IMG/VR virus record: IMGVR_UViG_3300047181_000017
Span: 1 to 42,038 of that record
Length of the DNA stretch: 42,038 bases
Source: a virus
Direction: 5' to 3' (one strand)
The stretch's first letter is position 1, and each line of letters opens with the position of its first letter. Positions 1-42,038 of the stretch are shown one piece after another. Both the position numbers and the translations under genes were made by a program. The notes beneath the pieces were generated by a model. It was not told the origin of the DNA, ran no database searches, and saw only the letters and a list, made by a program, of their open reading frames with translations.

Positions 1-9
1 TTATTTAAT

Positions 10-90
10 AGCGCCAAAATGAAAATAGAATTTAACTTTTCTTTAAATATAAATCCCTTTAAATTTAGGTTTATTCAGGTTGTTGGCGCT
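10..90. repeat. Inverted repeat at left end of window
   Basis: AGCGCCAA at 10-17 is the perfect reverse complement of TTGGCGCT at 83-90, separated by 65 bases. No gene is seen between the arms. It lies just upstream of the initiator gene and could be a regulatory hairpin or a decayed attachment site; the sequence does not decide between these. The outer bases fit the attC core consensus poorly. Confidence 0.45.
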
Positions 91-133
91 TCCTGTGTAG
101 ACCTTTTTTATTGGGATTTCTTTATTTTATACC

Positions 134-778
134 ATGGATAGTTTTGGTTGGATATTTCTACATAAATGCATTTTAGAGTGGGAATGGTATAAAGACATAA
201 ATACAAAATGCCTTTTTATCCATTGTCTTTTAAAAGCTAATTATTCAGATAAAGAATGGAAGGGTAAATTAATAAAAAGAGGCCAATTTTTTACATCAAC
301 TGAAAATTTAGCAATTGAATTAAGTTTATCGATTAAGCAAATAAGAACTTCTTTAAAAAAATTAGAAAAAACTAAAGAATTGGGCATACAAGGGGCAAGC
401 AATGGGACAATGATAACAGTCTGTAAATATGAAGATTACCAAAGTATTGATGCAATCAAAGGGCAAGCAGATGGGCAAGCAAAGGGCAAGCAAAGGGCAA
501 GCAAAGGGCAACAACTTAATAAAGAACAAAAAGAAGAAATAAAAACAACTAATATACCCGAATTTTCAGAATTTAAATTTTATGCTTTAGAAAATAAACC
601 TAAAGTTGATTTAACAGACTTGGAATTTAAATATAAATCATGGATTGCGAACGGATGGAAAAATGGGAATAATAAAGAAATTAAAAATTGGAAATCTGCT
701 TTATTAAATACACTCCCATTTATTAAAGAAAATTTGAATGGTCAAAATAAACATGTTGAATCTAAACTAGGATACTAA
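134..778 (+). CDS. Putative replication initiator / helicase loader (DnaD- or lambda O-like)
   Basis: A 214-residue protein. Residues 1-100 look like the winged-helix N-terminal domain of Bacteroidota phage initiators (FGWIFLHKCILEW start; a region rich in helices with LSIKQIRTSLKKLEK near 65-80 as a likely recognition helix). A low-complexity Gly/Gln/Lys linker follows at about 108-128, then a C-terminal region containing WKNGNNKEIKNWKSALLNTLPF, typical of the C-terminal part of DnaD/DnaT-like proteins. In known phages such proteins bind the origin and load the replicative helicase. The next gene, one base downstream, is the primase-helicase, which supports this role. The linker is encoded by 11-bp direct repeats that may be iterons. 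The family assignment is from pattern recognition, so the role is probable rather than certain. Confidence 0.7.
   Translation: MDSFGWIFLHKCILEWEWYKDINTKCLFIHCLLKANYSDKEWKGKLIKRGQFFTSTENLAIELSLSIKQIRTSLKKLEKTKELGIQGASNGTMITVCKYEDYQSIDAIKGQADGQAKGKQRASKGQQLNKEQKEEIKTTNIPEFSEFKFYALENKPKVDLTDLEFKYKSWIANGWKNGNNKEIKNWKSALLNTLPFIKENLNGQNKHVESKLGY
461..514 (+). repeat. 11-bp direct repeats (iteron-like) inside the initiator gene
   Basis: The unit GGGCAAGC begins at 461, 473, 484, 495 and 506 (the last copy is partial). The middle copies have an exact 11-bp period (GGGCAAGCAAA). The repeat encodes the linker of the putative initiator. A period near one helical turn, inside an initiator gene, is the arrangement of iterons in the lambda O gene, so this is a candidate replication origin. 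It could instead be simple linker expansion by slippage. Confidence 0.6.
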
Positions 779-779
779 A

Positions 780-2549
780 ATGAAATACCAAAGCTCAAAC
801 ACCCGTGCAATACTGGAAATAGATTTTACTAGAAAATCTGATATTTGTCCAGAATGTTCAAAAACCAGAAAAAAAGCAAAACTTAAAGCATTGCAATATT
901 ATGCCAAAGAAAACCGGGCGCATTGTTTTCATTGTAATACTACATTTTTTGAGTATAAACCTTACATCAAAGAAAAACAATATACAGTTCCTGAATGGAA
1001 AAATATTACTAAACTTTCTGATAAGGCTGTAAAGTGGTTTACTGGCAGAATGATTTCACAAGATACTTTGGTTAAAATGAGGGTATATTCTGCAATGGAA
1101 TGGATGCCGCAATTTGACAAAAATTTTGAAGTGATTTGTTTCCCTTTTTTCCAGGATGAAAAACTTAAAAATATAAAATATAGGGGTCCTGAAAAATCAT
1201 TTAAATTATTTTCGGGTGCTGAATTAATTTGGTACAATTTCGATGCAATAAAAGCCAATAAGGAAATAATTATTGTTGAAGGTGAAATTGATGCTTTAAC
1301 ATGGATTGAAAATAAATATGATAATGTTATTTCAGTTCCAAATGGTGCTAATAATAACCTGGAATATCTTGAAAGTTCTATTGAATTATTTGAACAGGTT
1401 GAAACTATTTATTTGGGTACTGATGTTGATACCAAAGGAATTGAATTAAAAGACGAATTGATTAGAAGGTTTGGACACGAAAAATGCAAAATATTATCAT
1501 TCAAAGAGTGTAAAGATTCAAACGAATATTTTTGTAAATATGGTGGGATTGAATTTAAAAACCTATTAAACGAATCCAGACAAATTGAAATTAAAGGGGT
1601 AATTGAAATTGATTCTATTTATGAGAAAGCATTAGATTTATACGAAAATGGTATACAATCAGGAAAAAAGATTAATAACCAATCATTAGATGAGTTAATA
1701 ACATGGGAGCTTAGTCGATTAGCTTTATTTTCTGGAAGGCCATCAAGTGGAAAATCTGAATTGGTTGATTATATAGTTTGCAAATTGAATATTCTTTATG
1801 ATTGGAAATCTGCTTTTTTTACACCTGAAAACTACCCTTTAGAATATCATTATGCAAAATTACATGAAAAGTTTTCCGGTAAAAAATTCAATAAAAATTA
1901 TAACGATACAGATTTTGATACCATTTATGACCATATAAGCAGGAATTTTTATTACATCCTGAATGAAGATAATATGACTTTAGACTTTATTTTGGATGCT
2001 GCTAAAATAATGATAAAAAAATATGGTATTAAAATACTGGTAATTGATCCTTATAACGTGGTGGATCATCAATATGATAAAGGAATAAGCGAAACCCAGT
2101 ATATAAGTAAATTTCTTAATAAATTGGTTTTATTCTCACGAACCTACCAAATATTAATCATATTGGTTGCACATCCCAGGATATTACAAAAAGGTGAAAA
2201 GGCAACAATGTATACAATTAGCGGTTCGGCTCACTTCTTTAATAAAGTTGATTATGGGATTATAGTTGATAGGCCAATTGATAATGAAACCGGGGTTATG
2301 GGTAATTTAACCGAAATTTCAATTCACAAGGTAAAATTTAAGCATCTTGGTAAACAAGGGGTATCAAATCTAAACTACAATTATAATAATGGTAGGTATG
2401 AACCAATTGAAGGCGATGTAAATTCATGGGATAATTCTAATTGGCTGGATACAGGACAAAAACAGGAAACAATAAATTTCAATAAAGGAATAGAACCGAA
2501 TTACGATTATTCAAACGATTTTAAAGAAGTTGACGAAATACCATTTTGA
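780..2549 (+). CDS. Bifunctional DNA primase-helicase (T7 gp4/Twinkle-like)
   Basis: A 589-residue replicative primase-helicase. A zinc-binding domain carries CPEC (Cys23, Cys26) and CFHC (Cys49, Cys52). A Toprim domain follows, with VEGEIDALT near 166-174 (catalytic Glu) and GTDVDTKG near 213-220 (Asp-x-Asp). The C-terminal DnaB/RecA-type helicase domain has Walker A GRPSSGKSE near 319-327 and Walker B ILVIDPYN near 419-426. In the family the protein unwinds DNA as a hexamer and makes RNA primers at the fork. It follows the putative initiator by one base, consistent with an initiator-helicase operon. All key motifs are present, so the gene looks active. Confidence 0.93.
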   Translation: MKYQSSNTRAILEIDFTRKSDICPECSKTRKKAKLKALQYYAKENRAHCFHCNTTFFEYKPYIKEKQYTVPEWKNITKLSDKAVKWFTGRMISQDTLVKMRVYSAMEWMPQFDKNFEVICFPFFQDEKLKNIKYRGPEKSFKLFSGAELIWYNFDAIKANKEIIIVEGEIDALTWIENKYDNVISVPNGANNNLEYLESSIELFEQVETIYLGTDVDTKGIELKDELIRRFGHEKCKILSFKECKDSNEYFCKYGGIEFKNLLNESRQIEIKGVIEIDSIYEKALDLYENGIQSGKKINNQSLDELITWELSRLALFSGRPSSGKSELVDYIVCKLNILYDWKSAFFTPENYPLEYHYAKLHEKFSGKKFNKNYNDTDFDTIYDHISRNFYYILNEDNMTLDFILDAAKIMIKKYGIKILVIDPYNVVDHQYDKGISETQYISKFLNKLVLFSRTYQILIILVAHPRILQKGEKATMYTISGSAHFFNKVDYGIIVDRPIDNETGVMGNLTEISIHKVKFKHLGKQGVSNLNYNYNNGRYEPIEGDVNSWDNSNWLDTGQKQETINFNKGIEPNYDYSNDFKEVDEIPF

Positions 2550-2550
2550 T

Positions 2551-2676
2551 ATGAAAAAACTACCAAAATACATCAAAACATTTCCTATTAAGGATATTTT
2601 AAAGGCAACTAAAAGTCTTAAGTATGGTAAGCTGCCAAAAGAAAGTTTTGAACCGTTAAAACCAAAATTAGCATGA
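2551..2676 (+). CDS. Small basic protein, unknown
   Basis: A 41-residue ORF rich in lysine, beginning MKKLPKYIKTFPIKDILK. It starts two bases after the primase-helicase stop and overlaps the resolvase gene by ATGA (2673-2676). This tight coupling is the main support for a real gene. No family is recognised. A 15-bp stretch near its start (2564-2578) recurs at 3130-3144 after the resolvase. Confidence 0.55.
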   Translation: MKKLPKYIKTFPIKDILKATKSLKYGKLPKESFEPLKPKLA

Positions 2677-3122
2677 AATACGAATATATAATCGGTATCG
2701 ATCCAGACGTGGACAAATCAGGTATTGCAATTTACAACACGGGCACAAAACAAATAAAATTATTTAATTTGTCATTTCCTGAATTGATTGAAAAGTTAAC
2801 CGAAGTACAATTGATAGCATGGGACTATATTGTAGTTATTGAAGCCGGATGGCTAAATAGTTCTAATTGGCACTTGCCTACGCCTTGCACCAACAAAATG
2901 GCCGCAAGTATTGGTAATCGCACTGGAAGAAACCACCAGACTGGGATATTATTAGTTGAAATGCTTAAATTCAAAGGCATTAACGTAGTCGAAAAAAAAC
3001 CGATTCAAAAAATTGGGGGCAAAAAAATTAGTGCCGAAATGATTAAAAAAATAATACCTAATTTTACCAACTCATCCAATCAAGAAACCAGGGATGCCGC
3101 AATGATTGCATTTACTTTTTAA
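2673..3122 (+). CDS. RuvC-like Holliday junction resolvase
   Basis: A 149-residue protein of the RNase H fold. It has the RuvC signature GIDPDVDKSG (catalytic Asp10), VVIEAGW (Glu57) and a C-terminal RDAAMIAF helix (Asp141), the pattern of acidic residues that bind the metal ions. In phages such enzymes resolve branched recombination and replication intermediates before packaging. It completes the replication operon. The protein ends seven residues after the last motif, slightly earlier than many relatives, and the cassette array begins about 115 bases downstream, so slight trimming of the C-terminus is possible. Confidence 0.85.
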   Translation: MKYEYIIGIDPDVDKSGIAIYNTGTKQIKLFNLSFPELIEKLTEVQLIAWDYIVVIEAGWLNSSNWHLPTPCTNKMAASIGNRTGRNHQTGILLVEMLKFKGINVVEKKPIQKIGGKKISAEMIKKIIPNFTNSSNQETRDAAMIAFTF

Positions 3123-3237
3123 AACATGACAAAATACATCAAAAATAAATCGGTTTTTATTATGAACATATAAAAATTTTTAGAATCATTGTCAGAAAAT
3201 GAATTAGAAAATCATTTTAAACATATTTAAAAATACT
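3123..3237. other. Non-coding remnant between resolvase and first attC
   Basis: No intact gene is seen. A 15-residue ORF starts at 3127 and shares CAAAATACATCAAAA (3130-3144) with the start of the small gene at 2551 (2564-2578). A further open stretch reads LESLSENELENHFKHI and stops just before the first attC-like site. This could be the decayed gene of a former first cassette, or phage backbone broken by cassette insertion. Confidence 0.4.
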
Positions 3238-3337
3238 TGTATAACGGTTGACTTATAGCCGCATTAAAAGCAAAACTAAACTATAAAATTAAGCGGTGGC
3301 CGTCCGCTTTTATTGACGGCTATAAAATGTTATAAGC
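3238..3337 (+). other. attC-like site 1
   Basis: The inverse core GTATAAC ends at 3245 and the core GTTATAAGC lies at 3329-3337. The inner arms pair: the left arm around 3253-3271 (TATAGCCGCATTAAAAGC) and the right arm around 3305-3326 (GCTTTTATTGACGGCTATA). Extra unpaired bases follow the left core, as in real attC sites. The expected crossover lies between G3329 and T3330. The start codon of the next gene follows at once at 3338. Confidence 0.8.
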
Positions 3338-3634
3338 ATGAAAACTTTACATCTTAATTTACATAAACAATGGTTTGATATGATTCTTTCTGGTTATAAA
3401 AAAGAAGAATATAGACGTAATACAGATTATTATCATTCAAAATTCAATAAAGTCAAAGCATATAATGTCAAAACAATAACATTCTCAAATGGATACGCTA
3501 AAAATAGAAGGCAATTTGTTATTGAAATTTTATACATCTCAATTCGTGAAGGTTTAATGGAATGGGGTGCAGAAAAAGGAGTTGTTTATTATTGCATTCA
3601 TCTTGGTAAAATCATTTCCTCTAATTGCGCTTAA
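3338..3634 (+). CDS. ASCH domain protein (cassette A)
   Basis: A 98-residue protein resembling ASCH-domain proteins of phages: MKTLHLNLHKQWFDMILSG is the typical first strand and helix, followed by KKEEYR, which in the family lines the RNA-binding groove. ASCH domains are PUA-like and are thought to bind RNA; some hydrolyse modified nucleosides. The gene starts directly after the attC1 core, so its translation start lies 8 bases inside the cassette. Its stop codon TAA (3632-3634) is embedded in the inverse core of attC2. Expression probably depends on an upstream promoter. The function in this phage is unknown. Confidence 0.75.
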   Translation: MKTLHLNLHKQWFDMILSGYKKEEYRRNTDYYHSKFNKVKAYNVKTITFSNGYAKNRRQFVIEILYISIREGLMEWGAEKGVVYYCIHLGKIISSNCA

Positions 3635-3770
3635 CGAATAGCGGTTTGCGGCGTTGCTTTTTTTCGCTCGTAAACCGCTAAAAAGTATCAATTTACACAA
3701 AAGTTATAAACAGGTAGAAAGTTGAAAGTACAGAAAAAAAGCAATGAACGCTAAACCGCATGTTATGTGC
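3627..3770 (+). other. attC-like site 2
   Basis: The inverse core is GCGCTTAAC (3627-3635) and the core is GTTATGTGC (3762-3770). The inner arms at about 3637-3657 (ATAGCGGTTTGCGGCGTTGC) and 3741-3761 (GCAATGAACGCTAAACCGCA) are near-complementary with a few mismatches. At 144 bp it is the longest site of the array. The next cassette begins at T3763. Confidence 0.82.
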
Positions 3771-3785
3771 ATTTATCTATTTTTT

Positions 3786-4688
3786 ATGAAAATTGAATTA
3801 AAAGAATTAAATAAACGGCAAAAATGGAATTTAAACCAAAAAATTGACCATAGTCTTGGTGCAATAGAACAATTTTATAATCATTGCGATGGGAAAGTTG
3901 GTGTAAGTTTTTCTGGTGGCAAAGATAGTACCGTTTTATTGCATTTAGTTAGAAAATATTATCCAAATATTGTTGGAGTTCATGCAAATACTGGGCTTGA
4001 ATATCCTGAAATAACAAATTTTGTAAAAAAACAAGAAAATATAGTTTTAGTTAGACCTTTAAAAAGTTATTTTCAAATTGTTAAAGAATTTGGATGGCCG
4101 CTTTTGAGCAAAAATATTTCAAGGCAAGTTTACAGAATGCAAAATAACCCAACCGAAAAACAAATATTACAAGCAAATAGCAAAGGAAGTGATAGAATAC
4201 CTGAAAAATTCATGTGGCTTATAGATAGCGAAATAAAATTAAGTGATAAATGTTGCTTTTACATGAAAGAAGAACCACTTGATAGTTTTTATAGAGAAAA
4301 TAATTTATTCCCAATAATCGGAACAATGGCAGCAGAAAGTAGAAGAAGAGCATTAGCATGGGCTTCTGGTGGTGGGTGTAATATTTTAGAAGGCATAAAT
4401 AAAAAATCAAAACCCTTATCAATTTGGCTTGAAAAAGACATTTGGCAATATATAAAAATGTTTAATATTGAAATTTCCGAAGCATATCAATGGTACAAAA
4501 GAACTGGTTGTATGTATTGTGGTTATGGTATTCATTTAAATAATGGATACAATAAGTTTAATTTATTAAAGAAAACACACCCTAAACATCACAATTTAAT
4601 TATAAATAAAAAAGGACTTGGTTGTATATTGAAAAAGTTGCATCTTCATTATTCTGAAAGTCCGATTGAAATGCAGTCGCTTTTTTGA
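3786..4688 (+). CDS. PP-loop ATPase / PAPS reductase-like protein (cassette B)
   Basis: A 300-residue protein of the adenine nucleotide alpha-hydrolase superfamily. SFSGGKDST at 41-49 is the PP-loop that binds ATP pyrophosphate. CCFYMKEEP near 155 and a GCMYCG motif near 241-246 suggest a metal- or thiol-dependent site, as in phage phosphoadenosine phosphosulfate reductase family proteins. Relatives include sulfate reduction enzymes and DndC-type DNA phosphorothioation proteins; the exact reaction cannot be read from sequence. An in-frame ATG at 3744 lies inside attC2, so the ATG at 3786, after the recombination core, is chosen as the start. The stop lies two bases before the inverse core of attC3. 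Confidence 0.82.
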   Translation: MKIELKELNKRQKWNLNQKIDHSLGAIEQFYNHCDGKVGVSFSGGKDSTVLLHLVRKYYPNIVGVHANTGLEYPEITNFVKKQENIVLVRPLKSYFQIVKEFGWPLLSKNISRQVYRMQNNPTEKQILQANSKGSDRIPEKFMWLIDSEIKLSDKCCFYMKEEPLDSFYRENNLFPIIGTMAAESRRRALAWASGGGCNILEGINKKSKPLSIWLEKDIWQYIKMFNIEISEAYQWYKRTGCMYCGYGIHLNNGYNKFNLLKKTHPKHHNLIINKKGLGCILKKLHLHYSESPIEMQSLF

Positions 4689-4690
4689 TT

Positions 4691-4792
4691 GCACATAACG
4701 GTTTCGCCAGTATGCGTAGGCTGGCTATATGACTACGTATCAAGTTTAACAGCACTATCCGCCAGCTTACGTATGACTGGCTGTTATAGGGC
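4691..4792 (+). other. attC-like site 3
   Basis: The inverse core is GCACATAAC (4691-4699) and the core is GTTATAGGGC (4783-4792). The arms CGCCAGTATGCGTAGGCTGGC-type (4705-4725) and 4761-4782 pair over about 20 bases with few mismatches. Five bases (GGTTT) on the left side have no partner on the right, the asymmetry expected of attC sites. The core reverse complement matches the inverse core that ends the next cassette. Confidence 0.88.
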
Positions 4793-4807
4793 GTTTTATT
4801 AAATAAA

Positions 4808-5005
4808 ATGAAAAGCACAGAAATTAAAGTAATAAAAATAGCAATACGCATACAATGTGAATGCCCACACTGCAATCAAACAATTGGAGTATTGTATGAT
4901 GAATTTATAAATATAGTTGGGCAACCCTGTGATTGGAAATACTCAAAATTTCATTGCACTAAATGCGGAAATGAAATAGAAATAGATAGTGTCGACTGGG
5001 ATTAA
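4808..5005 (+). CDS. Small zinc-ribbon protein (cassette C)
   Basis: A 65-residue protein with CECPHC near residue 16-21 and CTKC near 50-53, which together form a likely four-cysteine zinc ribbon. It is the only gene of the 312-bp cassette and starts 25 bases inside it. The stop ends one base before the inverse-core region of attC4. Zinc ribbons of this size often bind nucleic acids or proteins, but no specific function is recognised. Confidence 0.7.
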   Translation: MKSTEIKVIKIAIRIQCECPHCNQTIGVLYDEFINIVGQPCDWKYSKFHCTKCGNEIEIDSVDWD

Positions 5006-5006
5006 T

Positions 5007-5103
5007 GCCCTATAACGGTTCGTGTATGAGCAGTGGCACTTGTACACACTTTCAAATTAGAAGAAACGCTTGTGTGCCATTGCTTATACACGGTGTTAGC
5101 CAC
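5007..5103 (+). other. attC-like site 4
   Basis: The inverse core is GCCCTATAAC (5007-5016) and the core is GTTAGCCAC (5095-5103). The left arm GTGTATGAGCAGTGGCAC and the right arm GTGCCATTGCTTATACAC are near-perfect complements. The site is almost identical to attC5 through its arms and centre, but the outer cores differ. Confidence 0.88.
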
Positions 5104-5135
5104 AGTTTTTGTATTAATTTTAAAATCATATAATT

Positions 5136-6014
5136 ATGGAATTTACAAAGTATCAACACGTAGAAAGATTAGGAACTACAGAAACAAACGGAATTGAAAT
5201 GGGAATGTGTTATATATTTCCCAAAATTGACGGCACAAACTCTCAACTTTGGTTTGAAAATGGATTGCAAGCTGGTAGCCGTAACCGACATTTAGAAGTT
5301 GAAAATGATAATGCTGGCTTTTATAATTGGGCTTTACAGCAAGAAATGTTTAAATTATTTTTTGATAAATACCCAAACTTGCGATTATTTGGCGAATGGC
5401 TTGTACCACATACTTTGAAAACATACCAAAAAACAGCATGGAATAACTTTTATGTGTTTGACGTAATAGATGGAAAAAACTATTTGCCTTACGAAACATA
5501 CAAAGTAATACTCGATGAATTTGGGATTGAATACATACCGCCAATTTGCAAAGTTGAGAACCCAACTTACGAACGATTAGTAAACCAATTAGAAAAAAAT
5601 GGTTACTTAATTGAAGATGGACAAGGAACCGGCGAAGGTATTGTAATTAAAAACTACAATTACAAAAACAGGTTTGGGCGTGTTGTTTGGGCTAAGATTG
5701 TTAAAAACGAATTTAAGGCAAAACACGCTAAATGCGATGTTACCGAGATTAAAGAGAACAAAATTATTGAAGAAGAAATAGTAAATAAGTTTGTTACAAA
5801 GGCTTTAATTGAAAAGGAACTGGCAAAAATAGAAACTGAAAGCGGTTGGAGCAGCAAACAGATACCACGAATTTTAAATACTGTTTTCTACTGCCTTATA
5901 AAAGAAGAAAGTTGGAACTTTGTTAAGGAGTTTAAAAATCCGACTGTTGATTTTAAACGACTTTCATTCTTTACGATTAACCGCATAAAAGAAGTAATGC
6001 CGCATCTTTTTTAA
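5136..6014 (+). CDS. RNA ligase, T4 Rnl2-like (cassette D)
   Basis: A 292-residue nucleotidyltransferase of the RNA ligase family. Motif I is KIDGTN with Lys30 as the adenylated residue; motif III is RLFGEWLVPH near 83-92, followed by FYVFDVI (IIIa). Motif IV is EGIVIKNY near 168-175 and motif V is VWAKIVK near 183-189. A C-terminal helical region of about 90 residues follows. Members join or repair RNA ends, for example tRNAs cut by host defence nucleases. All motifs are present, so it should be active. It is the single gene of a 1.0-kb cassette between attC4 and attC5. Confidence 0.9.
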   Translation: MEFTKYQHVERLGTTETNGIEMGMCYIFPKIDGTNSQLWFENGLQAGSRNRHLEVENDNAGFYNWALQQEMFKLFFDKYPNLRLFGEWLVPHTLKTYQKTAWNNFYVFDVIDGKNYLPYETYKVILDEFGIEYIPPICKVENPTYERLVNQLEKNGYLIEDGQGTGEGIVIKNYNYKNRFGRVVWAKIVKNEFKAKHAKCDVTEIKENKIIEEEIVNKFVTKALIEKELAKIETESGWSSKQIPRILNTVFYCLIKEESWNFVKEFKNPTVDFKRLSFFTINRIKEVMPHLF

Positions 6015-6017
6015 ATT

Positions 6018-6113
6018 GTGGCTAACGTTTGGTGTATGAGCAGTGGCACTTGTACACACTTTCAAATTAACTACACCGCTTATGTGCCATTGCTTATACA
6101 CGGTGTGTGCGCC
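6018..6113 (+). other. attC-like site 5, with altered right core
   Basis: The inverse core is GTGGCTAAC (6018-6026). The right core region reads GTGTGCGCC (6105-6113), with GTG in place of the expected GTT. The arms and central part are nearly the same as in attC4, including a long stretch around 6033-6068 identical to 5023-5058. The next cassette still ends in a partly matching inverse core (GAGGCATAAC at 6919), so the boundary is kept, but this site may recombine poorly. Confidence 0.8.
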
Positions 6114-6161
6114 TCGTTTATTATTTATTTTACAATTATTCTAAAAATATTTGTCATTTTA

Positions 6162-6193
6162 TTTGCATATTACAATTAATAGTATTATATTTG
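6162..6193 (+). promoter_or_regulatory. Bacteroidota-type promoter inside cassette E
   Basis: The -33 element TTTG lies at 6162-6165, followed by a 20-base spacer and the -7 element TATATTTG at 6186-6193. This is an exact match to the TAnnTTTG consensus. It sits in the non-coding start of the cassette, 46 bases before the first gene, so this cassette carries its own promoter. Confidence 0.75.
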
Positions 6194-6238
6194 TATAACA
6201 ATTGAGAGACAAACCAACTCAATGTAAAACACAAAAAG

Positions 6239-6676
6239 ATGGAAGTAGCAAAAATGATACAAATACTTACAGATTCTAAAGTAAGAATATGTGACTGGAT
6301 GTTTGACACAAACGCAAATACTGACAATGGTTGGAAAATATCTATTCAGGGTAAAAGTGTTATTGACGCAATTACTTTGTATCAAAGACTTAATGGCTTT
6401 TTATTTGCAAACAATGTGCCTTTTAAGATTGCTACCCAAAAAAGAATTAATCTTGAAAATAAGGTTCAAGCTAATAAGGTTATGACCATTTATATTCCTA
6501 ATGGAGTAAACCGTTTTGAATTTGCTGAAACAATATATTCAATGATTATTGATTATAAAGGATGGAATGATATTACACACATTCGCCACGGGCTGAACGG
6601 TTATGAAACTTATGCTGGTGGTATATTCATGAGAAATGATAGAGATGAGTATGGAAACTACATTCCAGCAAACTAA
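6239..6676 (+). CDS. Unknown protein (cassette E, first gene)
   Basis: A 145-residue protein of mixed alpha/beta composition, with no signal peptide or membrane segment. No family is recognised. It follows a good promoter within the cassette and starts at an ATG preceded by an A-rich leader. The middle (KIATQKRINLENKVQANKVM) is basic and the C-terminal third contains an RHGLNGYETYAGG segment. It is followed by a second short gene in the same cassette, which is unusual for integron cassettes. Confidence 0.65.
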   Translation: MEVAKMIQILTDSKVRICDWMFDTNANTDNGWKISIQGKSVIDAITLYQRLNGFLFANNVPFKIATQKRINLENKVQANKVMTIYIPNGVNRFEFAETIYSMIIDYKGWNDITHIRHGLNGYETYAGGIFMRNDRDEYGNYIPAN

Positions 6677-6682
6677 TCGTTC

Positions 6683-6726
6683 AGTAAAAATGAACGTTCA
6701 TTGACAATGAACACTTAAAAATAATG
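6683..6726. repeat. Inverted and direct TGAAC repeats between two cassette genes
   Basis: CGTTCA at 6679-6684 pairs with TGAACG at 6692-6697 and the stretch ATGAACGTTCAT is a perfect palindrome. TGAAC occurs again at 6709 and 6726. The arrangement could be an operator or a small hairpin between the two genes of cassette E. No T-run follows, so it is not a clear terminator. Confidence 0.35.
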
Positions 6727-6927
6727 AACATGAGAATAATTTTAGCAGTATTTAATGATAGGTTTGAAGTATATACAAGCCTTAAACCTTTCTTCGTTAA
6801 ATACCCACAATATTTAAAACTCAAAGAACAAATTAACTATACTATGTCTCGAAAAAAACAGCCTTACGAGCATTCAGATTTCAAGTTACAACGAATGAAT
6901 GTACGAGGCTCTTTAAATGAGGCATAA
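6724..6927 (+). CDS. Small unknown protein (cassette E, second gene)
   Basis: A 67-residue basic protein starting MNMRIILAVFNDRFEVY. No family is recognised. Its stop TAA (6925-6927) lies within the inverse core GAGGCATAAC of attC6, the same arrangement as in other cassettes of the array, which supports it as the true last gene of the cassette. Confidence 0.6.
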   Translation: MNMRIILAVFNDRFEVYTSLKPFFVKYPQYLKLKEQINYTMSRKKQPYEHSDFKLQRMNVRGSLNEA

Positions 6928-7021
6928 CGAAGCGGCTGTATGCAGCGTTTGCAGCCGTTAAAACTTTCAATTTTCGCAATCATTGTCCGCTGCAAATGAT
7001 TGTATACAGCATGTTATAAGC
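6919..7021 (+). other. attC-like site 6
   Basis: The inverse core is GAGGCATAAC (6919-6928) and the core is GTTATAAGC (7013-7021). The left arm GGCTGTATGCAGCGTTTGCAGC and the right arm around 6989-7011 (GCTGCAAATGATTGTATACAGC) pair with interruptions. The next cassette starts at T7014. Confidence 0.85.
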
Positions 7022-7032
7022 ATTTTTTTATC

Positions 7033-7557
7033 ATGGTTATACAAGGACAATTATTTGAAACGGTAGTAAATGAAAAAGATATAGTTTACACGCCTGAACG
7101 TATCGCAAAAGGAATTATTAATTATTTGCAACCTGATGGCACTTGTTTAGACCCGTGCAAAGGTGATGGGGCTTTTTATAAATTCATGCCTAAAAATGCT
7201 GATTATTGCGAAATTAGAGAAAACAAAGATTTTTTTAAATACTCAAAAAAAGTAAATTGGATAATCGGAAACCCGCCTTATTCTATTTTCAAAGAGTTTT
7301 TAGAAAAATCTTTTGAAATTGCCGATAATGTTTCGTTTTTAGTTCCAACAAATAAGATTTTTCAAAGACAAATAATAATGGATATGATTAATAATTATGG
7401 TGGAATTAAAAGCATGATTATTTTCGGTAGCGGTCAATTATTAGATTTTCCATTTGGATTTTCGGTAGGTAATTTTCACTTTCAAAAAAACTTCAAAGGT
7501 GCAAGTGAAACAATTATCGGGATGAAAAACGTTAATCATGTTTTTGATTGCTTATAA
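7033..7557 (+). CDS. Adenine-specific DNA methyltransferase (cassette F)
   Basis: A 174-residue class I SAM-dependent methyltransferase. Motif I is DPCKGDGAF (40-48), which binds SAM, and motif IV is NPPY (80-83), the mark of amino-methyltransferases acting on adenine N6. It is compact and lacks an obvious target recognition domain, as in small phage enzymes that protect phage DNA. An upstream in-frame TTG at 7000 lies inside attC6, so the ATG at 7033 is preferred. The stop TAA (7555-7557) lies within the inverse core of attC7. Confidence 0.85.
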   Translation: MVIQGQLFETVVNEKDIVYTPERIAKGIINYLQPDGTCLDPCKGDGAFYKFMPKNADYCEIRENKDFFKYSKKVNWIIGNPPYSIFKEFLEKSFEIADNVSFLVPTNKIFQRQIIMDMINNYGGIKSMIIFGSGQLLDFPFGFSVGNFHFQKNFKGASETIIGMKNVNHVFDCL

Positions 7558-7683
7558 CGAAAAATTGCAGCCGCCGTTTGTGCGGCTCACAAAAGAAAAT
7601 TGAAAGTAAAATGTTAATGATTAACCACAAATGTAAGTTAATAGCACACCGCACAAATGGTCGGTCTGCAATATGTTATGTGC
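7550..7683 (+). other. attC-like site 7
   Basis: The inverse core is GCTTATAAC (7550-7558) and the core is GTTATGTGC (7675-7683). The left arm ATTGCAGCCGCCGTTTGTGCGG-type (about 7565-7586) pairs with the right arm (about 7651-7673, CCGCACAAATGGTCGGTCTGC). The loop of about 65 bases makes this 134-bp site one of the longer ones. Confidence 0.85.
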
Positions 7684-7717
7684 TTTTTATTTTCATTCGT
7701 CAAAAATCTTAATCAAA

Positions 7718-8173
7718 ATGTTAAAAGGATTAATTTATTCAGATACAAGATTTTGGGAAGTTTTCAATGAAAAAAATGAAAGTTTAGGAATATTCATGTA
7801 CGGTGATTTAATTGAAAATTTTTGTGGTAGCGTTTTAAAAGAAATTTATGAAGATTTAAAAAGAAAAAATTATACTGCGAAAATTATCGGTGATATAATG
7901 CCTTATGAAATTGACAGCGAAAATCCTGTTATTCAAAAAAAGAAACTTGAATTTCGTAAAAGAGAAAGCAAAAAAGACAAAAAACGAGCTTTGAAAAAAG
8001 GTTTTAAATTAGATAGTACGATAAAATTTGGCAAATATTCAGGAACTAAAATAAAAGAATTAATTGATAAATATAAATCGTATTGGCAGTGGCTTTTAAA
8101 TGAAAAGGTACTTTTATTACACCCTGATACGATACAATATTCTATCGAATGTGGTTTTATTCATAGCACATAA
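7718..8173 (+). CDS. DUF3820/exonuclease X C-terminal-like protein (cassette G)
   Basis: A 151-residue protein. The C-terminal part reads FGKYSGTKIKEL (about 105-116) and YWQWLLNEK (about 122-131), which matches the short FGKYKG-x-WL domain found in DUF3820 proteins and at the end of some exonucleases. The middle is very lysine-rich. The N-terminal part is not recognised. The ATG at 7673 lies across the attC7 core, so the ATG at 7718 is preferred. The stop TAA is inside the half site GCACATAAC at 8166-8174. Its function is unknown; a nucleic acid-related role is likely. Confidence 0.6.
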   Translation: MLKGLIYSDTRFWEVFNEKNESLGIFMYGDLIENFCGSVLKEIYEDLKRKNYTAKIIGDIMPYEIDSENPVIQKKKLEFRKRESKKDKKRALKKGFKLDSTIKFGKYSGTKIKELIDKYKSYWQWLLNEKVLLLHPDTIQYSIECGFIHST

Positions 8174-8174
8174 C
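8166..8174 (+). other. attC half site at right edge of cassette array
   Basis: GCACATAAC is the inverse core expected for cassette G, since it is the reverse complement of the GTTATGTGC that opens it at 7675. No matching right arm or GTT core follows in the next 200 bases. The last attC therefore appears truncated, which marks the right edge of the array. Confidence 0.65.
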
Positions 8175-8217
8175 ATTTCTATATACGAAAACAAAAGTAA
8201 TACAAAAACGTCTTAAA

Positions 8218-8400
8218 ATGCAGAAATACACCGAAATATATAGTTTTAAAATTTCCAAAGAACAAAAAGAAACTTTACTAAAATTAGAGAAATATAATAT
8301 TAAAATTTCTGCGTTCATCAGAATAGCTATTTCTGAGAAGATAAAACGCGACTATAAAAAAATCAAATCTAAAAAAGTTAATTATTTTTGCCCGTTTTAA
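8218..8400 (+). CDS. Small ribbon-helix-helix-like protein
   Basis: A 60-residue basic protein. A short strand (TEIYSFKIS) is followed by two helices (KEQKETLLKLEKYN and ISAFIRIAISEKIKRD), the layout of ribbon-helix-helix DNA-binding proteins. Such proteins usually act as small repressors, binding operators as dimers. It is the first gene after the cassette array and precedes the packaging operon. The fold is inferred from layout only. Confidence 0.55.
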   Translation: MQKYTEIYSFKISKEQKETLLKLEKYNIKISAFIRIAISEKIKRDYKKIKSKKVNYFCPF

Positions 8401-8426
8401 CATGTTAATTATTTTTCGTATATTTG
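8395..8426 (+). promoter_or_regulatory. Weak promoter upstream of packaging genes
   Basis: The -7 element TATATTTG at 8419-8426 is exact. The -33 position, with a 20-base spacer, reads TTTT (8395-8398) rather than TTTG. Transcription would start near 8432 and could serve the SEC-C gene and the terminase genes. Confidence 0.45.
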
Positions 8427-8427
8427 T

Positions 8428-8505
8428 ATGATGAAAAAAGAATCTAATATTATTCTGATTGCTATTTTATTTGTCGCTTTATTGTTGGTTATTGATTTGA
8501 TTTAA
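8428..8505 (+). CDS. Tiny membrane peptide candidate
   Basis: A 25-residue ORF, MMKKESNIILIAILFVALL and six more residues, consisting of a charged start and a single hydrophobic helix. It ends 11 bases before the SEC-C gene. It lies so close to the -7 element that it would not be fully inside a transcript started from that promoter. It is reported with low confidence because nothing beyond the ORF supports it. Confidence 0.3.
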   Translation: MMKKESNIILIAILFVALLLVIDLI

Positions 8506-8516
8506 AATACTTGGTT

Positions 8517-8702
8517 ATGAAAAAACAAAGAACTGTTAAAATTGTACAAAATCAAGGTGTACCATTAATAGCTAACAAGTTAAGACCTAATGATAAATGT
8601 CCTTGTAAAAGTGGTAAAAAATTAAAAAACTGCCACAAAATAGAAACTAGATACTATTTTAGTAAAGAGCCAATAAGAAATTACGATAATGTCAGCTCCT
8701 AA
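8517..8702 (+). CDS. Small SEC-C motif protein
   Basis: A 61-residue protein with the zinc-binding SEC-C motif DKCPCKSGKKLKNCH (Cys28, Cys30, Cys39, His40). SEC-C motifs bind one zinc and mediate contacts with proteins, for example SecB in the case of SecA. The start at 8517 is the ATG; an in-frame TTG at 8511 would add two residues. It overlaps the small terminase gene by 14 bases, so it is probably translated with the packaging genes. Its job in the phage is unknown. Confidence 0.7.
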   Translation: MKKQRTVKIVQNQGVPLIANKLRPNDKCPCKSGKKLKNCHKIETRYYFSKEPIRNYDNVSS

Positions 8703-9168
8703 AGGAAATCAGTTTTGGAAATTAAGAAGTAAGCATGGAAGGGATAAACTTTTTGCCACGCCTGAATTACTTTTAGAAGCTGCTTATGAATATTTTGAAT
8801 GGTGTGTTGAACATCCATGGATTAAAACTGAAAGTACCACAGGCATAAATAAAAATGATTGCAAAGAGATACCCACCGAAAGACCTTTTACCTTAACCGG
8901 GTTTTGTCTTTATTGCGATGCAAGTTCAACATATTGGAAAGAATTTAAGTCAAATTGTCAAGAAACTTCAAAAGATTTTTTGCCAGTCATAAATAGAATA
9001 GAAGAAATAATCTACACTCAAAAGTTTGAAGGTGCTGCCGTTGGTGCTTTTAATGCCAATATTATTGCAAGGGATTTGGGATTGAAAGATAGTACCGAAA
9101 CAACCCACAAAGGTAACATGAATATCAATGTTACTCCACTAGAATTTTTTGATACACCAAATGAATAA
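8689..9168 (+). CDS. Terminase small subunit
   Basis: A 159-residue protein placed directly before the large terminase gene, which it overlaps by 8 bases. The sequence MSAPKGNQFWKLRSKHGRDKLF, followed by the helix-rich ELLLEAAYEYFEWC and the FTLTGFCLYCDASSTYWKEF segment, is typical of small terminase proteins of Bacteroidota phages. It should recognise the phage DNA and regulate packaging. Residues 60-90 probably form the helix-turn-helix DNA-binding part. Confidence 0.85.
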   Translation: MSAPKGNQFWKLRSKHGRDKLFATPELLLEAAYEYFEWCVEHPWIKTESTTGINKNDCKEIPTERPFTLTGFCLYCDASSTYWKEFKSNCQETSKDFLPVINRIEEIIYTQKFEGAAVGAFNANIIARDLGLKDSTETTHKGNMNINVTPLEFFDTPNE

Positions 9169-10423
9169 AATAAAGATTAATTCTAAATTAAAGCCTTTAT
9201 TCCAAGAAAAAACAAGATACTACATTATTACAGGTGAAAGAGGTGCATCAAAGTCATTTCCTGTTAATATTTTCCTTACCCTTAAATTACTACAAGCAAA
9301 TCAAGTCGTATTATTTACAAGGTTTACCCTTATTTCTGCCAAAGATTCAATAATACCAGAATTTAAAGAAAAGATTGAATTACTTAATCTTGAAGGTAAA
9401 TTTGAAGTGAATCAACATGATATTATTAATTCTGCCAATGATAGTCATATCATGTTTAGAGGGATTAAAACCAGCCATGGAGATCAGACCGCAAAGCTTA
9501 AATCCTTAACAGGTGTTAATATTTGGGTATTGGATGAAGCTGAAGAATTGACAGACGAGAACACATTCGATAAAATAAACATGTCTGTACGTTCAAAAAC
9601 GTCTAATAACATGGTTATTTTAATCCTTAATCCAGCACCCAAAACACATTGGATTTATAAAAGATATTTCCTAAATAGAGTACCTGAAAACTTTAATGGA
9701 GAAAAAGACGGTATTACATATATTCATATGTCCCTTCCAGACAACGCAATGAATATTGACCCTATTTTAATGGATGAATTAAGAAAGCTAAAAATAGAAA
9801 ATCCTAATGCCTATAAAAAAAGGGTTGCTACTCAATGGATGGATGAAGATAATGCAATAGTTTTCAATTATTCAAAATTAAAATGGTTTGATACTGTTGA
9901 TTTAAAAAATGCTGAAATAGTGGCTTATTGCGATGTTGCAGACCAGGGTAAAGACTTTCTTTGCTTTGTAATTGGTGCAATTATAGGTGAAAATATATTT
10001 ATTATTGATGTTGTTTTTACACAGGATGATTCTGACATTACAGAACCTTTGATTGTATCCAAGTTCTATCAATATGACATTCAAAAGGCTATATTTGAAA
10101 GCAATAATCAAGGATTGCAATTTGTAAAGAATATCAAAAAAGAGTTTAAACGATTGGATTTAGAAAATAAAGAAAGCAGAAATTATGAAAAAAGATTAAT
10201 TGCTTTGCCAAATTCTCAAAATAAACATTCCAGAATAATATTACAACAAAAAAACATATTCGATTCTTTTTATTTTAAGCGGTCAAATGATGAAATGTAT
10301 AATAATTACATTGAGCACTTAACAACTTACACAAAAGATGGTAAATCTGATTTTGATGATGCCCCTGATGCAACCGCTGGTTTATCAAAGAATATTTTCG
10401 GAATGATTAAAAATAAAAAATAA
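9161..10423 (+). CDS. Terminase large subunit
   Basis: A 420-residue packaging motor. The ATPase domain has Walker A GERGASKS (about 25-32) and Walker B IWVLDEAEEL (about 122-131), with the motif III-like ILNPAP near 165. The nuclease domain starts at CDVADQGKDF (about 252-261) and ends with FDDAPDA near 405. It cuts concatemeric DNA and pumps it into the prohead. The ATG at 9161 is preferred to an in-frame TTG at 9149. The PBSX/Terminase_3-like layout is complete. Confidence 0.93.
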   Translation: MNKIKINSKLKPLFQEKTRYYIITGERGASKSFPVNIFLTLKLLQANQVVLFTRFTLISAKDSIIPEFKEKIELLNLEGKFEVNQHDIINSANDSHIMFRGIKTSHGDQTAKLKSLTGVNIWVLDEAEELTDENTFDKINMSVRSKTSNNMVILILNPAPKTHWIYKRYFLNRVPENFNGEKDGITYIHMSLPDNAMNIDPILMDELRKLKIENPNAYKKRVATQWMDEDNAIVFNYSKLKWFDTVDLKNAEIVAYCDVADQGKDFLCFVIGAIIGENIFIIDVVFTQDDSDITEPLIVSKFYQYDIQKAIFESNNQGLQFVKNIKKEFKRLDLENKESRNYEKRLIALPNSQNKHSRIILQQKNIFDSFYFKRSNDEMYNNYIEHLTTYTKDGKSDFDDAPDATAGLSKNIFGMIKNKK

Positions 10424-10456
10424 TTTGCATAATTATAAATAATTTCTATAACTTTG
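10424..10456 (+). promoter_or_regulatory. Promoter upstream of portal gene
   Basis: TTTG at 10424-10427, a 21-base spacer, and TAACTTTG at 10449-10456 match the Bacteroidota consensus. It lies in the 58-base gap between terminase and portal and is a candidate late promoter for the head and tail genes. Confidence 0.72.
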
Positions 10457-10481
10457 TACATTGTTATAGATAAAATTTATA

Positions 10482-11789
10482 ATGTGGCCATTTAAAAAGA
10501 AGTCTATTAATTTTAACGGTGATTTCCAATCAATTCAAAGAACTGCTTTGTTTACAGGCTTTGGATTTGGCGCACGTACTTTCCAAGATTTATATCGAAT
10601 TACACAAAACAATCAGCTTTTAATTTACTATTTTAATAATATTGCAGAGGTTGCAGCTCCGATAATGAAATATTTTGATGGAGCTAGTCAAGTTAAATTT
10701 ACTTGCAATATTCCAGAAGTTGAAAAATTATTGAACAAGCCTAACCATTACCAGAGTTGGGATGACTTCATAAGTTTAGTTATTCTTTACAAAAGACTAT
10801 TAGGCAACTCAATTATAAACGGATTAAACACAATAGACTTAAGAACTGCCCGGTCTGCTCCAAAACAATTATTTGTATTAAGCCCCGAATTTACTTCGAT
10901 CATTGTCGAAAACAATAAAGATTGGAGACTAAATAAAATTAAAGAATACGTTTTCGATAGCTTTGAAGGTGAAAAAGGTGTTTTAAAGATTGAACCAGTT
11001 GGAATACTACATTTAAAAGAATCAAATCCAAACTTTTTACAGAATCAATATCTTTTTGGTGAAAGTCGTTATTGTGGGTGTGCTAAAAATATTGAGTGTA
11101 TTACTTCATCTTATAATACTAAAGCAAGCTTATACGATGGTCCGAATCTCATAATCACAGGTAAACAACAGGGCGAATTTGCCAATGCAAACCAAGGTGA
11201 AAATATAGAAGTTGTACAGGCTGCTATGAAAAAGTATGGCAATAAGCCCGGCCAATTTAAAAACCTGATTACTGATGTTGCTTTAGATGTTTTCAAAGCT
11301 TCGTTTAATGTTGGTGAATTGCAGATTAATGAAAATAATATTGCAGACTTTCAAAGATTGTGTGATGCTCAAAACATAGATTCAAAGGTGTTTTCTGATA
11401 GCAAAAGTTCTACTTATAACAATAAAAAGGAAGCTTTAAAAGACTTCTACAATAATGGTTTTAAGTCTGAAATTGACTCAACTTTTGCCGATATAGAAAA
11501 ATGGTTACAGATTTGGTGGCCTAACTTAGAATTTAAACCGGATTATTCTGGTATTTCAGCTATTCAGGAAGCTAATATTGAAAATAATGTGAGACTTTTA
11601 GAAGATTGTAAGCTTGGATTAATTACAAGAAATGAATATAACCTATTAACCGGGCGTGATGAGGTGCAAGAACCTGAATTTAACGAATATCGTGTTTTTG
11701 TGCCTAATTCGGGTTGGATATTAAGCGGTGAAACGAATAATAATAATAATAATGGAGACACTGGACAAAATAATAGTAGCTTCCAATGA
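10482..11789 (+). CDS. Portal protein
   Basis: A 435-residue protein with features of HK97-type portals: a short basic start (MWPFKKKSINF), the core LIYYFNNIAEVAAPIMKYF, the ANQGENIEVVQAAMKK segment, and the C-terminal ITRNEYNLLTGRDEVQEPEF clip/stem-like part. It ends in an Asn-rich tail encoded by an AAT repeat (11736-11753). The portal forms the dodecameric ring through which DNA enters and to which the neck attaches. Its position between terminase and prohead protease fits. Confidence 0.9.
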   Translation: MWPFKKKSINFNGDFQSIQRTALFTGFGFGARTFQDLYRITQNNQLLIYYFNNIAEVAAPIMKYFDGASQVKFTCNIPEVEKLLNKPNHYQSWDDFISLVILYKRLLGNSIINGLNTIDLRTARSAPKQLFVLSPEFTSIIVENNKDWRLNKIKEYVFDSFEGEKGVLKIEPVGILHLKESNPNFLQNQYLFGESRYCGCAKNIECITSSYNTKASLYDGPNLIITGKQQGEFANANQGENIEVVQAAMKKYGNKPGQFKNLITDVALDVFKASFNVGELQINENNIADFQRLCDAQNIDSKVFSDSKSSTYNNKKEALKDFYNNGFKSEIDSTFADIEKWLQIWWPNLEFKPDYSGISAIQEANIENNVRLLEDCKLGLITRNEYNLLTGRDEVQEPEFNEYRVFVPNSGWILSGETNNNNNNGDTGQNNSSFQ

Positions 11790-11925
11790 AGAAATTGATA
11801 GTATTAAGCTTCTTATTTTGGGGCTTGAAAAAAAACATGATAAAAATAATCATGATTACAAAATGATGGAAACTGCTAAAGATAAACTTAAAGCATTAAA
11901 TGAAAAAGAAATCGTGATTAAATGA
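11752..11925 (+). CDS. Small helical protein between portal and protease
   Basis: A 57-residue protein, probably one or two helices (EEIDSIKLLILGLEKKHDK), with no recognised domain. The ATG at 11752 is preferred to an upstream in-frame GTG at 11728. It overlaps the end of the portal gene by 38 bases and the protease start by ATGA (11922-11925). Its location suggests a head assembly role, but this is inferred from position only. Confidence 0.6.
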   Translation: METLDKIIVASNEEIDSIKLLILGLEKKHDKNNHDYKMMETAKDKLKALNEKEIVIK

Positions 11926-12743
11926 AAATAACTATTTCAGATATAAATAAAATGGATTTTGATAAAAGAATCGATTTCTTAGCCTCAAACAAAGATGAGG
12001 TTTTGAAAATGAAACGTTCTATTATCAAAATTTCTGATGTGTTTGAAATGCCGAAAACTGCAAATAAAGCGCAAAATATACAGCCTGTTATTGAGAATGA
12101 AGTTGATAAATTGCATGTAAAAGTAGTAGCTAATACTGCTTTATGGATTGATTCACAGCTTGATATGCTTTTACCTGATTGTTGGAAAAAATCAATCACT
12201 GAGCGTATGGATATGATACCCCACTTACATGATCATATTCGGCAAATTGATGCTAAAGTTGGCGAAGTAAAAAATATTTATGGTCAATATTTAACCTATT
12301 CAGAATTAGGAATACCGGGCATAGGACAGACACAGGCTTTAATTTTTGAAACTGAAATACTCAAAGAATATAATGAAATGGTATTCAATCAGTATAAATC
12401 AGGCAAAATAAACCAGCATTCAATAAGTTTACAATATGTTTCTTTGCAAATTGCTATAAACGACAAAAAACAGGAAAAAGAATATACCCTATGGAATCAA
12501 TACCTGCCAATGGCAATAAATCAAAAATCAGCTATTGAATCAGGTTATTTCTTTATTGTAAAAGAATGTAAAATAATTGAAAATAGTTGCGTGTTATTCG
12601 GTGCAAATGAGATAACGCCAACATTACAAGTTATTGAAGTATCAAATAGTAGTGAAGATTTGCCGCAAAAAGATGCACAAATCATTAATATACCTGAGCC
12701 GACTAAGTCACTCAATTACGATTATTTATTAAGTAAAATTTAA
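11922..12743 (+). CDS. Prohead protease (HK97 gp4 / peptidase U35-like)
   Basis: A 273-residue protein with the layout of HK97-type prohead proteases. It has ALWIDSQLDMLLPDCWKKSI, then HLHDH (101-105, catalytic His likely 103), INQHSISLQY with the likely catalytic Ser167, and VKECKIIENSCVLFGAN (about 213-229), matching the E-x-S-x-V strand before the end of the domain. In the family it cleaves the capsid delta domain and scaffold during maturation. It lies between portal and major capsid protein, as usual. The first 60 residues are less typical. Confidence 0.82.
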   Translation: MKITISDINKMDFDKRIDFLASNKDEVLKMKRSIIKISDVFEMPKTANKAQNIQPVIENEVDKLHVKVVANTALWIDSQLDMLLPDCWKKSITERMDMIPHLHDHIRQIDAKVGEVKNIYGQYLTYSELGIPGIGQTQALIFETEILKEYNEMVFNQYKSGKINQHSISLQYVSLQIAINDKKQEKEYTLWNQYLPMAINQKSAIESGYFFIVKECKIIENSCVLFGANEITPTLQVIEVSNSSEDLPQKDAQIINIPEPTKSLNYDYLLSKI

Positions 12744-12754
12744 CAATTAAAAAA

Positions 12755-14185
12755 ATGAAAAGAAGTAAAAGAATATTATCGTTTTTATTCCTAGCTGTAA
12801 TGGGTACTATGTTCGCCCTTGCAATTGGGATTATGCCAATTTTTGGCCTTGCATTAGGATTTGTATCTTATTTGCCTGTCACATTCCCTTCTGGAATACT
12901 TGGTGAAAATGCAATCGGACAAACAGAATTAGAAGCTGAAAATAGGATTCTAGCGAAGTTAGAAGATAAGATTAAAAAAGCATTATCGGAATACAATACA
13001 GATCGTATTAATGCAAATGGATTACAATTGCGATTAGCTCCAATAGAAAAAAAATTAGCTGAATTGGCTGAAAATGGAGTAAATAAAGATGCAATTAGTA
13101 AATTTCAAGAATCATTTGATGCTTTAAGTTTGGAAGTTAGCTCAATCAAAGAATTGAGGGATAACCCAATCGATAACACTTCAAAAGAATTTCGTTTAGC
13201 AGTTGCAAAAGCAGCAGAGGAAGTTAAGACCAGACGTGAGGGATTTGTAGGCGTTAAAACGCTTAGTTCAATGACATTCTTGGACAATGTTACCGGACAA
13301 ATTCCACAGGCAAACAGAGAACCCGGAATTACTGGATTAGTTAGGCAACAGTTTACCGTTCGTAATGGTGCTAATGTATTCGGGATAGCTGGTAATTATG
13401 CCGAATGGGTAGAGCAAAGAAATATTACAGGTGCAGCAAGTGCAACCGCTGAAGGTGCAGCTAAGCCCCAAATTGAGTGGGATTATGTAGTAAGTGGGAC
13501 TAAGGTTGAAAAAATACCTGCTTACATCAAGATTTCAAATGAAATGCTTAGTGATGTTGATGGAATGATGAACGAAATCAATAGTAACTTAGCTTATCAA
13601 GTTGAATTAGCTGAAGAAGGTTATTTATTCACAGGTACCGGAACAACTCCACAAATATGCGGCTTAGATAAATACGATACTGAAATTGATTTAGCAGGTT
13701 TGGCAGGTTCTGTTTTACATCCTAACAAAATTGATGTTATTCTGGCTGCAATGGCACAAATGAGAGTAAACGGAAAAGGAGAATTAAAACCAAACCGGAT
13801 CTTCATGAATCCTTTGGATGTTTTCAAAATGGTTGCAGATACTAAAGATTCAACATTGAACTATGTTCAAACTAATTGGATTCAAGTAATTGCAAACCCC
13901 AACCCAGGAGGATTACCTTCAATGTATATTATGGGTGTGCCCGTTGTTGAATCTGATAATGTTGCCGCTGGTTATTTCTATGTTTGTGATATGACCAAGT
14001 TCAATATCAGGGATAAACAAGCAATTACCATTGAAATTGGATACGATTCAGACGACTTTACTAAAAACATGGTAACAATTCGAGCTGAAAAAAGGCTTGC
14101 CACTTATGTAAAAGCAAACCATACCGAAGCTATCATAAAAGATACTTTTGCAAATGCTTTGACTTTCTTAGAGACTGGTAGCTAA
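12755..14185 (+). CDS. Major capsid protein, HK97 fold, with hydrophobic N-terminus
   Basis: A 476-residue protein. Residues about 55-130 are a coiled-coil delta domain (ENRILAKLEDKIKKALSEY and later heptads). From about 175 the HK97 capsid domain follows (VKTLSSMTFLDNVTG, VEKIPAYIKISNEMLSD, LFTGTGTTPQICGL). The E-loop and A-domain regions appear complete. Unusually, the first 45 residues are strongly hydrophobic after a basic start (MKRSKRILSFLFLAVMG), like a membrane or signal segment. It would normally be removed with the delta domain by the upstream protease. Later in-frame ATGs near codons 16 and 18 are less likely starts. Confidence 0.9.
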   Translation: MKRSKRILSFLFLAVMGTMFALAIGIMPIFGLALGFVSYLPVTFPSGILGENAIGQTELEAENRILAKLEDKIKKALSEYNTDRINANGLQLRLAPIEKKLAELAENGVNKDAISKFQESFDALSLEVSSIKELRDNPIDNTSKEFRLAVAKAAEEVKTRREGFVGVKTLSSMTFLDNVTGQIPQANREPGITGLVRQQFTVRNGANVFGIAGNYAEWVEQRNITGAASATAEGAAKPQIEWDYVVSGTKVEKIPAYIKISNEMLSDVDGMMNEINSNLAYQVELAEEGYLFTGTGTTPQICGLDKYDTEIDLAGLAGSVLHPNKIDVILAAMAQMRVNGKGELKPNRIFMNPLDVFKMVADTKDSTLNYVQTNWIQVIANPNPGGLPSMYIMGVPVVESDNVAAGYFYVCDMTKFNIRDKQAITIEIGYDSDDFTKNMVTIRAEKRLATYVKANHTEAIIKDTFANALTFLETGS

Positions 14186-14215
14186 TTTTGACTAGTTGAT
14201 TGATATTTGAACAAA

Positions 14216-14236
14216 GCCCTGGTTAAATGCCAGGGC
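14216..14236 (+). terminator. Hairpin after the major capsid gene
   Basis: GCCCTGG (14216-14222) pairs perfectly with CCAGGGC (14230-14236) around the loop TTAAATG. It is not followed by a T-run, so it is more likely an RNA-stabilising or weak attenuating hairpin than a full terminator. The 11-base core GGTTAAATGCC is the same as in the terminator at 19012. Confidence 0.55.
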
Positions 14237-14250
14237 ACTATTAAAACAAA

Positions 14251-14859
14251 ATGACTACAATAAAACAATATACGGTTAACATAGGGAATTATGATTCAAT
14301 TCGTAAGGATATACCATGTATAACCAATATTGATTTATTCAAGTCTAATCCAAGGAATAGCAGACTGCCCAAGATATTAAGTCATAAGTACATTAAAGCT
14401 GACATTTCGGTTTATTGGGATGCAAACCATTTCTTAAAACCCGAATTAGATTTTGAGAAAACAATCTTAGAAACTATTGAAGATTATGATATAGTTGCTC
14501 AAAAATGCTCAATTGGCAGAGATTGCGTTTATCAAGAAATTGAAGCAGCAAAAACAAGGGTATCAAGCCATGAAGAAATAGAATTATTGACAAAACAGGC
14601 TGAATATTATAAATCAATTGGATTTCCTGAACATTGCAAAACATTGGCAGGATATCAACCTTTAATAAGACGGCATAATAAGATAATTAAGGAATTTAAT
14701 GAGGCTTGGTGGGCTGAAATATGCCGATATTCTTATAGAGACCAATGCAGTTTCCCAGTTATTTTATCACAATTTCCAGAAATTAAAGTTAAATGGGTAA
14801 ATGATTTTACTCAGATAGTTTATAGAACACAAAGACATAAGATTAAAAGCTTAATTTAA
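14251..14859 (+). CDS. DUF616/TOD1-MUCI70-like glycosyltransferase
   Basis: A 202-residue protein resembling the DUF616 (TOD1/MUCI70) glycosyltransferase family. It shows the first strand motif VNIGNYDSI (10-17), RLPKILSHKYI, the acceptor/metal site region VYWDANHF (54-61, analogous to DxN/DGN), RDCVYQE (90-96) and the WWAEICRYSYRDQCSF segment near 153-168. The family transfers sugars using a GT-A fold. It lies directly after the major capsid gene and overlaps the next glycosyltransferase gene by TAATG. A role in decorating capsid proteins or in altering host glycans is inference. Confidence 0.75.
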   Translation: MTTIKQYTVNIGNYDSIRKDIPCITNIDLFKSNPRNSRLPKILSHKYIKADISVYWDANHFLKPELDFEKTILETIEDYDIVAQKCSIGRDCVYQEIEAAKTRVSSHEEIELLTKQAEYYKSIGFPEHCKTLAGYQPLIRRHNKIIKEFNEAWWAEICRYSYRDQCSFPVILSQFPEIKVKWVNDFTQIVYRTQRHKIKSLI

Positions 14860-16565
14860 TGATAGTAAACAGTCAAAATATCGAGTTTGGTTATGAATTG
14901 ATTTCAGTAATCCCTTATGCTAATTATTTAGCATCAAAAGGATTATTAGAAAAAACCATTTCAGGGAATGATACTGACTGTCTTTACTTTTTTTCTCCAA
15001 AACACGAAATCAACAAAGAAGCTCGAAGCTGGTATAATACTAGCAAAGTTTCGACTCCAAATATAGCAATACACAAGCATACTTTAGATAAATCACAGTT
15101 CTTAGCACCTGACTATAAGGATAAGTATGCAAATAGTTTCTTCACATATGATAAAGAAATAGTAATTATTTGCAACCGGCACAATATCGAATGGAATACT
15201 AAACCGATTAACTTCTTTGATTTAGATACTTTAAAAGCATTATTTGAATTATTACAAGATAAGTATCAGGTAATTTATATTAATGTCGAAGGGCGCAAAG
15301 AATTGTATGATAATGCTCCACCTGAACCATTCGGGGACTTTGAGTTATTAAAACAATATCCAAAGGTTATTAATTTCCATGATTTTGTTGATAAATATAA
15401 TAAATTATCATTCAACACATTGCAATTAATGCTTTTCGCAAATTGCCAAAAATACATTACATTAAACGGTGGACATGCAATATTAGCCGCTTATTTTGGT
15501 GGTGAAAACTTCATCATGTCAAAATATGGTAAACCACAGGCAAGGGAAATAACAGATAATGTAAATTCTTATTATCGGTGGTATAATGAGTTCGGAGGTC
15601 AAAGATGTATCCATGTATCCAATGAAGAAATACTTTTAAATCGAATAAAAGATAGTTGGATAGATGAAAATCCAATAGTAAATATTTTAGTTAGGACTGC
15701 AAACCGTCCTAATTTCTTTGAAAAATGTATCAAATCGATTCAAAAACAAAGCTATCATAATATTAATATTTTCGTTTCAATTGATGATAAGTCAAACGAT
15801 TATACAATAAAATATCCTGTATATCCGATATTTGTAAACAAAACAAACGAATATCATTTGCCTGATTCAAGTGTTAATTATGGAAGGGTAATGACTTATA
15901 ACCTTTATTTCAATTCAATGTATTCAAGGATTGAAAAGGGATTAATTATTTACCTGGATGATGATGATTGTTACCCTGATGAAAAGACCATTGAAAAAAT
16001 AGTTAATGAATATAAAAAAGGCAATGAATTAATTATTTGGAAGGTAAAAATTGGAAACAAAACAATTCCAGAACCTGAATATTTCGGCAAAGAACCTGCG
16101 GTATTTCAGATTTCAGGTATTGGATTTGCCTTCGATGCAAAATATAAAAATGATACAATTTGGGAAGAATTTAAAAGGGGTGATTTTAGAGTGGCTAAAA
16201 AACTTTATAATATCATACCTAATTGCTCACATATAAATGAGATATTGGCATGTTCACAGGATGGAGCGCATCATGGAATGGCTATTGATTTAAAAGTTAA
16301 TAAAACAAAAAACGATATGGAAAAGTTGATAAAAGTTACTATAATTAGCAATAAAACCAAGCACGGTAAACTTGATTTGGTTATTGGTGATACAATTGAA
16401 GTTAGCGAACCAAAAGCAAAACAATATTTTATTCATGGAATTGCAGTTCCATATACGGAAAATGTAGAATATAACGATGAAACATTCCCAACTTTAGAAA
16501 TGGTCGAAAGTTTAAATGAGATTGTAATTCCAGTTAAAAAAGGGCGTAAATCAAATAAAAAATGA
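14859..16565 (+). CDS. Two-domain glycosyltransferase with C-terminal head-protein-like extension
   Basis: A 568-residue protein. Residues 1-260 resemble a GT-B-like C-terminal nucleotide-sugar domain (FANCQKYITLNGGHAILAAYFGG, near 195-217). Residues about 270-480 are a family 2 glycosyltransferase: NPIVNILVRTANRPNFFEKCI start and IYLDDDDCYPDE near 365-376, the acidic metal-binding motif. Residues about 490-568 (VTIISNKTKHGKLDLVIGDTIEVSE and so on) resemble a short phage domain that often stands alone near capsid genes. The gene is joined to both neighbours (TAATG upstream, ATGA at 16562). The target of glycosylation is not visible; virion proteins are the likely choice. Confidence 0.75.
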   Translation: MIVNSQNIEFGYELISVIPYANYLASKGLLEKTISGNDTDCLYFFSPKHEINKEARSWYNTSKVSTPNIAIHKHTLDKSQFLAPDYKDKYANSFFTYDKEIVIICNRHNIEWNTKPINFFDLDTLKALFELLQDKYQVIYINVEGRKELYDNAPPEPFGDFELLKQYPKVINFHDFVDKYNKLSFNTLQLMLFANCQKYITLNGGHAILAAYFGGENFIMSKYGKPQAREITDNVNSYYRWYNEFGGQRCIHVSNEEILLNRIKDSWIDENPIVNILVRTANRPNFFEKCIKSIQKQSYHNINIFVSIDDKSNDYTIKYPVYPIFVNKTNEYHLPDSSVNYGRVMTYNLYFNSMYSRIEKGLIIYLDDDDCYPDEKTIEKIVNEYKKGNELIIWKVKIGNKTIPEPEYFGKEPAVFQISGIGFAFDAKYKNDTIWEEFKRGDFRVAKKLYNIIPNCSHINEILACSQDGAHHGMAIDLKVNKTKNDMEKLIKVTIISNKTKHGKLDLVIGDTIEVSEPKAKQYFIHGIAVPYTENVEYNDETFPTLEMVESLNEIVIPVKKGRKSNKK

Positions 16566-17065
16566 GCTTAATCGATACCACATATTTCATTAATGATATT
16601 GAGCTATCAACTGACAATTTAGCGGTTAAATTGCAGCAAAAAATTAATACATGTGAACCTGAAATACTTATCAAGTGTTTAGGTTTCGATATGTATAGGC
16701 AATTTATTGCAGCACTGGCCGGAACACCTGAGCAAAAGTGGTTAGATTTAAGGGACGGAAAAGAATTTGCAATAGATGGAATTTATTATAATTGGCGCGG
16801 TCTGCTTAATACTGAAAAAGAATCATTAATTGCCTATTATGTGTACTATCAATTTATAAAAAGTCCAGAATATTATCAAAGCGGGTTAAGACAAAGCAAT
16901 ACAGAAAATTCAATTGTAGTAAATCCAAGGCCAAAACAATGCGATGTTTATAATAAAATGGTGGATTGGATTGAAGAAATGGATTTATTTATTTATACAA
17001 ATATTGCTGATTATACGACTTATAATCCAACTAAGATAAATAAAATTAATGCTTTTAATATCTAA
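16562..17065 (+). CDS. Head-tail connector / adaptor protein candidate
   Basis: A 167-residue, mostly helical protein placed directly after the capsid-glycosyltransferase block. The pattern (CEPEILIKCLGFDMYRQFIA, then YNWRGLL and LIAYYVYYQFIKSPEYYQSG) is the one I associate with adaptor proteins of Bacteroidota siphophages. These form a ring below the portal. The assignment rests on gene order and resemblance. Confidence 0.6.
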   Translation: MSLIDTTYFINDIELSTDNLAVKLQQKINTCEPEILIKCLGFDMYRQFIAALAGTPEQKWLDLRDGKEFAIDGIYYNWRGLLNTEKESLIAYYVYYQFIKSPEYYQSGLRQSNTENSIVVNPRPKQCDVYNKMVDWIEEMDLFIYTNIADYTTYNPTKINKINAFNI

Positions 17066-17860
17066 ATGAACCGAAAAAAAACCATATATGAACCTGATGA
17101 GGTAAAAGCAGTTTTCACTTTTTTGAAAGCTGAAAAGAATATCATTGATATTACTGAATCTGGAAGCATATCAACTATTTACACCGATTCATTAGTTTTA
17201 TTACAAATACAATATCCTGTTTATTTACAAACGGGGCAAATTGTAACGATAAACAATATCAATTACCAGATTAGTAATGTAAACTTAACAAATAAAACAT
17301 TTGATATAGATTTTACAACTGATAGTAATATAGGCAAACCACAATCAAGCTTTTACCATATGAGTAGTGATACTATTCCGGTTAAAATATTGGACGCAAC
17401 AAAATGGAATTTGGCAATCGATTTTAAGTTTGGGTCAAGGATGGAAATAAACGAAATATTAGATATCGAAGTTTCCGATCCTGCCAAAAAATTACAAAGA
17501 TTTCCTTTAATCTGGTTATTCATTAACGAAAATAGAGACCATGATAACCTAGAATATAGCTTTAAAACTGGTTTAAAAATGTCATTTGTGCATTTATCAA
17601 AACAGGAATATAGAGCCGAATATCGTAAAGAAAATATCTTCAAACCTATTATAGTTCCATTAGTTGAGCTATTTATGGAAGCGATTCAATCAAGTCATTT
17701 TAGTAGGGTATTTGCATTTGGCTACAATGATTTAAATTACAATGAATATTTCAGGTACTTCTATGGAAGTGCAACAGATAAAAATAAAATGGTTTTGAAT
17801 GCTCCGACGGATGCGATTGAGATAGATTTCGACGTGACTTTCGCAAACCAGTATTATTAA
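17066..17860 (+). CDS. Unknown structural protein (neck/tail completion region)
   Basis: A 264-residue protein starting one codon after the adaptor gene. The N-terminal half is beta-rich (QTGQIVTINNINYQISNVNLTNK resembles a small barrel as in head-closure proteins) and the C-terminal part contains a mixed alpha/beta region. No catalytic motif or membrane segment is seen. Its position between adaptor and tail tube suggests a head-closure or tail-terminator role, but this is inference from order. Confidence 0.55.
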   Translation: MNRKKTIYEPDEVKAVFTFLKAEKNIIDITESGSISTIYTDSLVLLQIQYPVYLQTGQIVTINNINYQISNVNLTNKTFDIDFTTDSNIGKPQSSFYHMSSDTIPVKILDATKWNLAIDFKFGSRMEINEILDIEVSDPAKKLQRFPLIWLFINENRDHDNLEYSFKTGLKMSFVHLSKQEYRAEYRKENIFKPIIVPLVELFMEAIQSSHFSRVFAFGYNDLNYNEYFRYFYGSATDKNKMVLNAPTDAIEIDFDVTFANQYY

Positions 17861-17886
17861 CAATTATTAATTTAAAATTTTAAAAA

Positions 17887-18822
17887 ATGGGTGGATTCAA
17901 TGAAACTTCATCAGCAGTTTCCCTAAAAAATACTGGTCTAAGAAAATATAGTGGGACTAGTGGACAGTGGGCGAACATAATGCTAGCACCAGGCAATGCC
18001 GAAATAGCTACAAAAGTTTTGGCACTTACAAAACAAACATGGATTGATAACCAAAATGCAGCCATGGGCTCAAGATGGTTTTTAACTCCAAAGATTTTTA
18101 ACTTTGACGCTCCGGATGTAGCTCCAACTCGCGAAGAGGGCAACACCGGAATGACTGCTTTCGTTATGGATGGAAAGCCTATTGCAACTATGATGTTTCA
18201 AGAAATGCATATCAAAGACGTAAATGATATATTTTCTTTAAACAACGGTTCGTTTTATGGTTTCCCGATCACTGACAAATCTTTTATAATCGGATATACT
18301 CCTGATAATGTTAAAGTTCGCCCAATTAAATTTGATTATACAAGGGTGCTGGCACGAAATTTTAATACGAAAGATGTAAATGCACGTGTAAAATTCGAAG
18401 TTAAAATAAGCGATGTAAGACAATTGAATGATTTTTGTGTTGAACTTGACTGTATTAACGATCCTGATGCACCTGCGCCATGGTACCCTGATTTAGAGTT
18501 GCCAATTACACAGCCAAATAGCATCAAACCAACATTAACAAGTGTAACTGCAACAGCATTTGCATTCAAGTTAATGGGTTATGACGGTGTCCCTTATTCA
18601 GCTGCTGTAAAAGAAGATATTTATCTTCGCAAAACAACTGAAAACGGTACTTTGATTCCTATTACTTCAATAGTGGAAACTACAACAAAGGGAAGTTATA
18701 CAGGTGTTATAGGCACGCAAACCAGTGGGACTTTCTATTTCGGATTATTGCCAGCAGAAACAGCCACAACAAAGGGCGTTGAAACAGACATAGTAGCATC
18801 TTTCGCAGCAACAATAGCATAG
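17887..18822 (+). CDS. Major tail tube protein candidate
   Basis: A 311-residue protein. The first 230 residues look like a tube protein (GGFNETSSAVSLKNTGLRKY start, TPKIFNFDAPDVAPTREEG, IATMMFQEMHIKDVNDIF). The C-terminal 90 residues are Thr-rich with beta strands, from TLTSVTATAFAFKLMG on, and look like an Ig-like decoration domain, as found on many tail tube proteins. It lies upstream of the tail chaperone region and the tape measure gene, the usual position. An A-rich leader precedes the ATG. Confidence 0.65.
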   Translation: MGGFNETSSAVSLKNTGLRKYSGTSGQWANIMLAPGNAEIATKVLALTKQTWIDNQNAAMGSRWFLTPKIFNFDAPDVAPTREEGNTGMTAFVMDGKPIATMMFQEMHIKDVNDIFSLNNGSFYGFPITDKSFIIGYTPDNVKVRPIKFDYTRVLARNFNTKDVNARVKFEVKISDVRQLNDFCVELDCINDPDAPAPWYPDLELPITQPNSIKPTLTSVTATAFAFKLMGYDGVPYSAAVKEDIYLRKTTENGTLIPITSIVETTTKGSYTGVIGTQTSGTFYFGLLPAETATTKGVETDIVASFAATIA

Positions 18823-18823
18823 T

Positions 18824-19009
18824 ATGGTATTTACATTAAATAGTTGCGTATATCGCACAGAAACATTGCCAAAAGAATTACTGGACAACCCAGAATTTAA
18901 AGCGGCAATTACGAAAGCAGAAAAAAGACAAGCTGAATTAAAGGCTTTGGAAATAGTTCCTGAAATAGAACCAGTAAAAAAGGCATACAAAAAACAGGAT
19001 AACGATTAA
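18824..19009 (+). CDS. Small protein after tail tube gene
   Basis: A 61-residue protein starting one base after the tail tube stop. It is beta at the start (VFTLNSCVYRTETLP) and a lysine-rich helix later, similar in layout to the small C-terminal domain of the upstream glycosyltransferase gene. No family is recognised. A terminator follows directly, so it ends a transcription unit. Confidence 0.55.
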   Translation: MVFTLNSCVYRTETLPKELLDNPEFKAAITKAEKRQAELKALEIVPEIEPVKKAYKKQDND

Positions 19010-19011
19010 TC

Positions 19012-19037
19012 AAAAGGGGTTAAATGCCCCTTTTTTT
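19012..19037 (+). terminator. Rho-independent terminator
   Basis: AAAAGGGG (19012-19019) pairs with CCCCTTTT (19027-19034) around TTAAATG, and a run of seven T follows from 19031. It lies directly after the small gene ending at 19009. It probably reduces transcription between the tail tube and the tape measure block. Confidence 0.8.
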
Positions 19038-19055
19038 GGACTTTAACGTAATAAA

Positions 19056-19529
19056 ATGGAATGGTTCGTACCCTTTAAGACCTCAACTGATGTTGATTTA
19101 AATAGTTTGATAAAAAAAACTATGGAAATCCCAGCGGTTCAAAAGGAATTGATAGAATATAACCAAAGCCAACTTAAAGACGGTATTGATTCGCAAGGCA
19201 AAAAGATTAGGACAATCGCAGCGGCCGAGCAAGGTAATGGGCAAGTTTATTCGTTATTTACAATAGCCGAAAAGGCTAAAAAAGGCCAAGATTTTAGCAA
19301 TGTAACGCTTTACGATACAGGCGAATTTTACAATTCAATGAAAATTGATGTTGGCAATGATGAAACAAAGTTCCTTGCAGATTTCGATAAACCAGACGGT
19401 AATATTCATGATAATTTCGATTCACAATATGATTTTTTAGGATTAACAAATGAAAATTTAGATTCTTTTTTATGGTTCGTTTTTGTAGATTATTTTATTA
19501 CCTTTTACTTGCAGGAATTAGAAAAATAA
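19056..19529 (+). CDS. Tail assembly protein candidate (gp10-like or chaperone G)
   Basis: A 157-residue protein. The part ELIEYNQSQLKDGIDSQGKKI and VTLYDTGEFYNSM resembles small morphogenesis proteins of Bacteroidota phages. It lies between tail tube and tape measure, the position of tail assembly chaperones. The slippery heptamer TTTTTTA (19466-19472) is in the correct frame (TCT TTT TTA) for a -1 shift, which would join residues 1-139 to the ORF ending at 20008. The ordinary product ends at 19529. Confidence 0.6.
   Translation: MEWFVPFKTSTDVDLNSLIKKTMEIPAVQKELIEYNQSQLKDGIDSQGKKIRTIAAAEQGNGQVYSLFTIAEKAKKGQDFSNVTLYDTGEFYNSMKIDVGNDETKFLADFDKPDGNIHDNFDSQYDFLGLTNENLDSFLWFVFVDYFITFYLQELEK
19466..19472 (+). 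promoter_or_regulatory. Candidate -1 ribosomal frameshift site
   Basis: The heptamer T TTT TTA fits the X XXY YYZ rule in the frame of the gene starting at 19056. After slipping, the next codon is the ATG at 19472, which opens the -1 frame through to 20008. A position between tail tube and tape measure is where programmed frameshifts make G/GT chaperones. No clear downstream stem-loop was identified. Confidence 0.45.
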
Positions 19530-20008
19530 TTGATTTTCTCATCCTGAAATTGCCTATTTATTATACCCGAATGGATAAAATTTCTATTGCCAGATGGTTT
19601 GAAATAATGGACGGTAAGGTTGAAAATTTATATAAATTTACCTGGATAAAATGGATTCCGTTAAAATTCGTCAAAATAATTGAGGATATGTATTTCCAAC
19701 TTGAAAATATAAACACTGAAATTATACAAAAAGAAGCTGAATTAGCAATACTTTATAGCCAGGCTGCCAGAATGAAAAATCCTATGATGAAATTCAAAGC
19801 AGATGGCGAAAAAAAGAAGCTCGAAGATAAAAAAATAGAATTAGCAAAAAATAAAGGTGCAAAATTAATTCCATTTATTCATTACATTGAACAAACTTTG
19901 AAAATCAGTATAGATCCTGAAAAAATGAGTGCAGCAATGGCATTTTATAAGTATTACAATGCGAATGAAATTAATAAGCAGATAGAACAAAGAAATAAAG
20001 CAAGCTAA
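19472..20008 (+). CDS. Tail assembly chaperone candidate (frame -1 partner)
   Basis: A 178-residue reading frame if begun at the ATG at 19472. It opens with a hydrophobic stretch (FCRLFYYLLLAGIRKIIDFL) and continues with YYTRMDKISIARWFEI and a charged coiled-coil. The end overlaps the tape measure start by TAATG. It may be made on its own from 19472, from the ATG at 19571 (145 residues), or as a -1 frameshift fusion with the upstream gene. The sequence upstream of 19571 looks coding, which argues against 19571 as the true start. Confidence 0.6.
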   Translation: MVRFCRLFYYLLLAGIRKIIDFLILKLPIYYTRMDKISIARWFEIMDGKVENLYKFTWIKWIPLKFVKIIEDMYFQLENINTEIIQKEAELAILYSQAARMKNPMMKFKADGEKKKLEDKKIELAKNKGAKLIPFIHYIEQTLKISIDPEKMSAAMAFYKYYNANEINKQIEQRNKAS

Positions 20009-22404
20009 TGGCTGGTATACAAAATAATGAAATACTAAATTCACTTGTAGAATTATTTGATATGCTCGATAAAAAAATCAAGCAAACTAATGATTCTATG
20101 GTGAAACTTGAAAAGGCTATTAAGGATGTTAATAATACTGGGAGCGGTGCTGATGCAAAGGTATTGGTTGAAACTACAAAGAAACTAAGCGAAGAAACTG
20201 AAAAATTAACAGCATTACAAAAAGCTGAATTACAAATTAAGAATCAAATCATTGCAGGCGAGGCCAAATTAGTTGCCAGTTATTCGGACGAATCAGAACA
20301 ATTAAGACAAATTAAGGTTGAAACCCAGGCATTAAATAAACAAAAACAAGACCAGGCCAAACTAGACAGCCAATTAACAAGTGAATACGATAAGCAAAGT
20401 ATTGTTCTATCAAAACTAAAAAAAGAGATAAAAGACTTAGTATTAGCTGGAAAAACAGAAGATGAACAAACAAAACAAAAAATAAAACAATATCAAGATC
20501 TTAATTCTAAAATAAGGGCAGTTGATGAGGTTGTTGGAGACTTTCAAAAGAATGTTGGAAACTATCCTAAAGTCTTAATCCCTGCCAGACAAGAATTAAA
20601 GAACTTAACCGCTGCAATGTCTGAAATGAAAGCGGCAGGTAAAGATGGAACGGCTGAATATTTAGCGATGGCTCAAAGGGCGGGACATTTAAAAGATGCA
20701 ATTGGTGATGCAAGAGCCGAAATAAAATTATTTTCATCTGATACAAGAAATTTAGATTTGGCTGTTGGGGCAATTAACGCCGTTGGTAGCGCATTCCAAA
20801 TAGCTCAAGGTGCTGCGGCATTATTAGGAGTCGAAGATAAAGAATTAGCTAAATCTATTCAGAAAATGATGGCCGTGCAATCTATTTTGAATGGATTAAC
20901 GGAAGTTCAAAATGCCCTTCAAAGCGAATCTGCATTCATGCAAGGTGTTTTGGCTGTAAAAACAAAGGTTGTATCCGCTGCTCAATGGTTATGGAATGCC
21001 GCCTTAGCTGCAAATCCTATTACTTTGGTAGTCGCTGGTGTTGTGGCTCTGGGTGCAGCAATAGGCGCTTTGATAGTTTATTTTTCTGATAGTGAAGAAT
21101 CAATTAAAAATCAAAATGTTGCACTCGATGGGACTGTATTAGCAACCAAAGAGGCTGTTGATGCTCACAATCAGCATATAGAAGTAATGCGAGATCTGGA
21201 TTTACAACTTTCTGTAACTACTGGCAAAATTACAGATTTTGAAAAGTCAATCATAGATTTGGCCGCAACTTACAACAAAAAAGTTGTTGAAATACAAGCG
21301 GCGACTGGGGAAAAATTAAAAGATGTAAATGGATTCTGGGGTACTGTTTGGACAACTATTAAAGGAGGCGGCAATGTATTTGCAGCCGTTGCTGAAAATG
21401 CAAAAGAAAGTACCGATATTATTATTGATAGTGAACAAGCAATTGCTGACCAGCAAGAAATATTAAACAAGGAAATTGAACTAAAAAATGCTGAAAAGAC
21501 AAAAAAGGACTTAGAACAAGCTAAGAAATTAGCAGCTGATAAGGCTAAAATCCATGATAAAGAGTATGAAGATGCCCAAAAAAGGCTTGATAAAATAATA
21601 GAATTACCCAACAAAGAACAAGATGAAAAAAATAAAATAGCCAATGAAATATTAAAAAATGACAAAAAACAATCAGAGGAATGGCTAAAATCAAAAAAAG
21701 AAGATAGTGAAGCTTATGCAGAATTAGATATTATAAATAATCAATGGAGAATTGATGCTGAAAATCAACAAAACGAAGATGCCTTAAAAAAAGAAGCAGA
21801 CCTATTAGAAGAAAAAAAACAAATGTATTATGATTTGGGAATTTCGATCGGACAAACATTTGTAAATTTATTGGAAGATGGAAAATTGACGTTCAAAGAA
21901 TTTGGGAAATTGGTTATTACATCGGCTTTAGATTTGATGCAGAAACAATTATTAATCGGGTCATTCGAAATATTATTAAAGCAGATTTCATCAAAAGGAT
22001 TTTTTGGAATTGCCACAGCAGGAATATTAACAGGAATTGTTAATGGTGCATTTGCATTAGTAAAATCTAAAGTCATGAATTTTGCAACAGGGACTGAATA
22101 TGTGAATGGTGCAGGTACAGAGACAAGTGACTCAGTGCCCGCTAATTTAAGTAGAGGCGAAAGGGTTATTCCTGCCAATATAAATAAACAATTATTAGGA
22201 ATATCTAATAATAAATTGCCTAACATTGTTGCAAATGGGTTAATCAACACTCAAAAGATGGAATCTATTCTTGAAGAGGTACGATATTACAACAAAATGA
22301 CCTCACTATATTTGTCTAACGGTGTAAGCGGATATAGATATGATGGATTTGAGATTGTCCAAGATTGGAAAACAGGCGAAACTCGCAAAAAACCATTAAT
22401 TTAA
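20008..22404 (+). CDS. Tail tape measure protein
   Basis: A 798-residue protein. It has long coiled-coil parts (about 60-200 and 480-610), a hydrophobic central region (WLWNAALAANPITLVVAGVV and on, about 329-360) and a second hydrophobic stretch near 665-690. This is the standard layout of tape measure proteins, which fix tail length and enter the host envelope. It follows the chaperone genes, as expected. The C-terminal residues 700-798 are globular (FATGTEYVNGAGTETSDSVP, LSRGERVIPA), a pattern common to tape measure proteins. Confidence 0.9.
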   Translation: MAGIQNNEILNSLVELFDMLDKKIKQTNDSMVKLEKAIKDVNNTGSGADAKVLVETTKKLSEETEKLTALQKAELQIKNQIIAGEAKLVASYSDESEQLRQIKVETQALNKQKQDQAKLDSQLTSEYDKQSIVLSKLKKEIKDLVLAGKTEDEQTKQKIKQYQDLNSKIRAVDEVVGDFQKNVGNYPKVLIPARQELKNLTAAMSEMKAAGKDGTAEYLAMAQRAGHLKDAIGDARAEIKLFSSDTRNLDLAVGAINAVGSAFQIAQGAAALLGVEDKELAKSIQKMMAVQSILNGLTEVQNALQSESAFMQGVLAVKTKVVSAAQWLWNAALAANPITLVVAGVVALGAAIGALIVYFSDSEESIKNQNVALDGTVLATKEAVDAHNQHIEVMRDLDLQLSVTTGKITDFEKSIIDLAATYNKKVVEIQAATGEKLKDVNGFWGTVWTTIKGGGNVFAAVAENAKESTDIIIDSEQAIADQQEILNKEIELKNAEKTKKDLEQAKKLAADKAKIHDKEYEDAQKRLDKIIELPNKEQDEKNKIANEILKNDKKQSEEWLKSKKEDSEAYAELDIINNQWRIDAENQQNEDALKKEADLLEEKKQMYYDLGISIGQTFVNLLEDGKLTFKEFGKLVITSALDLMQKQLLIGSFEILLKQISSKGFFGIATAGILTGIVNGAFALVKSKVMNFATGTEYVNGAGTETSDSVPANLSRGERVIPANINKQLLGISNNKLPNIVANGLINTQKMESILEEVRYYNKMTSLYLSNGVSGYRYDGFEIVQDWKTGETRKKPLI

Positions 22405-25112
22405 TGACCGAGAAATTCACATACTATATTGATTTTGGTTTAGGTTTTGAAAAAGTAGATACCTACGAAAATAAAATATTATTTTCGAATAAAATAACCG
22501 AAGATATAAACGGGATGCCTGTTTTTTCATTGCCAGGATCATTTACATTGCAAGGTATTGCTTATGATAAATTGCAAGTAATTATGAAATCTTCATCAAA
22601 TAAAAATATCCCATTTAGGGTATTTCGGGATGAAGATGAAATCAGTTCAATATTAATATTTGACGGTTATTTTAATAATTATAACGATTTTGACTATGAT
22701 GAAAAAACCGCAACAATAAAAAACTTTTTCGAATCTAAATTAATAGATAAATACATTGCTTATATCGACACTGAATATCCTCTGATACTTCGATATTCAT
22801 CTATGAATCTATTGACAGCCCTTCCAATCTATTGCAATACTTCCTATGAGGGGATGTTGATTACTAATAGATCATATACATTATGCGATGTTATTAATAC
22901 TTTAAACTACAATAATGGTTGGGATATTGGTTTTTTTTCAACTTGTGACCCAAATGATTTTTGGTATAATCCTGCAAATGCGAAGTTCGATGCAAAAAAA
23001 TATAGAATTGCTGACTTAAATTCAATAGGCATATTTAGCCAAAAAGAATTTAACAAAATTTCTTTGAAAAAAATATTTGAGGCTTTAGAAATAATACACA
23101 AAATATATTGGTATATTAGTGATTTAGGTACAATAAAATTTAAAACAGTTGACGAACTTTGCACGTCAAATATTGATTTGAGCGAAGATACAAAAAATTT
23201 AAATCAAGTTAAATACAACTATGGTTTGAATTTCATTAAAGAATCTATCACATTTAACGAAAATAATACAATTCTTGAAGGTGCCGACTATGAGTATTCG
23301 AATAACATTTTGTATCAGAATTTGGCAAAAACAAAAAAAGACTATTCACTAACAAATATAACAACGCGGTACTGTGCGAATGTTGATGGTTTCAATCGTA
23401 ATGGATTTTTTTTCGCTTATGTCGATGAAATCACTCATAAAATGATTGCAGAGCCGGGGGCAAAATCAGGATTAAATATTGATAATGCAAGGTTTAGCCC
23501 AGCGAACATCATGTATGATACTTATCGGGATTATATGTATGGAGAAGATCAAAACTTCAAATGTAATGGTGTTCAGTCATTGAGAGTTCCGCATAAAATA
23601 AAAGATTTTATTGAATTGCCACCCATTCAATTAGTATTAGAGAATCCTGAAAAGTTCATTGATTCTGTAAAATGGAATATTGAGCCCGGGAATGTCATGA
23701 CTGCACGCGTAATGGAGCAGATAACCGATTTAAATACAAATATCACAACGTTAAAATGTGTAGTATTCTCAAATTCTAAAAATATAATTATCCCGCCGCC
23801 GCCGCCACCGCCGCCACCGCCGCCAACTCATTATATAACAGCACTTCCGCCTGAACTTTCATTTAATGAAAATTCAATAAATGGAAATGTGCAGATTACA
23901 TCTGACACTGATTGGACTATATCCACTGTAGAAGACTGGATAACATTTAATAAATCTTCGGGAACCGGAAATGATACAATAACCGTGTATGTAACAAGTA
24001 CAACGACTAACCGCGTAGGGACAATAATCATAACCGATGGCAATATTAATACTTATGTGCAAATTTCTCAAACTGTCACAATTATAATTACTCCAATTAT
24101 AACCGTGTCGCCTGCTTATCATGAGGTAGACAGAAATAGCCATATCATTCAAGTATCAGTAATTACTACAGAGGCCTGGACTTTGTCAAATTCAAATAAC
24201 TGGGTTCACTTTTCAGCTGAATCAGGAACTGGAAATGCAACATTAACAATGACAATAGATTCCAGTACTGTAGACCGAAGCGGGAATGTAGTATTTTCAA
24301 TATTCGGGAGCAGTTATACTTTACATGTCTCACAAATTCAAATTGTTACGGCCTTAACAGTAGATCCTTTGAATCTTAATTTTTCATATATTAATGAGAC
24401 AAAAACATTCAATATCTATACCACTGGTGATTGGCAGATAGGAAGCTCAAAGGATTGGTGTACGGTCGATGCTTATTCCGGCACCGGAAATGCTACAATA
24501 TCTGTAACATGTTCTGCTACTAATGATGCCAGAACAGCGCAATTAACAATTACAAATGGCACGGTTACACGGAATATAGGTATTGTGCAAGACGGGCTTC
24601 CGGCTTACGTAAGTGTTTATCCAATATTAATGAACTTCAATGAAAATGGGGGATCGGTAAATATTAGCATAAATTCTAATACAGATTGGACGTGTTCCGC
24701 AGCGGATTCATTTGTTACATTAAATAAATTTTCAGGAACCGGAAATGATGTTGTTACAGTAACGATGTCAAGTAGTTTAATTGCGAGAACCTCATCAATT
24801 GAGGTTACGAATGGAATAACTACTATTAATATCCCTGTTAATCAAATAATTACAGTAGTAACGCCAACTATTCAAGTATCACCAGGGTACAATAATATTT
24901 TGATGTCTGGCGGATCAGTTCAAATCACTATAACAACAACAGAACAATGGACCATTAATAACAATTTAAGTTGGGTTCATTTCTCTGCAAACACAGGATT
25001 TGGCAACGCCACAATAACAATGACTGCAGATTATTCTGCAGTCATACGATCAGGAGCTGTTTTATTTTATATCTTTGAAACTTTTACAAGCATTTATATT
25101 TATCAATCATGA
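22404..25112 (+). CDS. Tail-associated protein with five BACON domains
   Basis: A 902-residue protein. Residues 1-460 form a tail protein of unknown fold, probably a distal tail or baseplate hub component given its place after the tape measure. A run of 11 prolines (464-474) forms a linker. Then about five BACON-like repeats of about 85 residues follow, each with a W-x2-x4-W pattern and an SGTGN turn (DWTISTVEDWITFNKSSGTGN; EAWTLSNSNNWVHFSAESGTG; and so on). BACON domains are beta-sandwiches linked to glycan or mucin binding in Bacteroidota and their phages. The ATG at 22404 (TAATG overlap) is chosen over an upstream in-frame codon at 22365. Confidence 0.85.
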   Translation: MTEKFTYYIDFGLGFEKVDTYENKILFSNKITEDINGMPVFSLPGSFTLQGIAYDKLQVIMKSSSNKNIPFRVFRDEDEISSILIFDGYFNNYNDFDYDEKTATIKNFFESKLIDKYIAYIDTEYPLILRYSSMNLLTALPIYCNTSYEGMLITNRSYTLCDVINTLNYNNGWDIGFFSTCDPNDFWYNPANAKFDAKKYRIADLNSIGIFSQKEFNKISLKKIFEALEIIHKIYWYISDLGTIKFKTVDELCTSNIDLSEDTKNLNQVKYNYGLNFIKESITFNENNTILEGADYEYSNNILYQNLAKTKKDYSLTNITTRYCANVDGFNRNGFFFAYVDEITHKMIAEPGAKSGLNIDNARFSPANIMYDTYRDYMYGEDQNFKCNGVQSLRVPHKIKDFIELPPIQLVLENPEKFIDSVKWNIEPGNVMTARVMEQITDLNTNITTLKCVVFSNSKNIIIPPPPPPPPPPPTHYITALPPELSFNENSINGNVQITSDTDWTISTVEDWITFNKSSGTGNDTITVYVTSTTTNRVGTIIITDGNINTYVQISQTVTIIITPIITVSPAYHEVDRNSHIIQVSVITTEAWTLSNSNNWVHFSAESGTGNATLTMTIDSSTVDRSGNVVFSIFGSSYTLHVSQIQIVTALTVDPLNLNFSYINETKTFNIYTTGDWQIGSSKDWCTVDAYSGTGNATISVTCSATNDARTAQLTITNGTVTRNIGIVQDGLPAYVSVYPILMNFNENGGSVNISINSNTDWTCSAADSFVTLNKFSGTGNDVVTVTMSSSLIARTSSIEVTNGITTINIPVNQIITVVTPTIQVSPGYNNILMSGGSVQITITTTEQWTINNNLSWVHFSANTGFGNATITMTADYSAVIRSGAVLFYIFETFTSIYIYQS
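23793..23825 (+). repeat. CCG/CCA triplet repeat encoding polyproline
   Basis: Eleven proline codons, CCG and CCA, stand in a row between the N-terminal tail domain and the first BACON domain. This GC-rich patch stands out in a very AT-rich genome and may change length by slippage while staying in frame. Confidence 0.85.
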
Positions 25113-25888
25113 TTCGTATTTATTTTTCAGACATTGACTGGATTGATTCACAAGGGCGAATTTTAAAAATGTCCCTTGAAAATGACATGAATACAAATGC
25201 AAGATTGAGTTATAACTATGTTGCTCCTGTTATTACAGAAGATTCTTGGAAGGGTAGGACATTTCCGGTACAAAAAAATATTTGGGAAAGTTACAAAATC
25301 CAATTTGCGATTAAAGAGGTTGCTACTCACATGCTTGCTAAAATGCAAGCTTGTAGGGATATTAGAATCGTGGATACCGAAACAAAAGAATCTATTATAG
25401 TTGATACACAGTCAAATGGAAGCATATCGCTTGAAGTTGGTAATAGATATGATACCAATCAATATTATAATTTAATTGTTAATTGCAATAAAATTAAACT
25501 TTATCCAGGGATTTCGGTAAATCATACCAACACTTTAAAAATAACAATAGGTTTGTTGACTTATGATTTTTATACAGATTTTGAAATTATTGATTTCGTG
25601 ACCGATCCGGTGCCTGCAAAATATACAAATAATAAAGGGCTTGATATATATACAAAAACCAATTCCAAAAATGGAAAAATGATGCTTTTTTATTTTTTTG
25701 AAGCGGACGCAATAAGTTTAAAATTAAAATGTGAAAATTTGGGATTTTCTTCTATTGTTATTAACCCGGCGACCGATAATATCCAAGTGGCTGAAATTGG
25801 GAAGGTAAAATTGTCTACATTATCTGAAGGTCTTTATAGATGTGAAGCTGAATTTATAATTTCACCAAATCAAAATTTTGCACAATGA
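25109..25888 (+). CDS. Tail protein of unknown function
   Basis: A 259-residue, beta-rich protein joined by ATGA to both the BACON protein gene (25109) and the next gene (25885). It contains YNYVAPVITEDSWKGRTFPVQKN, with the W-K-G-R-x-F-x-V pattern also seen in other Bacteroidota tail proteins of this position. No known catalytic motif is seen. A baseplate component is likely from gene order alone. Confidence 0.55.
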   Translation: MIRIYFSDIDWIDSQGRILKMSLENDMNTNARLSYNYVAPVITEDSWKGRTFPVQKNIWESYKIQFAIKEVATHMLAKMQACRDIRIVDTETKESIIVDTQSNGSISLEVGNRYDTNQYYNLIVNCNKIKLYPGISVNHTNTLKITIGLLTYDFYTDFEIIDFVTDPVPAKYTNNKGLDIYTKTNSKNGKMMLFYFFEADAISLKLKCENLGFSSIVINPATDNIQVAEIGKVKLSTLSEGLYRCEAEFIISPNQNFAQ

Positions 25889-26157
25889 AACTAAAAATAA
25901 TAAAAAGAAAAACTGAAACTGTTGAAACCGATATTGAGTTACCAGTTTATTTATATTTTCAGGATGAATTTTGCAATGATGAACTTGTAAAGATTACCGA
26001 TAAATGCAAAATAGCAGTAAAATGGGACACGTCAAGTGTTACAATATCAATTGATTATAGATATTATATTGATGAATTTAAATTAAATTCAATTACAACA
26101 AAAGAACATTTTGATGAACGTTACAATGACGCAATAAAGCAATTAAGTAAATGTTAA
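25885..26157 (+). CDS. Small unknown tail-region protein
   Basis: A 90-residue protein with beta-rich sequence (TETVETDIELPVYLYFQDEF) and no recognised domain. It overlaps the previous gene by ATGA and the next by 7 bases, so it belongs to the tail operon. Confidence 0.55.
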   Translation: MKLKIIKRKTETVETDIELPVYLYFQDEFCNDELVKITDKCKIAVKWDTSSVTISIDYRYYIDEFKLNSITTKEHFDERYNDAIKQLSKC

Positions 26158-26591
26158 GAGTCGAAAAAGATATAATCCAGCCCGATTATTTGAGGGATTA
26201 TAAAGGAAATGAAGCCTTTGGCCTATTGATTTCTGAGAACAATCACCCTTTAGGCATTTACAATGCTTATTCCAGTATCGGCACACCCGTTCAATGGTTA
26301 AGAGCCTTAAAGATGGGATATGGAACCGATATAGCATTTACTTATGAAATTGATACTGATTGTATTTCATTTTCGGACGGTCAATATTTGATTGATAAAA
26401 GCAAATTTTTTGACAATGTTACACCCGAAAATATTTTGCCAGATGGAATTTATTTTTTCAGGTTTTATAATGGGACTGAAATTTTTAACAGCCAGGTTTT
26501 TAAAATTGTTTCGCAAATGCTTACAAAAGACTACTCACAACCTGAGGTCAAGCATTTTGAAAATGATGAAATGTTTTTATTTAATGATTAA
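26151..26591 (+). CDS. Unknown tail-region protein
   Basis: A 146-residue protein. The middle part (NNHPLGIYNAYSSIGTPVQWLRAL) is not recognised. It lies between two tail genes and shares their direction and tight spacing. A minor baseplate or fibre-attachment role is possible but not shown. Confidence 0.5.
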   Translation: MLRVEKDIIQPDYLRDYKGNEAFGLLISENNHPLGIYNAYSSIGTPVQWLRALKMGYGTDIAFTYEIDTDCISFSDGQYLIDKSKFFDNVTPENILPDGIYFFRFYNGTEIFNSQVFKIVSQMLTKDYSQPEVKHFENDEMFLFND

Positions 26592-26602
26592 TTTATAATA
26601 AA

Positions 26603-28939
26603 ATGGGATATTTAAGCGGACGTATTGCGGTTACTCAAATTATAGGTGCATATCTACATGTTATAATCCCAGATTCAGCTGCTGTAACTGGATATAGGTC
26701 TTATAAGATATTGGTTAACGATTTATTGTCTGATACCGAAAAAAAAGCGAATAAAAATCAAGCTAATGGTTATGCAGGATTGAATGAATTTGGATTAGTT
26801 CCTAATAACCAACTGCCATTTGCATATGATGAACTTTTAGGATATGCTAATTTGGCTGCATTCCCAGCAACTGGACAAGCCAATAAAATTTACGTTGCCC
26901 TTAATACATTAATAAAATATTCGTGGGTTACTAATGCTTATGTCCAAATTGATACTGGGGCGGTTCTTTCAATTAATTCAAAAACTGGACATGTAACATT
27001 AACCACGACTGATATTAATGATTCTACTGATAAAAGATACCTTACTGATGCCCAATTAGCAAAATTAATAGCACTTACAGGAATAGACGCAACTGCTTTT
27101 CATTCAGATGCAATTAGCGAAATAAACGCCTTACCTGATATTGAAACAATTAACGATGCTTCCGTATTTTTAGGAGAAAAAACAGTGCTTTTTGGTAAAG
27201 TAAAAATTACCTGGGCACTTATAAAAAGCACACTCACAACTTTTTTTAATGGATTATATGCACCATACACCCACACACATAGTTATGAACCTATTAGGGG
27301 TGCAAATCAAAACTATGTTACCGATGTTGAAAAGGTAAATATTGGCAATTTATCAGGAGTAAATTCTGGAAATCAGGTATCTGATAATGTAACAATTAAG
27401 GGGAGTGGAACGGCAGTAGATCCATTTTATTTAAATCCACTTTATATAGGTTCGAATATTTTAAAATTTGACCATTTCAGCGATTTCCCGACTACAGGAC
27501 AAGAGGGTGTACTTTATATTGATTTAGAATTTGATTTAATTTATATTTGGGATTCAACATTGAGCGAATATAAATTAAGCAGTTCAGGAAGTTCTTCGGA
27601 CGCAAACGCAATCCATAAAAATATTGCAGCCGAAATTTCAGCCTTGACAGCCAAAACAACCCCTCCTGTTGATGCGGATTTATTTATAATCGAAGATTCC
27701 GAAACAACTCCAACGGCTTTTGAAAAGAAAAAATTAAGCTGGGCAAATATAAAAGCCACATTAAAATCTTATTTTGAAACCGGATTGAATTTTGCCAGTT
27801 CTGCACTATCCATCAAAGGCACAGGCACTAACAAAACTATTTTGGCCACGGCTGAAACTGGTGACGGAAGCGGGCATATCCAAACCTTACAAGCAAGAAC
27901 TGGTACAATAGCAAATTCTGACGATATAATGAAAAGTCGGTTACAAACATTTTCTACAACAGTAACCGCAGCAGGGACTACAACTTTAGTATTAGCTTCA
28001 AATTATATGCAATTCTTTACAGGCTCTACAACACAAACTATTGTATTGCCTGATGTTACAGCCTTATCGTTAGGTTTTCAATTTTTTATCAGAAACTTAT
28101 CGAGTGGAATATTGACAGTTAATTCAAGCGGTGGCAACCAAGTATGTGTAATAGCAGCAAATTGTGAAGCACTAATAACGTGCATAGCAATTACCGGAAC
28201 TGGTGCATCAAGTTGGGACAAAGAATTATCAGTAATTACTTCGATTTCGGTTGGCGATTTCACTGGGGCTTATTCAGGATTGGCAACAGAAAGTAATTGG
28301 ACAAACAACTTTACAAATGCAATCGCTGGGGTAAGCCCTGATATAAGATTTGGAACTTTCGGAAATGGTGAGCAAGGATATGCTTATTATTCACAAGGTG
28401 GGTGGAATAGGGTCTATTCTAATGCCTATATTACAAATGCAACGCTTATTGCAGCCCTTGAAACTTCTGGTAATTGGACTGCTGAGGAAGATCATTATTA
28501 CTATGTTGGAACATTAGGAGACTTAGAGCAAAAATATTATGGTAGTGGAATTGAATATGAGTGTGTCAATGGGGTTACCCATCGATGGCTAAAGTATGTT
28601 ATCCCTTCAGTTACAATAGCGGACGTAACATACTCAAGAACACCTCAAATAGTTGTGGCTGTTGACAATAGTACAATTATAATACCTATTCAACATATTT
28701 TTGATTCAATTGGTATAAAGGAAAATGATGCAACTGGAGGTACTTTCTCAATTGGAAGTTCAGACGGGGCAACGGATATTGTTTCGGCTGTAACATTAGC
28801 AGGAGTAACAGGAGCCTTGAAAATATTAGCAATTGTAAATCTTGATAGTATGTTAAGTTTGTCAGCTACAAAGACTGCATATATCAACATATCAACTGCC
28901 GCAAGTGTAAACGTGTATATAAATACAAAAAAATTCTAA
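26603..28939 (+). CDS. Tail fibre / receptor-binding protein candidate
   Basis: A 778-residue protein rich in Ser, Thr, Asn and Gly with many short beta motifs. It contains fibre-like features: INSKTGHVTLTTTDINDSTDKRYLTDAQLAKL (a common tail fibre repeat of the type GxVxLTTxDI...KRYLT), HTHSYEPI and several domain duplications such as the ALPDIETINDASVF and FSDFPTTGQEGVLY sections. The C-terminal 200 residues may form the tip. It is the longest gene after the BACON protein and sits at the end of the tail block, so it is a likely host-recognition fibre. Confidence 0.75.
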   Translation: MGYLSGRIAVTQIIGAYLHVIIPDSAAVTGYRSYKILVNDLLSDTEKKANKNQANGYAGLNEFGLVPNNQLPFAYDELLGYANLAAFPATGQANKIYVALNTLIKYSWVTNAYVQIDTGAVLSINSKTGHVTLTTTDINDSTDKRYLTDAQLAKLIALTGIDATAFHSDAISEINALPDIETINDASVFLGEKTVLFGKVKITWALIKSTLTTFFNGLYAPYTHTHSYEPIRGANQNYVTDVEKVNIGNLSGVNSGNQVSDNVTIKGSGTAVDPFYLNPLYIGSNILKFDHFSDFPTTGQEGVLYIDLEFDLIYIWDSTLSEYKLSSSGSSSDANAIHKNIAAEISALTAKTTPPVDADLFIIEDSETTPTAFEKKKLSWANIKATLKSYFETGLNFASSALSIKGTGTNKTILATAETGDGSGHIQTLQARTGTIANSDDIMKSRLQTFSTTVTAAGTTTLVLASNYMQFFTGSTTQTIVLPDVTALSLGFQFFIRNLSSGILTVNSSGGNQVCVIAANCEALITCIAITGTGASSWDKELSVITSISVGDFTGAYSGLATESNWTNNFTNAIAGVSPDIRFGTFGNGEQGYAYYSQGGWNRVYSNAYITNATLIAALETSGNWTAEEDHYYYVGTLGDLEQKYYGSGIEYECVNGVTHRWLKYVIPSVTIADVTYSRTPQIVVAVDNSTIIIPIQHIFDSIGIKENDATGGTFSIGSSDGATDIVSAVTLAGVTGALKILAIVNLDSMLSLSATKTAYINISTAASVNVYINTKKF

Positions 28940-28941
28940 AA

Positions 28942-29625
28942 ATGGCAGATACCTTTATCAAGCAAGCTACTGGGGAGTTTATGAAAGATTCAAATGGGAT
29001 CTATCTGAAAAGTAGGCCATTTAATCAGCAAGTTATCCAGGATGGGCTTTCATTTTGGGGTAGTGCAGATCCTAATTATCTTACATTGATTGATGGACTT
29101 GTTTCAGAGGCCTATGACATCAGGGGCACTGGACAGAAAATGATACAAAATACAGTTGCAAATAGACCGATATTGTTAAATAATTCTTTACTTTTTGATT
29201 CAACAGATATATTATCAAAAGCAAACGAATCTGCAAAAACAATGTTTGTTGTAATAAATGCTAAATATTCAGGAACTCTAGGAGTTGGAGGAATCGGCAC
29301 TTCACAAGCGGATGGATTAAAAGAGTTAGGCTCATTGTGGTCGAATCAGGGTTATACTCAAACAAGTTCTCCAATTTATATGTTTTATAATTCTGATAAA
29401 AGGAGCACGGCATTTCCTGCTGCATCAATATCAAATGTGAATGTAATACTTCATTCTTTTTATGATTTTAATATTATAAATAAAACAATGTTAGTTGGAG
29501 GTGCTTTATATTCATCGAGTGGAAGTGTTAAAATAATTGAATGGGGCTGGTATAACAGAGTTTTAACAGAACCCGAAGTCATTTATAACATAAATGCTTT
29601 GAACGCTAAATATTCAATTTTCTAA
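28942..29625 (+). CDS. Concanavalin/LamG-like tail tip protein
   Basis: A 227-residue protein that begins two bases after the fibre gene. The C-terminal end IIEWGWYNRVLTEPEVIYNIN is the classic last segment of LamG/concanavalin A-like domains. The part KTMFVVINAKYSG also fits this jelly-roll fold. Such domains bind carbohydrates. It is probably a fibre-associated adhesin. The first 30 residues (ATGEFMKDSNGIYLKS) resemble short fibre-attachment repeats. Confidence 0.7.
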   Translation: MADTFIKQATGEFMKDSNGIYLKSRPFNQQVIQDGLSFWGSADPNYLTLIDGLVSEAYDIRGTGQKMIQNTVANRPILLNNSLLFDSTDILSKANESAKTMFVVINAKYSGTLGVGGIGTSQADGLKELGSLWSNQGYTQTSSPIYMFYNSDKRSTAFPAASISNVNVILHSFYDFNIINKTMLVGGALYSSSGSVKIIEWGWYNRVLTEPEVIYNINALNAKYSIF

Positions 29626-29627
29626 AT

Positions 29628-30080
29628 ATGTACAAAATAATAACCGATAGGACTCAATTAGAGACAATTAATAACGCAGCAAAATCTATTGAAAACAATC
29701 CAGATTCTAATTACGATTTAGGGCAAAAAAATTGCACGTTAGAAAAATGGGCAATTTTACTTTCGAGTTGGTTAGAAAAACAGGAAGTAAAAGAATTATG
29801 TCCCTTTATTACCAATGAATGGCTTAATTCAGATATATCCGTAGAATTATCAAGCGATTGGGCTTGGCATTATGATGAGCCAATTCGCATTATAATTCCT
29901 AATGACTTGATTTTAAGAGAGCCATGCTTAAAAGCCTTAATTTCATATTGCGATGCAAATGAAGTATTAAACATAACGCCCGAAAGTGAAACTATGTCGT
30001 ATGTATATGTTAAATTTATACATCCGGAACATCAGGATTTATTTGACCTATTTCCTGAAATTAAAATAGAGACGAAATAA
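29628..30080 (+). CDS. Unknown protein
   Basis: A 150-residue acidic protein that follows the lectin-like gene by two bases and overlaps the next small gene by TAATG. It has no signal peptide or membrane helix and no recognised domain. Its position at the end of the tail block suggests a minor tail or chaperone role, without further support. Confidence 0.55.
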   Translation: MYKIITDRTQLETINNAAKSIENNPDSNYDLGQKNCTLEKWAILLSSWLEKQEVKELCPFITNEWLNSDISVELSSDWAWHYDEPIRIIIPNDLILREPCLKALISYCDANEVLNITPESETMSYVYVKFIHPEHQDLFDLFPEIKIETK

Positions 30081-30247
30081 TGCCAAAAGAATACAATTAC
30101 CGCTGCAAAAATTGCAACCATCTTTTTATAGGTGGCGAAAATGCCACATGTCCAAATTGCGGCGGTAAAAATCTTAGAAAATTAATGTTTTGGGAATTAA
30201 TAAAGGCTTTTATAGGTAAAAAAATAAAAATATTGTGCTTAAAATGA
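30080..30247 (+). CDS. Zinc-ribbon mini-protein 1
   Basis: A 55-residue protein with CKNC (Cys9, Cys12) and CPNCGG (Cys24, Cys27), a typical four-cysteine zinc ribbon, followed by a basic tail. It overlaps both neighbours (TAATG at 30078-30082, ATGA at 30244). The next gene encodes a similar protein, so the pair probably arose by duplication. Confidence 0.7.
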   Translation: MPKEYNYRCKNCNHLFIGGENATCPNCGGKNLRKLMFWELIKAFIGKKIKILCLK

Positions 30248-30363
30248 AATACAAATGCCTTTGCCTATGCTGTTATAAATTTTTCGTTCATAATAAAAAA
30301 TCAAATTGCCCAAATTGTGGGACTAAAAAAATAATTAAATTTAAATTCTGGAAAATATCATGA
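30244..30363 (+). CDS. Zinc-ribbon mini-protein 2
   Basis: A 39-residue protein with CLCLCC near residues 5-10 and CPNCG at 22-26, then a basic tail ending FWKIS. It resembles the preceding mini-protein in its second half (CPNCG, then KF-x-FW). It overlaps the next gene by ATGA (30360-30363). Confidence 0.65.
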   Translation: MKYKCLCLCCYKFFVHNKKSNCPNCGTKKIIKFKFWKIS

Positions 30364-31094
30364 TTCAATTTATTTTTGACAATATTTTAAAATTATTTGC
30401 AATATTACTTCCTATCGCACCTGTAGTTTTTGCCCAAATTAAGCAATACAGAGCAACAAAAAAAGATAATAAAATAATAACCGATTCTTTGAAAGAATTA
30501 TATTCACAAAACGAAAAAATAGAAAAAAGTGTAACATCTCATCAGGATGTTACTAAATTCAATCTTGATTTGAGAAACGGAATTCAGATAAAGGCAAATC
30601 AGGCTATCAGTTATTCAAAACTTGACCCAGAATTTAAGGCTATTATGAAAGAGATTTCAAGGCGGCTAGAATCATTGGCATTTGGATTTTACTACAATAA
30701 AAATAGGGGGAAAATTTACGAAATTGAGGATTTTGTAAATGAAGAAATAAATGATTTGAAAAATTGTTATTCCGCTTTAATAAAAAATATTGATAAATCA
30801 AAAATTACAGGTTGGGACAAATTTGGACAGCCTAAACTTGTATATTTTGATAAATTTATGTTGGACGAAAATACGCGTAGACCTTTTTGTTATTTCGATT
30901 CATTAAAATACACGCTGGATAAAAATGGATTTGATAATAAAAATGATGAAAATAGTCCGGATTTTATTGAAACTATGATTGCCTACACAAAAAACACATT
31001 GAATAAATTTGTGGACGATGTAAATGAGTGGAATAAAATAAAAGAGGTGCCAGAACCTGCGCAAATCATTAAAGATAAATATCACAATGACTGA
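30360..31094 (+). CDS. Membrane-anchored unknown protein
   Basis: A 244-residue protein with one N-terminal hydrophobic segment (ILKLFAILLPIAPVVFAQI, about 8-27) and a long soluble helical part. It is followed by small membrane genes that may be holins. It could be a spanin-like or lysis-regulating protein, but no motif proves this. Confidence 0.55.
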   Translation: MIQFIFDNILKLFAILLPIAPVVFAQIKQYRATKKDNKIITDSLKELYSQNEKIEKSVTSHQDVTKFNLDLRNGIQIKANQAISYSKLDPEFKAIMKEISRRLESLAFGFYYNKNRGKIYEIEDFVNEEINDLKNCYSALIKNIDKSKITGWDKFGQPKLVYFDKFMLDENTRRPFCYFDSLKYTLDKNGFDNKNDENSPDFIETMIAYTKNTLNKFVDDVNEWNKIKEVPEPAQIIKDKYHND

Positions 31095-31464
31095 TTTATT
31101 CATAGAAAAAACATACTCCTTACCAGGTTTTGACTATAAAAAAAATGGCCAATGTAGAATTTTTGGTAATTCAAGACCGGAAAATGTTGAGGAAATTGGC
31201 GGAATTTATGAAATCGGAATGAAATTCTTAGAAAAATTAACTTCAATGGGTATACTCATTGATTTTACTTTTGAATTTGATTATTTTAATACTTCCACTC
31301 AAAAATATATCTACAACATCCTTTTTTTATTAGAAAGTCAGCCTGTCAAAGGGTCTGTAACTTGGATTTATTTTACTATCGACGAAGATATGGAAGAAAT
31401 GGGAACTCAATATAAAGATATGTTCAAAAAATTAAAAATTAAATTAAAACGTAAAAAATTATGA
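31087..31464 (+). CDS. Unknown protein
   Basis: A 125-residue protein with no recognised domain. It overlaps the preceding gene by 8 bases and the next membrane gene by ATGA. The sequence FTFEFDYFNTSTQKYIYNIL is beta-rich and the C-terminus is strongly basic (LKIKLKRKKL). Confidence 0.5.
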   Translation: MTDLFIEKTYSLPGFDYKKNGQCRIFGNSRPENVEEIGGIYEIGMKFLEKLTSMGILIDFTFEFDYFNTSTQKYIYNILFLLESQPVKGSVTWIYFTIDEDMEEMGTQYKDMFKKLKIKLKRKKL

Positions 31465-31586
31465 AAGAATTGGTTTATTTAGCCTTAACAGCATTGGTAT
31501 CATTTGCATTTTATCATGCGATAAAATGGATAACAATTGGGAGCGAAAAAATAGCGGATAAGTTTAAAAAAAAAATAACTCTTTAA
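31461..31586 (+). CDS. Small membrane protein (holin candidate)
   Basis: A 41-residue protein with one hydrophobic helix (LVYLALTALVSFAFYHAI) and a lysine-rich tail. It overlaps the upstream gene by ATGA. It is the first of three short membrane genes in a row, an arrangement typical of phage lysis cassettes. Confidence 0.55.
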   Translation: MKELVYLALTALVSFAFYHAIKWITIGSEKIADKFKKKITL

Positions 31587-31596
31587 AATAAAATTG

Positions 31597-31713
31597 ATGG
31601 AAGAAATCTGGAAAGAATCTAAGGCGCGTATGCGTAACGCTGTATATATATCCGTTTATTCGGCTGCGCTGGTAGTAATCGGGATTGTTATTATGGTAAT
31701 AAAATATTGTTGA
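31597..31713 (+). CDS. Small single-span membrane protein
   Basis: A 38-residue protein with a charged start and one hydrophobic helix (VYISVYSAALVVIGIVIMVI). It lies between two other membrane genes and ends one base before the next. A holin or anti-holin role is possible from context. Confidence 0.5.
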   Translation: MEEIWKESKARMRNAVYISVYSAALVVIGIVIMVIKYC

Positions 31714-31714
31714 T

Positions 31715-31942
31715 ATGAAAAAACTAAAGATTTTCGAATTCCTGAAAGAAGATAACGGGACTTATTCGAGTACCAGGCTTTTTGCATTAATGATAGTTTT
31801 ATCGGCAATTGTAGAGTGGCAAAAAAATGTGTGGACGGTTGGCCTTTGGCATCCCGATTATTTAGTGGTGGGATTGATTGCCGGGGTTTTAGGAATAAAA
31901 GTACTTCAGAAAAAAGTTGAAACGAAGATTGATGAAAAATAA
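31715..31942 (+). CDS. Two-helix membrane protein (holin-like)
   Basis: A 75-residue protein with two hydrophobic stretches (LFALMIVLSAIVEW and YLVVGLIAGVLGIKVL), a short loop between them and a charged C-terminus. The size and layout fit a class II-like holin. The lysozyme-like gene is far away (37528), so lysis genes are split. Confidence 0.6.
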   Translation: MKKLKIFEFLKEDNGTYSSTRLFALMIVLSAIVEWQKNVWTVGLWHPDYLVVGLIAGVLGIKVLQKKVETKIDEK

Positions 31943-31945
31943 TTG

Positions 31946-32035
31946 ATGTTAGACTGGATGACGAACATCAGAATAAACCCGGCTATCAAGGTTAAAACTC
32001 CCGAAAAGTTTAATTTAAAAAATAACATCAATTAA
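31946..32035 (+). CDS. Very short ORF before terminator
   Basis: A 29-residue ORF (MLDWMTNIRINPAIKVKTP and further) that begins three bases after the holin-like gene and ends just before the terminator. Nothing but position supports it. Confidence 0.3.
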   Translation: MLDWMTNIRINPAIKVKTPEKFNLKNNIN

Positions 32036-32037
32036 CT

Positions 32038-32083
32038 AACCCGAACAAAAGGAATTTGATACTTTCTTTTTTCGGGTTTTTTT
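32038..32083 (+). terminator. Rho-independent terminator ending the tail-lysis block
   Basis: AACCCGAA (32038-32045) pairs with TTCGGGTT (32071-32078), followed by a T-run to 32083. It closes the long late operon. The T-run overlaps the -33 element of the next promoter. Confidence 0.8.
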
Positions 32084-32111
32084 GTTATTATCAAATTAAT
32101 GTGTATATTTG
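32081..32111 (+). promoter_or_regulatory. Promoter of the structured RNA and KilA-N gene
   Basis: TTTG at 32081-32084, a 19-base spacer and TATATTTG at 32104-32111 match the Bacteroidota consensus exactly. GTG directly precedes the -7 element, as in other promoters of this phage. Transcription should begin near 32117. Confidence 0.8.
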
Positions 32112-32116
32112 TGTAC

Positions 32117-32190
32117 TGAATTGCGGCAGTTTAAGACATTTAAAGCATGGTGAGTAGAGCCCGCAATCTCGAAAGCCGTGCTTTTTTTTA
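32117..32190 (+). ncRNA. Structured RNA / attenuator with pseudoknot potential
   Basis: Between promoter and KilA-N gene lies an RNA of about 73 bases. ATTGCGG (32120-32126) pairs with CCGCAAT (32161-32167). AAAGCATGG (32142-32150) pairs with CCGTGCTTT (32176-32184), one G-U pair, followed by a run of T. The two helices interleave, so they form either a pseudoknot or mutually exclusive folds. This could be a small RNA ended by a terminator, or an attenuator or riboswitch controlling the KilA-N gene. I do not recognise a known class. Confidence 0.65.
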
Positions 32191-32201
32191 TTTTATACAA
32201 A

Positions 32202-32576
32202 ATGGATATAAAAAAGTTTGAAAACAATTTGATCGCTTTTGATTTCGATAATGAAATTGTAAACGCAACGGATATGATTAAAGCATTTCCAGAAAAGAAA
32301 ATGAATAACTTTTTGAGAAACCAACAGACAAAAGACTTTATTCATGAACTAGAGTTAATTACGCCAATTAGCGTAATTAAAACTAATGTAGGTAAATACG
32401 GAGGGACATACATGAGTAAGTTACTTGCTTATAAATTTGCCGCTTGGTTAAGTCCGAAATTTGAACTATTTGTATTCCAAACTTTCGATAAAGTAATTCA
32501 GGAAAAATTAACAAACCAACAAAGGCAGCTTGATTATTTTTGGGATAAACAAGATCAAAACGATTTGTATAAATAA
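32202..32576 (+). CDS. KilA-N domain protein
   Basis: A 124-residue protein with the KilA-N motif VNATDMIKAFPEKKMNNFLRNQ, followed by GGTYMSKLLAYKFAAWLSPKFELFV, the typical second half of the domain. KilA-N proteins are DNA-binding and act as phage regulators or antirepressors. The ATG at 32202 is preferred; an in-frame codon at 32178 lies in the T-run of the upstream RNA. Expression is probably controlled by the structured leader. Confidence 0.85.
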   Translation: MDIKKFENNLIAFDFDNEIVNATDMIKAFPEKKMNNFLRNQQTKDFIHELELITPISVIKTNVGKYGGTYMSKLLAYKFAAWLSPKFELFVFQTFDKVIQEKLTNQQRQLDYFWDKQDQNDLYK

Positions 32577-32593
32577 ACTAATAAAATAATATT

Positions 32594-32974
32594 ATGGAAG
32601 CAAAAGAATTATTAAAACCACGATTTGAGATTATTGCTGACTATCCTACATTGTCATATAATGTAGGTAGAATAATCGAGCCAATAAAAGAAGATAGTAA
32701 TTATTACGATTGTGTTGATGCTCCATCAAGTAATATTATCTGTTATCCGCAAAAATACCCGCATTTATTTAAAAAGTTAAATTGGTGGGAACATAGGAAA
32801 ATAGAAGATATGCCAAAGCGATTAATTTGCAAGGCTATACCCAATGATACCGAAATAATGGAAATCCAAGAATGGGATATGGATATTATGGTTGGATGGA
32901 CAAATAAAGAAAAAAGGCAATGCTGCTCTTTACATTCATTCAATCCTGAATACGGTTATTTTCCTATTGATTAA
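32594..32974 (+). CDS. Unknown protein
   Basis: A 126-residue protein with no recognised domain, found between the KilA-N and methyltransferase genes. WDMDIMVGWTNKEKRQCCSLHSF is its most distinctive stretch. It resembles small phage early proteins of unknown function in size and position. Confidence 0.55.
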   Translation: MEAKELLKPRFEIIADYPTLSYNVGRIIEPIKEDSNYYDCVDAPSSNIICYPQKYPHLFKKLNWWEHRKIEDMPKRLICKAIPNDTEIMEIQEWDMDIMVGWTNKEKRQCCSLHSFNPEYGYFPID

Positions 32975-32991
32975 TCTTAAAATAGAAACAT

Positions 32992-33639
32992 ATGAAAATA
33001 TTAAATTTATTTTCAGGCATTGGCGGTAATAGGAAGTTATGGACACCTAATGGTAATGAACATGAAATTACAGCCGTTGAATATAGACAAGATATTGCAG
33101 ACGTTTATAAACATTACTTTCCAAACGATAATGTAATTGTAACCGATGCACATCAATATTTATTAAACCATTATAAAGAATTTGATTTTATTTGGAGTTC
33201 ATTTCCTTGCCAATCTCATTCAAGGGCAAGATTATGGGGCTGGAAAAATAGCAATAAAGTTGAAACAAAATACCCGGATTTAGGATTATACCAGGAAATA
33301 ATATTTTTAGAAAACTATTTTAAAGGACTTTGGATTGTTGAGAACGTAAAACCATATTACGAGCCATTAATTAAACCCTCAATCGAATTAGGACGGCATT
33401 TATTTTGGGCAAATTTTACCATAGTAAAAACAAAAATAAAGGAAGCCTCTATTAATAAAGGCAATAGAAAAGAATATAGCGAATTACATGGATTTGATTT
33501 GACTAATTTTAAATTAGATACTAGGAAAGACCAAATATATAGAAATTGCGTGCATCCTGAAACAGGAATTCATATTTTAAATTGTGCATTAGGAAAATTT
33601 GAGGACAAAAAACAGATACAACTAAAGATAAATTTATGA
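32992..33639 (+). CDS. DNA (cytosine-5-)-methyltransferase
   Basis: A 215-residue C5 methyltransferase. Motif I is LNLFSGIGG (4-12), motif IV is PCQ with Cys73, and motif VI is ENV (117-119). The end contains RNCVHPETGIHIL, a variant of motifs IX-X. It is short, with a small target recognition region, as in phage orphan methyltransferases. Such enzymes protect phage DNA from host restriction. It overlaps the next gene by ATGA. No partner restriction gene is nearby. Confidence 0.88.
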   Translation: MKILNLFSGIGGNRKLWTPNGNEHEITAVEYRQDIADVYKHYFPNDNVIVTDAHQYLLNHYKEFDFIWSSFPCQSHSRARLWGWKNSNKVETKYPDLGLYQEIIFLENYFKGLWIVENVKPYYEPLIKPSIELGRHLFWANFTIVKTKIKEASINKGNRKEYSELHGFDLTNFKLDTRKDQIYRNCVHPETGIHILNCALGKFEDKKQIQLKINL

Positions 33640-33857
33640 AAGACGAAATAATCCTAACAGTTTTCGATTTTATCGAAACAAAACAAAATCAATTTGCGAT
33701 AAAGGCCAAAGAATTATTAGAAATGTTTGCAAAAGAATACCATGTGCCGATTAAAAAAACGGTTAAGAAACCAGATTTAAAACAGGCGGTCCGTGCATTT
33801 ATCGATAATGGTAAGGGCTATGTTGAGACTATACCGAATTTATATAACGCTTTATAA
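33636..33857 (+). CDS. Small unknown protein
   Basis: A 73-residue basic protein (TVFDFIETKQNQFAIKAKEL), overlapping the methyltransferase by ATGA. No family is recognised. It ends the operon before a non-coding region with a terminator. Confidence 0.55.
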   Translation: MKDEIILTVFDFIETKQNQFAIKAKELLEMFAKEYHVPIKKTVKKPDLKQAVRAFIDNGKGYVETIPNLYNAL

Positions 33858-34122
33858 AAAATAATTCCTATCTTTGAATCGGTTTAAGTTTTTCATATAG
33901 ATTTTAGGTTTAGTTTAGTTATTAGTTTAGCCCGGGTAGTTTCTATTCGGGCTTTTTTATTCCAAATAGTCCACAAATCAAACACAATTTAGCACTAAAA
34001 CGACAAAATGAAATAGTTATCAAAAATATTATAAAATTTAACAATTATTAACAATTAATGTGTACAACGTATCACAATAAAACCTATCTTTACATCATAT
34101 TAATAACTTAAAAATTTGAAAG
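33858..34122. other. Non-coding region between two operons
   Basis: No gene is seen in these 265 bases. They hold a possible lone -7 element TATCTTTG at 33869-33876, a terminator at 33929-33958, a direct repeat TTAACAATTA near 34038-34056, and a possible weak promoter -7 element TATCTTTA at 34085-34092. A transcript of about 75 bases between the first -7 element and the terminator is possible but has no clear -33 box. Confidence 0.5.
33929..33958 (+). terminator. Rho-independent terminator
   Basis: AGCCCG (33929-33934) pairs with CGGGCT (33948-33953), followed by TTTTTT. It ends the KilA-N to methyltransferase transcription unit. Confidence 0.82.
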
Positions 34123-34317
34123 ATGAAAACTTATAATTTGAACGCAAAACAGAAATTCAATTTAGCAACACCTTCACAGCTTAGATTATTGAAGACATTT
34201 ACAAATGTAACTATAAATATCTTTGACAATAGGTTTTTGAACTATTGTTCAAAAGATAAAGCTTCTGAAATAATTGAAGATGCAAAAAAAGGTATTGATA
34301 TAACTATTAATTCGTAG
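34123..34317 (+). CDS. Small unknown protein upstream of ribozyme
   Basis: A 64-residue protein with no recognised domain (MKTYNLNAKQKFNLATPSQL). It ends inside the left arm of the hammerhead ribozyme. Its leader AAAAATTTGAAAGATGAAAAC is nearly repeated upstream of the next gene, so the two genes may come from a duplication of a gene-plus-leader unit. Confidence 0.55.
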   Translation: MKTYNLNAKQKFNLATPSQLRLLKTFTNVTINIFDNRFLNYCSKDKASEIIEDAKKGIDITINS

Positions 34318-34324
34318 AAGTTTC
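34309..34324 (+). repeat. 16-bp direct repeat, copy 1 (ribozyme left arm)
   Basis: AATTCGTAGAAGTTTC occurs here and again at 34568-34583. In both cases it directly follows a small gene. Copy 1 forms the left strand of stem I of the hammerhead ribozyme. Confidence 0.8.
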
Positions 34325-34376
34325 TGATGAGTCTTTGAAAATTAAGACGAAACCCTCGAAAGAGGGTCAAACTTTA
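34315..34376 (+). ncRNA. Type I hammerhead ribozyme
   Basis: All core elements are present in order. Stem I left strand is GAAGTTT (34317-34323), then CTGATGA (34324-34330). Stem II is GTCTT (34331-34335) with AAGAC (34344-34348) and an 8-base loop, then GAAA (34349-34352). Stem III is CCCTC (34353-34357) with GAGGG (34362-34366) and a GAAA tetraloop. TC follows (34367-34368), and the stem I right strand is AAACTTT (34369-34375). Expected self-cleavage lies after C34368. Since both ends enter stem I, it is type I. It lies between two small genes. Confidence 0.88.
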
Positions 34377-34388
34377 AAAATTTGCAAG

Positions 34389-34568
34389 ATGAAAACAAGA
34401 AAAAATTACATTAAAAACCTAGAATTTAGATTTTTCTCTAACTTCGGTAAACTGTATCTAACTGTAGATTACAATCGTAATGGTGAACACAACCATTACA
34501 CTTATTCTAACATACATAGCACTCTGAAACACGATGAAAAAAGTGTGCGAGAATACATAAACAGATAA
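34389..34568 (+). CDS. Small unknown protein downstream of ribozyme
   Basis: A 59-residue basic protein, MKTRKNYIKNLEFRFF and on. A longer reading frame with a TTG start at 34335 would run through the ribozyme, so the ATG at 34389 is preferred. It lies 20 bases after the predicted ribozyme cleavage site. A second copy of the 16-bp repeat and a terminator follow it. Confidence 0.6.
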   Translation: MKTRKNYIKNLEFRFFSNFGKLYLTVDYNRNGEHNHYTYSNIHSTLKHDEKSVREYINR

Positions 34569-34605
34569 TTCGTAGAAGTTTCGCAAATTCTTTTGCGAAT
34601 AAACC
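34568..34605 (+). repeat. Repeat copy 2 with simple hairpin
   Basis: AATTCGTAGAAGTTTC (34568-34583) repeats the ribozyme left arm, but instead of the hammerhead core it is followed by TTCGCAAA paired with TTTGCGAA and then AAAC. It may be a degenerated or replaced ribozyme. Confidence 0.6.
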
Positions 34606-34606
34606 G

Positions 34607-34638
34607 CCCCGCTATCTTAACACGAAGCGGGGTTTTTG
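34607..34638 (+). terminator. Rho-independent terminator
   Basis: CCCCGC (34607-34612) pairs with GCGGGG (34627-34632), followed by TTTTT. It ends the ribozyme-containing unit. Confidence 0.85.
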
Positions 34639-34667
34639 GGTAAAAACTAATAATTAAAACTAAATAT

Positions 34668-34868
34668 ATGAAAATAATTTATTTAAGAGATGAAAATTAC
34701 AATTGGAAAGAATTTAAATATGAGATTCTTAAAGATTTAAAAAATGAATTTGAAGGCAGGAATATCACACTTGGCGATTTTTGCACACTTGGCAATTCTT
34801 GCGCACTTGGCGAATCTTGCGAACAATTCTCAAAACTAAAAAATACTAATTATGGAAATATCAACTAA
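34668..34868 (+). CDS. Small protein with LGxxC repeats
   Basis: A 66-residue protein. Near residues 33-52 it has three six-residue repeats (TLGDFC, TLGNSC, ALGESC), encoded by 18-bp repeats at 34766-34821. Hexapeptide repeats can form one turn of a left-handed beta-helix, but three are few for a stable fold. No function is recognised. It overlaps the next gene by 17 bases. Confidence 0.55.
   Translation: MKIIYLRDENYNWKEFKYEILKDLKNEFEGRNITLGDFCTLGNSCALGESCEQFSKLKNTNYGNIN
34766..34821 (+). repeat. Three 18-bp tandem repeats within a small gene
   Basis: Units start at 34766, 34784 and 34802 with the pattern CACACTTGGCGATTTTTG and near copies. The period is a multiple of three, so the reading frame is kept. 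Confidence 0.75.
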
Positions 34869-35034
34869 ATTACAGGCTGCTAATGTAGTACTAGCATTGA
34901 TTGACAAAAATATCAAACGTGGAGATGCTGATTTTAAAAAACAAGAATATTTATTTAAAACCAGGCACGAAGTTGTTTTAAAAATTAACAACTTGGAAGC
35001 TGAAGAAAAATTGACCAGCCAAGAAACCAATTAA
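34852..35034 (+). CDS. Small helical protein, unknown
   Basis: A 60-residue, charged, probably coiled-coil protein (FKTRHEVVLKINNLEAEEKL). It overlaps the preceding gene by 17 bases. No family is recognised. Confidence 0.5.
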   Translation: MEISTKLQAANVVLALIDKNIKRGDADFKKQEYLFKTRHEVVLKINNLEAEEKLTSQETN

Positions 35035-35044
35035 TTTTTTATAT

Positions 35045-35203
35045 ATGGGACTATTTGGAATTATTTTGCGTAATGTGAATTTAGAAAAAAAAGACAAAGA
35101 AAAAATTCACGAATTGATTAAACATTCAGAAAAAAAACAATTAAAAAATGGAAATTATGAAAACAAAAAAGAAACAAAGAATGATTATGAGAAGAGACAT
35201 TAG
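35045..35203 (+). CDS. Small lysine-rich protein, unknown
   Basis: A 52-residue ORF, MGLFGIILRNVNLEKK and further, with a hydrophobic start and a charged tail. It starts 10 bases after the previous stop. No family is recognised. Confidence 0.45.
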   Translation: MGLFGIILRNVNLEKKDKEKIHELIKHSEKKQLKNGNYENKKETKNDYEKRH

Positions 35204-35273
35204 GAATATGTATATTCAATTTGAAAAATTAATGTACAAAATAAAAGAAACTTACAAATTCAATTTTTCTTAA
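35148..35273 (+). CDS. Small basic peptide, unknown
   Basis: A 41-residue, very basic ORF (MEIMKTKKKQRMIMRRDIRN), overlapping the previous gene by 56 bases in another frame. It ends just before a short GCCGG/CCGGC hairpin at 35280-35294. Low confidence. Confidence 0.35.
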   Translation: MEIMKTKKKQRMIMRRDIRNMYIQFEKLMYKIKETYKFNFS

Positions 35274-35279
35274 CTCAAT

Positions 35280-35297
35280 GCCGGTTCGTCCGGCTTT
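35280..35297 (+). terminator. Short GC-rich hairpin
   Basis: GCCGG (35280-35284) pairs with CCGGC (35290-35294) around TTCGT, followed by only TTT. It may be a weak terminator or a processing hairpin between small genes. Confidence 0.45.
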
Positions 35298-35310
35298 AAA
35301 AACTAAAAAT

Positions 35311-35412
35311 ATGGAATACTTCAAAATATTATTAGAGCTCTCAGCATTGATGTTTATTTTGAAAGATCATAGGCCAAATAACTTAAACGAAAAAAATGAC
35401 AGTATTAGATGA
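35311..35412 (+). CDS. Small peptide before DnaA-like gene
   Basis: A 33-residue ORF with a hydrophobic N-terminal half (YFKILLELSALMFIL), overlapping the DnaA-like gene by 17 bases. This overlap and the A-rich leader support translation, but no function is known. Confidence 0.4.
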   Translation: MEYFKILLELSALMFILKDHRPNNLNEKNDSIR

Positions 35413-35845
35413 AATTTTAGAATGTTGCACTGATCATCTAGGTATGATATTAGGGGCCGTTGAAAGCAACAACAGAAAGAGGGCTTTAGTTTATGCAAGG
35501 TATTTTTATTTTAAATACGCAAAAGAAAAAACAAGGGCAACGCTTCAACAGATTGGACTTACCTTAAAAGCACCTAAGGATCATGCTACGGTAATGCACG
35601 GAATAAAAACGATAAATTTCCAAATTGAAACATACAAAGAATATCGAAAGATACATGAAGAATTAGAGCCAAAAATCAACGACATTATACTTCGTGGAAC
35701 TGAAAGCAAACTTGTAACTATGGAAAACCAACTGATTCAAATAACAAGGCTATTGAATGAAATTAAAGAAAATCATTCTATATTGCAGAAAGAAGTATTT
35801 GAAACTATTGAAAATTGCAGTATCAAATTTAAAAAAACAGCTTAA
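35396..35845 (+). CDS. Stand-alone DnaA domain IV-like protein
   Basis: A 149-residue protein. Residues 5-90 match the C-terminal DNA-binding domain of DnaA: a helix-rich start (RKRALVYARYFYFKYAKEKT), LQQIGLTLKAPKDHATVMHGIKTI with the signature DHATV (62-66), then a helix. The AAA+ domain of DnaA is missing. Residues 100-149 are a coiled coil. It may bind DnaA boxes of phage or host to help or hijack replication; this is inference. Confidence 0.8.
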   Translation: MTVLDEILECCTDHLGMILGAVESNNRKRALVYARYFYFKYAKEKTRATLQQIGLTLKAPKDHATVMHGIKTINFQIETYKEYRKIHEELEPKINDIILRGTESKLVTMENQLIQITRLLNEIKENHSILQKEVFETIENCSIKFKKTA

Positions 35846-35852
35846 AAATAAA

Positions 35853-35883
35853 TTTGTAATATTAAAATAAAGTGTTAACTTTG
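35853..35883 (+). promoter_or_regulatory. Promoter upstream of SMC-like ATPase gene
   Basis: TTTG at 35853-35856, a 19-base spacer, and TAACTTTG at 35876-35883 match the consensus. The context GTGT before the -7 box and the leader ACAATAAAAACTTAA are shared with the promoter at 38934. Confidence 0.8.
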
Positions 35884-35910
35884 CCACAATAAAAACTTAA
35901 TAATTAATAT

Positions 35911-37473
35911 ATGGAAAACGTAAAAATCAAAAAAGTAGATGTCAATAATCTAAAGGCTGTTAGTAGTTTTACAGCCTTTTTTGACGGCAAAAGTGCCCAC
36001 GTTACCGGGGCAAATGGAATTGGTAAAAGTACTGTTATTCGTACTTTAACGGATAGATTAAGAGGTTTAAAACCTTCAATAGTAACAAAAATTGGTGAAA
36101 AAGAAGGTAAAACAGTAATGGAATTAACAGATGGATGCAGATTTGAATGGTCATATAATGATGTTGGGAAAGATGAATTGAACTATTTTACCCCTGCCAG
36201 TTTAAAACCTGTAAGACGTGAATTTTTTAAGCATATTTGTGGCCAATACTTTCCTAATCAGTTTGATATTAACAAATTTTTAACTACAACAGAACCTCGC
36301 AAAAGGCTGCAAATGATTTCTGAATTAGTTAATGTAGATTTAACCGAAATACAAGCAAGATATAAGTATGCTTTTGATTCGCGCCGGGATGCAAAAAGAG
36401 ATCTTAAAATTCTGGAATCTCAAATTAAGCCAAAACCAGAATTTACAGCGATTGAAAGCAAAGAAATTTTAGATATTGAGCAAAATAATGTTGCTGAAAT
36501 AGAGGCTAAAATTAAGTCCAAAAAAGAACAAATTGAAACTGAAAGAAATTCTTTGAATGCTAAATATTTAATTAACAAAGTTGCAAATGAAAAGCTTGAA
36601 AACCAACATAAAGAAGCTTATAGAATTGCACTTGATAAATGGATTGAAAACGAAGATTTAATTCAGGATGAAATTGAAAAATTCAATGATGAACAAAAAG
36701 ATAAATCTAATTTCATCATTGAAAATCAAAACCACTTGGATTTCATGGTAAAAAGCTATCAGGATATAGGAATAGGCAAATTCATTGATTTTGTTGGAAT
36801 AGGCAAGTATATTGATGAACTGCCAAAACCAGAAATTTTAAATGTTTACATCCAAAGTTCAAAGCCTGAATTAACTACTTTAGAATTGCCAGATCCAATG
36901 CCAAAAAGCGAAAATTTAAATGCAATGAAAGCAGAATTAACCGAATTAGAAACATCCTATCAGGGTGCTTTTAATGAATTAGAACAAAAGAAAACTTCAT
37001 TGAGTGAATTAAATTCAGCTAAACAAGTATACGAAATTCAGTTAAAGCAATGGAATGATTTTAAGCGTCAAATTGATGAAAACCAAAAAGAAGTTGACGA
37101 ATTAGAAGAAAATGTATTGTATATTTTTAATGAAATCAAAACAATGATCTCAAAAACAAAACTCCCTTCTGAATTTTCAATTGATTTAACGGACAAAAAT
37201 GATATTCTTTTCCGTCCAAATGTCGAGAGCGATTTTCTTCCTATAACGAATGAAACCCTTGCAAGCTCGGCAATTTTCATTGCAGCGTTCAAATTACAGG
37301 CAAACTATTTGGAATCGTTTAGGGTTGCTCACTTCGATGTAAGTTATTTAGACTTTGAAAATAGGCAAAAAGTTTTAAAAGAAGCTATTGCAATGGATAT
37401 TCAATTGATAACCGAAAGCCCGGCAATGGATGAAAATTCGCTTGAATTGCAGTATAAAATTACAGAAATTTAA
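35911..37473 (+). CDS. SMC/RecF/SbcC-like ATPase
   Basis: A 520-residue protein. Walker A GANGIGKST lies at 33-41. A long coiled-coil region follows (about 145-410), and the C-terminal ATPase half has an LASSAIFIAAFKL stretch (signature-like) and the Walker B-like VAHFDVSYLD near 470. This is the layout of SMC-type recombination ATPases such as the SbcC/Rad50 family, but short. It lies upstream of the RecE-like nuclease and RecT genes, so it probably belongs to the recombination module. Confidence 0.82.
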   Translation: MENVKIKKVDVNNLKAVSSFTAFFDGKSAHVTGANGIGKSTVIRTLTDRLRGLKPSIVTKIGEKEGKTVMELTDGCRFEWSYNDVGKDELNYFTPASLKPVRREFFKHICGQYFPNQFDINKFLTTTEPRKRLQMISELVNVDLTEIQARYKYAFDSRRDAKRDLKILESQIKPKPEFTAIESKEILDIEQNNVAEIEAKIKSKKEQIETERNSLNAKYLINKVANEKLENQHKEAYRIALDKWIENEDLIQDEIEKFNDEQKDKSNFIIENQNHLDFMVKSYQDIGIGKFIDFVGIGKYIDELPKPEILNVYIQSSKPELTTLELPDPMPKSENLNAMKAELTELETSYQGAFNELEQKKTSLSELNSAKQVYEIQLKQWNDFKRQIDENQKEVDELEENVLYIFNEIKTMISKTKLPSEFSIDLTDKNDILFRPNVESDFLPITNETLASSAIFIAAFKLQANYLESFRVAHFDVSYLDFENRQKVLKEAIAMDIQLITESPAMDENSLELQYKITEI

Positions 37474-37493
37474 TTTTATATCTCAAATTATCG

Positions 37494-37504
37494 TGTTATA
37501 TTTG
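37494..37504 (+). promoter_or_regulatory. Possible promoter (-7 only)
   Basis: GTGTTATATTTG at 37493-37504 matches the extended -7 box of the two stronger early promoters. No TTTG is found at the -33 position. It lies 23 bases before the lysozyme-like gene. Confidence 0.45.
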
Positions 37505-37527
37505 ACACATTAACCAAAAATTATTTT

Positions 37528-38034
37528 ATGAGAATTTTAATATTATTTATATTTTTAAGCATGCACCTGGGTATTAATTCAGGTGCATTACTTCACAAAG
37601 CGAAAAAACTAAATCAAAAAATTGAAGTTGATAATTATCAGGAAAATTATAATAAAACCATTGAGTTTTTAAAATTTAATGAGGGGTTTTCTGGCAGAAT
37701 GTACAATGACAATGGATTTCAGGCAATAGGATTCGGTCAACGGCTCGCATTTTATCCCGAAAAAATAAAGGATACAATAACCATTAAGGAAGCTGAAATA
37801 ATCCTAAAAAAAAGCTTCCAAAATCACTTAAAATTAATCCACAAACTTTATCCGAAATTCCACAATAATAAACAATTAAGCCTAGCACATATTAGTTATA
37901 CAATTGGTATTAAAGCAGTTAAAAAACTAGTAATCAACAATCAATTGGATACTGTTAGGCTGCTTAAAATTGGCAAAAAAGAAGTCAGGGAATTTGAAAT
38001 AAAATTATACAATGATGGAGATAAAACTAATTGA
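37528..38034 (+). CDS. GH24-like lysozyme with altered active site
   Basis: A 168-residue protein with an N-terminal signal or anchor segment (ILILFIFLSMHLGI) and a lysozyme-like domain: FNEGFSGRMYND has Glu52 and Asp61, spaced nine apart as Glu11 and Asp20 in T4 lysozyme. The following motif reads AIGFGQ in place of the usual TIGYGH, so the catalytic Thr is Ala66 and the His is Gln71. The fold seems kept but activity is uncertain. It overlaps the RecE-like gene by 23 bases and lies far from the holin candidates. Confidence 0.72.
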   Translation: MRILILFIFLSMHLGINSGALLHKAKKLNQKIEVDNYQENYNKTIEFLKFNEGFSGRMYNDNGFQAIGFGQRLAFYPEKIKDTITIKEAEIILKKSFQNHLKLIHKLYPKFHNNKQLSLAHISYTIGIKAVKKLVINNQLDTVRLLKIGKKEVREFEIKLYNDGDKTN

Positions 38035-38932
38035 AAACTTATCGAATGATGAATATCATAATGGCGAAAAGTATAAAGCCTATTGGAGTTCGTCAAATCT
38101 AAAGAGTTATTTAGATACACCACGTGAAGCATACTATCAAAAGTATGTAGCTGAAAAAAAAGACAGTTCCGCTTTTGAATTTGGATCTCAATTACATGAC
38201 TTTTTCGCATCCAAACATCTTAAAGGATTGCCTTTTGAATGGAATGTTTTTGAACTTCCGATAAATAAAAGCACCGGAGAACCATACGGAAAAGCAACAA
38301 AAGCATATCAAGAAGCTATTTGCCAAGTAAAAAATCCTATTTCATCCAACGATATGGAAAGTATTATTGACATTTGGGACATGATAAAACGATCCGATTA
38401 TGGCTGGTATTTTCAAAAAGAAATTTTGAATAAAGGATTAAGCGAAGCATCTTTTTTTGTCGATGGAATACATAAATACAAATATAGGCCTGATGTGGTA
38501 AACGATAAATATATATTTGATTACAAAACAGTATCCAAAAATTATTGGGATGTCCAAAAATTGAATTATCGAATTAAAGAATTAGGATATGATATTAGTG
38601 CAGCCATGTATCAATATTTTGAACACCAAAGAACTGGGATATGGAAACCTTTTATAATTGTTTGGATATTAAAAGAGCCACCTTATGATATTCTGATAAG
38701 TGATATTTCAGAATATTGTTTTGAGAATATTGGAGACGGCGAAGTATTGGTGAATAACGGCGCAAATGTTTTTATAAAATTAAAAGACCAACACGAAGTT
38801 TGTGAAATGTCAAAAAACTGGCCTGGTATTGCAAACCAATTTGATGAATTTTGCGGAGTCCGAATACCAAAATTTTCTCCAAAATTTGAAAGGAATTTCG
38901 AACAATTTGAAATTGAAAATAATGAATTTTAA
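38012..38932 (+). CDS. RecE-like exonuclease (PD-(D/E)XK, DUF3799)
   Basis: A 306-residue protein. Motifs of the exonuclease VIII/DUF3799 type are FGSQLHDFF (56-64), RPDVVNDKYIFDYKTV (about 153-168, the PD-x-DxK core) and YDISAAMYQYF (about 188-198). It degrades one strand from DNA ends to give single strands for RecT. The RecT gene follows. Both ATG codons at 38012 and 38015 are possible starts. Confidence 0.87.
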   Translation: MMEIKLIENLSNDEYHNGEKYKAYWSSSNLKSYLDTPREAYYQKYVAEKKDSSAFEFGSQLHDFFASKHLKGLPFEWNVFELPINKSTGEPYGKATKAYQEAICQVKNPISSNDMESIIDIWDMIKRSDYGWYFQKEILNKGLSEASFFVDGIHKYKYRPDVVNDKYIFDYKTVSKNYWDVQKLNYRIKELGYDISAAMYQYFEHQRTGIWKPFIIVWILKEPPYDILISDISEYCFENIGDGEVLVNNGANVFIKLKDQHEVCEMSKNWPGIANQFDEFCGVRIPKFSPKFERNFEQFEIENNEF

Positions 38933-38933
38933 A

Positions 38934-38965
38934 TTTGTTTTTTAAAAATTATTGTGTTAAATTTG
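38934..38965 (+). promoter_or_regulatory. Promoter upstream of RecT gene
   Basis: TTTG at 38934-38937, a 20-base spacer and TAAATTTG at 38958-38965 match the consensus. It shares GTGT before the -7 box and the leader ACAATAAAAACTTAA with the promoter at 35853. Confidence 0.8.
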
Positions 38966-38992
38966 TAACAATAAAAACTTAAAATAAATATC

Positions 38993-40063
38993 ATGAGCAA
39001 CATTAAAAAAGCAATGAATTTTGATCTCAAAAATAAAGAGGTTAATGAAATTGTGGCACTCGTTGACAGTGTTTACAAAAAAAACGGTTTAAATACTGAA
39101 TTAGAATTACAATTTATACAGTTGAAAATTAACGCAGATCCAAATTTGGTAAGAGCCGCAAAAGCAAATCCAGAAAGCTTGTATAATTCTATTTTGCAGG
39201 CAGCCGAAAGCGGTCTTTCTTTAAATCCACAATGGCAGGAAGCTTATTTGGTTCCTTACAATATGAAAATTGATGGAAAGGATGTGCCAACTATTACAAT
39301 GTCTCCAATGTACAGGGGCAAAAAAAAGCTATTGATTGTTAAGGGAATTGTTAAAGGAATTGAAACAAAGCTCGTATATGAAGGTGAATATTTTGAAGAA
39401 AATATTGTTAACGGTGTGCATCAGATAAGCCATAAGCCAAATTCATTTAACAGGAAAGACCAGAATAAAATAATCGGTGGATATGCTATTGTTACTTTGA
39501 ACAATGACGAAAAACAGTACATCGTAAAAGGCCGGGATTATTTTGATAGGTGCATGAAAGCTTCACAAAATAAAATGGGTGGCAAAACGAGCCCGGCATG
39601 GATGCAGTGGTTTGACCAAATGTGCGAAAAATGCCTGGTTAATGCAGCCGATTCTGTTATCCCAAAAATTGGAATTGATGCCGAAACAACCGAATTATTA
39701 AACGACATTAACACAAATGATATTGATTTTGTTGATGTTACAAACGAAAATATGCCAAAGATTGATGCTAAAAAAGAGAAAATTCCAGATGCAGAATTTG
39801 ATTTACTAATAAAAGGGCTAAAGGAATATGAAATTCCACTATCTGAAGCAAGAAAAAATCCTAAAAAATACTTTCTTTCAAATTCTCAAAAGGATGAAAT
39901 ATTAAAAGCTGGCACAATTGACGATAAAAGACTTGATGAAATTGTTCATTTTGTCGTCAATGCCAAATTTGAATTGAATCATTTTGAATTTTTTCTTGAT
40001 GCTGAACAATTTGAAACGGTTAAAAATGCCGTTATTGATTACGAGATTTCAAATCAAAAATAA
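38993..40063 (+). CDS. RecT family single-strand annealing protein
   Basis: A 356-residue RecT protein. Typical segments are NPESLYNSILQAAESGLSLN (a helix and loop near 60-80), LVPYNMKIDGKDVPTITMSPMYRGKKKL and the MQWFDQMCEKCLVNAADSV part. RecT anneals and invades single strands produced by the RecE-like nuclease just upstream. The C-terminal 100 residues are extra relative to the short members and are lysine-rich. Confidence 0.9.
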   Translation: MSNIKKAMNFDLKNKEVNEIVALVDSVYKKNGLNTELELQFIQLKINADPNLVRAAKANPESLYNSILQAAESGLSLNPQWQEAYLVPYNMKIDGKDVPTITMSPMYRGKKKLLIVKGIVKGIETKLVYEGEYFEENIVNGVHQISHKPNSFNRKDQNKIIGGYAIVTLNNDEKQYIVKGRDYFDRCMKASQNKMGGKTSPAWMQWFDQMCEKCLVNAADSVIPKIGIDAETTELLNDINTNDIDFVDVTNENMPKIDAKKEKIPDAEFDLLIKGLKEYEIPLSEARKNPKKYFLSNSQKDEILKAGTIDDKRLDEIVHFVVNAKFELNHFEFFLDAEQFETVKNAVIDYEISNQK

Positions 40064-40101
40064 TAACTATTAAATTATTGACGTATTCATTCAACAGTAA
40101 C

Positions 40102-40344
40102 ATGAAAAAACCACAATTTAAAACAGAGGGTATCACGCCCTCTGAAATTTACAGCCGAATTTCAAGGGGCATATTGGTTAAGGTCAAAACCTATGCAACC
40201 AGTGAAAGCGTTGAAACGTCCGCAATTTACAACCGAATTGCACGAGGTAAACTTACAGCTATTTGGTTTGAAGGGGTTAGATATGTTTATCCGGCCTCTG
40301 ATATTTCGATTAAAAAGCCAAGGAATCAGAAACGAGCGATTTAA
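40102..40344 (+). CDS. Small HTH (excisionase-like) protein with two repeats
   Basis: An 80-residue protein with two similar helix-turn-helix-like segments: TPSEIYSRISRGILVKVKTYA and SVETSAIYNRIARGKLTAIW. The first carries IYSRISRG, the second IYNRIARG, so the protein seems to arise by internal duplication. Such winged HTH proteins bind DNA as excisionases or regulators. The ATG at 40102 is preferred over a TTG at 40078. Confidence 0.65.
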   Translation: MKKPQFKTEGITPSEIYSRISRGILVKVKTYATSESVETSAIYNRIARGKLTAIWFEGVRYVYPASDISIKKPRNQKRAI

Positions 40345-40400
40345 GGCATTATTATTTTTAAATAGTGTAAATGTACTAAACAACTTAAAAAGTGTCTAAA

Positions 40401-40766
40401 ATGGAAGTATTAAACAATAAAGAAATGAAATTACCTATTGAATTAGAAATACAATTCCAAGGTACAGGACAAATGAGTAATTTTTACTTTAAGCAAATCA
40501 AAAAAAATGATTTTGGGTATATCTACGAATTGAAAAGTGAAGATTCAATTCATTACGAAGTTTTCGAGAAACGTGAACAAAAAGAAATGGATACCGAAAT
40601 AAAAGGAAAAAAAATCCATTATGAAAATAAAATCATGTACCCTGGTAATAATGCTTTTGGCGATTGGGCTTATTCATGTAAAGATTTTGAAAAGGCAAAT
40701 AAATATTTGTCCGAATTTGAACGGATTATTAATATTAGAGAAATTAATAAAATACTTAAAGATTAA
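40401..40766 (+). CDS. Unknown protein
   Basis: A 121-residue protein with beta-rich sequence (IELEIQFQGTGQMSNFYFKQI). No family is recognised. The ATG at 40401 is chosen over an upstream GTG at 40392. Gene order suggests an early function. Confidence 0.55.
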   Translation: MEVLNNKEMKLPIELEIQFQGTGQMSNFYFKQIKKNDFGYIYELKSEDSIHYEVFEKREQKEMDTEIKGKKIHYENKIMYPGNNAFGDWAYSCKDFEKANKYLSEFERIINIREINKILKD

Positions 40767-40769
40767 ACT

Positions 40770-41033
40770 ATGAAACAATGGCCAAACATAATGCCCACAA
40801 TCGATGCCAAAATTAACCTTTGGCAACGGGATTTTGATAGTTACACGAATCAAATCGAACAGATAACTTTAGATGAAAATAAGAAAAATAACCCTGTTTA
40901 TAAGCAGAAATTAGCCAATTTACAGGAAATAAAAGATAGGGTATCTGTTATACTGGATGAATGGAAACTGGCTAAGGAATACTTGCTGAATGTTAGCTCA
41001 AAAGTGTACGAAATTGAAGATTTAAACGATTAG
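40770..41033 (+). CDS. Small helical unknown protein
   Basis: An 87-residue, probably helical protein (FDSYTNQIEQITLDENKKN), starting three bases after the previous stop. No family is recognised. Confidence 0.55.
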   Translation: MKQWPNIMPTIDAKINLWQRDFDSYTNQIEQITLDENKKNNPVYKQKLANLQEIKDRVSVILDEWKLAKEYLLNVSSKVYEIEDLND

Positions 41034-41037
41034 GAAA

Positions 41038-41394
41038 ATGAAAACAACACTTACCATTTTATTACTCACTATTTGCATATATGCAAATTCTCAATTCGGA
41101 ATGAAAAGGGATTATATTGATTCTGTTCTATTCAAAAATAATTATAAAATTGAATTTTCAAGCAATTCATTTACTATGATTCGAGTGGAAAAAAGAATTA
41201 ATATAGCCTATATATATGATGAATTACAGTTATGCGAAGCGGTTTATATTTTCAAAAATGATTCAATTATTTTACAAAAATTCATGATTGAAAATGATTT
41301 TATATTTAACAATGGATGTTTTGAAAATGACTGCCAAACTGCCTATTTTGTTCAAAACTACAAAAAACCTTATATAAAAATTACAAAAAAATGA
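41038..41394 (+). CDS. Secreted or periplasmic unknown protein
   Basis: A 118-residue protein with a signal peptide (MKTTLTILLLTICIYANSQF, a likely cleavage site after Ser-Gln) and two cysteines in GCFENDCQ that may form a disulfide. No family is recognised. A secreted protein in an early region could act in the host envelope, for example in superinfection exclusion, but this is inference. Confidence 0.6.
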   Translation: MKTTLTILLLTICIYANSQFGMKRDYIDSVLFKNNYKIEFSSNSFTMIRVEKRINIAYIYDELQLCEAVYIFKNDSIILQKFMIENDFIFNNGCFENDCQTAYFVQNYKKPYIKITKK

Positions 41395-41540
41395 AACTAT
41401 TTAGAGTATTAATTTATGTATTTACTTTTATCCTATTTTACCAGGTATTAAGGTATAAAATTACTCCGCTTTTGTTCGCATTATTGGCGGTTTGCTTGAT
41501 TTTTGTGACTTTTGATTACTTCGCTAATAAAGTTAAATGA
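41391..41540 (+). CDS. Small two-helix membrane protein
   Basis: A 49-residue protein with two hydrophobic helices (FRVLIYVFTFILFY and PLLFALLAVCLIFVTF). It overlaps the upstream secreted-protein gene and the next gene by ATGA. A membrane role together with the secreted protein is possible. Confidence 0.6.
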   Translation: MKLFRVLIYVFTFILFYQVLRYKITPLLFALLAVCLIFVTFDYFANKVK

Positions 41541-41809
41541 TGAAAATATCTAAAATACCAGAAAAGCATATACCGGACTTAGACGATATTGTGATTATTG
41601 ATAAGACGAATAATAAGCATTATTTTAAACTCAGGTTAAGCGAATTTTTAAAAGAACGTGGCTATATAAAAAAAGAAGAACATGCAAAAGATCTATATGA
41701 TTTTTTCATGTGGTTTCGTAAAAACGGCGAAAAATATATAGAAACTTCCATCAAAAAAATGATTCAAATATATCTTGATGAGACGAACAACGAAAAAACA
41801 GCAAAGTAA
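41537..41809 (+). CDS. Small unknown protein
   Basis: A 90-residue charged protein (IPDLDDIVIIDKTNNKHYFK). No family is recognised. It overlaps the preceding membrane protein gene by ATGA and the next Cys-rich gene by 32 bases. Confidence 0.5.
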   Translation: MMKISKIPEKHIPDLDDIVIIDKTNNKHYFKLRLSEFLKERGYIKKEEHAKDLYDFFMWFRKNGEKYIETSIKKMIQIYLDETNNEKTAK

Positions 41810-41945
41810 ATGCACTTTCAATACAAAAAGCAAAGGATGTATGACTTGTGTTAATTTTATCAAAATACCTGAATATTTTTGCTGTCATTTTCGTGTAAAA
41901 ATTGAAAGTTTAAAAATTAACTGTGATAAATATTTTAGTAAATGA
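41778..41945 (+). CDS. Small cysteine-rich protein, unknown
   Basis: A 55-residue ORF with cysteines at 12, 21, 24, 35, 36 and 49 (GCMTCVNF, FCCHF), possibly a zinc-binding or disulfide-rich mini-protein. It overlaps the previous gene by 32 bases and the next ORF by ATGA (41942-41945), which supports translation. Confidence 0.55.
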   Translation: MRRTTKKQQSKCTFNTKSKGCMTCVNFIKIPEYFCCHFRVKIESLKINCDKYFSK

Positions 41946-42037
41946 AACTATTTGAAAATGAACCTAATCAAATAAAAAACACATGCCGGAATTGTAAGAA
42001 TAATCAAATTAATTTTGTATATTTACACTTTATTTAA
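41942..42037 (+). CDS. Small CxxC peptide at right end
   Basis: A 31-residue ORF that ends one base before the window end. It contains TCRNCKNNQ, a CxxC pair, and starts by ATGA overlap with the previous gene. If the molecule is circular, it precedes the initiator gene at 134. Confidence 0.45.
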   Translation: MKLFENEPNQIKNTCRNCKNNQINFVYLHFI

Positions 42038-42038
42038 T

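Follow-up and report, generated by a model that had tools for sequence, protein, structure and literature searches.

The DNA window analysed here is the whole of a 42,038-nt viral contig (IMG/VR record IMGVR_UViG_3300047181_000017, positions 1 to 42,038). This Bacteroidota phage contig contains seven attC-like hairpins (3236-7684) and seven gene cassettes, all on the + strand. We consider it likely that they form an integron-type array of a Bacteroidota phage which has no integrase of its own and whose cassettes are moved in trans by a recombinase of the host, RcR. An initial annotation, made from the sequence alone, had proposed that a phage carries an array of integron-type cassettes but no integrase, and the hairpins, the terminal repeats of the units and the absence of PF00589 agree with this proposal. 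The array was also correctly placed between replication and packaging genes. A DnaD-like loader, a primase-helicase and a Holliday junction resolvase are found on its left (134..3122, + strand), and the terminase small and large subunits, the portal and the major head protein on its right (8689..14185, + strand). As had been stated, no IntI-type tyrosine recombinase was seen in the window: a profile search of its whole length found no PF00589 member, and likewise no intI gene was found there. PF00589 was absent as well from seven other array-bearing viral records, and an Rfam search gave zero matches within the array. We looked for an empty site using the primase as query, and only distant phages were retrieved (55-61% at the amino acid level; L002-L004). 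The terminase query gave zero relatives, and hence no close relative of the phage was found for a gain/loss comparison at the locus.

Since an earlier, looser hairpin scan was unable to separate true sites from chance, an energy-based scan took over. Six hairpins had stem energies of -17.8 to -26.4 kcal/mol, while the best of ten Markov-shuffled windows reached -15.3 kcal/mol and the rest of the real window never beat -13.2. The hairpin at 6017-6114, in which the 3' core reads GTGTGCG instead of starting with GTT, was detected by a covariance model. This type of search, which the initial annotation had named as a check, was run with our own model, R1, whose training set held five of the seven window hairpins (3626-3771 and 7549-7684 were left out). 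It recovered exactly these seven sites in the window and nothing else, with E values from 7e-16 to 2e-5. Across 42 hairpins, the covariation score was 0.687 versus 0.168 for shuffled data (0/500), and one G.U pair is conserved in the hairpin family (36/39). The seven imperfect palindromes with AAC inverse cores and GTT cores that had been described between the genes are thus all present, as in integron cassettes, except that one 3' core is GTG. These results indicate that the cassette array of the phage window is real and that its sites are beyond chance. Hairpin 5 has a mutated core, which may mean that the array is no longer mobile in part.

All features up to the end of the array are on the + strand. 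Hairpin 1, of the R1 family (3236..3338, 40 bits), has a left core without a matching opener upstream and precedes a 98-aa ORF (3338..3634, phrog_625) with weak ASCH similarity. Hairpin 2 (3626..3771, 52 bits) is followed by a PAPS-reductase-like ORF (3744..4688, PF01507), the true start of which is probably after about 3765, within the unit; the pattern method found zero IMG/VR relatives of this cassette. Hairpin 3 (4690..4792, 60 bits), with an extra G in the right arm, precedes a 65-aa zinc-ribbon-like ORF (4808..5005). Hairpin 4 (5007..5104, 87 bits), whose 27-nt core sequence has exact copies in 9 other viral contigs, is followed by an RNA ligase (5136..6014, PF09414, phrog_548). Two ORFs share unit 5, downstream of hairpin 5 (6017..6114, 76 bits): one of 145 aa belonging to no family (6239..6676), with the Bacteroidota-type promoter-like TATATTTG directly upstream, and one of 67 aa (6724..6927). 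Hairpin 6 (6919..7022, 42 bits) precedes a DNA methyltransferase-like ORF (7000..7557, phrog_799, weak N6_Mtase) starting at 7000 or 7033. Finally, hairpin 7 (7549..7684, 36 bits), with two extra bases in the right arm, is followed by a 166-aa ORF (7673..8173) that has a weak ExoX-like C-terminal domain and probably starts after 7684. The claim of seven cassettes in one direction therefore holds, with 8 ORFs in 7 units and every gene on the + strand. The array terminates at 8165..8174 with a lone core, GCACATAAC, where the hairpin is absent; this attI-like array end reads GTTATGTGCT on the minus strand.

We then looked at the unit ends. In five of the seven units, the opening core and the core closing the same unit show a perfect reverse-complement match over 10 bp, for example GTTATGTGCA and TGCACATAAC. 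For comparison, an exact reverse complement lies within the next 1.1 kb downstream for just 0.26% of random GTT 10-mers taken from the rest of the window. Judged from sequence, such matching ends are the mark of circularisable integron cassettes, and the predicted mobile unit is the hairpin together with its downstream gene (C-hairpin-GTT-gene-AA on the + strand). Single-unit insertions in phages have the order hairpin-gene-lone core, and in phage units the gene invariably follows its hairpin. It could be argued that the hairpins serve in transcription termination or RNA processing, and that the genes were shuffled by ordinary phage recombination at these repeats. The hairpins are indeed intergenic and would be transcribed, and homologous recombination is possible at similar sites such as the segments 5013-5129 and 6023-6139, which are 82% identical. 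Such elements leave unexplained both the gene-specific repeats at the unit ends and the strict AAC/GTT edges, and we regard this explanation as very improbable.

The extra bases had been described as lying on one arm, as in attC sites. They are one-sided, but on the + strand they sit in the right arm, beside the downstream gene, whereas the published rule for attC places the extra G in L''. Moreover, the + strand folds better at nearly all sites. It follows that the attC bottom strand is here the coding strand, and thus that every gene is inverted compared with a normal cassette. The lone core at the right end likewise makes the array read as a minus-strand array. Both this polarity and the terminal lone core had escaped the initial annotation, whose interpretation is thus supported in part. 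To compare orientations, we counted genes located on the R1 strand. In phages this was the case for 154 of the 155 scorable units: 50/50 in a first set (46 plus 4 from L131) and 104/105 in a second set, composed of viral loci picked by methyltransferase similarity only. L131 had been considered as a chromosomal locus, which was rejected on its gene content, that of a phage contig, and it was counted with the phages. Contrarily, only 9 of 135 chromosomal units had the gene on the R1 strand (4/83 and 5/52; Fisher p 5e-70). Accordingly, the elements are ordered hairpin-gene-core in phages and core-gene-attC, the normal order, in chromosomes. The polarity of a normal cassette, in which the gene reads into attC, was thus found in a single phage unit.

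This bears on whether the window holds an ordinary phage CALIN, that is, standard attC cassettes taken from a host integron with normal polarity and moved by classical IntI. IntI1-active attC sites have already been published for phage CALINs, and classical IntI is carried by 89/296 Bacteroidota genomes. However, the extra bases are in the wrong arm relative to the L'' rule and to phage TJE1, and the array ends are reversed relative to a normal array. To define the recombinase associated with these sites, we looked at Bacteroidota chromosomes, where R1 matches were present in 147/296 genomes. R1 co-occurred with RcR in 82/93 genomes (p 1e-20), whereas its co-occurrence with classical IntI was at chance level (39/89 versus 44 expected). 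R1 sites were found within about 8 kb of 17 of the 20 RcR loci (those nearest in sequence) and of only 1 of 14 IntI loci. Classical IntI was therefore rejected as the mover, R1 being unassociated with it and nearly absent beside it, and an ordinary CALIN appears improbable. The window sites differ from standard attC sites of the IntI type and belong to a family of Bacteroidota sites that is linked to another recombinase.

RcR is a tyrosine recombinase lacking the IntI-specific insert and forms its own clade. It has the same orientation as the cassettes, with the attI past its 3' end: in 18 of 20 loci, a lone attI-like core matching the first attC was found 67-127 bp (about 105) after RcR. These loci suggest that chromosomal R1 hairpins form full integrons, with RcR, an attI-like site and then cassettes in normal order. 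The same anchoring of chromosomal copies to a recombinase and an attI-like site further argues against terminators or RNA elements. On the phage side, there is an R1 array with at best a weak attI-like end, and RcR is absent; a scan of viral contigs, which reached close relatives only, found none. The flank of the lone core in the window, gtatatagaaat, has only a weak similarity to attI (within the top 5% for random GTT). Overall, the terminal cores of phage arrays resemble attI (MWU p 1e-6), with L054 scoring 13.4 bits.

The phage units might also be a separate mobile element, derived from or convergent with integron cassettes and having its own unrecognised recombinase. The hairpin being 5' of the gene every time would fit, as would the many terminal cores unlike attI and the 65 R1-positive genomes without RcR at the threshold used, which may be incomplete MAGs or carry another recombinase. 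Nevertheless, the R1 model also finds the chromosomal RcR arrays, with E values down to 4e-17, and roughly half of the terminal cores of phage arrays resemble host attI, so that we give a separate element very little weight. The exact window hairpin was found in host DNA in two contigs only, both phage-derived in appearance. A phage-only hairpin fits at the level of the exact 22-mer but was rejected, since the family is widespread in chromosomes. A 21-mer of the chromosomal-type hairpin was detected in one viral contig, at its extreme end, and this match is of no informative value.

Phage cargo consists mostly of DNA methyltransferases, RNA ligases and similar genes, and chromosomal cargo is mixed. 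Describing chromosomal arrays as defence islands was too strong for this reason, despite the presence of Shedu, AIPR, GmrSD and MutH-type genes. The RNA ligase cassette is also found in two other phage contigs (94-96% amino acid identity). The three contigs are otherwise different, and homology ends at the cassette's own borders. These cassettes are 90-93% DNA-identical, yet their flanking hairpins are quite different, another point against terminators and recombination at repeats. In our phage and chromosome samples, 32 phage-phage pairs and 0 phage-chromosome pairs of shared cassette proteins were found, contrary to what an ordinary CALIN of host cassettes would give.

Phage CALINs have been reported (Qi et al. 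2023, PMC9892861), for example in Polaribacter phage P12002L. As in the window, where seven R1 sites (scored with R1, not a standard attC model) occur without PF00589, these are attC-like sites and cassettes in phages lacking an integrase, and in P12002L R1-family sites lie alongside methyltransferase genes. That work, which used standard attC models and tested IntI1, pointed to attC sites of divergent direction in P12002L; in the parts consulted, neither a systematic inversion of phage genes with respect to the site nor a recombinase of Bacteroidota is reported. Classical integrons (V. cholerae, class 1) share the inverse-complement cores, the folded attC, an attI beside the integrase and the array order. 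They differ from the chromosomal system in that RcR lacks the insert, belongs to its own clade, points in the direction of the cassettes and has attI after its 3' end, and in that R1 hairpins have a conserved G.U wobble, with extra bases optional and not obligate extrahelical ones. For the integron-like tyrosine recombinase subgroup (Smyshlyaev et al. 2021, PMC8138268), the portions consulted contained no connection with cassette arrays of Bacteroidota. New here are the R1 hairpin family, its link to RcR and the phage gene inversion; phage CALINs as such were already known.

From these data, we infer that RcR acts on phage cassettes. The phage would infect a host carrying an RcR integron, and host-made RcR would bind the hairpins formed by the folded + (coding) strand and excise cassettes as circles. 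The circles would then enter either the attI-like lone core or another hairpin, in the phage they came from or in one co-infecting the cell. Given the inverted position of phage genes with respect to the hairpin, recombination would take place on the coding strand, and this strand would be the template for lagging-strand synthesis if replication and transcription proceed in the same direction. Phage cassettes should then be more mobile than chromosomal ones, by analogy with the V. cholerae integron (PMC11023631). Inversion would have a further consequence: a phage cassette taken up by a host array would be silent, a host cassette taken up by a phage would lie antisense, and the phage and host gene pools would therefore stay apart. 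The sequences make it likely that phages maintain an inverted cassette pool of their own, which host RcR mobilises in trans. The complete scheme, to which we lean with some reserve, is a second Bacteroidota integron class, whose recombinase is devoid of the IntI insert, together with a phage pool using the same machinery with inverted genes, an orientation rule separating the pools and recombination on the coding strand.

Altogether, these results suggest that phages trade ready-made genes through a host recombinase, using a hairpin system widespread in Bacteroidota. The traded genes are mostly for DNA modification and RNA repair, which fits counter-defence. The strict inversion of polarity between phage and host, for which no explanation was found in the literature, is a clear and testable rule. 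Finally, the host side resembles an integron type whose integrase is without the insert considered indispensable for integrons to function, a point relevant to the origins of integrons.

All seven hairpins that the initial annotation had proposed were found in place, between 3236 and 7684. In a scan for paired stems bounded by AAC and GTT, six of these sites gave -17.8 to -26.4 kcal/mol, against best stems of -15.3 kcal/mol in ten shuffled windows and -13.2 in the rest of the real window. The hairpin at 6017-6114 has an altered 3' core and was picked up by R1, a covariance model built from phage hairpins of this family. R1 matched exactly the seven hairpins and no other place in the window; five of them were in its training set, and the two outside it scored 52 and 36 bits. 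The 42 hairpins from phage contigs have a common 17-pair stem, with a covariation of 0.687 against 0.168 when shuffled (0/500) and at most 0.14 in slid versions, and with one G.U pair and one U-A pair that are both nearly invariant. R1 was also present in 147 of 296 Bacteroidota genomes, and clustered in many.

The window is a phage, and its array is flanked on the left by genes for a DnaD-like loader, a primase-helicase and a Holliday junction resolvase, and on the right by terminase, portal and head genes. A glycosyltransferase-like gene (14251-14859) lies inside the head-gene region. No tyrosine recombinase was found in the window or in seven other array-bearing viral records. Long R1 arrays were seen in one very large viral contig (IMGVR_UViG_3300043411_001575, 169,658 bp; loci L217, L222, L223, and L247), with at least four methyltransferase cassettes, and in L203 and L204, viral records of 38.5 and 38.0 kb. 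The latter two may be prophages from isolates and so suitable for laboratory work, since their IMG/VR numbers do not resemble metagenome ones.

In five of the seven window units, the opening core (GTT and seven bases) was the exact reverse complement of the unit's own closing core, which is what a once circular unit should show. Of the GTT positions that lie outside the array, 0.26% had such a reverse complement within 1.1 kb. The cores of unit 1 match poorly, and unit 5 carries an altered core. Two other phage contigs (L005 and L006) carry the RNA ligase cassette at 94-96% amino acid identity; the DNA homology ends at the cassette borders, and the adjoining hairpins differ. Nine further viral contigs contain an identical 27-nt stretch of hairpin 4 and share this unit structure. 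In a distant relative of the window phage (L015:742-5061), the RNA ligase gene lies about 2 kb upstream of the primase gene without an R1 site, unlike in the window, where it is downstream of primase and in a cassette.

Published attC sites carry their extra G in L'', which on the gene-sense strand is the left arm. The site of phage TJE1 follows this rule, unlike window sites 1, 2, 3, 6, and 7, whose extra bases are in the right arm. The better-folding strand was the + strand in nearly all window sites, the first element of the array is a hairpin and the last a lone core (8165-8174), and single-unit insertions in other phages have the order hairpin-gene-lone core. These features say that the coding strand corresponds to the attC bottom strand, and that the phage genes run the other way round from those in a normal cassette. 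Chromosomal genes were opposite to the R1 strand in 79 cases against 4 in a first sample, taken without the phage contig L131, and in 47 against 5 in a second. Phage genes were on the R1 strand in 50/50 cases, and in 104 of 105 units from viral loci picked solely by similarity to a methyltransferase, the sole exception being a 51-aa ORF. The overall p for phage versus chromosome orientation is 5e-70; the units counted are sequences and not independent events, but dozens of contigs contributed to them.

The R1 arrays of Bacteroidota chromosomes adjoin a tyrosine recombinase (about 350-390 aa), called here RcR, whose clade is separate from Xer and from IntI, the classical integron integrase. Like IntI, RcR has SPFDDL-like letters at its end, but it is without the IntI-specific insert and has an additional N-terminal stretch. 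Of the 296 genomes, 93 had RcR relatives, and R1 was present in 82 of these 93 (p 1e-20). Classical IntI, in contrast, showed no association with R1 in the same genomes (39 of 89 R1-positive, 44 expected). Among 20 RcR loci selected in order of similarity, 17 had R1 sites nearby, versus 1 of 14 IntI loci. A lone GTT core, which usually matches the core that closes the first cassette and has the left-flank consensus CCTATAAACGA, was found 67-127 bp (usually 104-106) after the RcR gene in 18 of the 20 loci. RcR loci have a complete integron layout of normal polarity, with integrase and cassettes in one direction. Possible further subtypes were noted at L160 and L159 (G207:C1): a more divergent recombinase (375-394 aa) adjoins R1 sites, and one genome yielded 26 tyrosine recombinase matches, of which several are near-identical.

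The lone cores ending phage arrays were more like the RcR attI, the integration site beside the integrase, than random GTT sites (Mann-Whitney p 1e-6), and about half were in the top 1.3% of background for attI likeness. The terminal core of locus L054 matched attI fully, palindrome included; that of the window has a weak likeness (top 5%). RcR was not found in a scan of viral contigs for its close relatives, so the recombinase acting on phage arrays most likely comes from the host.

The 49 phage cassette proteins comprised about 15 DNA methyltransferases of five families, four RNA ligases, two PAPS-reductase-like proteins and one TET-associated glycosyltransferase, among others, while 78 chromosomal ones were mixed (Shedu, AIPR, GmrSD, a MutH-type restriction enzyme, and others). 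Protein matches among sampled cassettes were phage-phage in 32 cases and phage-chromosome in none, which suggests that the two pools are separate in the sample. One defence-rich chromosomal RcR-type array of Bacteroidota (L121) has two Shedu genes, a MutH-type restriction enzyme gene and an AIPR gene close together. It also holds identical IS110-family transposase genes (L121:2191-3497 and L121:14687-15991), each directly after an attC-like hairpin whose 3' core is odd (GTTTACAATT), a pattern that would fit insertion of IS110 into attC.

Phage CALINs were already known; among the published examples (PMC9892861), P12002L has the same inverted layout as the window. In the openly searchable papers covered, no mention was found of the inversion rule, of an R1/RcR integron in Bacteroidota or of phage ends that resemble attI; their novelty is not certain, since subscription papers and preprints lie outside that search. 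We propose that host RcR would work in trans on the phage hairpins, and that cassettes would go in either at the lone core or at another hairpin. In V. cholerae, excision rises strongly when the lagging-strand template carries the attC bottom strand (PMC11023631). If phage replication runs with transcription, the inversion would produce just this arrangement, with the gene still expressed.

Follow-up and report, generated by a model that had tools for sequence, protein, structure and literature searches.

In 2011 Perreault et al. (PMC3088659) described type I hammerhead ribozymes from bacteria and prophages and proposed that the prophage ones process long phage transcripts. They reported that three arrangements cleaved in vitro and that the one from Agrobacterium also did so in E. 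coli, and they were not able to detect RNA circles. A 2017 review (PMC6155905) still called the role of phage hammerheads an open question, and the remark of an earlier sequence-only reading of the present locus, that their part in mRNA processing is for the most part unexplained, is in line with that review, although processing had by then been proposed in PMC3088659. Here we analysed a virus record of 42,038 bases and 31% GC (IMG/VR IMGVR_UViG_3300047181_000017; the window), which carries a type I hammerhead between two small genes, A and B. The capsid protein is closest to those of Flavobacterium phages, at about 35% identity, and the host is probably a Flavobacterium-type bacterium. Since transcript processing of this kind was proposed and partly tested in 2011, the window provides a further probable example; the new details are a stop-codon G that replaces the A of related ribozymes and a 17-nt copy of the ribozyme 5' edge after gene B. 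It is also a small, clean case, with two genes, one ribozyme and likely terminators on each side.

Inspection of the letters and a descriptor scan revealed a complete type I hammerhead at positions 34317-34375 of the plus strand. The core CUGAUGA (DNA CTGATGA, 34324-34330) is followed by stem II (34331-34348), in which GUCUU pairs with AAGAC over 5 bp (34331-34335/34344-34348) around the loop UGAAAAUU, by the core GAA (34349-34351) and by stem III (34352-34367). In the latter, ACCCUC pairs with GAGGGU over 6 bp (34352-34357/34362-34367) and is capped by a GAAA tetraloop, as found by both scan and fold; its first base, A34352, directly follows the core GAA and is A15.1. C34368 is C17, and according to the hammerhead consensus cleavage is predicted 3' of it. 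Stem I consists of the 5' strand AAGUUU (34318-34323) and the 3' strand AAACUUU (34369-34375), giving six Watson-Crick pairs (34318-34323/34369-34374), to which G34317 is able to add a G-U pair with U34375, 7 bp in total. The sequence carries CUGANGA, GAA and (A)U-H, with H not G, as in type I ribozymes. In the descriptor scan as well as in the covariance-model alignment stems II and III are closed by loops and stem I is open, and because stem III is closed by GAAA while stem I is open, the ribozyme is of type I and not of type III. The intact CTGATGA, GAAA and TC elements, the 5-bp stem II and the 7-bp stem I of the sequence-only reading were all found again at their positions, the last as six Watson-Crick pairs plus one G-U; for stem III the GNRA loop stood, but its length of 5 bp had to be corrected to 6 bp once the A15.1-U16.1 pair is counted.

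The prophage type I hammerheads presented by Perreault et al. (PMC3088659) share with the window the core, the open stem I, the sense position between phage genes and the proposed processing of transcripts. The window differs from those presented there in having a single copy, in belonging to the group with loop II UGAAAAUU, and in that a stop codon supplies the base adjoining stem I, a G instead of an A. No Rfam family matched in the window at gathering thresholds. The top sub-threshold family, RAGATH-1-hammerhead (RF03152; 22.6 bits, gathering 56.3), resembles the window in core, stem III and stem I but differs in the stem II loop and in stem III length. Hammerhead_3 (RF00008; 20.4 bits, gathering 48.5) aligns over the core and the stem II region, loop UGAAA included, whereas the window ribozyme has an open stem I and a closed stem III. 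Retrozymes and viroid-like RNAs have the catalytic motif in common with it; in contrast to these, the window holds one intact copy, which lies next to protein-coding genes of a DNA phage, and a retrozyme-like unit bounded by two intact hammerheads was not found there, only the one ribozyme and the 17-nt partial copy. The Rfam gathering thresholds missed the loop II UGAAAAUU type I group: a group member was reported at 0 of 20 loci tested, each of which holds one. The other ribozymes reported at those 20 loci numbered three, a RAGATH-1 hammerhead (L171) and two Pistol ribozymes that lie at 2806-2875 and 3609-3678 of phage contig L140, near type I hammerheads.

The descriptor scan of both strands gave one type I match in the window. 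In 300 windows simulated with a first-order Markov model (12.6 Mb, one strand) one match occurred at loose limits and none with every stem of at least 5 bp. Neither the type I descriptor scan nor the covariance model found a second hammerhead on the minus strand or elsewhere in the window. Folding of 34300-34400 gave -16.9 kcal/mol for the hammerhead and -17.2 kcal/mol for the minimum free energy structure; in this model, computed without tertiary contacts, the hammerhead fold is near-optimal yet not the minimum, and we counted the slightly lower competing fold against an active ribozyme.

Relatives were collected by searching viral contigs for the stem II core pattern, which gave at least 120 stretches, among them many full type I and type III hammerheads. 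The loop II UGAAAAUU pattern with any four bases on each side gave 83 viral-contig stretches, and in genome contigs 33 pattern matches (Clostridia, Bacteroidales, Elusimicrobia and others). A hammerhead script was run on 194 fetched loci and the window; two loci that are copies of the window (L001 and L002) were left out. Among the matches listed, 167 of these 195 records contained 231 distinct hammerheads, 189 of type I and 42 of type III, in a set that is not a fair sample, its loci having been chosen by stem II and loop patterns. Exact repeats were removed and near-copies kept, except that identical cores were collapsed for the comparison of distances to the next start. The loop UGAAAAUU is common, among the matches listed, to 66 distinct type I hammerheads including that of the window. 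Core and loop II are shared throughout this group and stem II mostly so, whereas stems I and III differ between members. From the 65 other members, those with a long stem III, cut ends or identical cores were dropped, and in an alignment of the remaining 47 the proportion of paired cells was 97.2%, versus 69.6% in shuffles, and 12 of 16 pairs had two-sided changes; the covariation score was 0.677, compared to 0.157 for shuffles and at most 0.082 for slid controls. Compensatory changes were seen in all three stems of the relatives. A covariance model of the 47 phage hammerheads, from which the window was held out, scored the window ribozyme at 72.3 bits (E 4e-20), the next match in the window reaching 12.5 bits, and in a joint search of 80 sources it ranked 45th of 100 matches. 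By sequence and predicted structure the window hammerhead is thus an ordinary member of its group, and the type I assignment of the sequence-only reading is upheld by the held-out model, the compensatory changes and the common genomic setting.

The base at position i-7, immediately outside stem I, sets the window apart. Among the matches listed it is A in 65 of the 66 members with loop UGAAAAUU and G in the window only, where G34317 is at the same time the last base of the gene A stop codon TAG. Loop II of the window is identical to that of the group, while i-7 is G versus A in the 65 others. The conservation, together with the loop-stem I contact known for type I ribozymes from the review literature (PMC6155905), suggests that the i-7 base probably contacts loop II. 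A G at this position may weaken the contact, and the window ribozyme could cut more slowly when magnesium is low. We counted this base, too, against an active ribozyme.

To describe the genomic setting we called genes with a simple ATG-ORF script (at least 50 codons). Among the matches listed, 162 of the 189 type I hammerheads were usable, the others being near record ends. Only 35 of these 162 lay inside a called ORF, versus 80% of random points, and of the 127 outside, 93 had sense genes on both sides and one had antisense genes on both sides, again among the matches listed. In 81 of 103 listed cases the next sense start followed the predicted cleavage site within 60 nt. The next sense start was 20-60 nt past the cleavage site in 79% of the 86 sense-sense cases among the matches listed; the same held for 40% of 407 points placed at random in gaps that lack a ribozyme. 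The median gap among those matches was 95 nt with a ribozyme and 62 nt for other sense gaps. Phage type I hammerheads hence lie between co-directional genes, about 35 nt upstream of the next start, and the window agrees. Among the matches listed, the 179 type I cases included 115 whose upstream reading frame stayed open as far as the ribozyme. In 36 of these 115, a stop codon was placed at the stem I edge (-6 or -5 from the core C), versus 16.7 for a random frame, whereas stops within the core UGA were not enriched (23 versus 23.3 expected; both counts among the matches listed). In the window the gene A TAG ends at 34317, the -6 position, which is one of the two modal positions. Stops adjoining stem I are more common than a random frame gives, an excess that we take as suggestive, since near-copies are present in the set and the conserved edge A favours TAA. 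We found no description of stop codons adjoining phage hammerheads in titles and abstract openings, a search largely outside the subscription literature, and we claim no priority.

Gene A (34123-34317, plus strand, 64 aa) ends with the TAG at 34315-34317, which adjoins the 6-bp stem I, and gene B (34389-34568, plus strand, 59 aa) would have a 20-nt leader if the cut follows C34368; the gene starts at 34123 and 34389 given by the sequence-only reading are correct. Gene A matched no PHROG and no Pfam family up to E 0.1, had no relative in viral contigs by pattern search, and gave a single weak phage match (E 0.4) in a tblastn of phages. Gene B likewise had no PHROG, no phage relative by tblastn and no viral-contig relative by pattern search, and its one Pfam row was far under the cut-off. 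No nucleotide relatives of 34000-35000 were found in named phages. The gene B leader (34374-34397, plus strand) and the gene A leader (34108-34131) share 92% identity across 24 nt, and no other place in the window resembles the two. Homology of A and B, prompted by the common leader and tail, was rejected as the proteins gave no alignment. After gene B there is an exact plus-strand copy (34566-34582) of 34308-34324, which covers the gene A end and continues through the stem I 5' strand to the first core C; when the region was simulated 2000 times, an exact 17-nt repeat of any kind turned up in 16 runs. More than one type I hammerhead on one strand was present, among the matches listed, in 28 of 134 loci. 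Phage contig L111 has eight type I hammerheads within about 5.5 kb (1341-6845), most with near-identical stem I. Among the matches of the survey, stem I was at least 5/6 identical in 54 of 85 same-locus pairs versus 3.1% between loci, while leaders (0.37 within, 0.29 between) and upstream flanks (0.29 within, 0.28 between) were hardly closer inside one locus than across loci. Because hammerheads of one locus share stem I, the 17-nt copy may be a remnant of a second hammerhead that had this stem I.

An intrinsic-terminator scan gave a terminator-like site before gene A (33929-33963, plus strand), and after gene B the fold contains a likely intrinsic terminator (34604-34635, plus strand) with a GC stem and a T run, whose loop exceeds the limit of the scan tool. 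With such hairpins at both flanks, gene A, the ribozyme and gene B look like a single self-contained unit. Sigma-70 promoter sites were below shuffle level, and the candidate promoter motif TANNTTTG, with 92 occurrences versus 81 expected, did not rise above chance, so that we claim no promoter. Two related phage records were found by means of the 520-aa protein encoded at 35911. The only one that spans the locus, L198, has other small genes there and no hammerhead, and the covariance model matched in neither record (0/2). The ribozyme is therefore not conserved in the close relatives, which we likewise counted against the favoured explanation, and the A-ribozyme-B unit is, judged from these genomes, accessory.

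On the basis of its position, splitting of the A-B transcript appears to be the best-supported function, and we consider it likely that an active type I hammerhead cuts this transcript co-transcriptionally after C34368 to give two separately decaying and translated mRNAs; we infer activity, timing and an effect on stability or expression, next to the observed motif, homologues, covariation and common layout. The ribozyme would fold once 34375 is transcribed and cleave after C34368. The upstream product would contain gene A, be capped by the 6-bp stem III hairpin and bear a 2',3'-cyclic phosphate, and the downstream product would carry a 5'-hydroxyl, the 20-nt leader resembling that of A, which would begin with the stem I strand AAACUUU, and gene B, the end groups being those of hammerhead chemistry (PMC6155905). 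The dicistronic RNA would in this manner become two mRNAs with set ends, decaying and being translated separately. A narrower role, to which we give somewhat less than an even chance, is that predicted cleavage mainly tunes or destroys one product, either because the 5'-hydroxyl exposes or shields the B mRNA or because the A:B ratio is set. That the B leader of 20 nt nearly repeats that of A and that the A product would end in a stable hairpin speaks for it, as both product ends would be set, but by sequence it is inseparable from splitting of the transcript into two mRNAs. Timing of cleavage by gene A translation we regard as unlikely: a ribosome terminating at the UAG 34315-34317 would cover stem I and core, so that the ribozyme would fold only once the ribosome is gone. 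The window fits, and stops at stem I are about twice as frequent as in a random frame (36 versus 16.7, among the matches listed), yet compact gene packing and a conserved A doubling as the last base of the stop could mimic the pattern, and stops in the core UGA, listed 23 times versus 23.3 expected, are not enriched. Still somewhat less likely is the general form of this idea, in which the type I hammerheads of phages would be integrated into the upstream gene's end so that the terminating ribosome keeps the ribozyme open, and cleavage would then report that gene A has been read and free a B mRNA with a set leader. The stop-codon layout offers a direct way to test a linkage of translation and self-cleavage.

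We find it improbable that the ribozyme is an inactive relic, for its core bases and three stems are intact and its covariance-model score is mid-ranked, although the G at i-7, the lack of a hammerhead in L198 and the repeat after gene B would fit decay. Most improbable is a role in RNA circles or in a mobile RNA element whose second hammerhead, once located downstream of gene B, has since decayed. The 17-nt copy of the ribozyme 5' edge, a repeat of a kind met in 16 of 2000 simulations, the stem I shared, among the matches listed, by same-locus hammerheads and an RNA ligase gene within the window point in this direction. However, the RNA ligase family concerned joins a 3'-hydroxyl to a 5'-phosphate, which does not suit hammerhead ends, the window has a single intact hammerhead, and end-to-end pairing of the B mRNA, AAACUUU with the copied GAAGUUU, was rejected at a probability of <0.01. 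In the work of Perreault et al. (PMC3088659) no circles could be detected.

Several other features of the window were noted. The small gene at 34668-34868 contains three 18-nt direct repeats (34766-34819) that encode LGDF, LGNS and LGES, and its relative in L198 has a similar run. A phage gene carries a SiaC-family regulatory phosphoprotein domain (PF09345, E 1.8e-16) at 31087-31464. Phage integrons have been published before (PMC9892861), and positions 3762-8174 of the window hold integron-type gene cassettes, five units (3762-4699, 4783-5016, 5095-6026, 7013-7558 and 7675-8174) that start with GTTR and whose first and last 10 nt are exactly complementary. Such complementary-end pairs were found six times in the window versus a mean of about 1.4 in 20 simulations. 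The first three cassettes are followed by hairpins that we take to be attC-like. The RNA ligase gene (5136-6014; PF09414, E 5.8e-19) is one of the cassette genes, its cassette lying between two long hairpins of nearly the same sequence (about 5022-5095 and 6032-6105), and another cassette has a gene with a phosphoadenosine phosphosulfate reductase domain (3744-4688; PF01507, E 1.2e-19).
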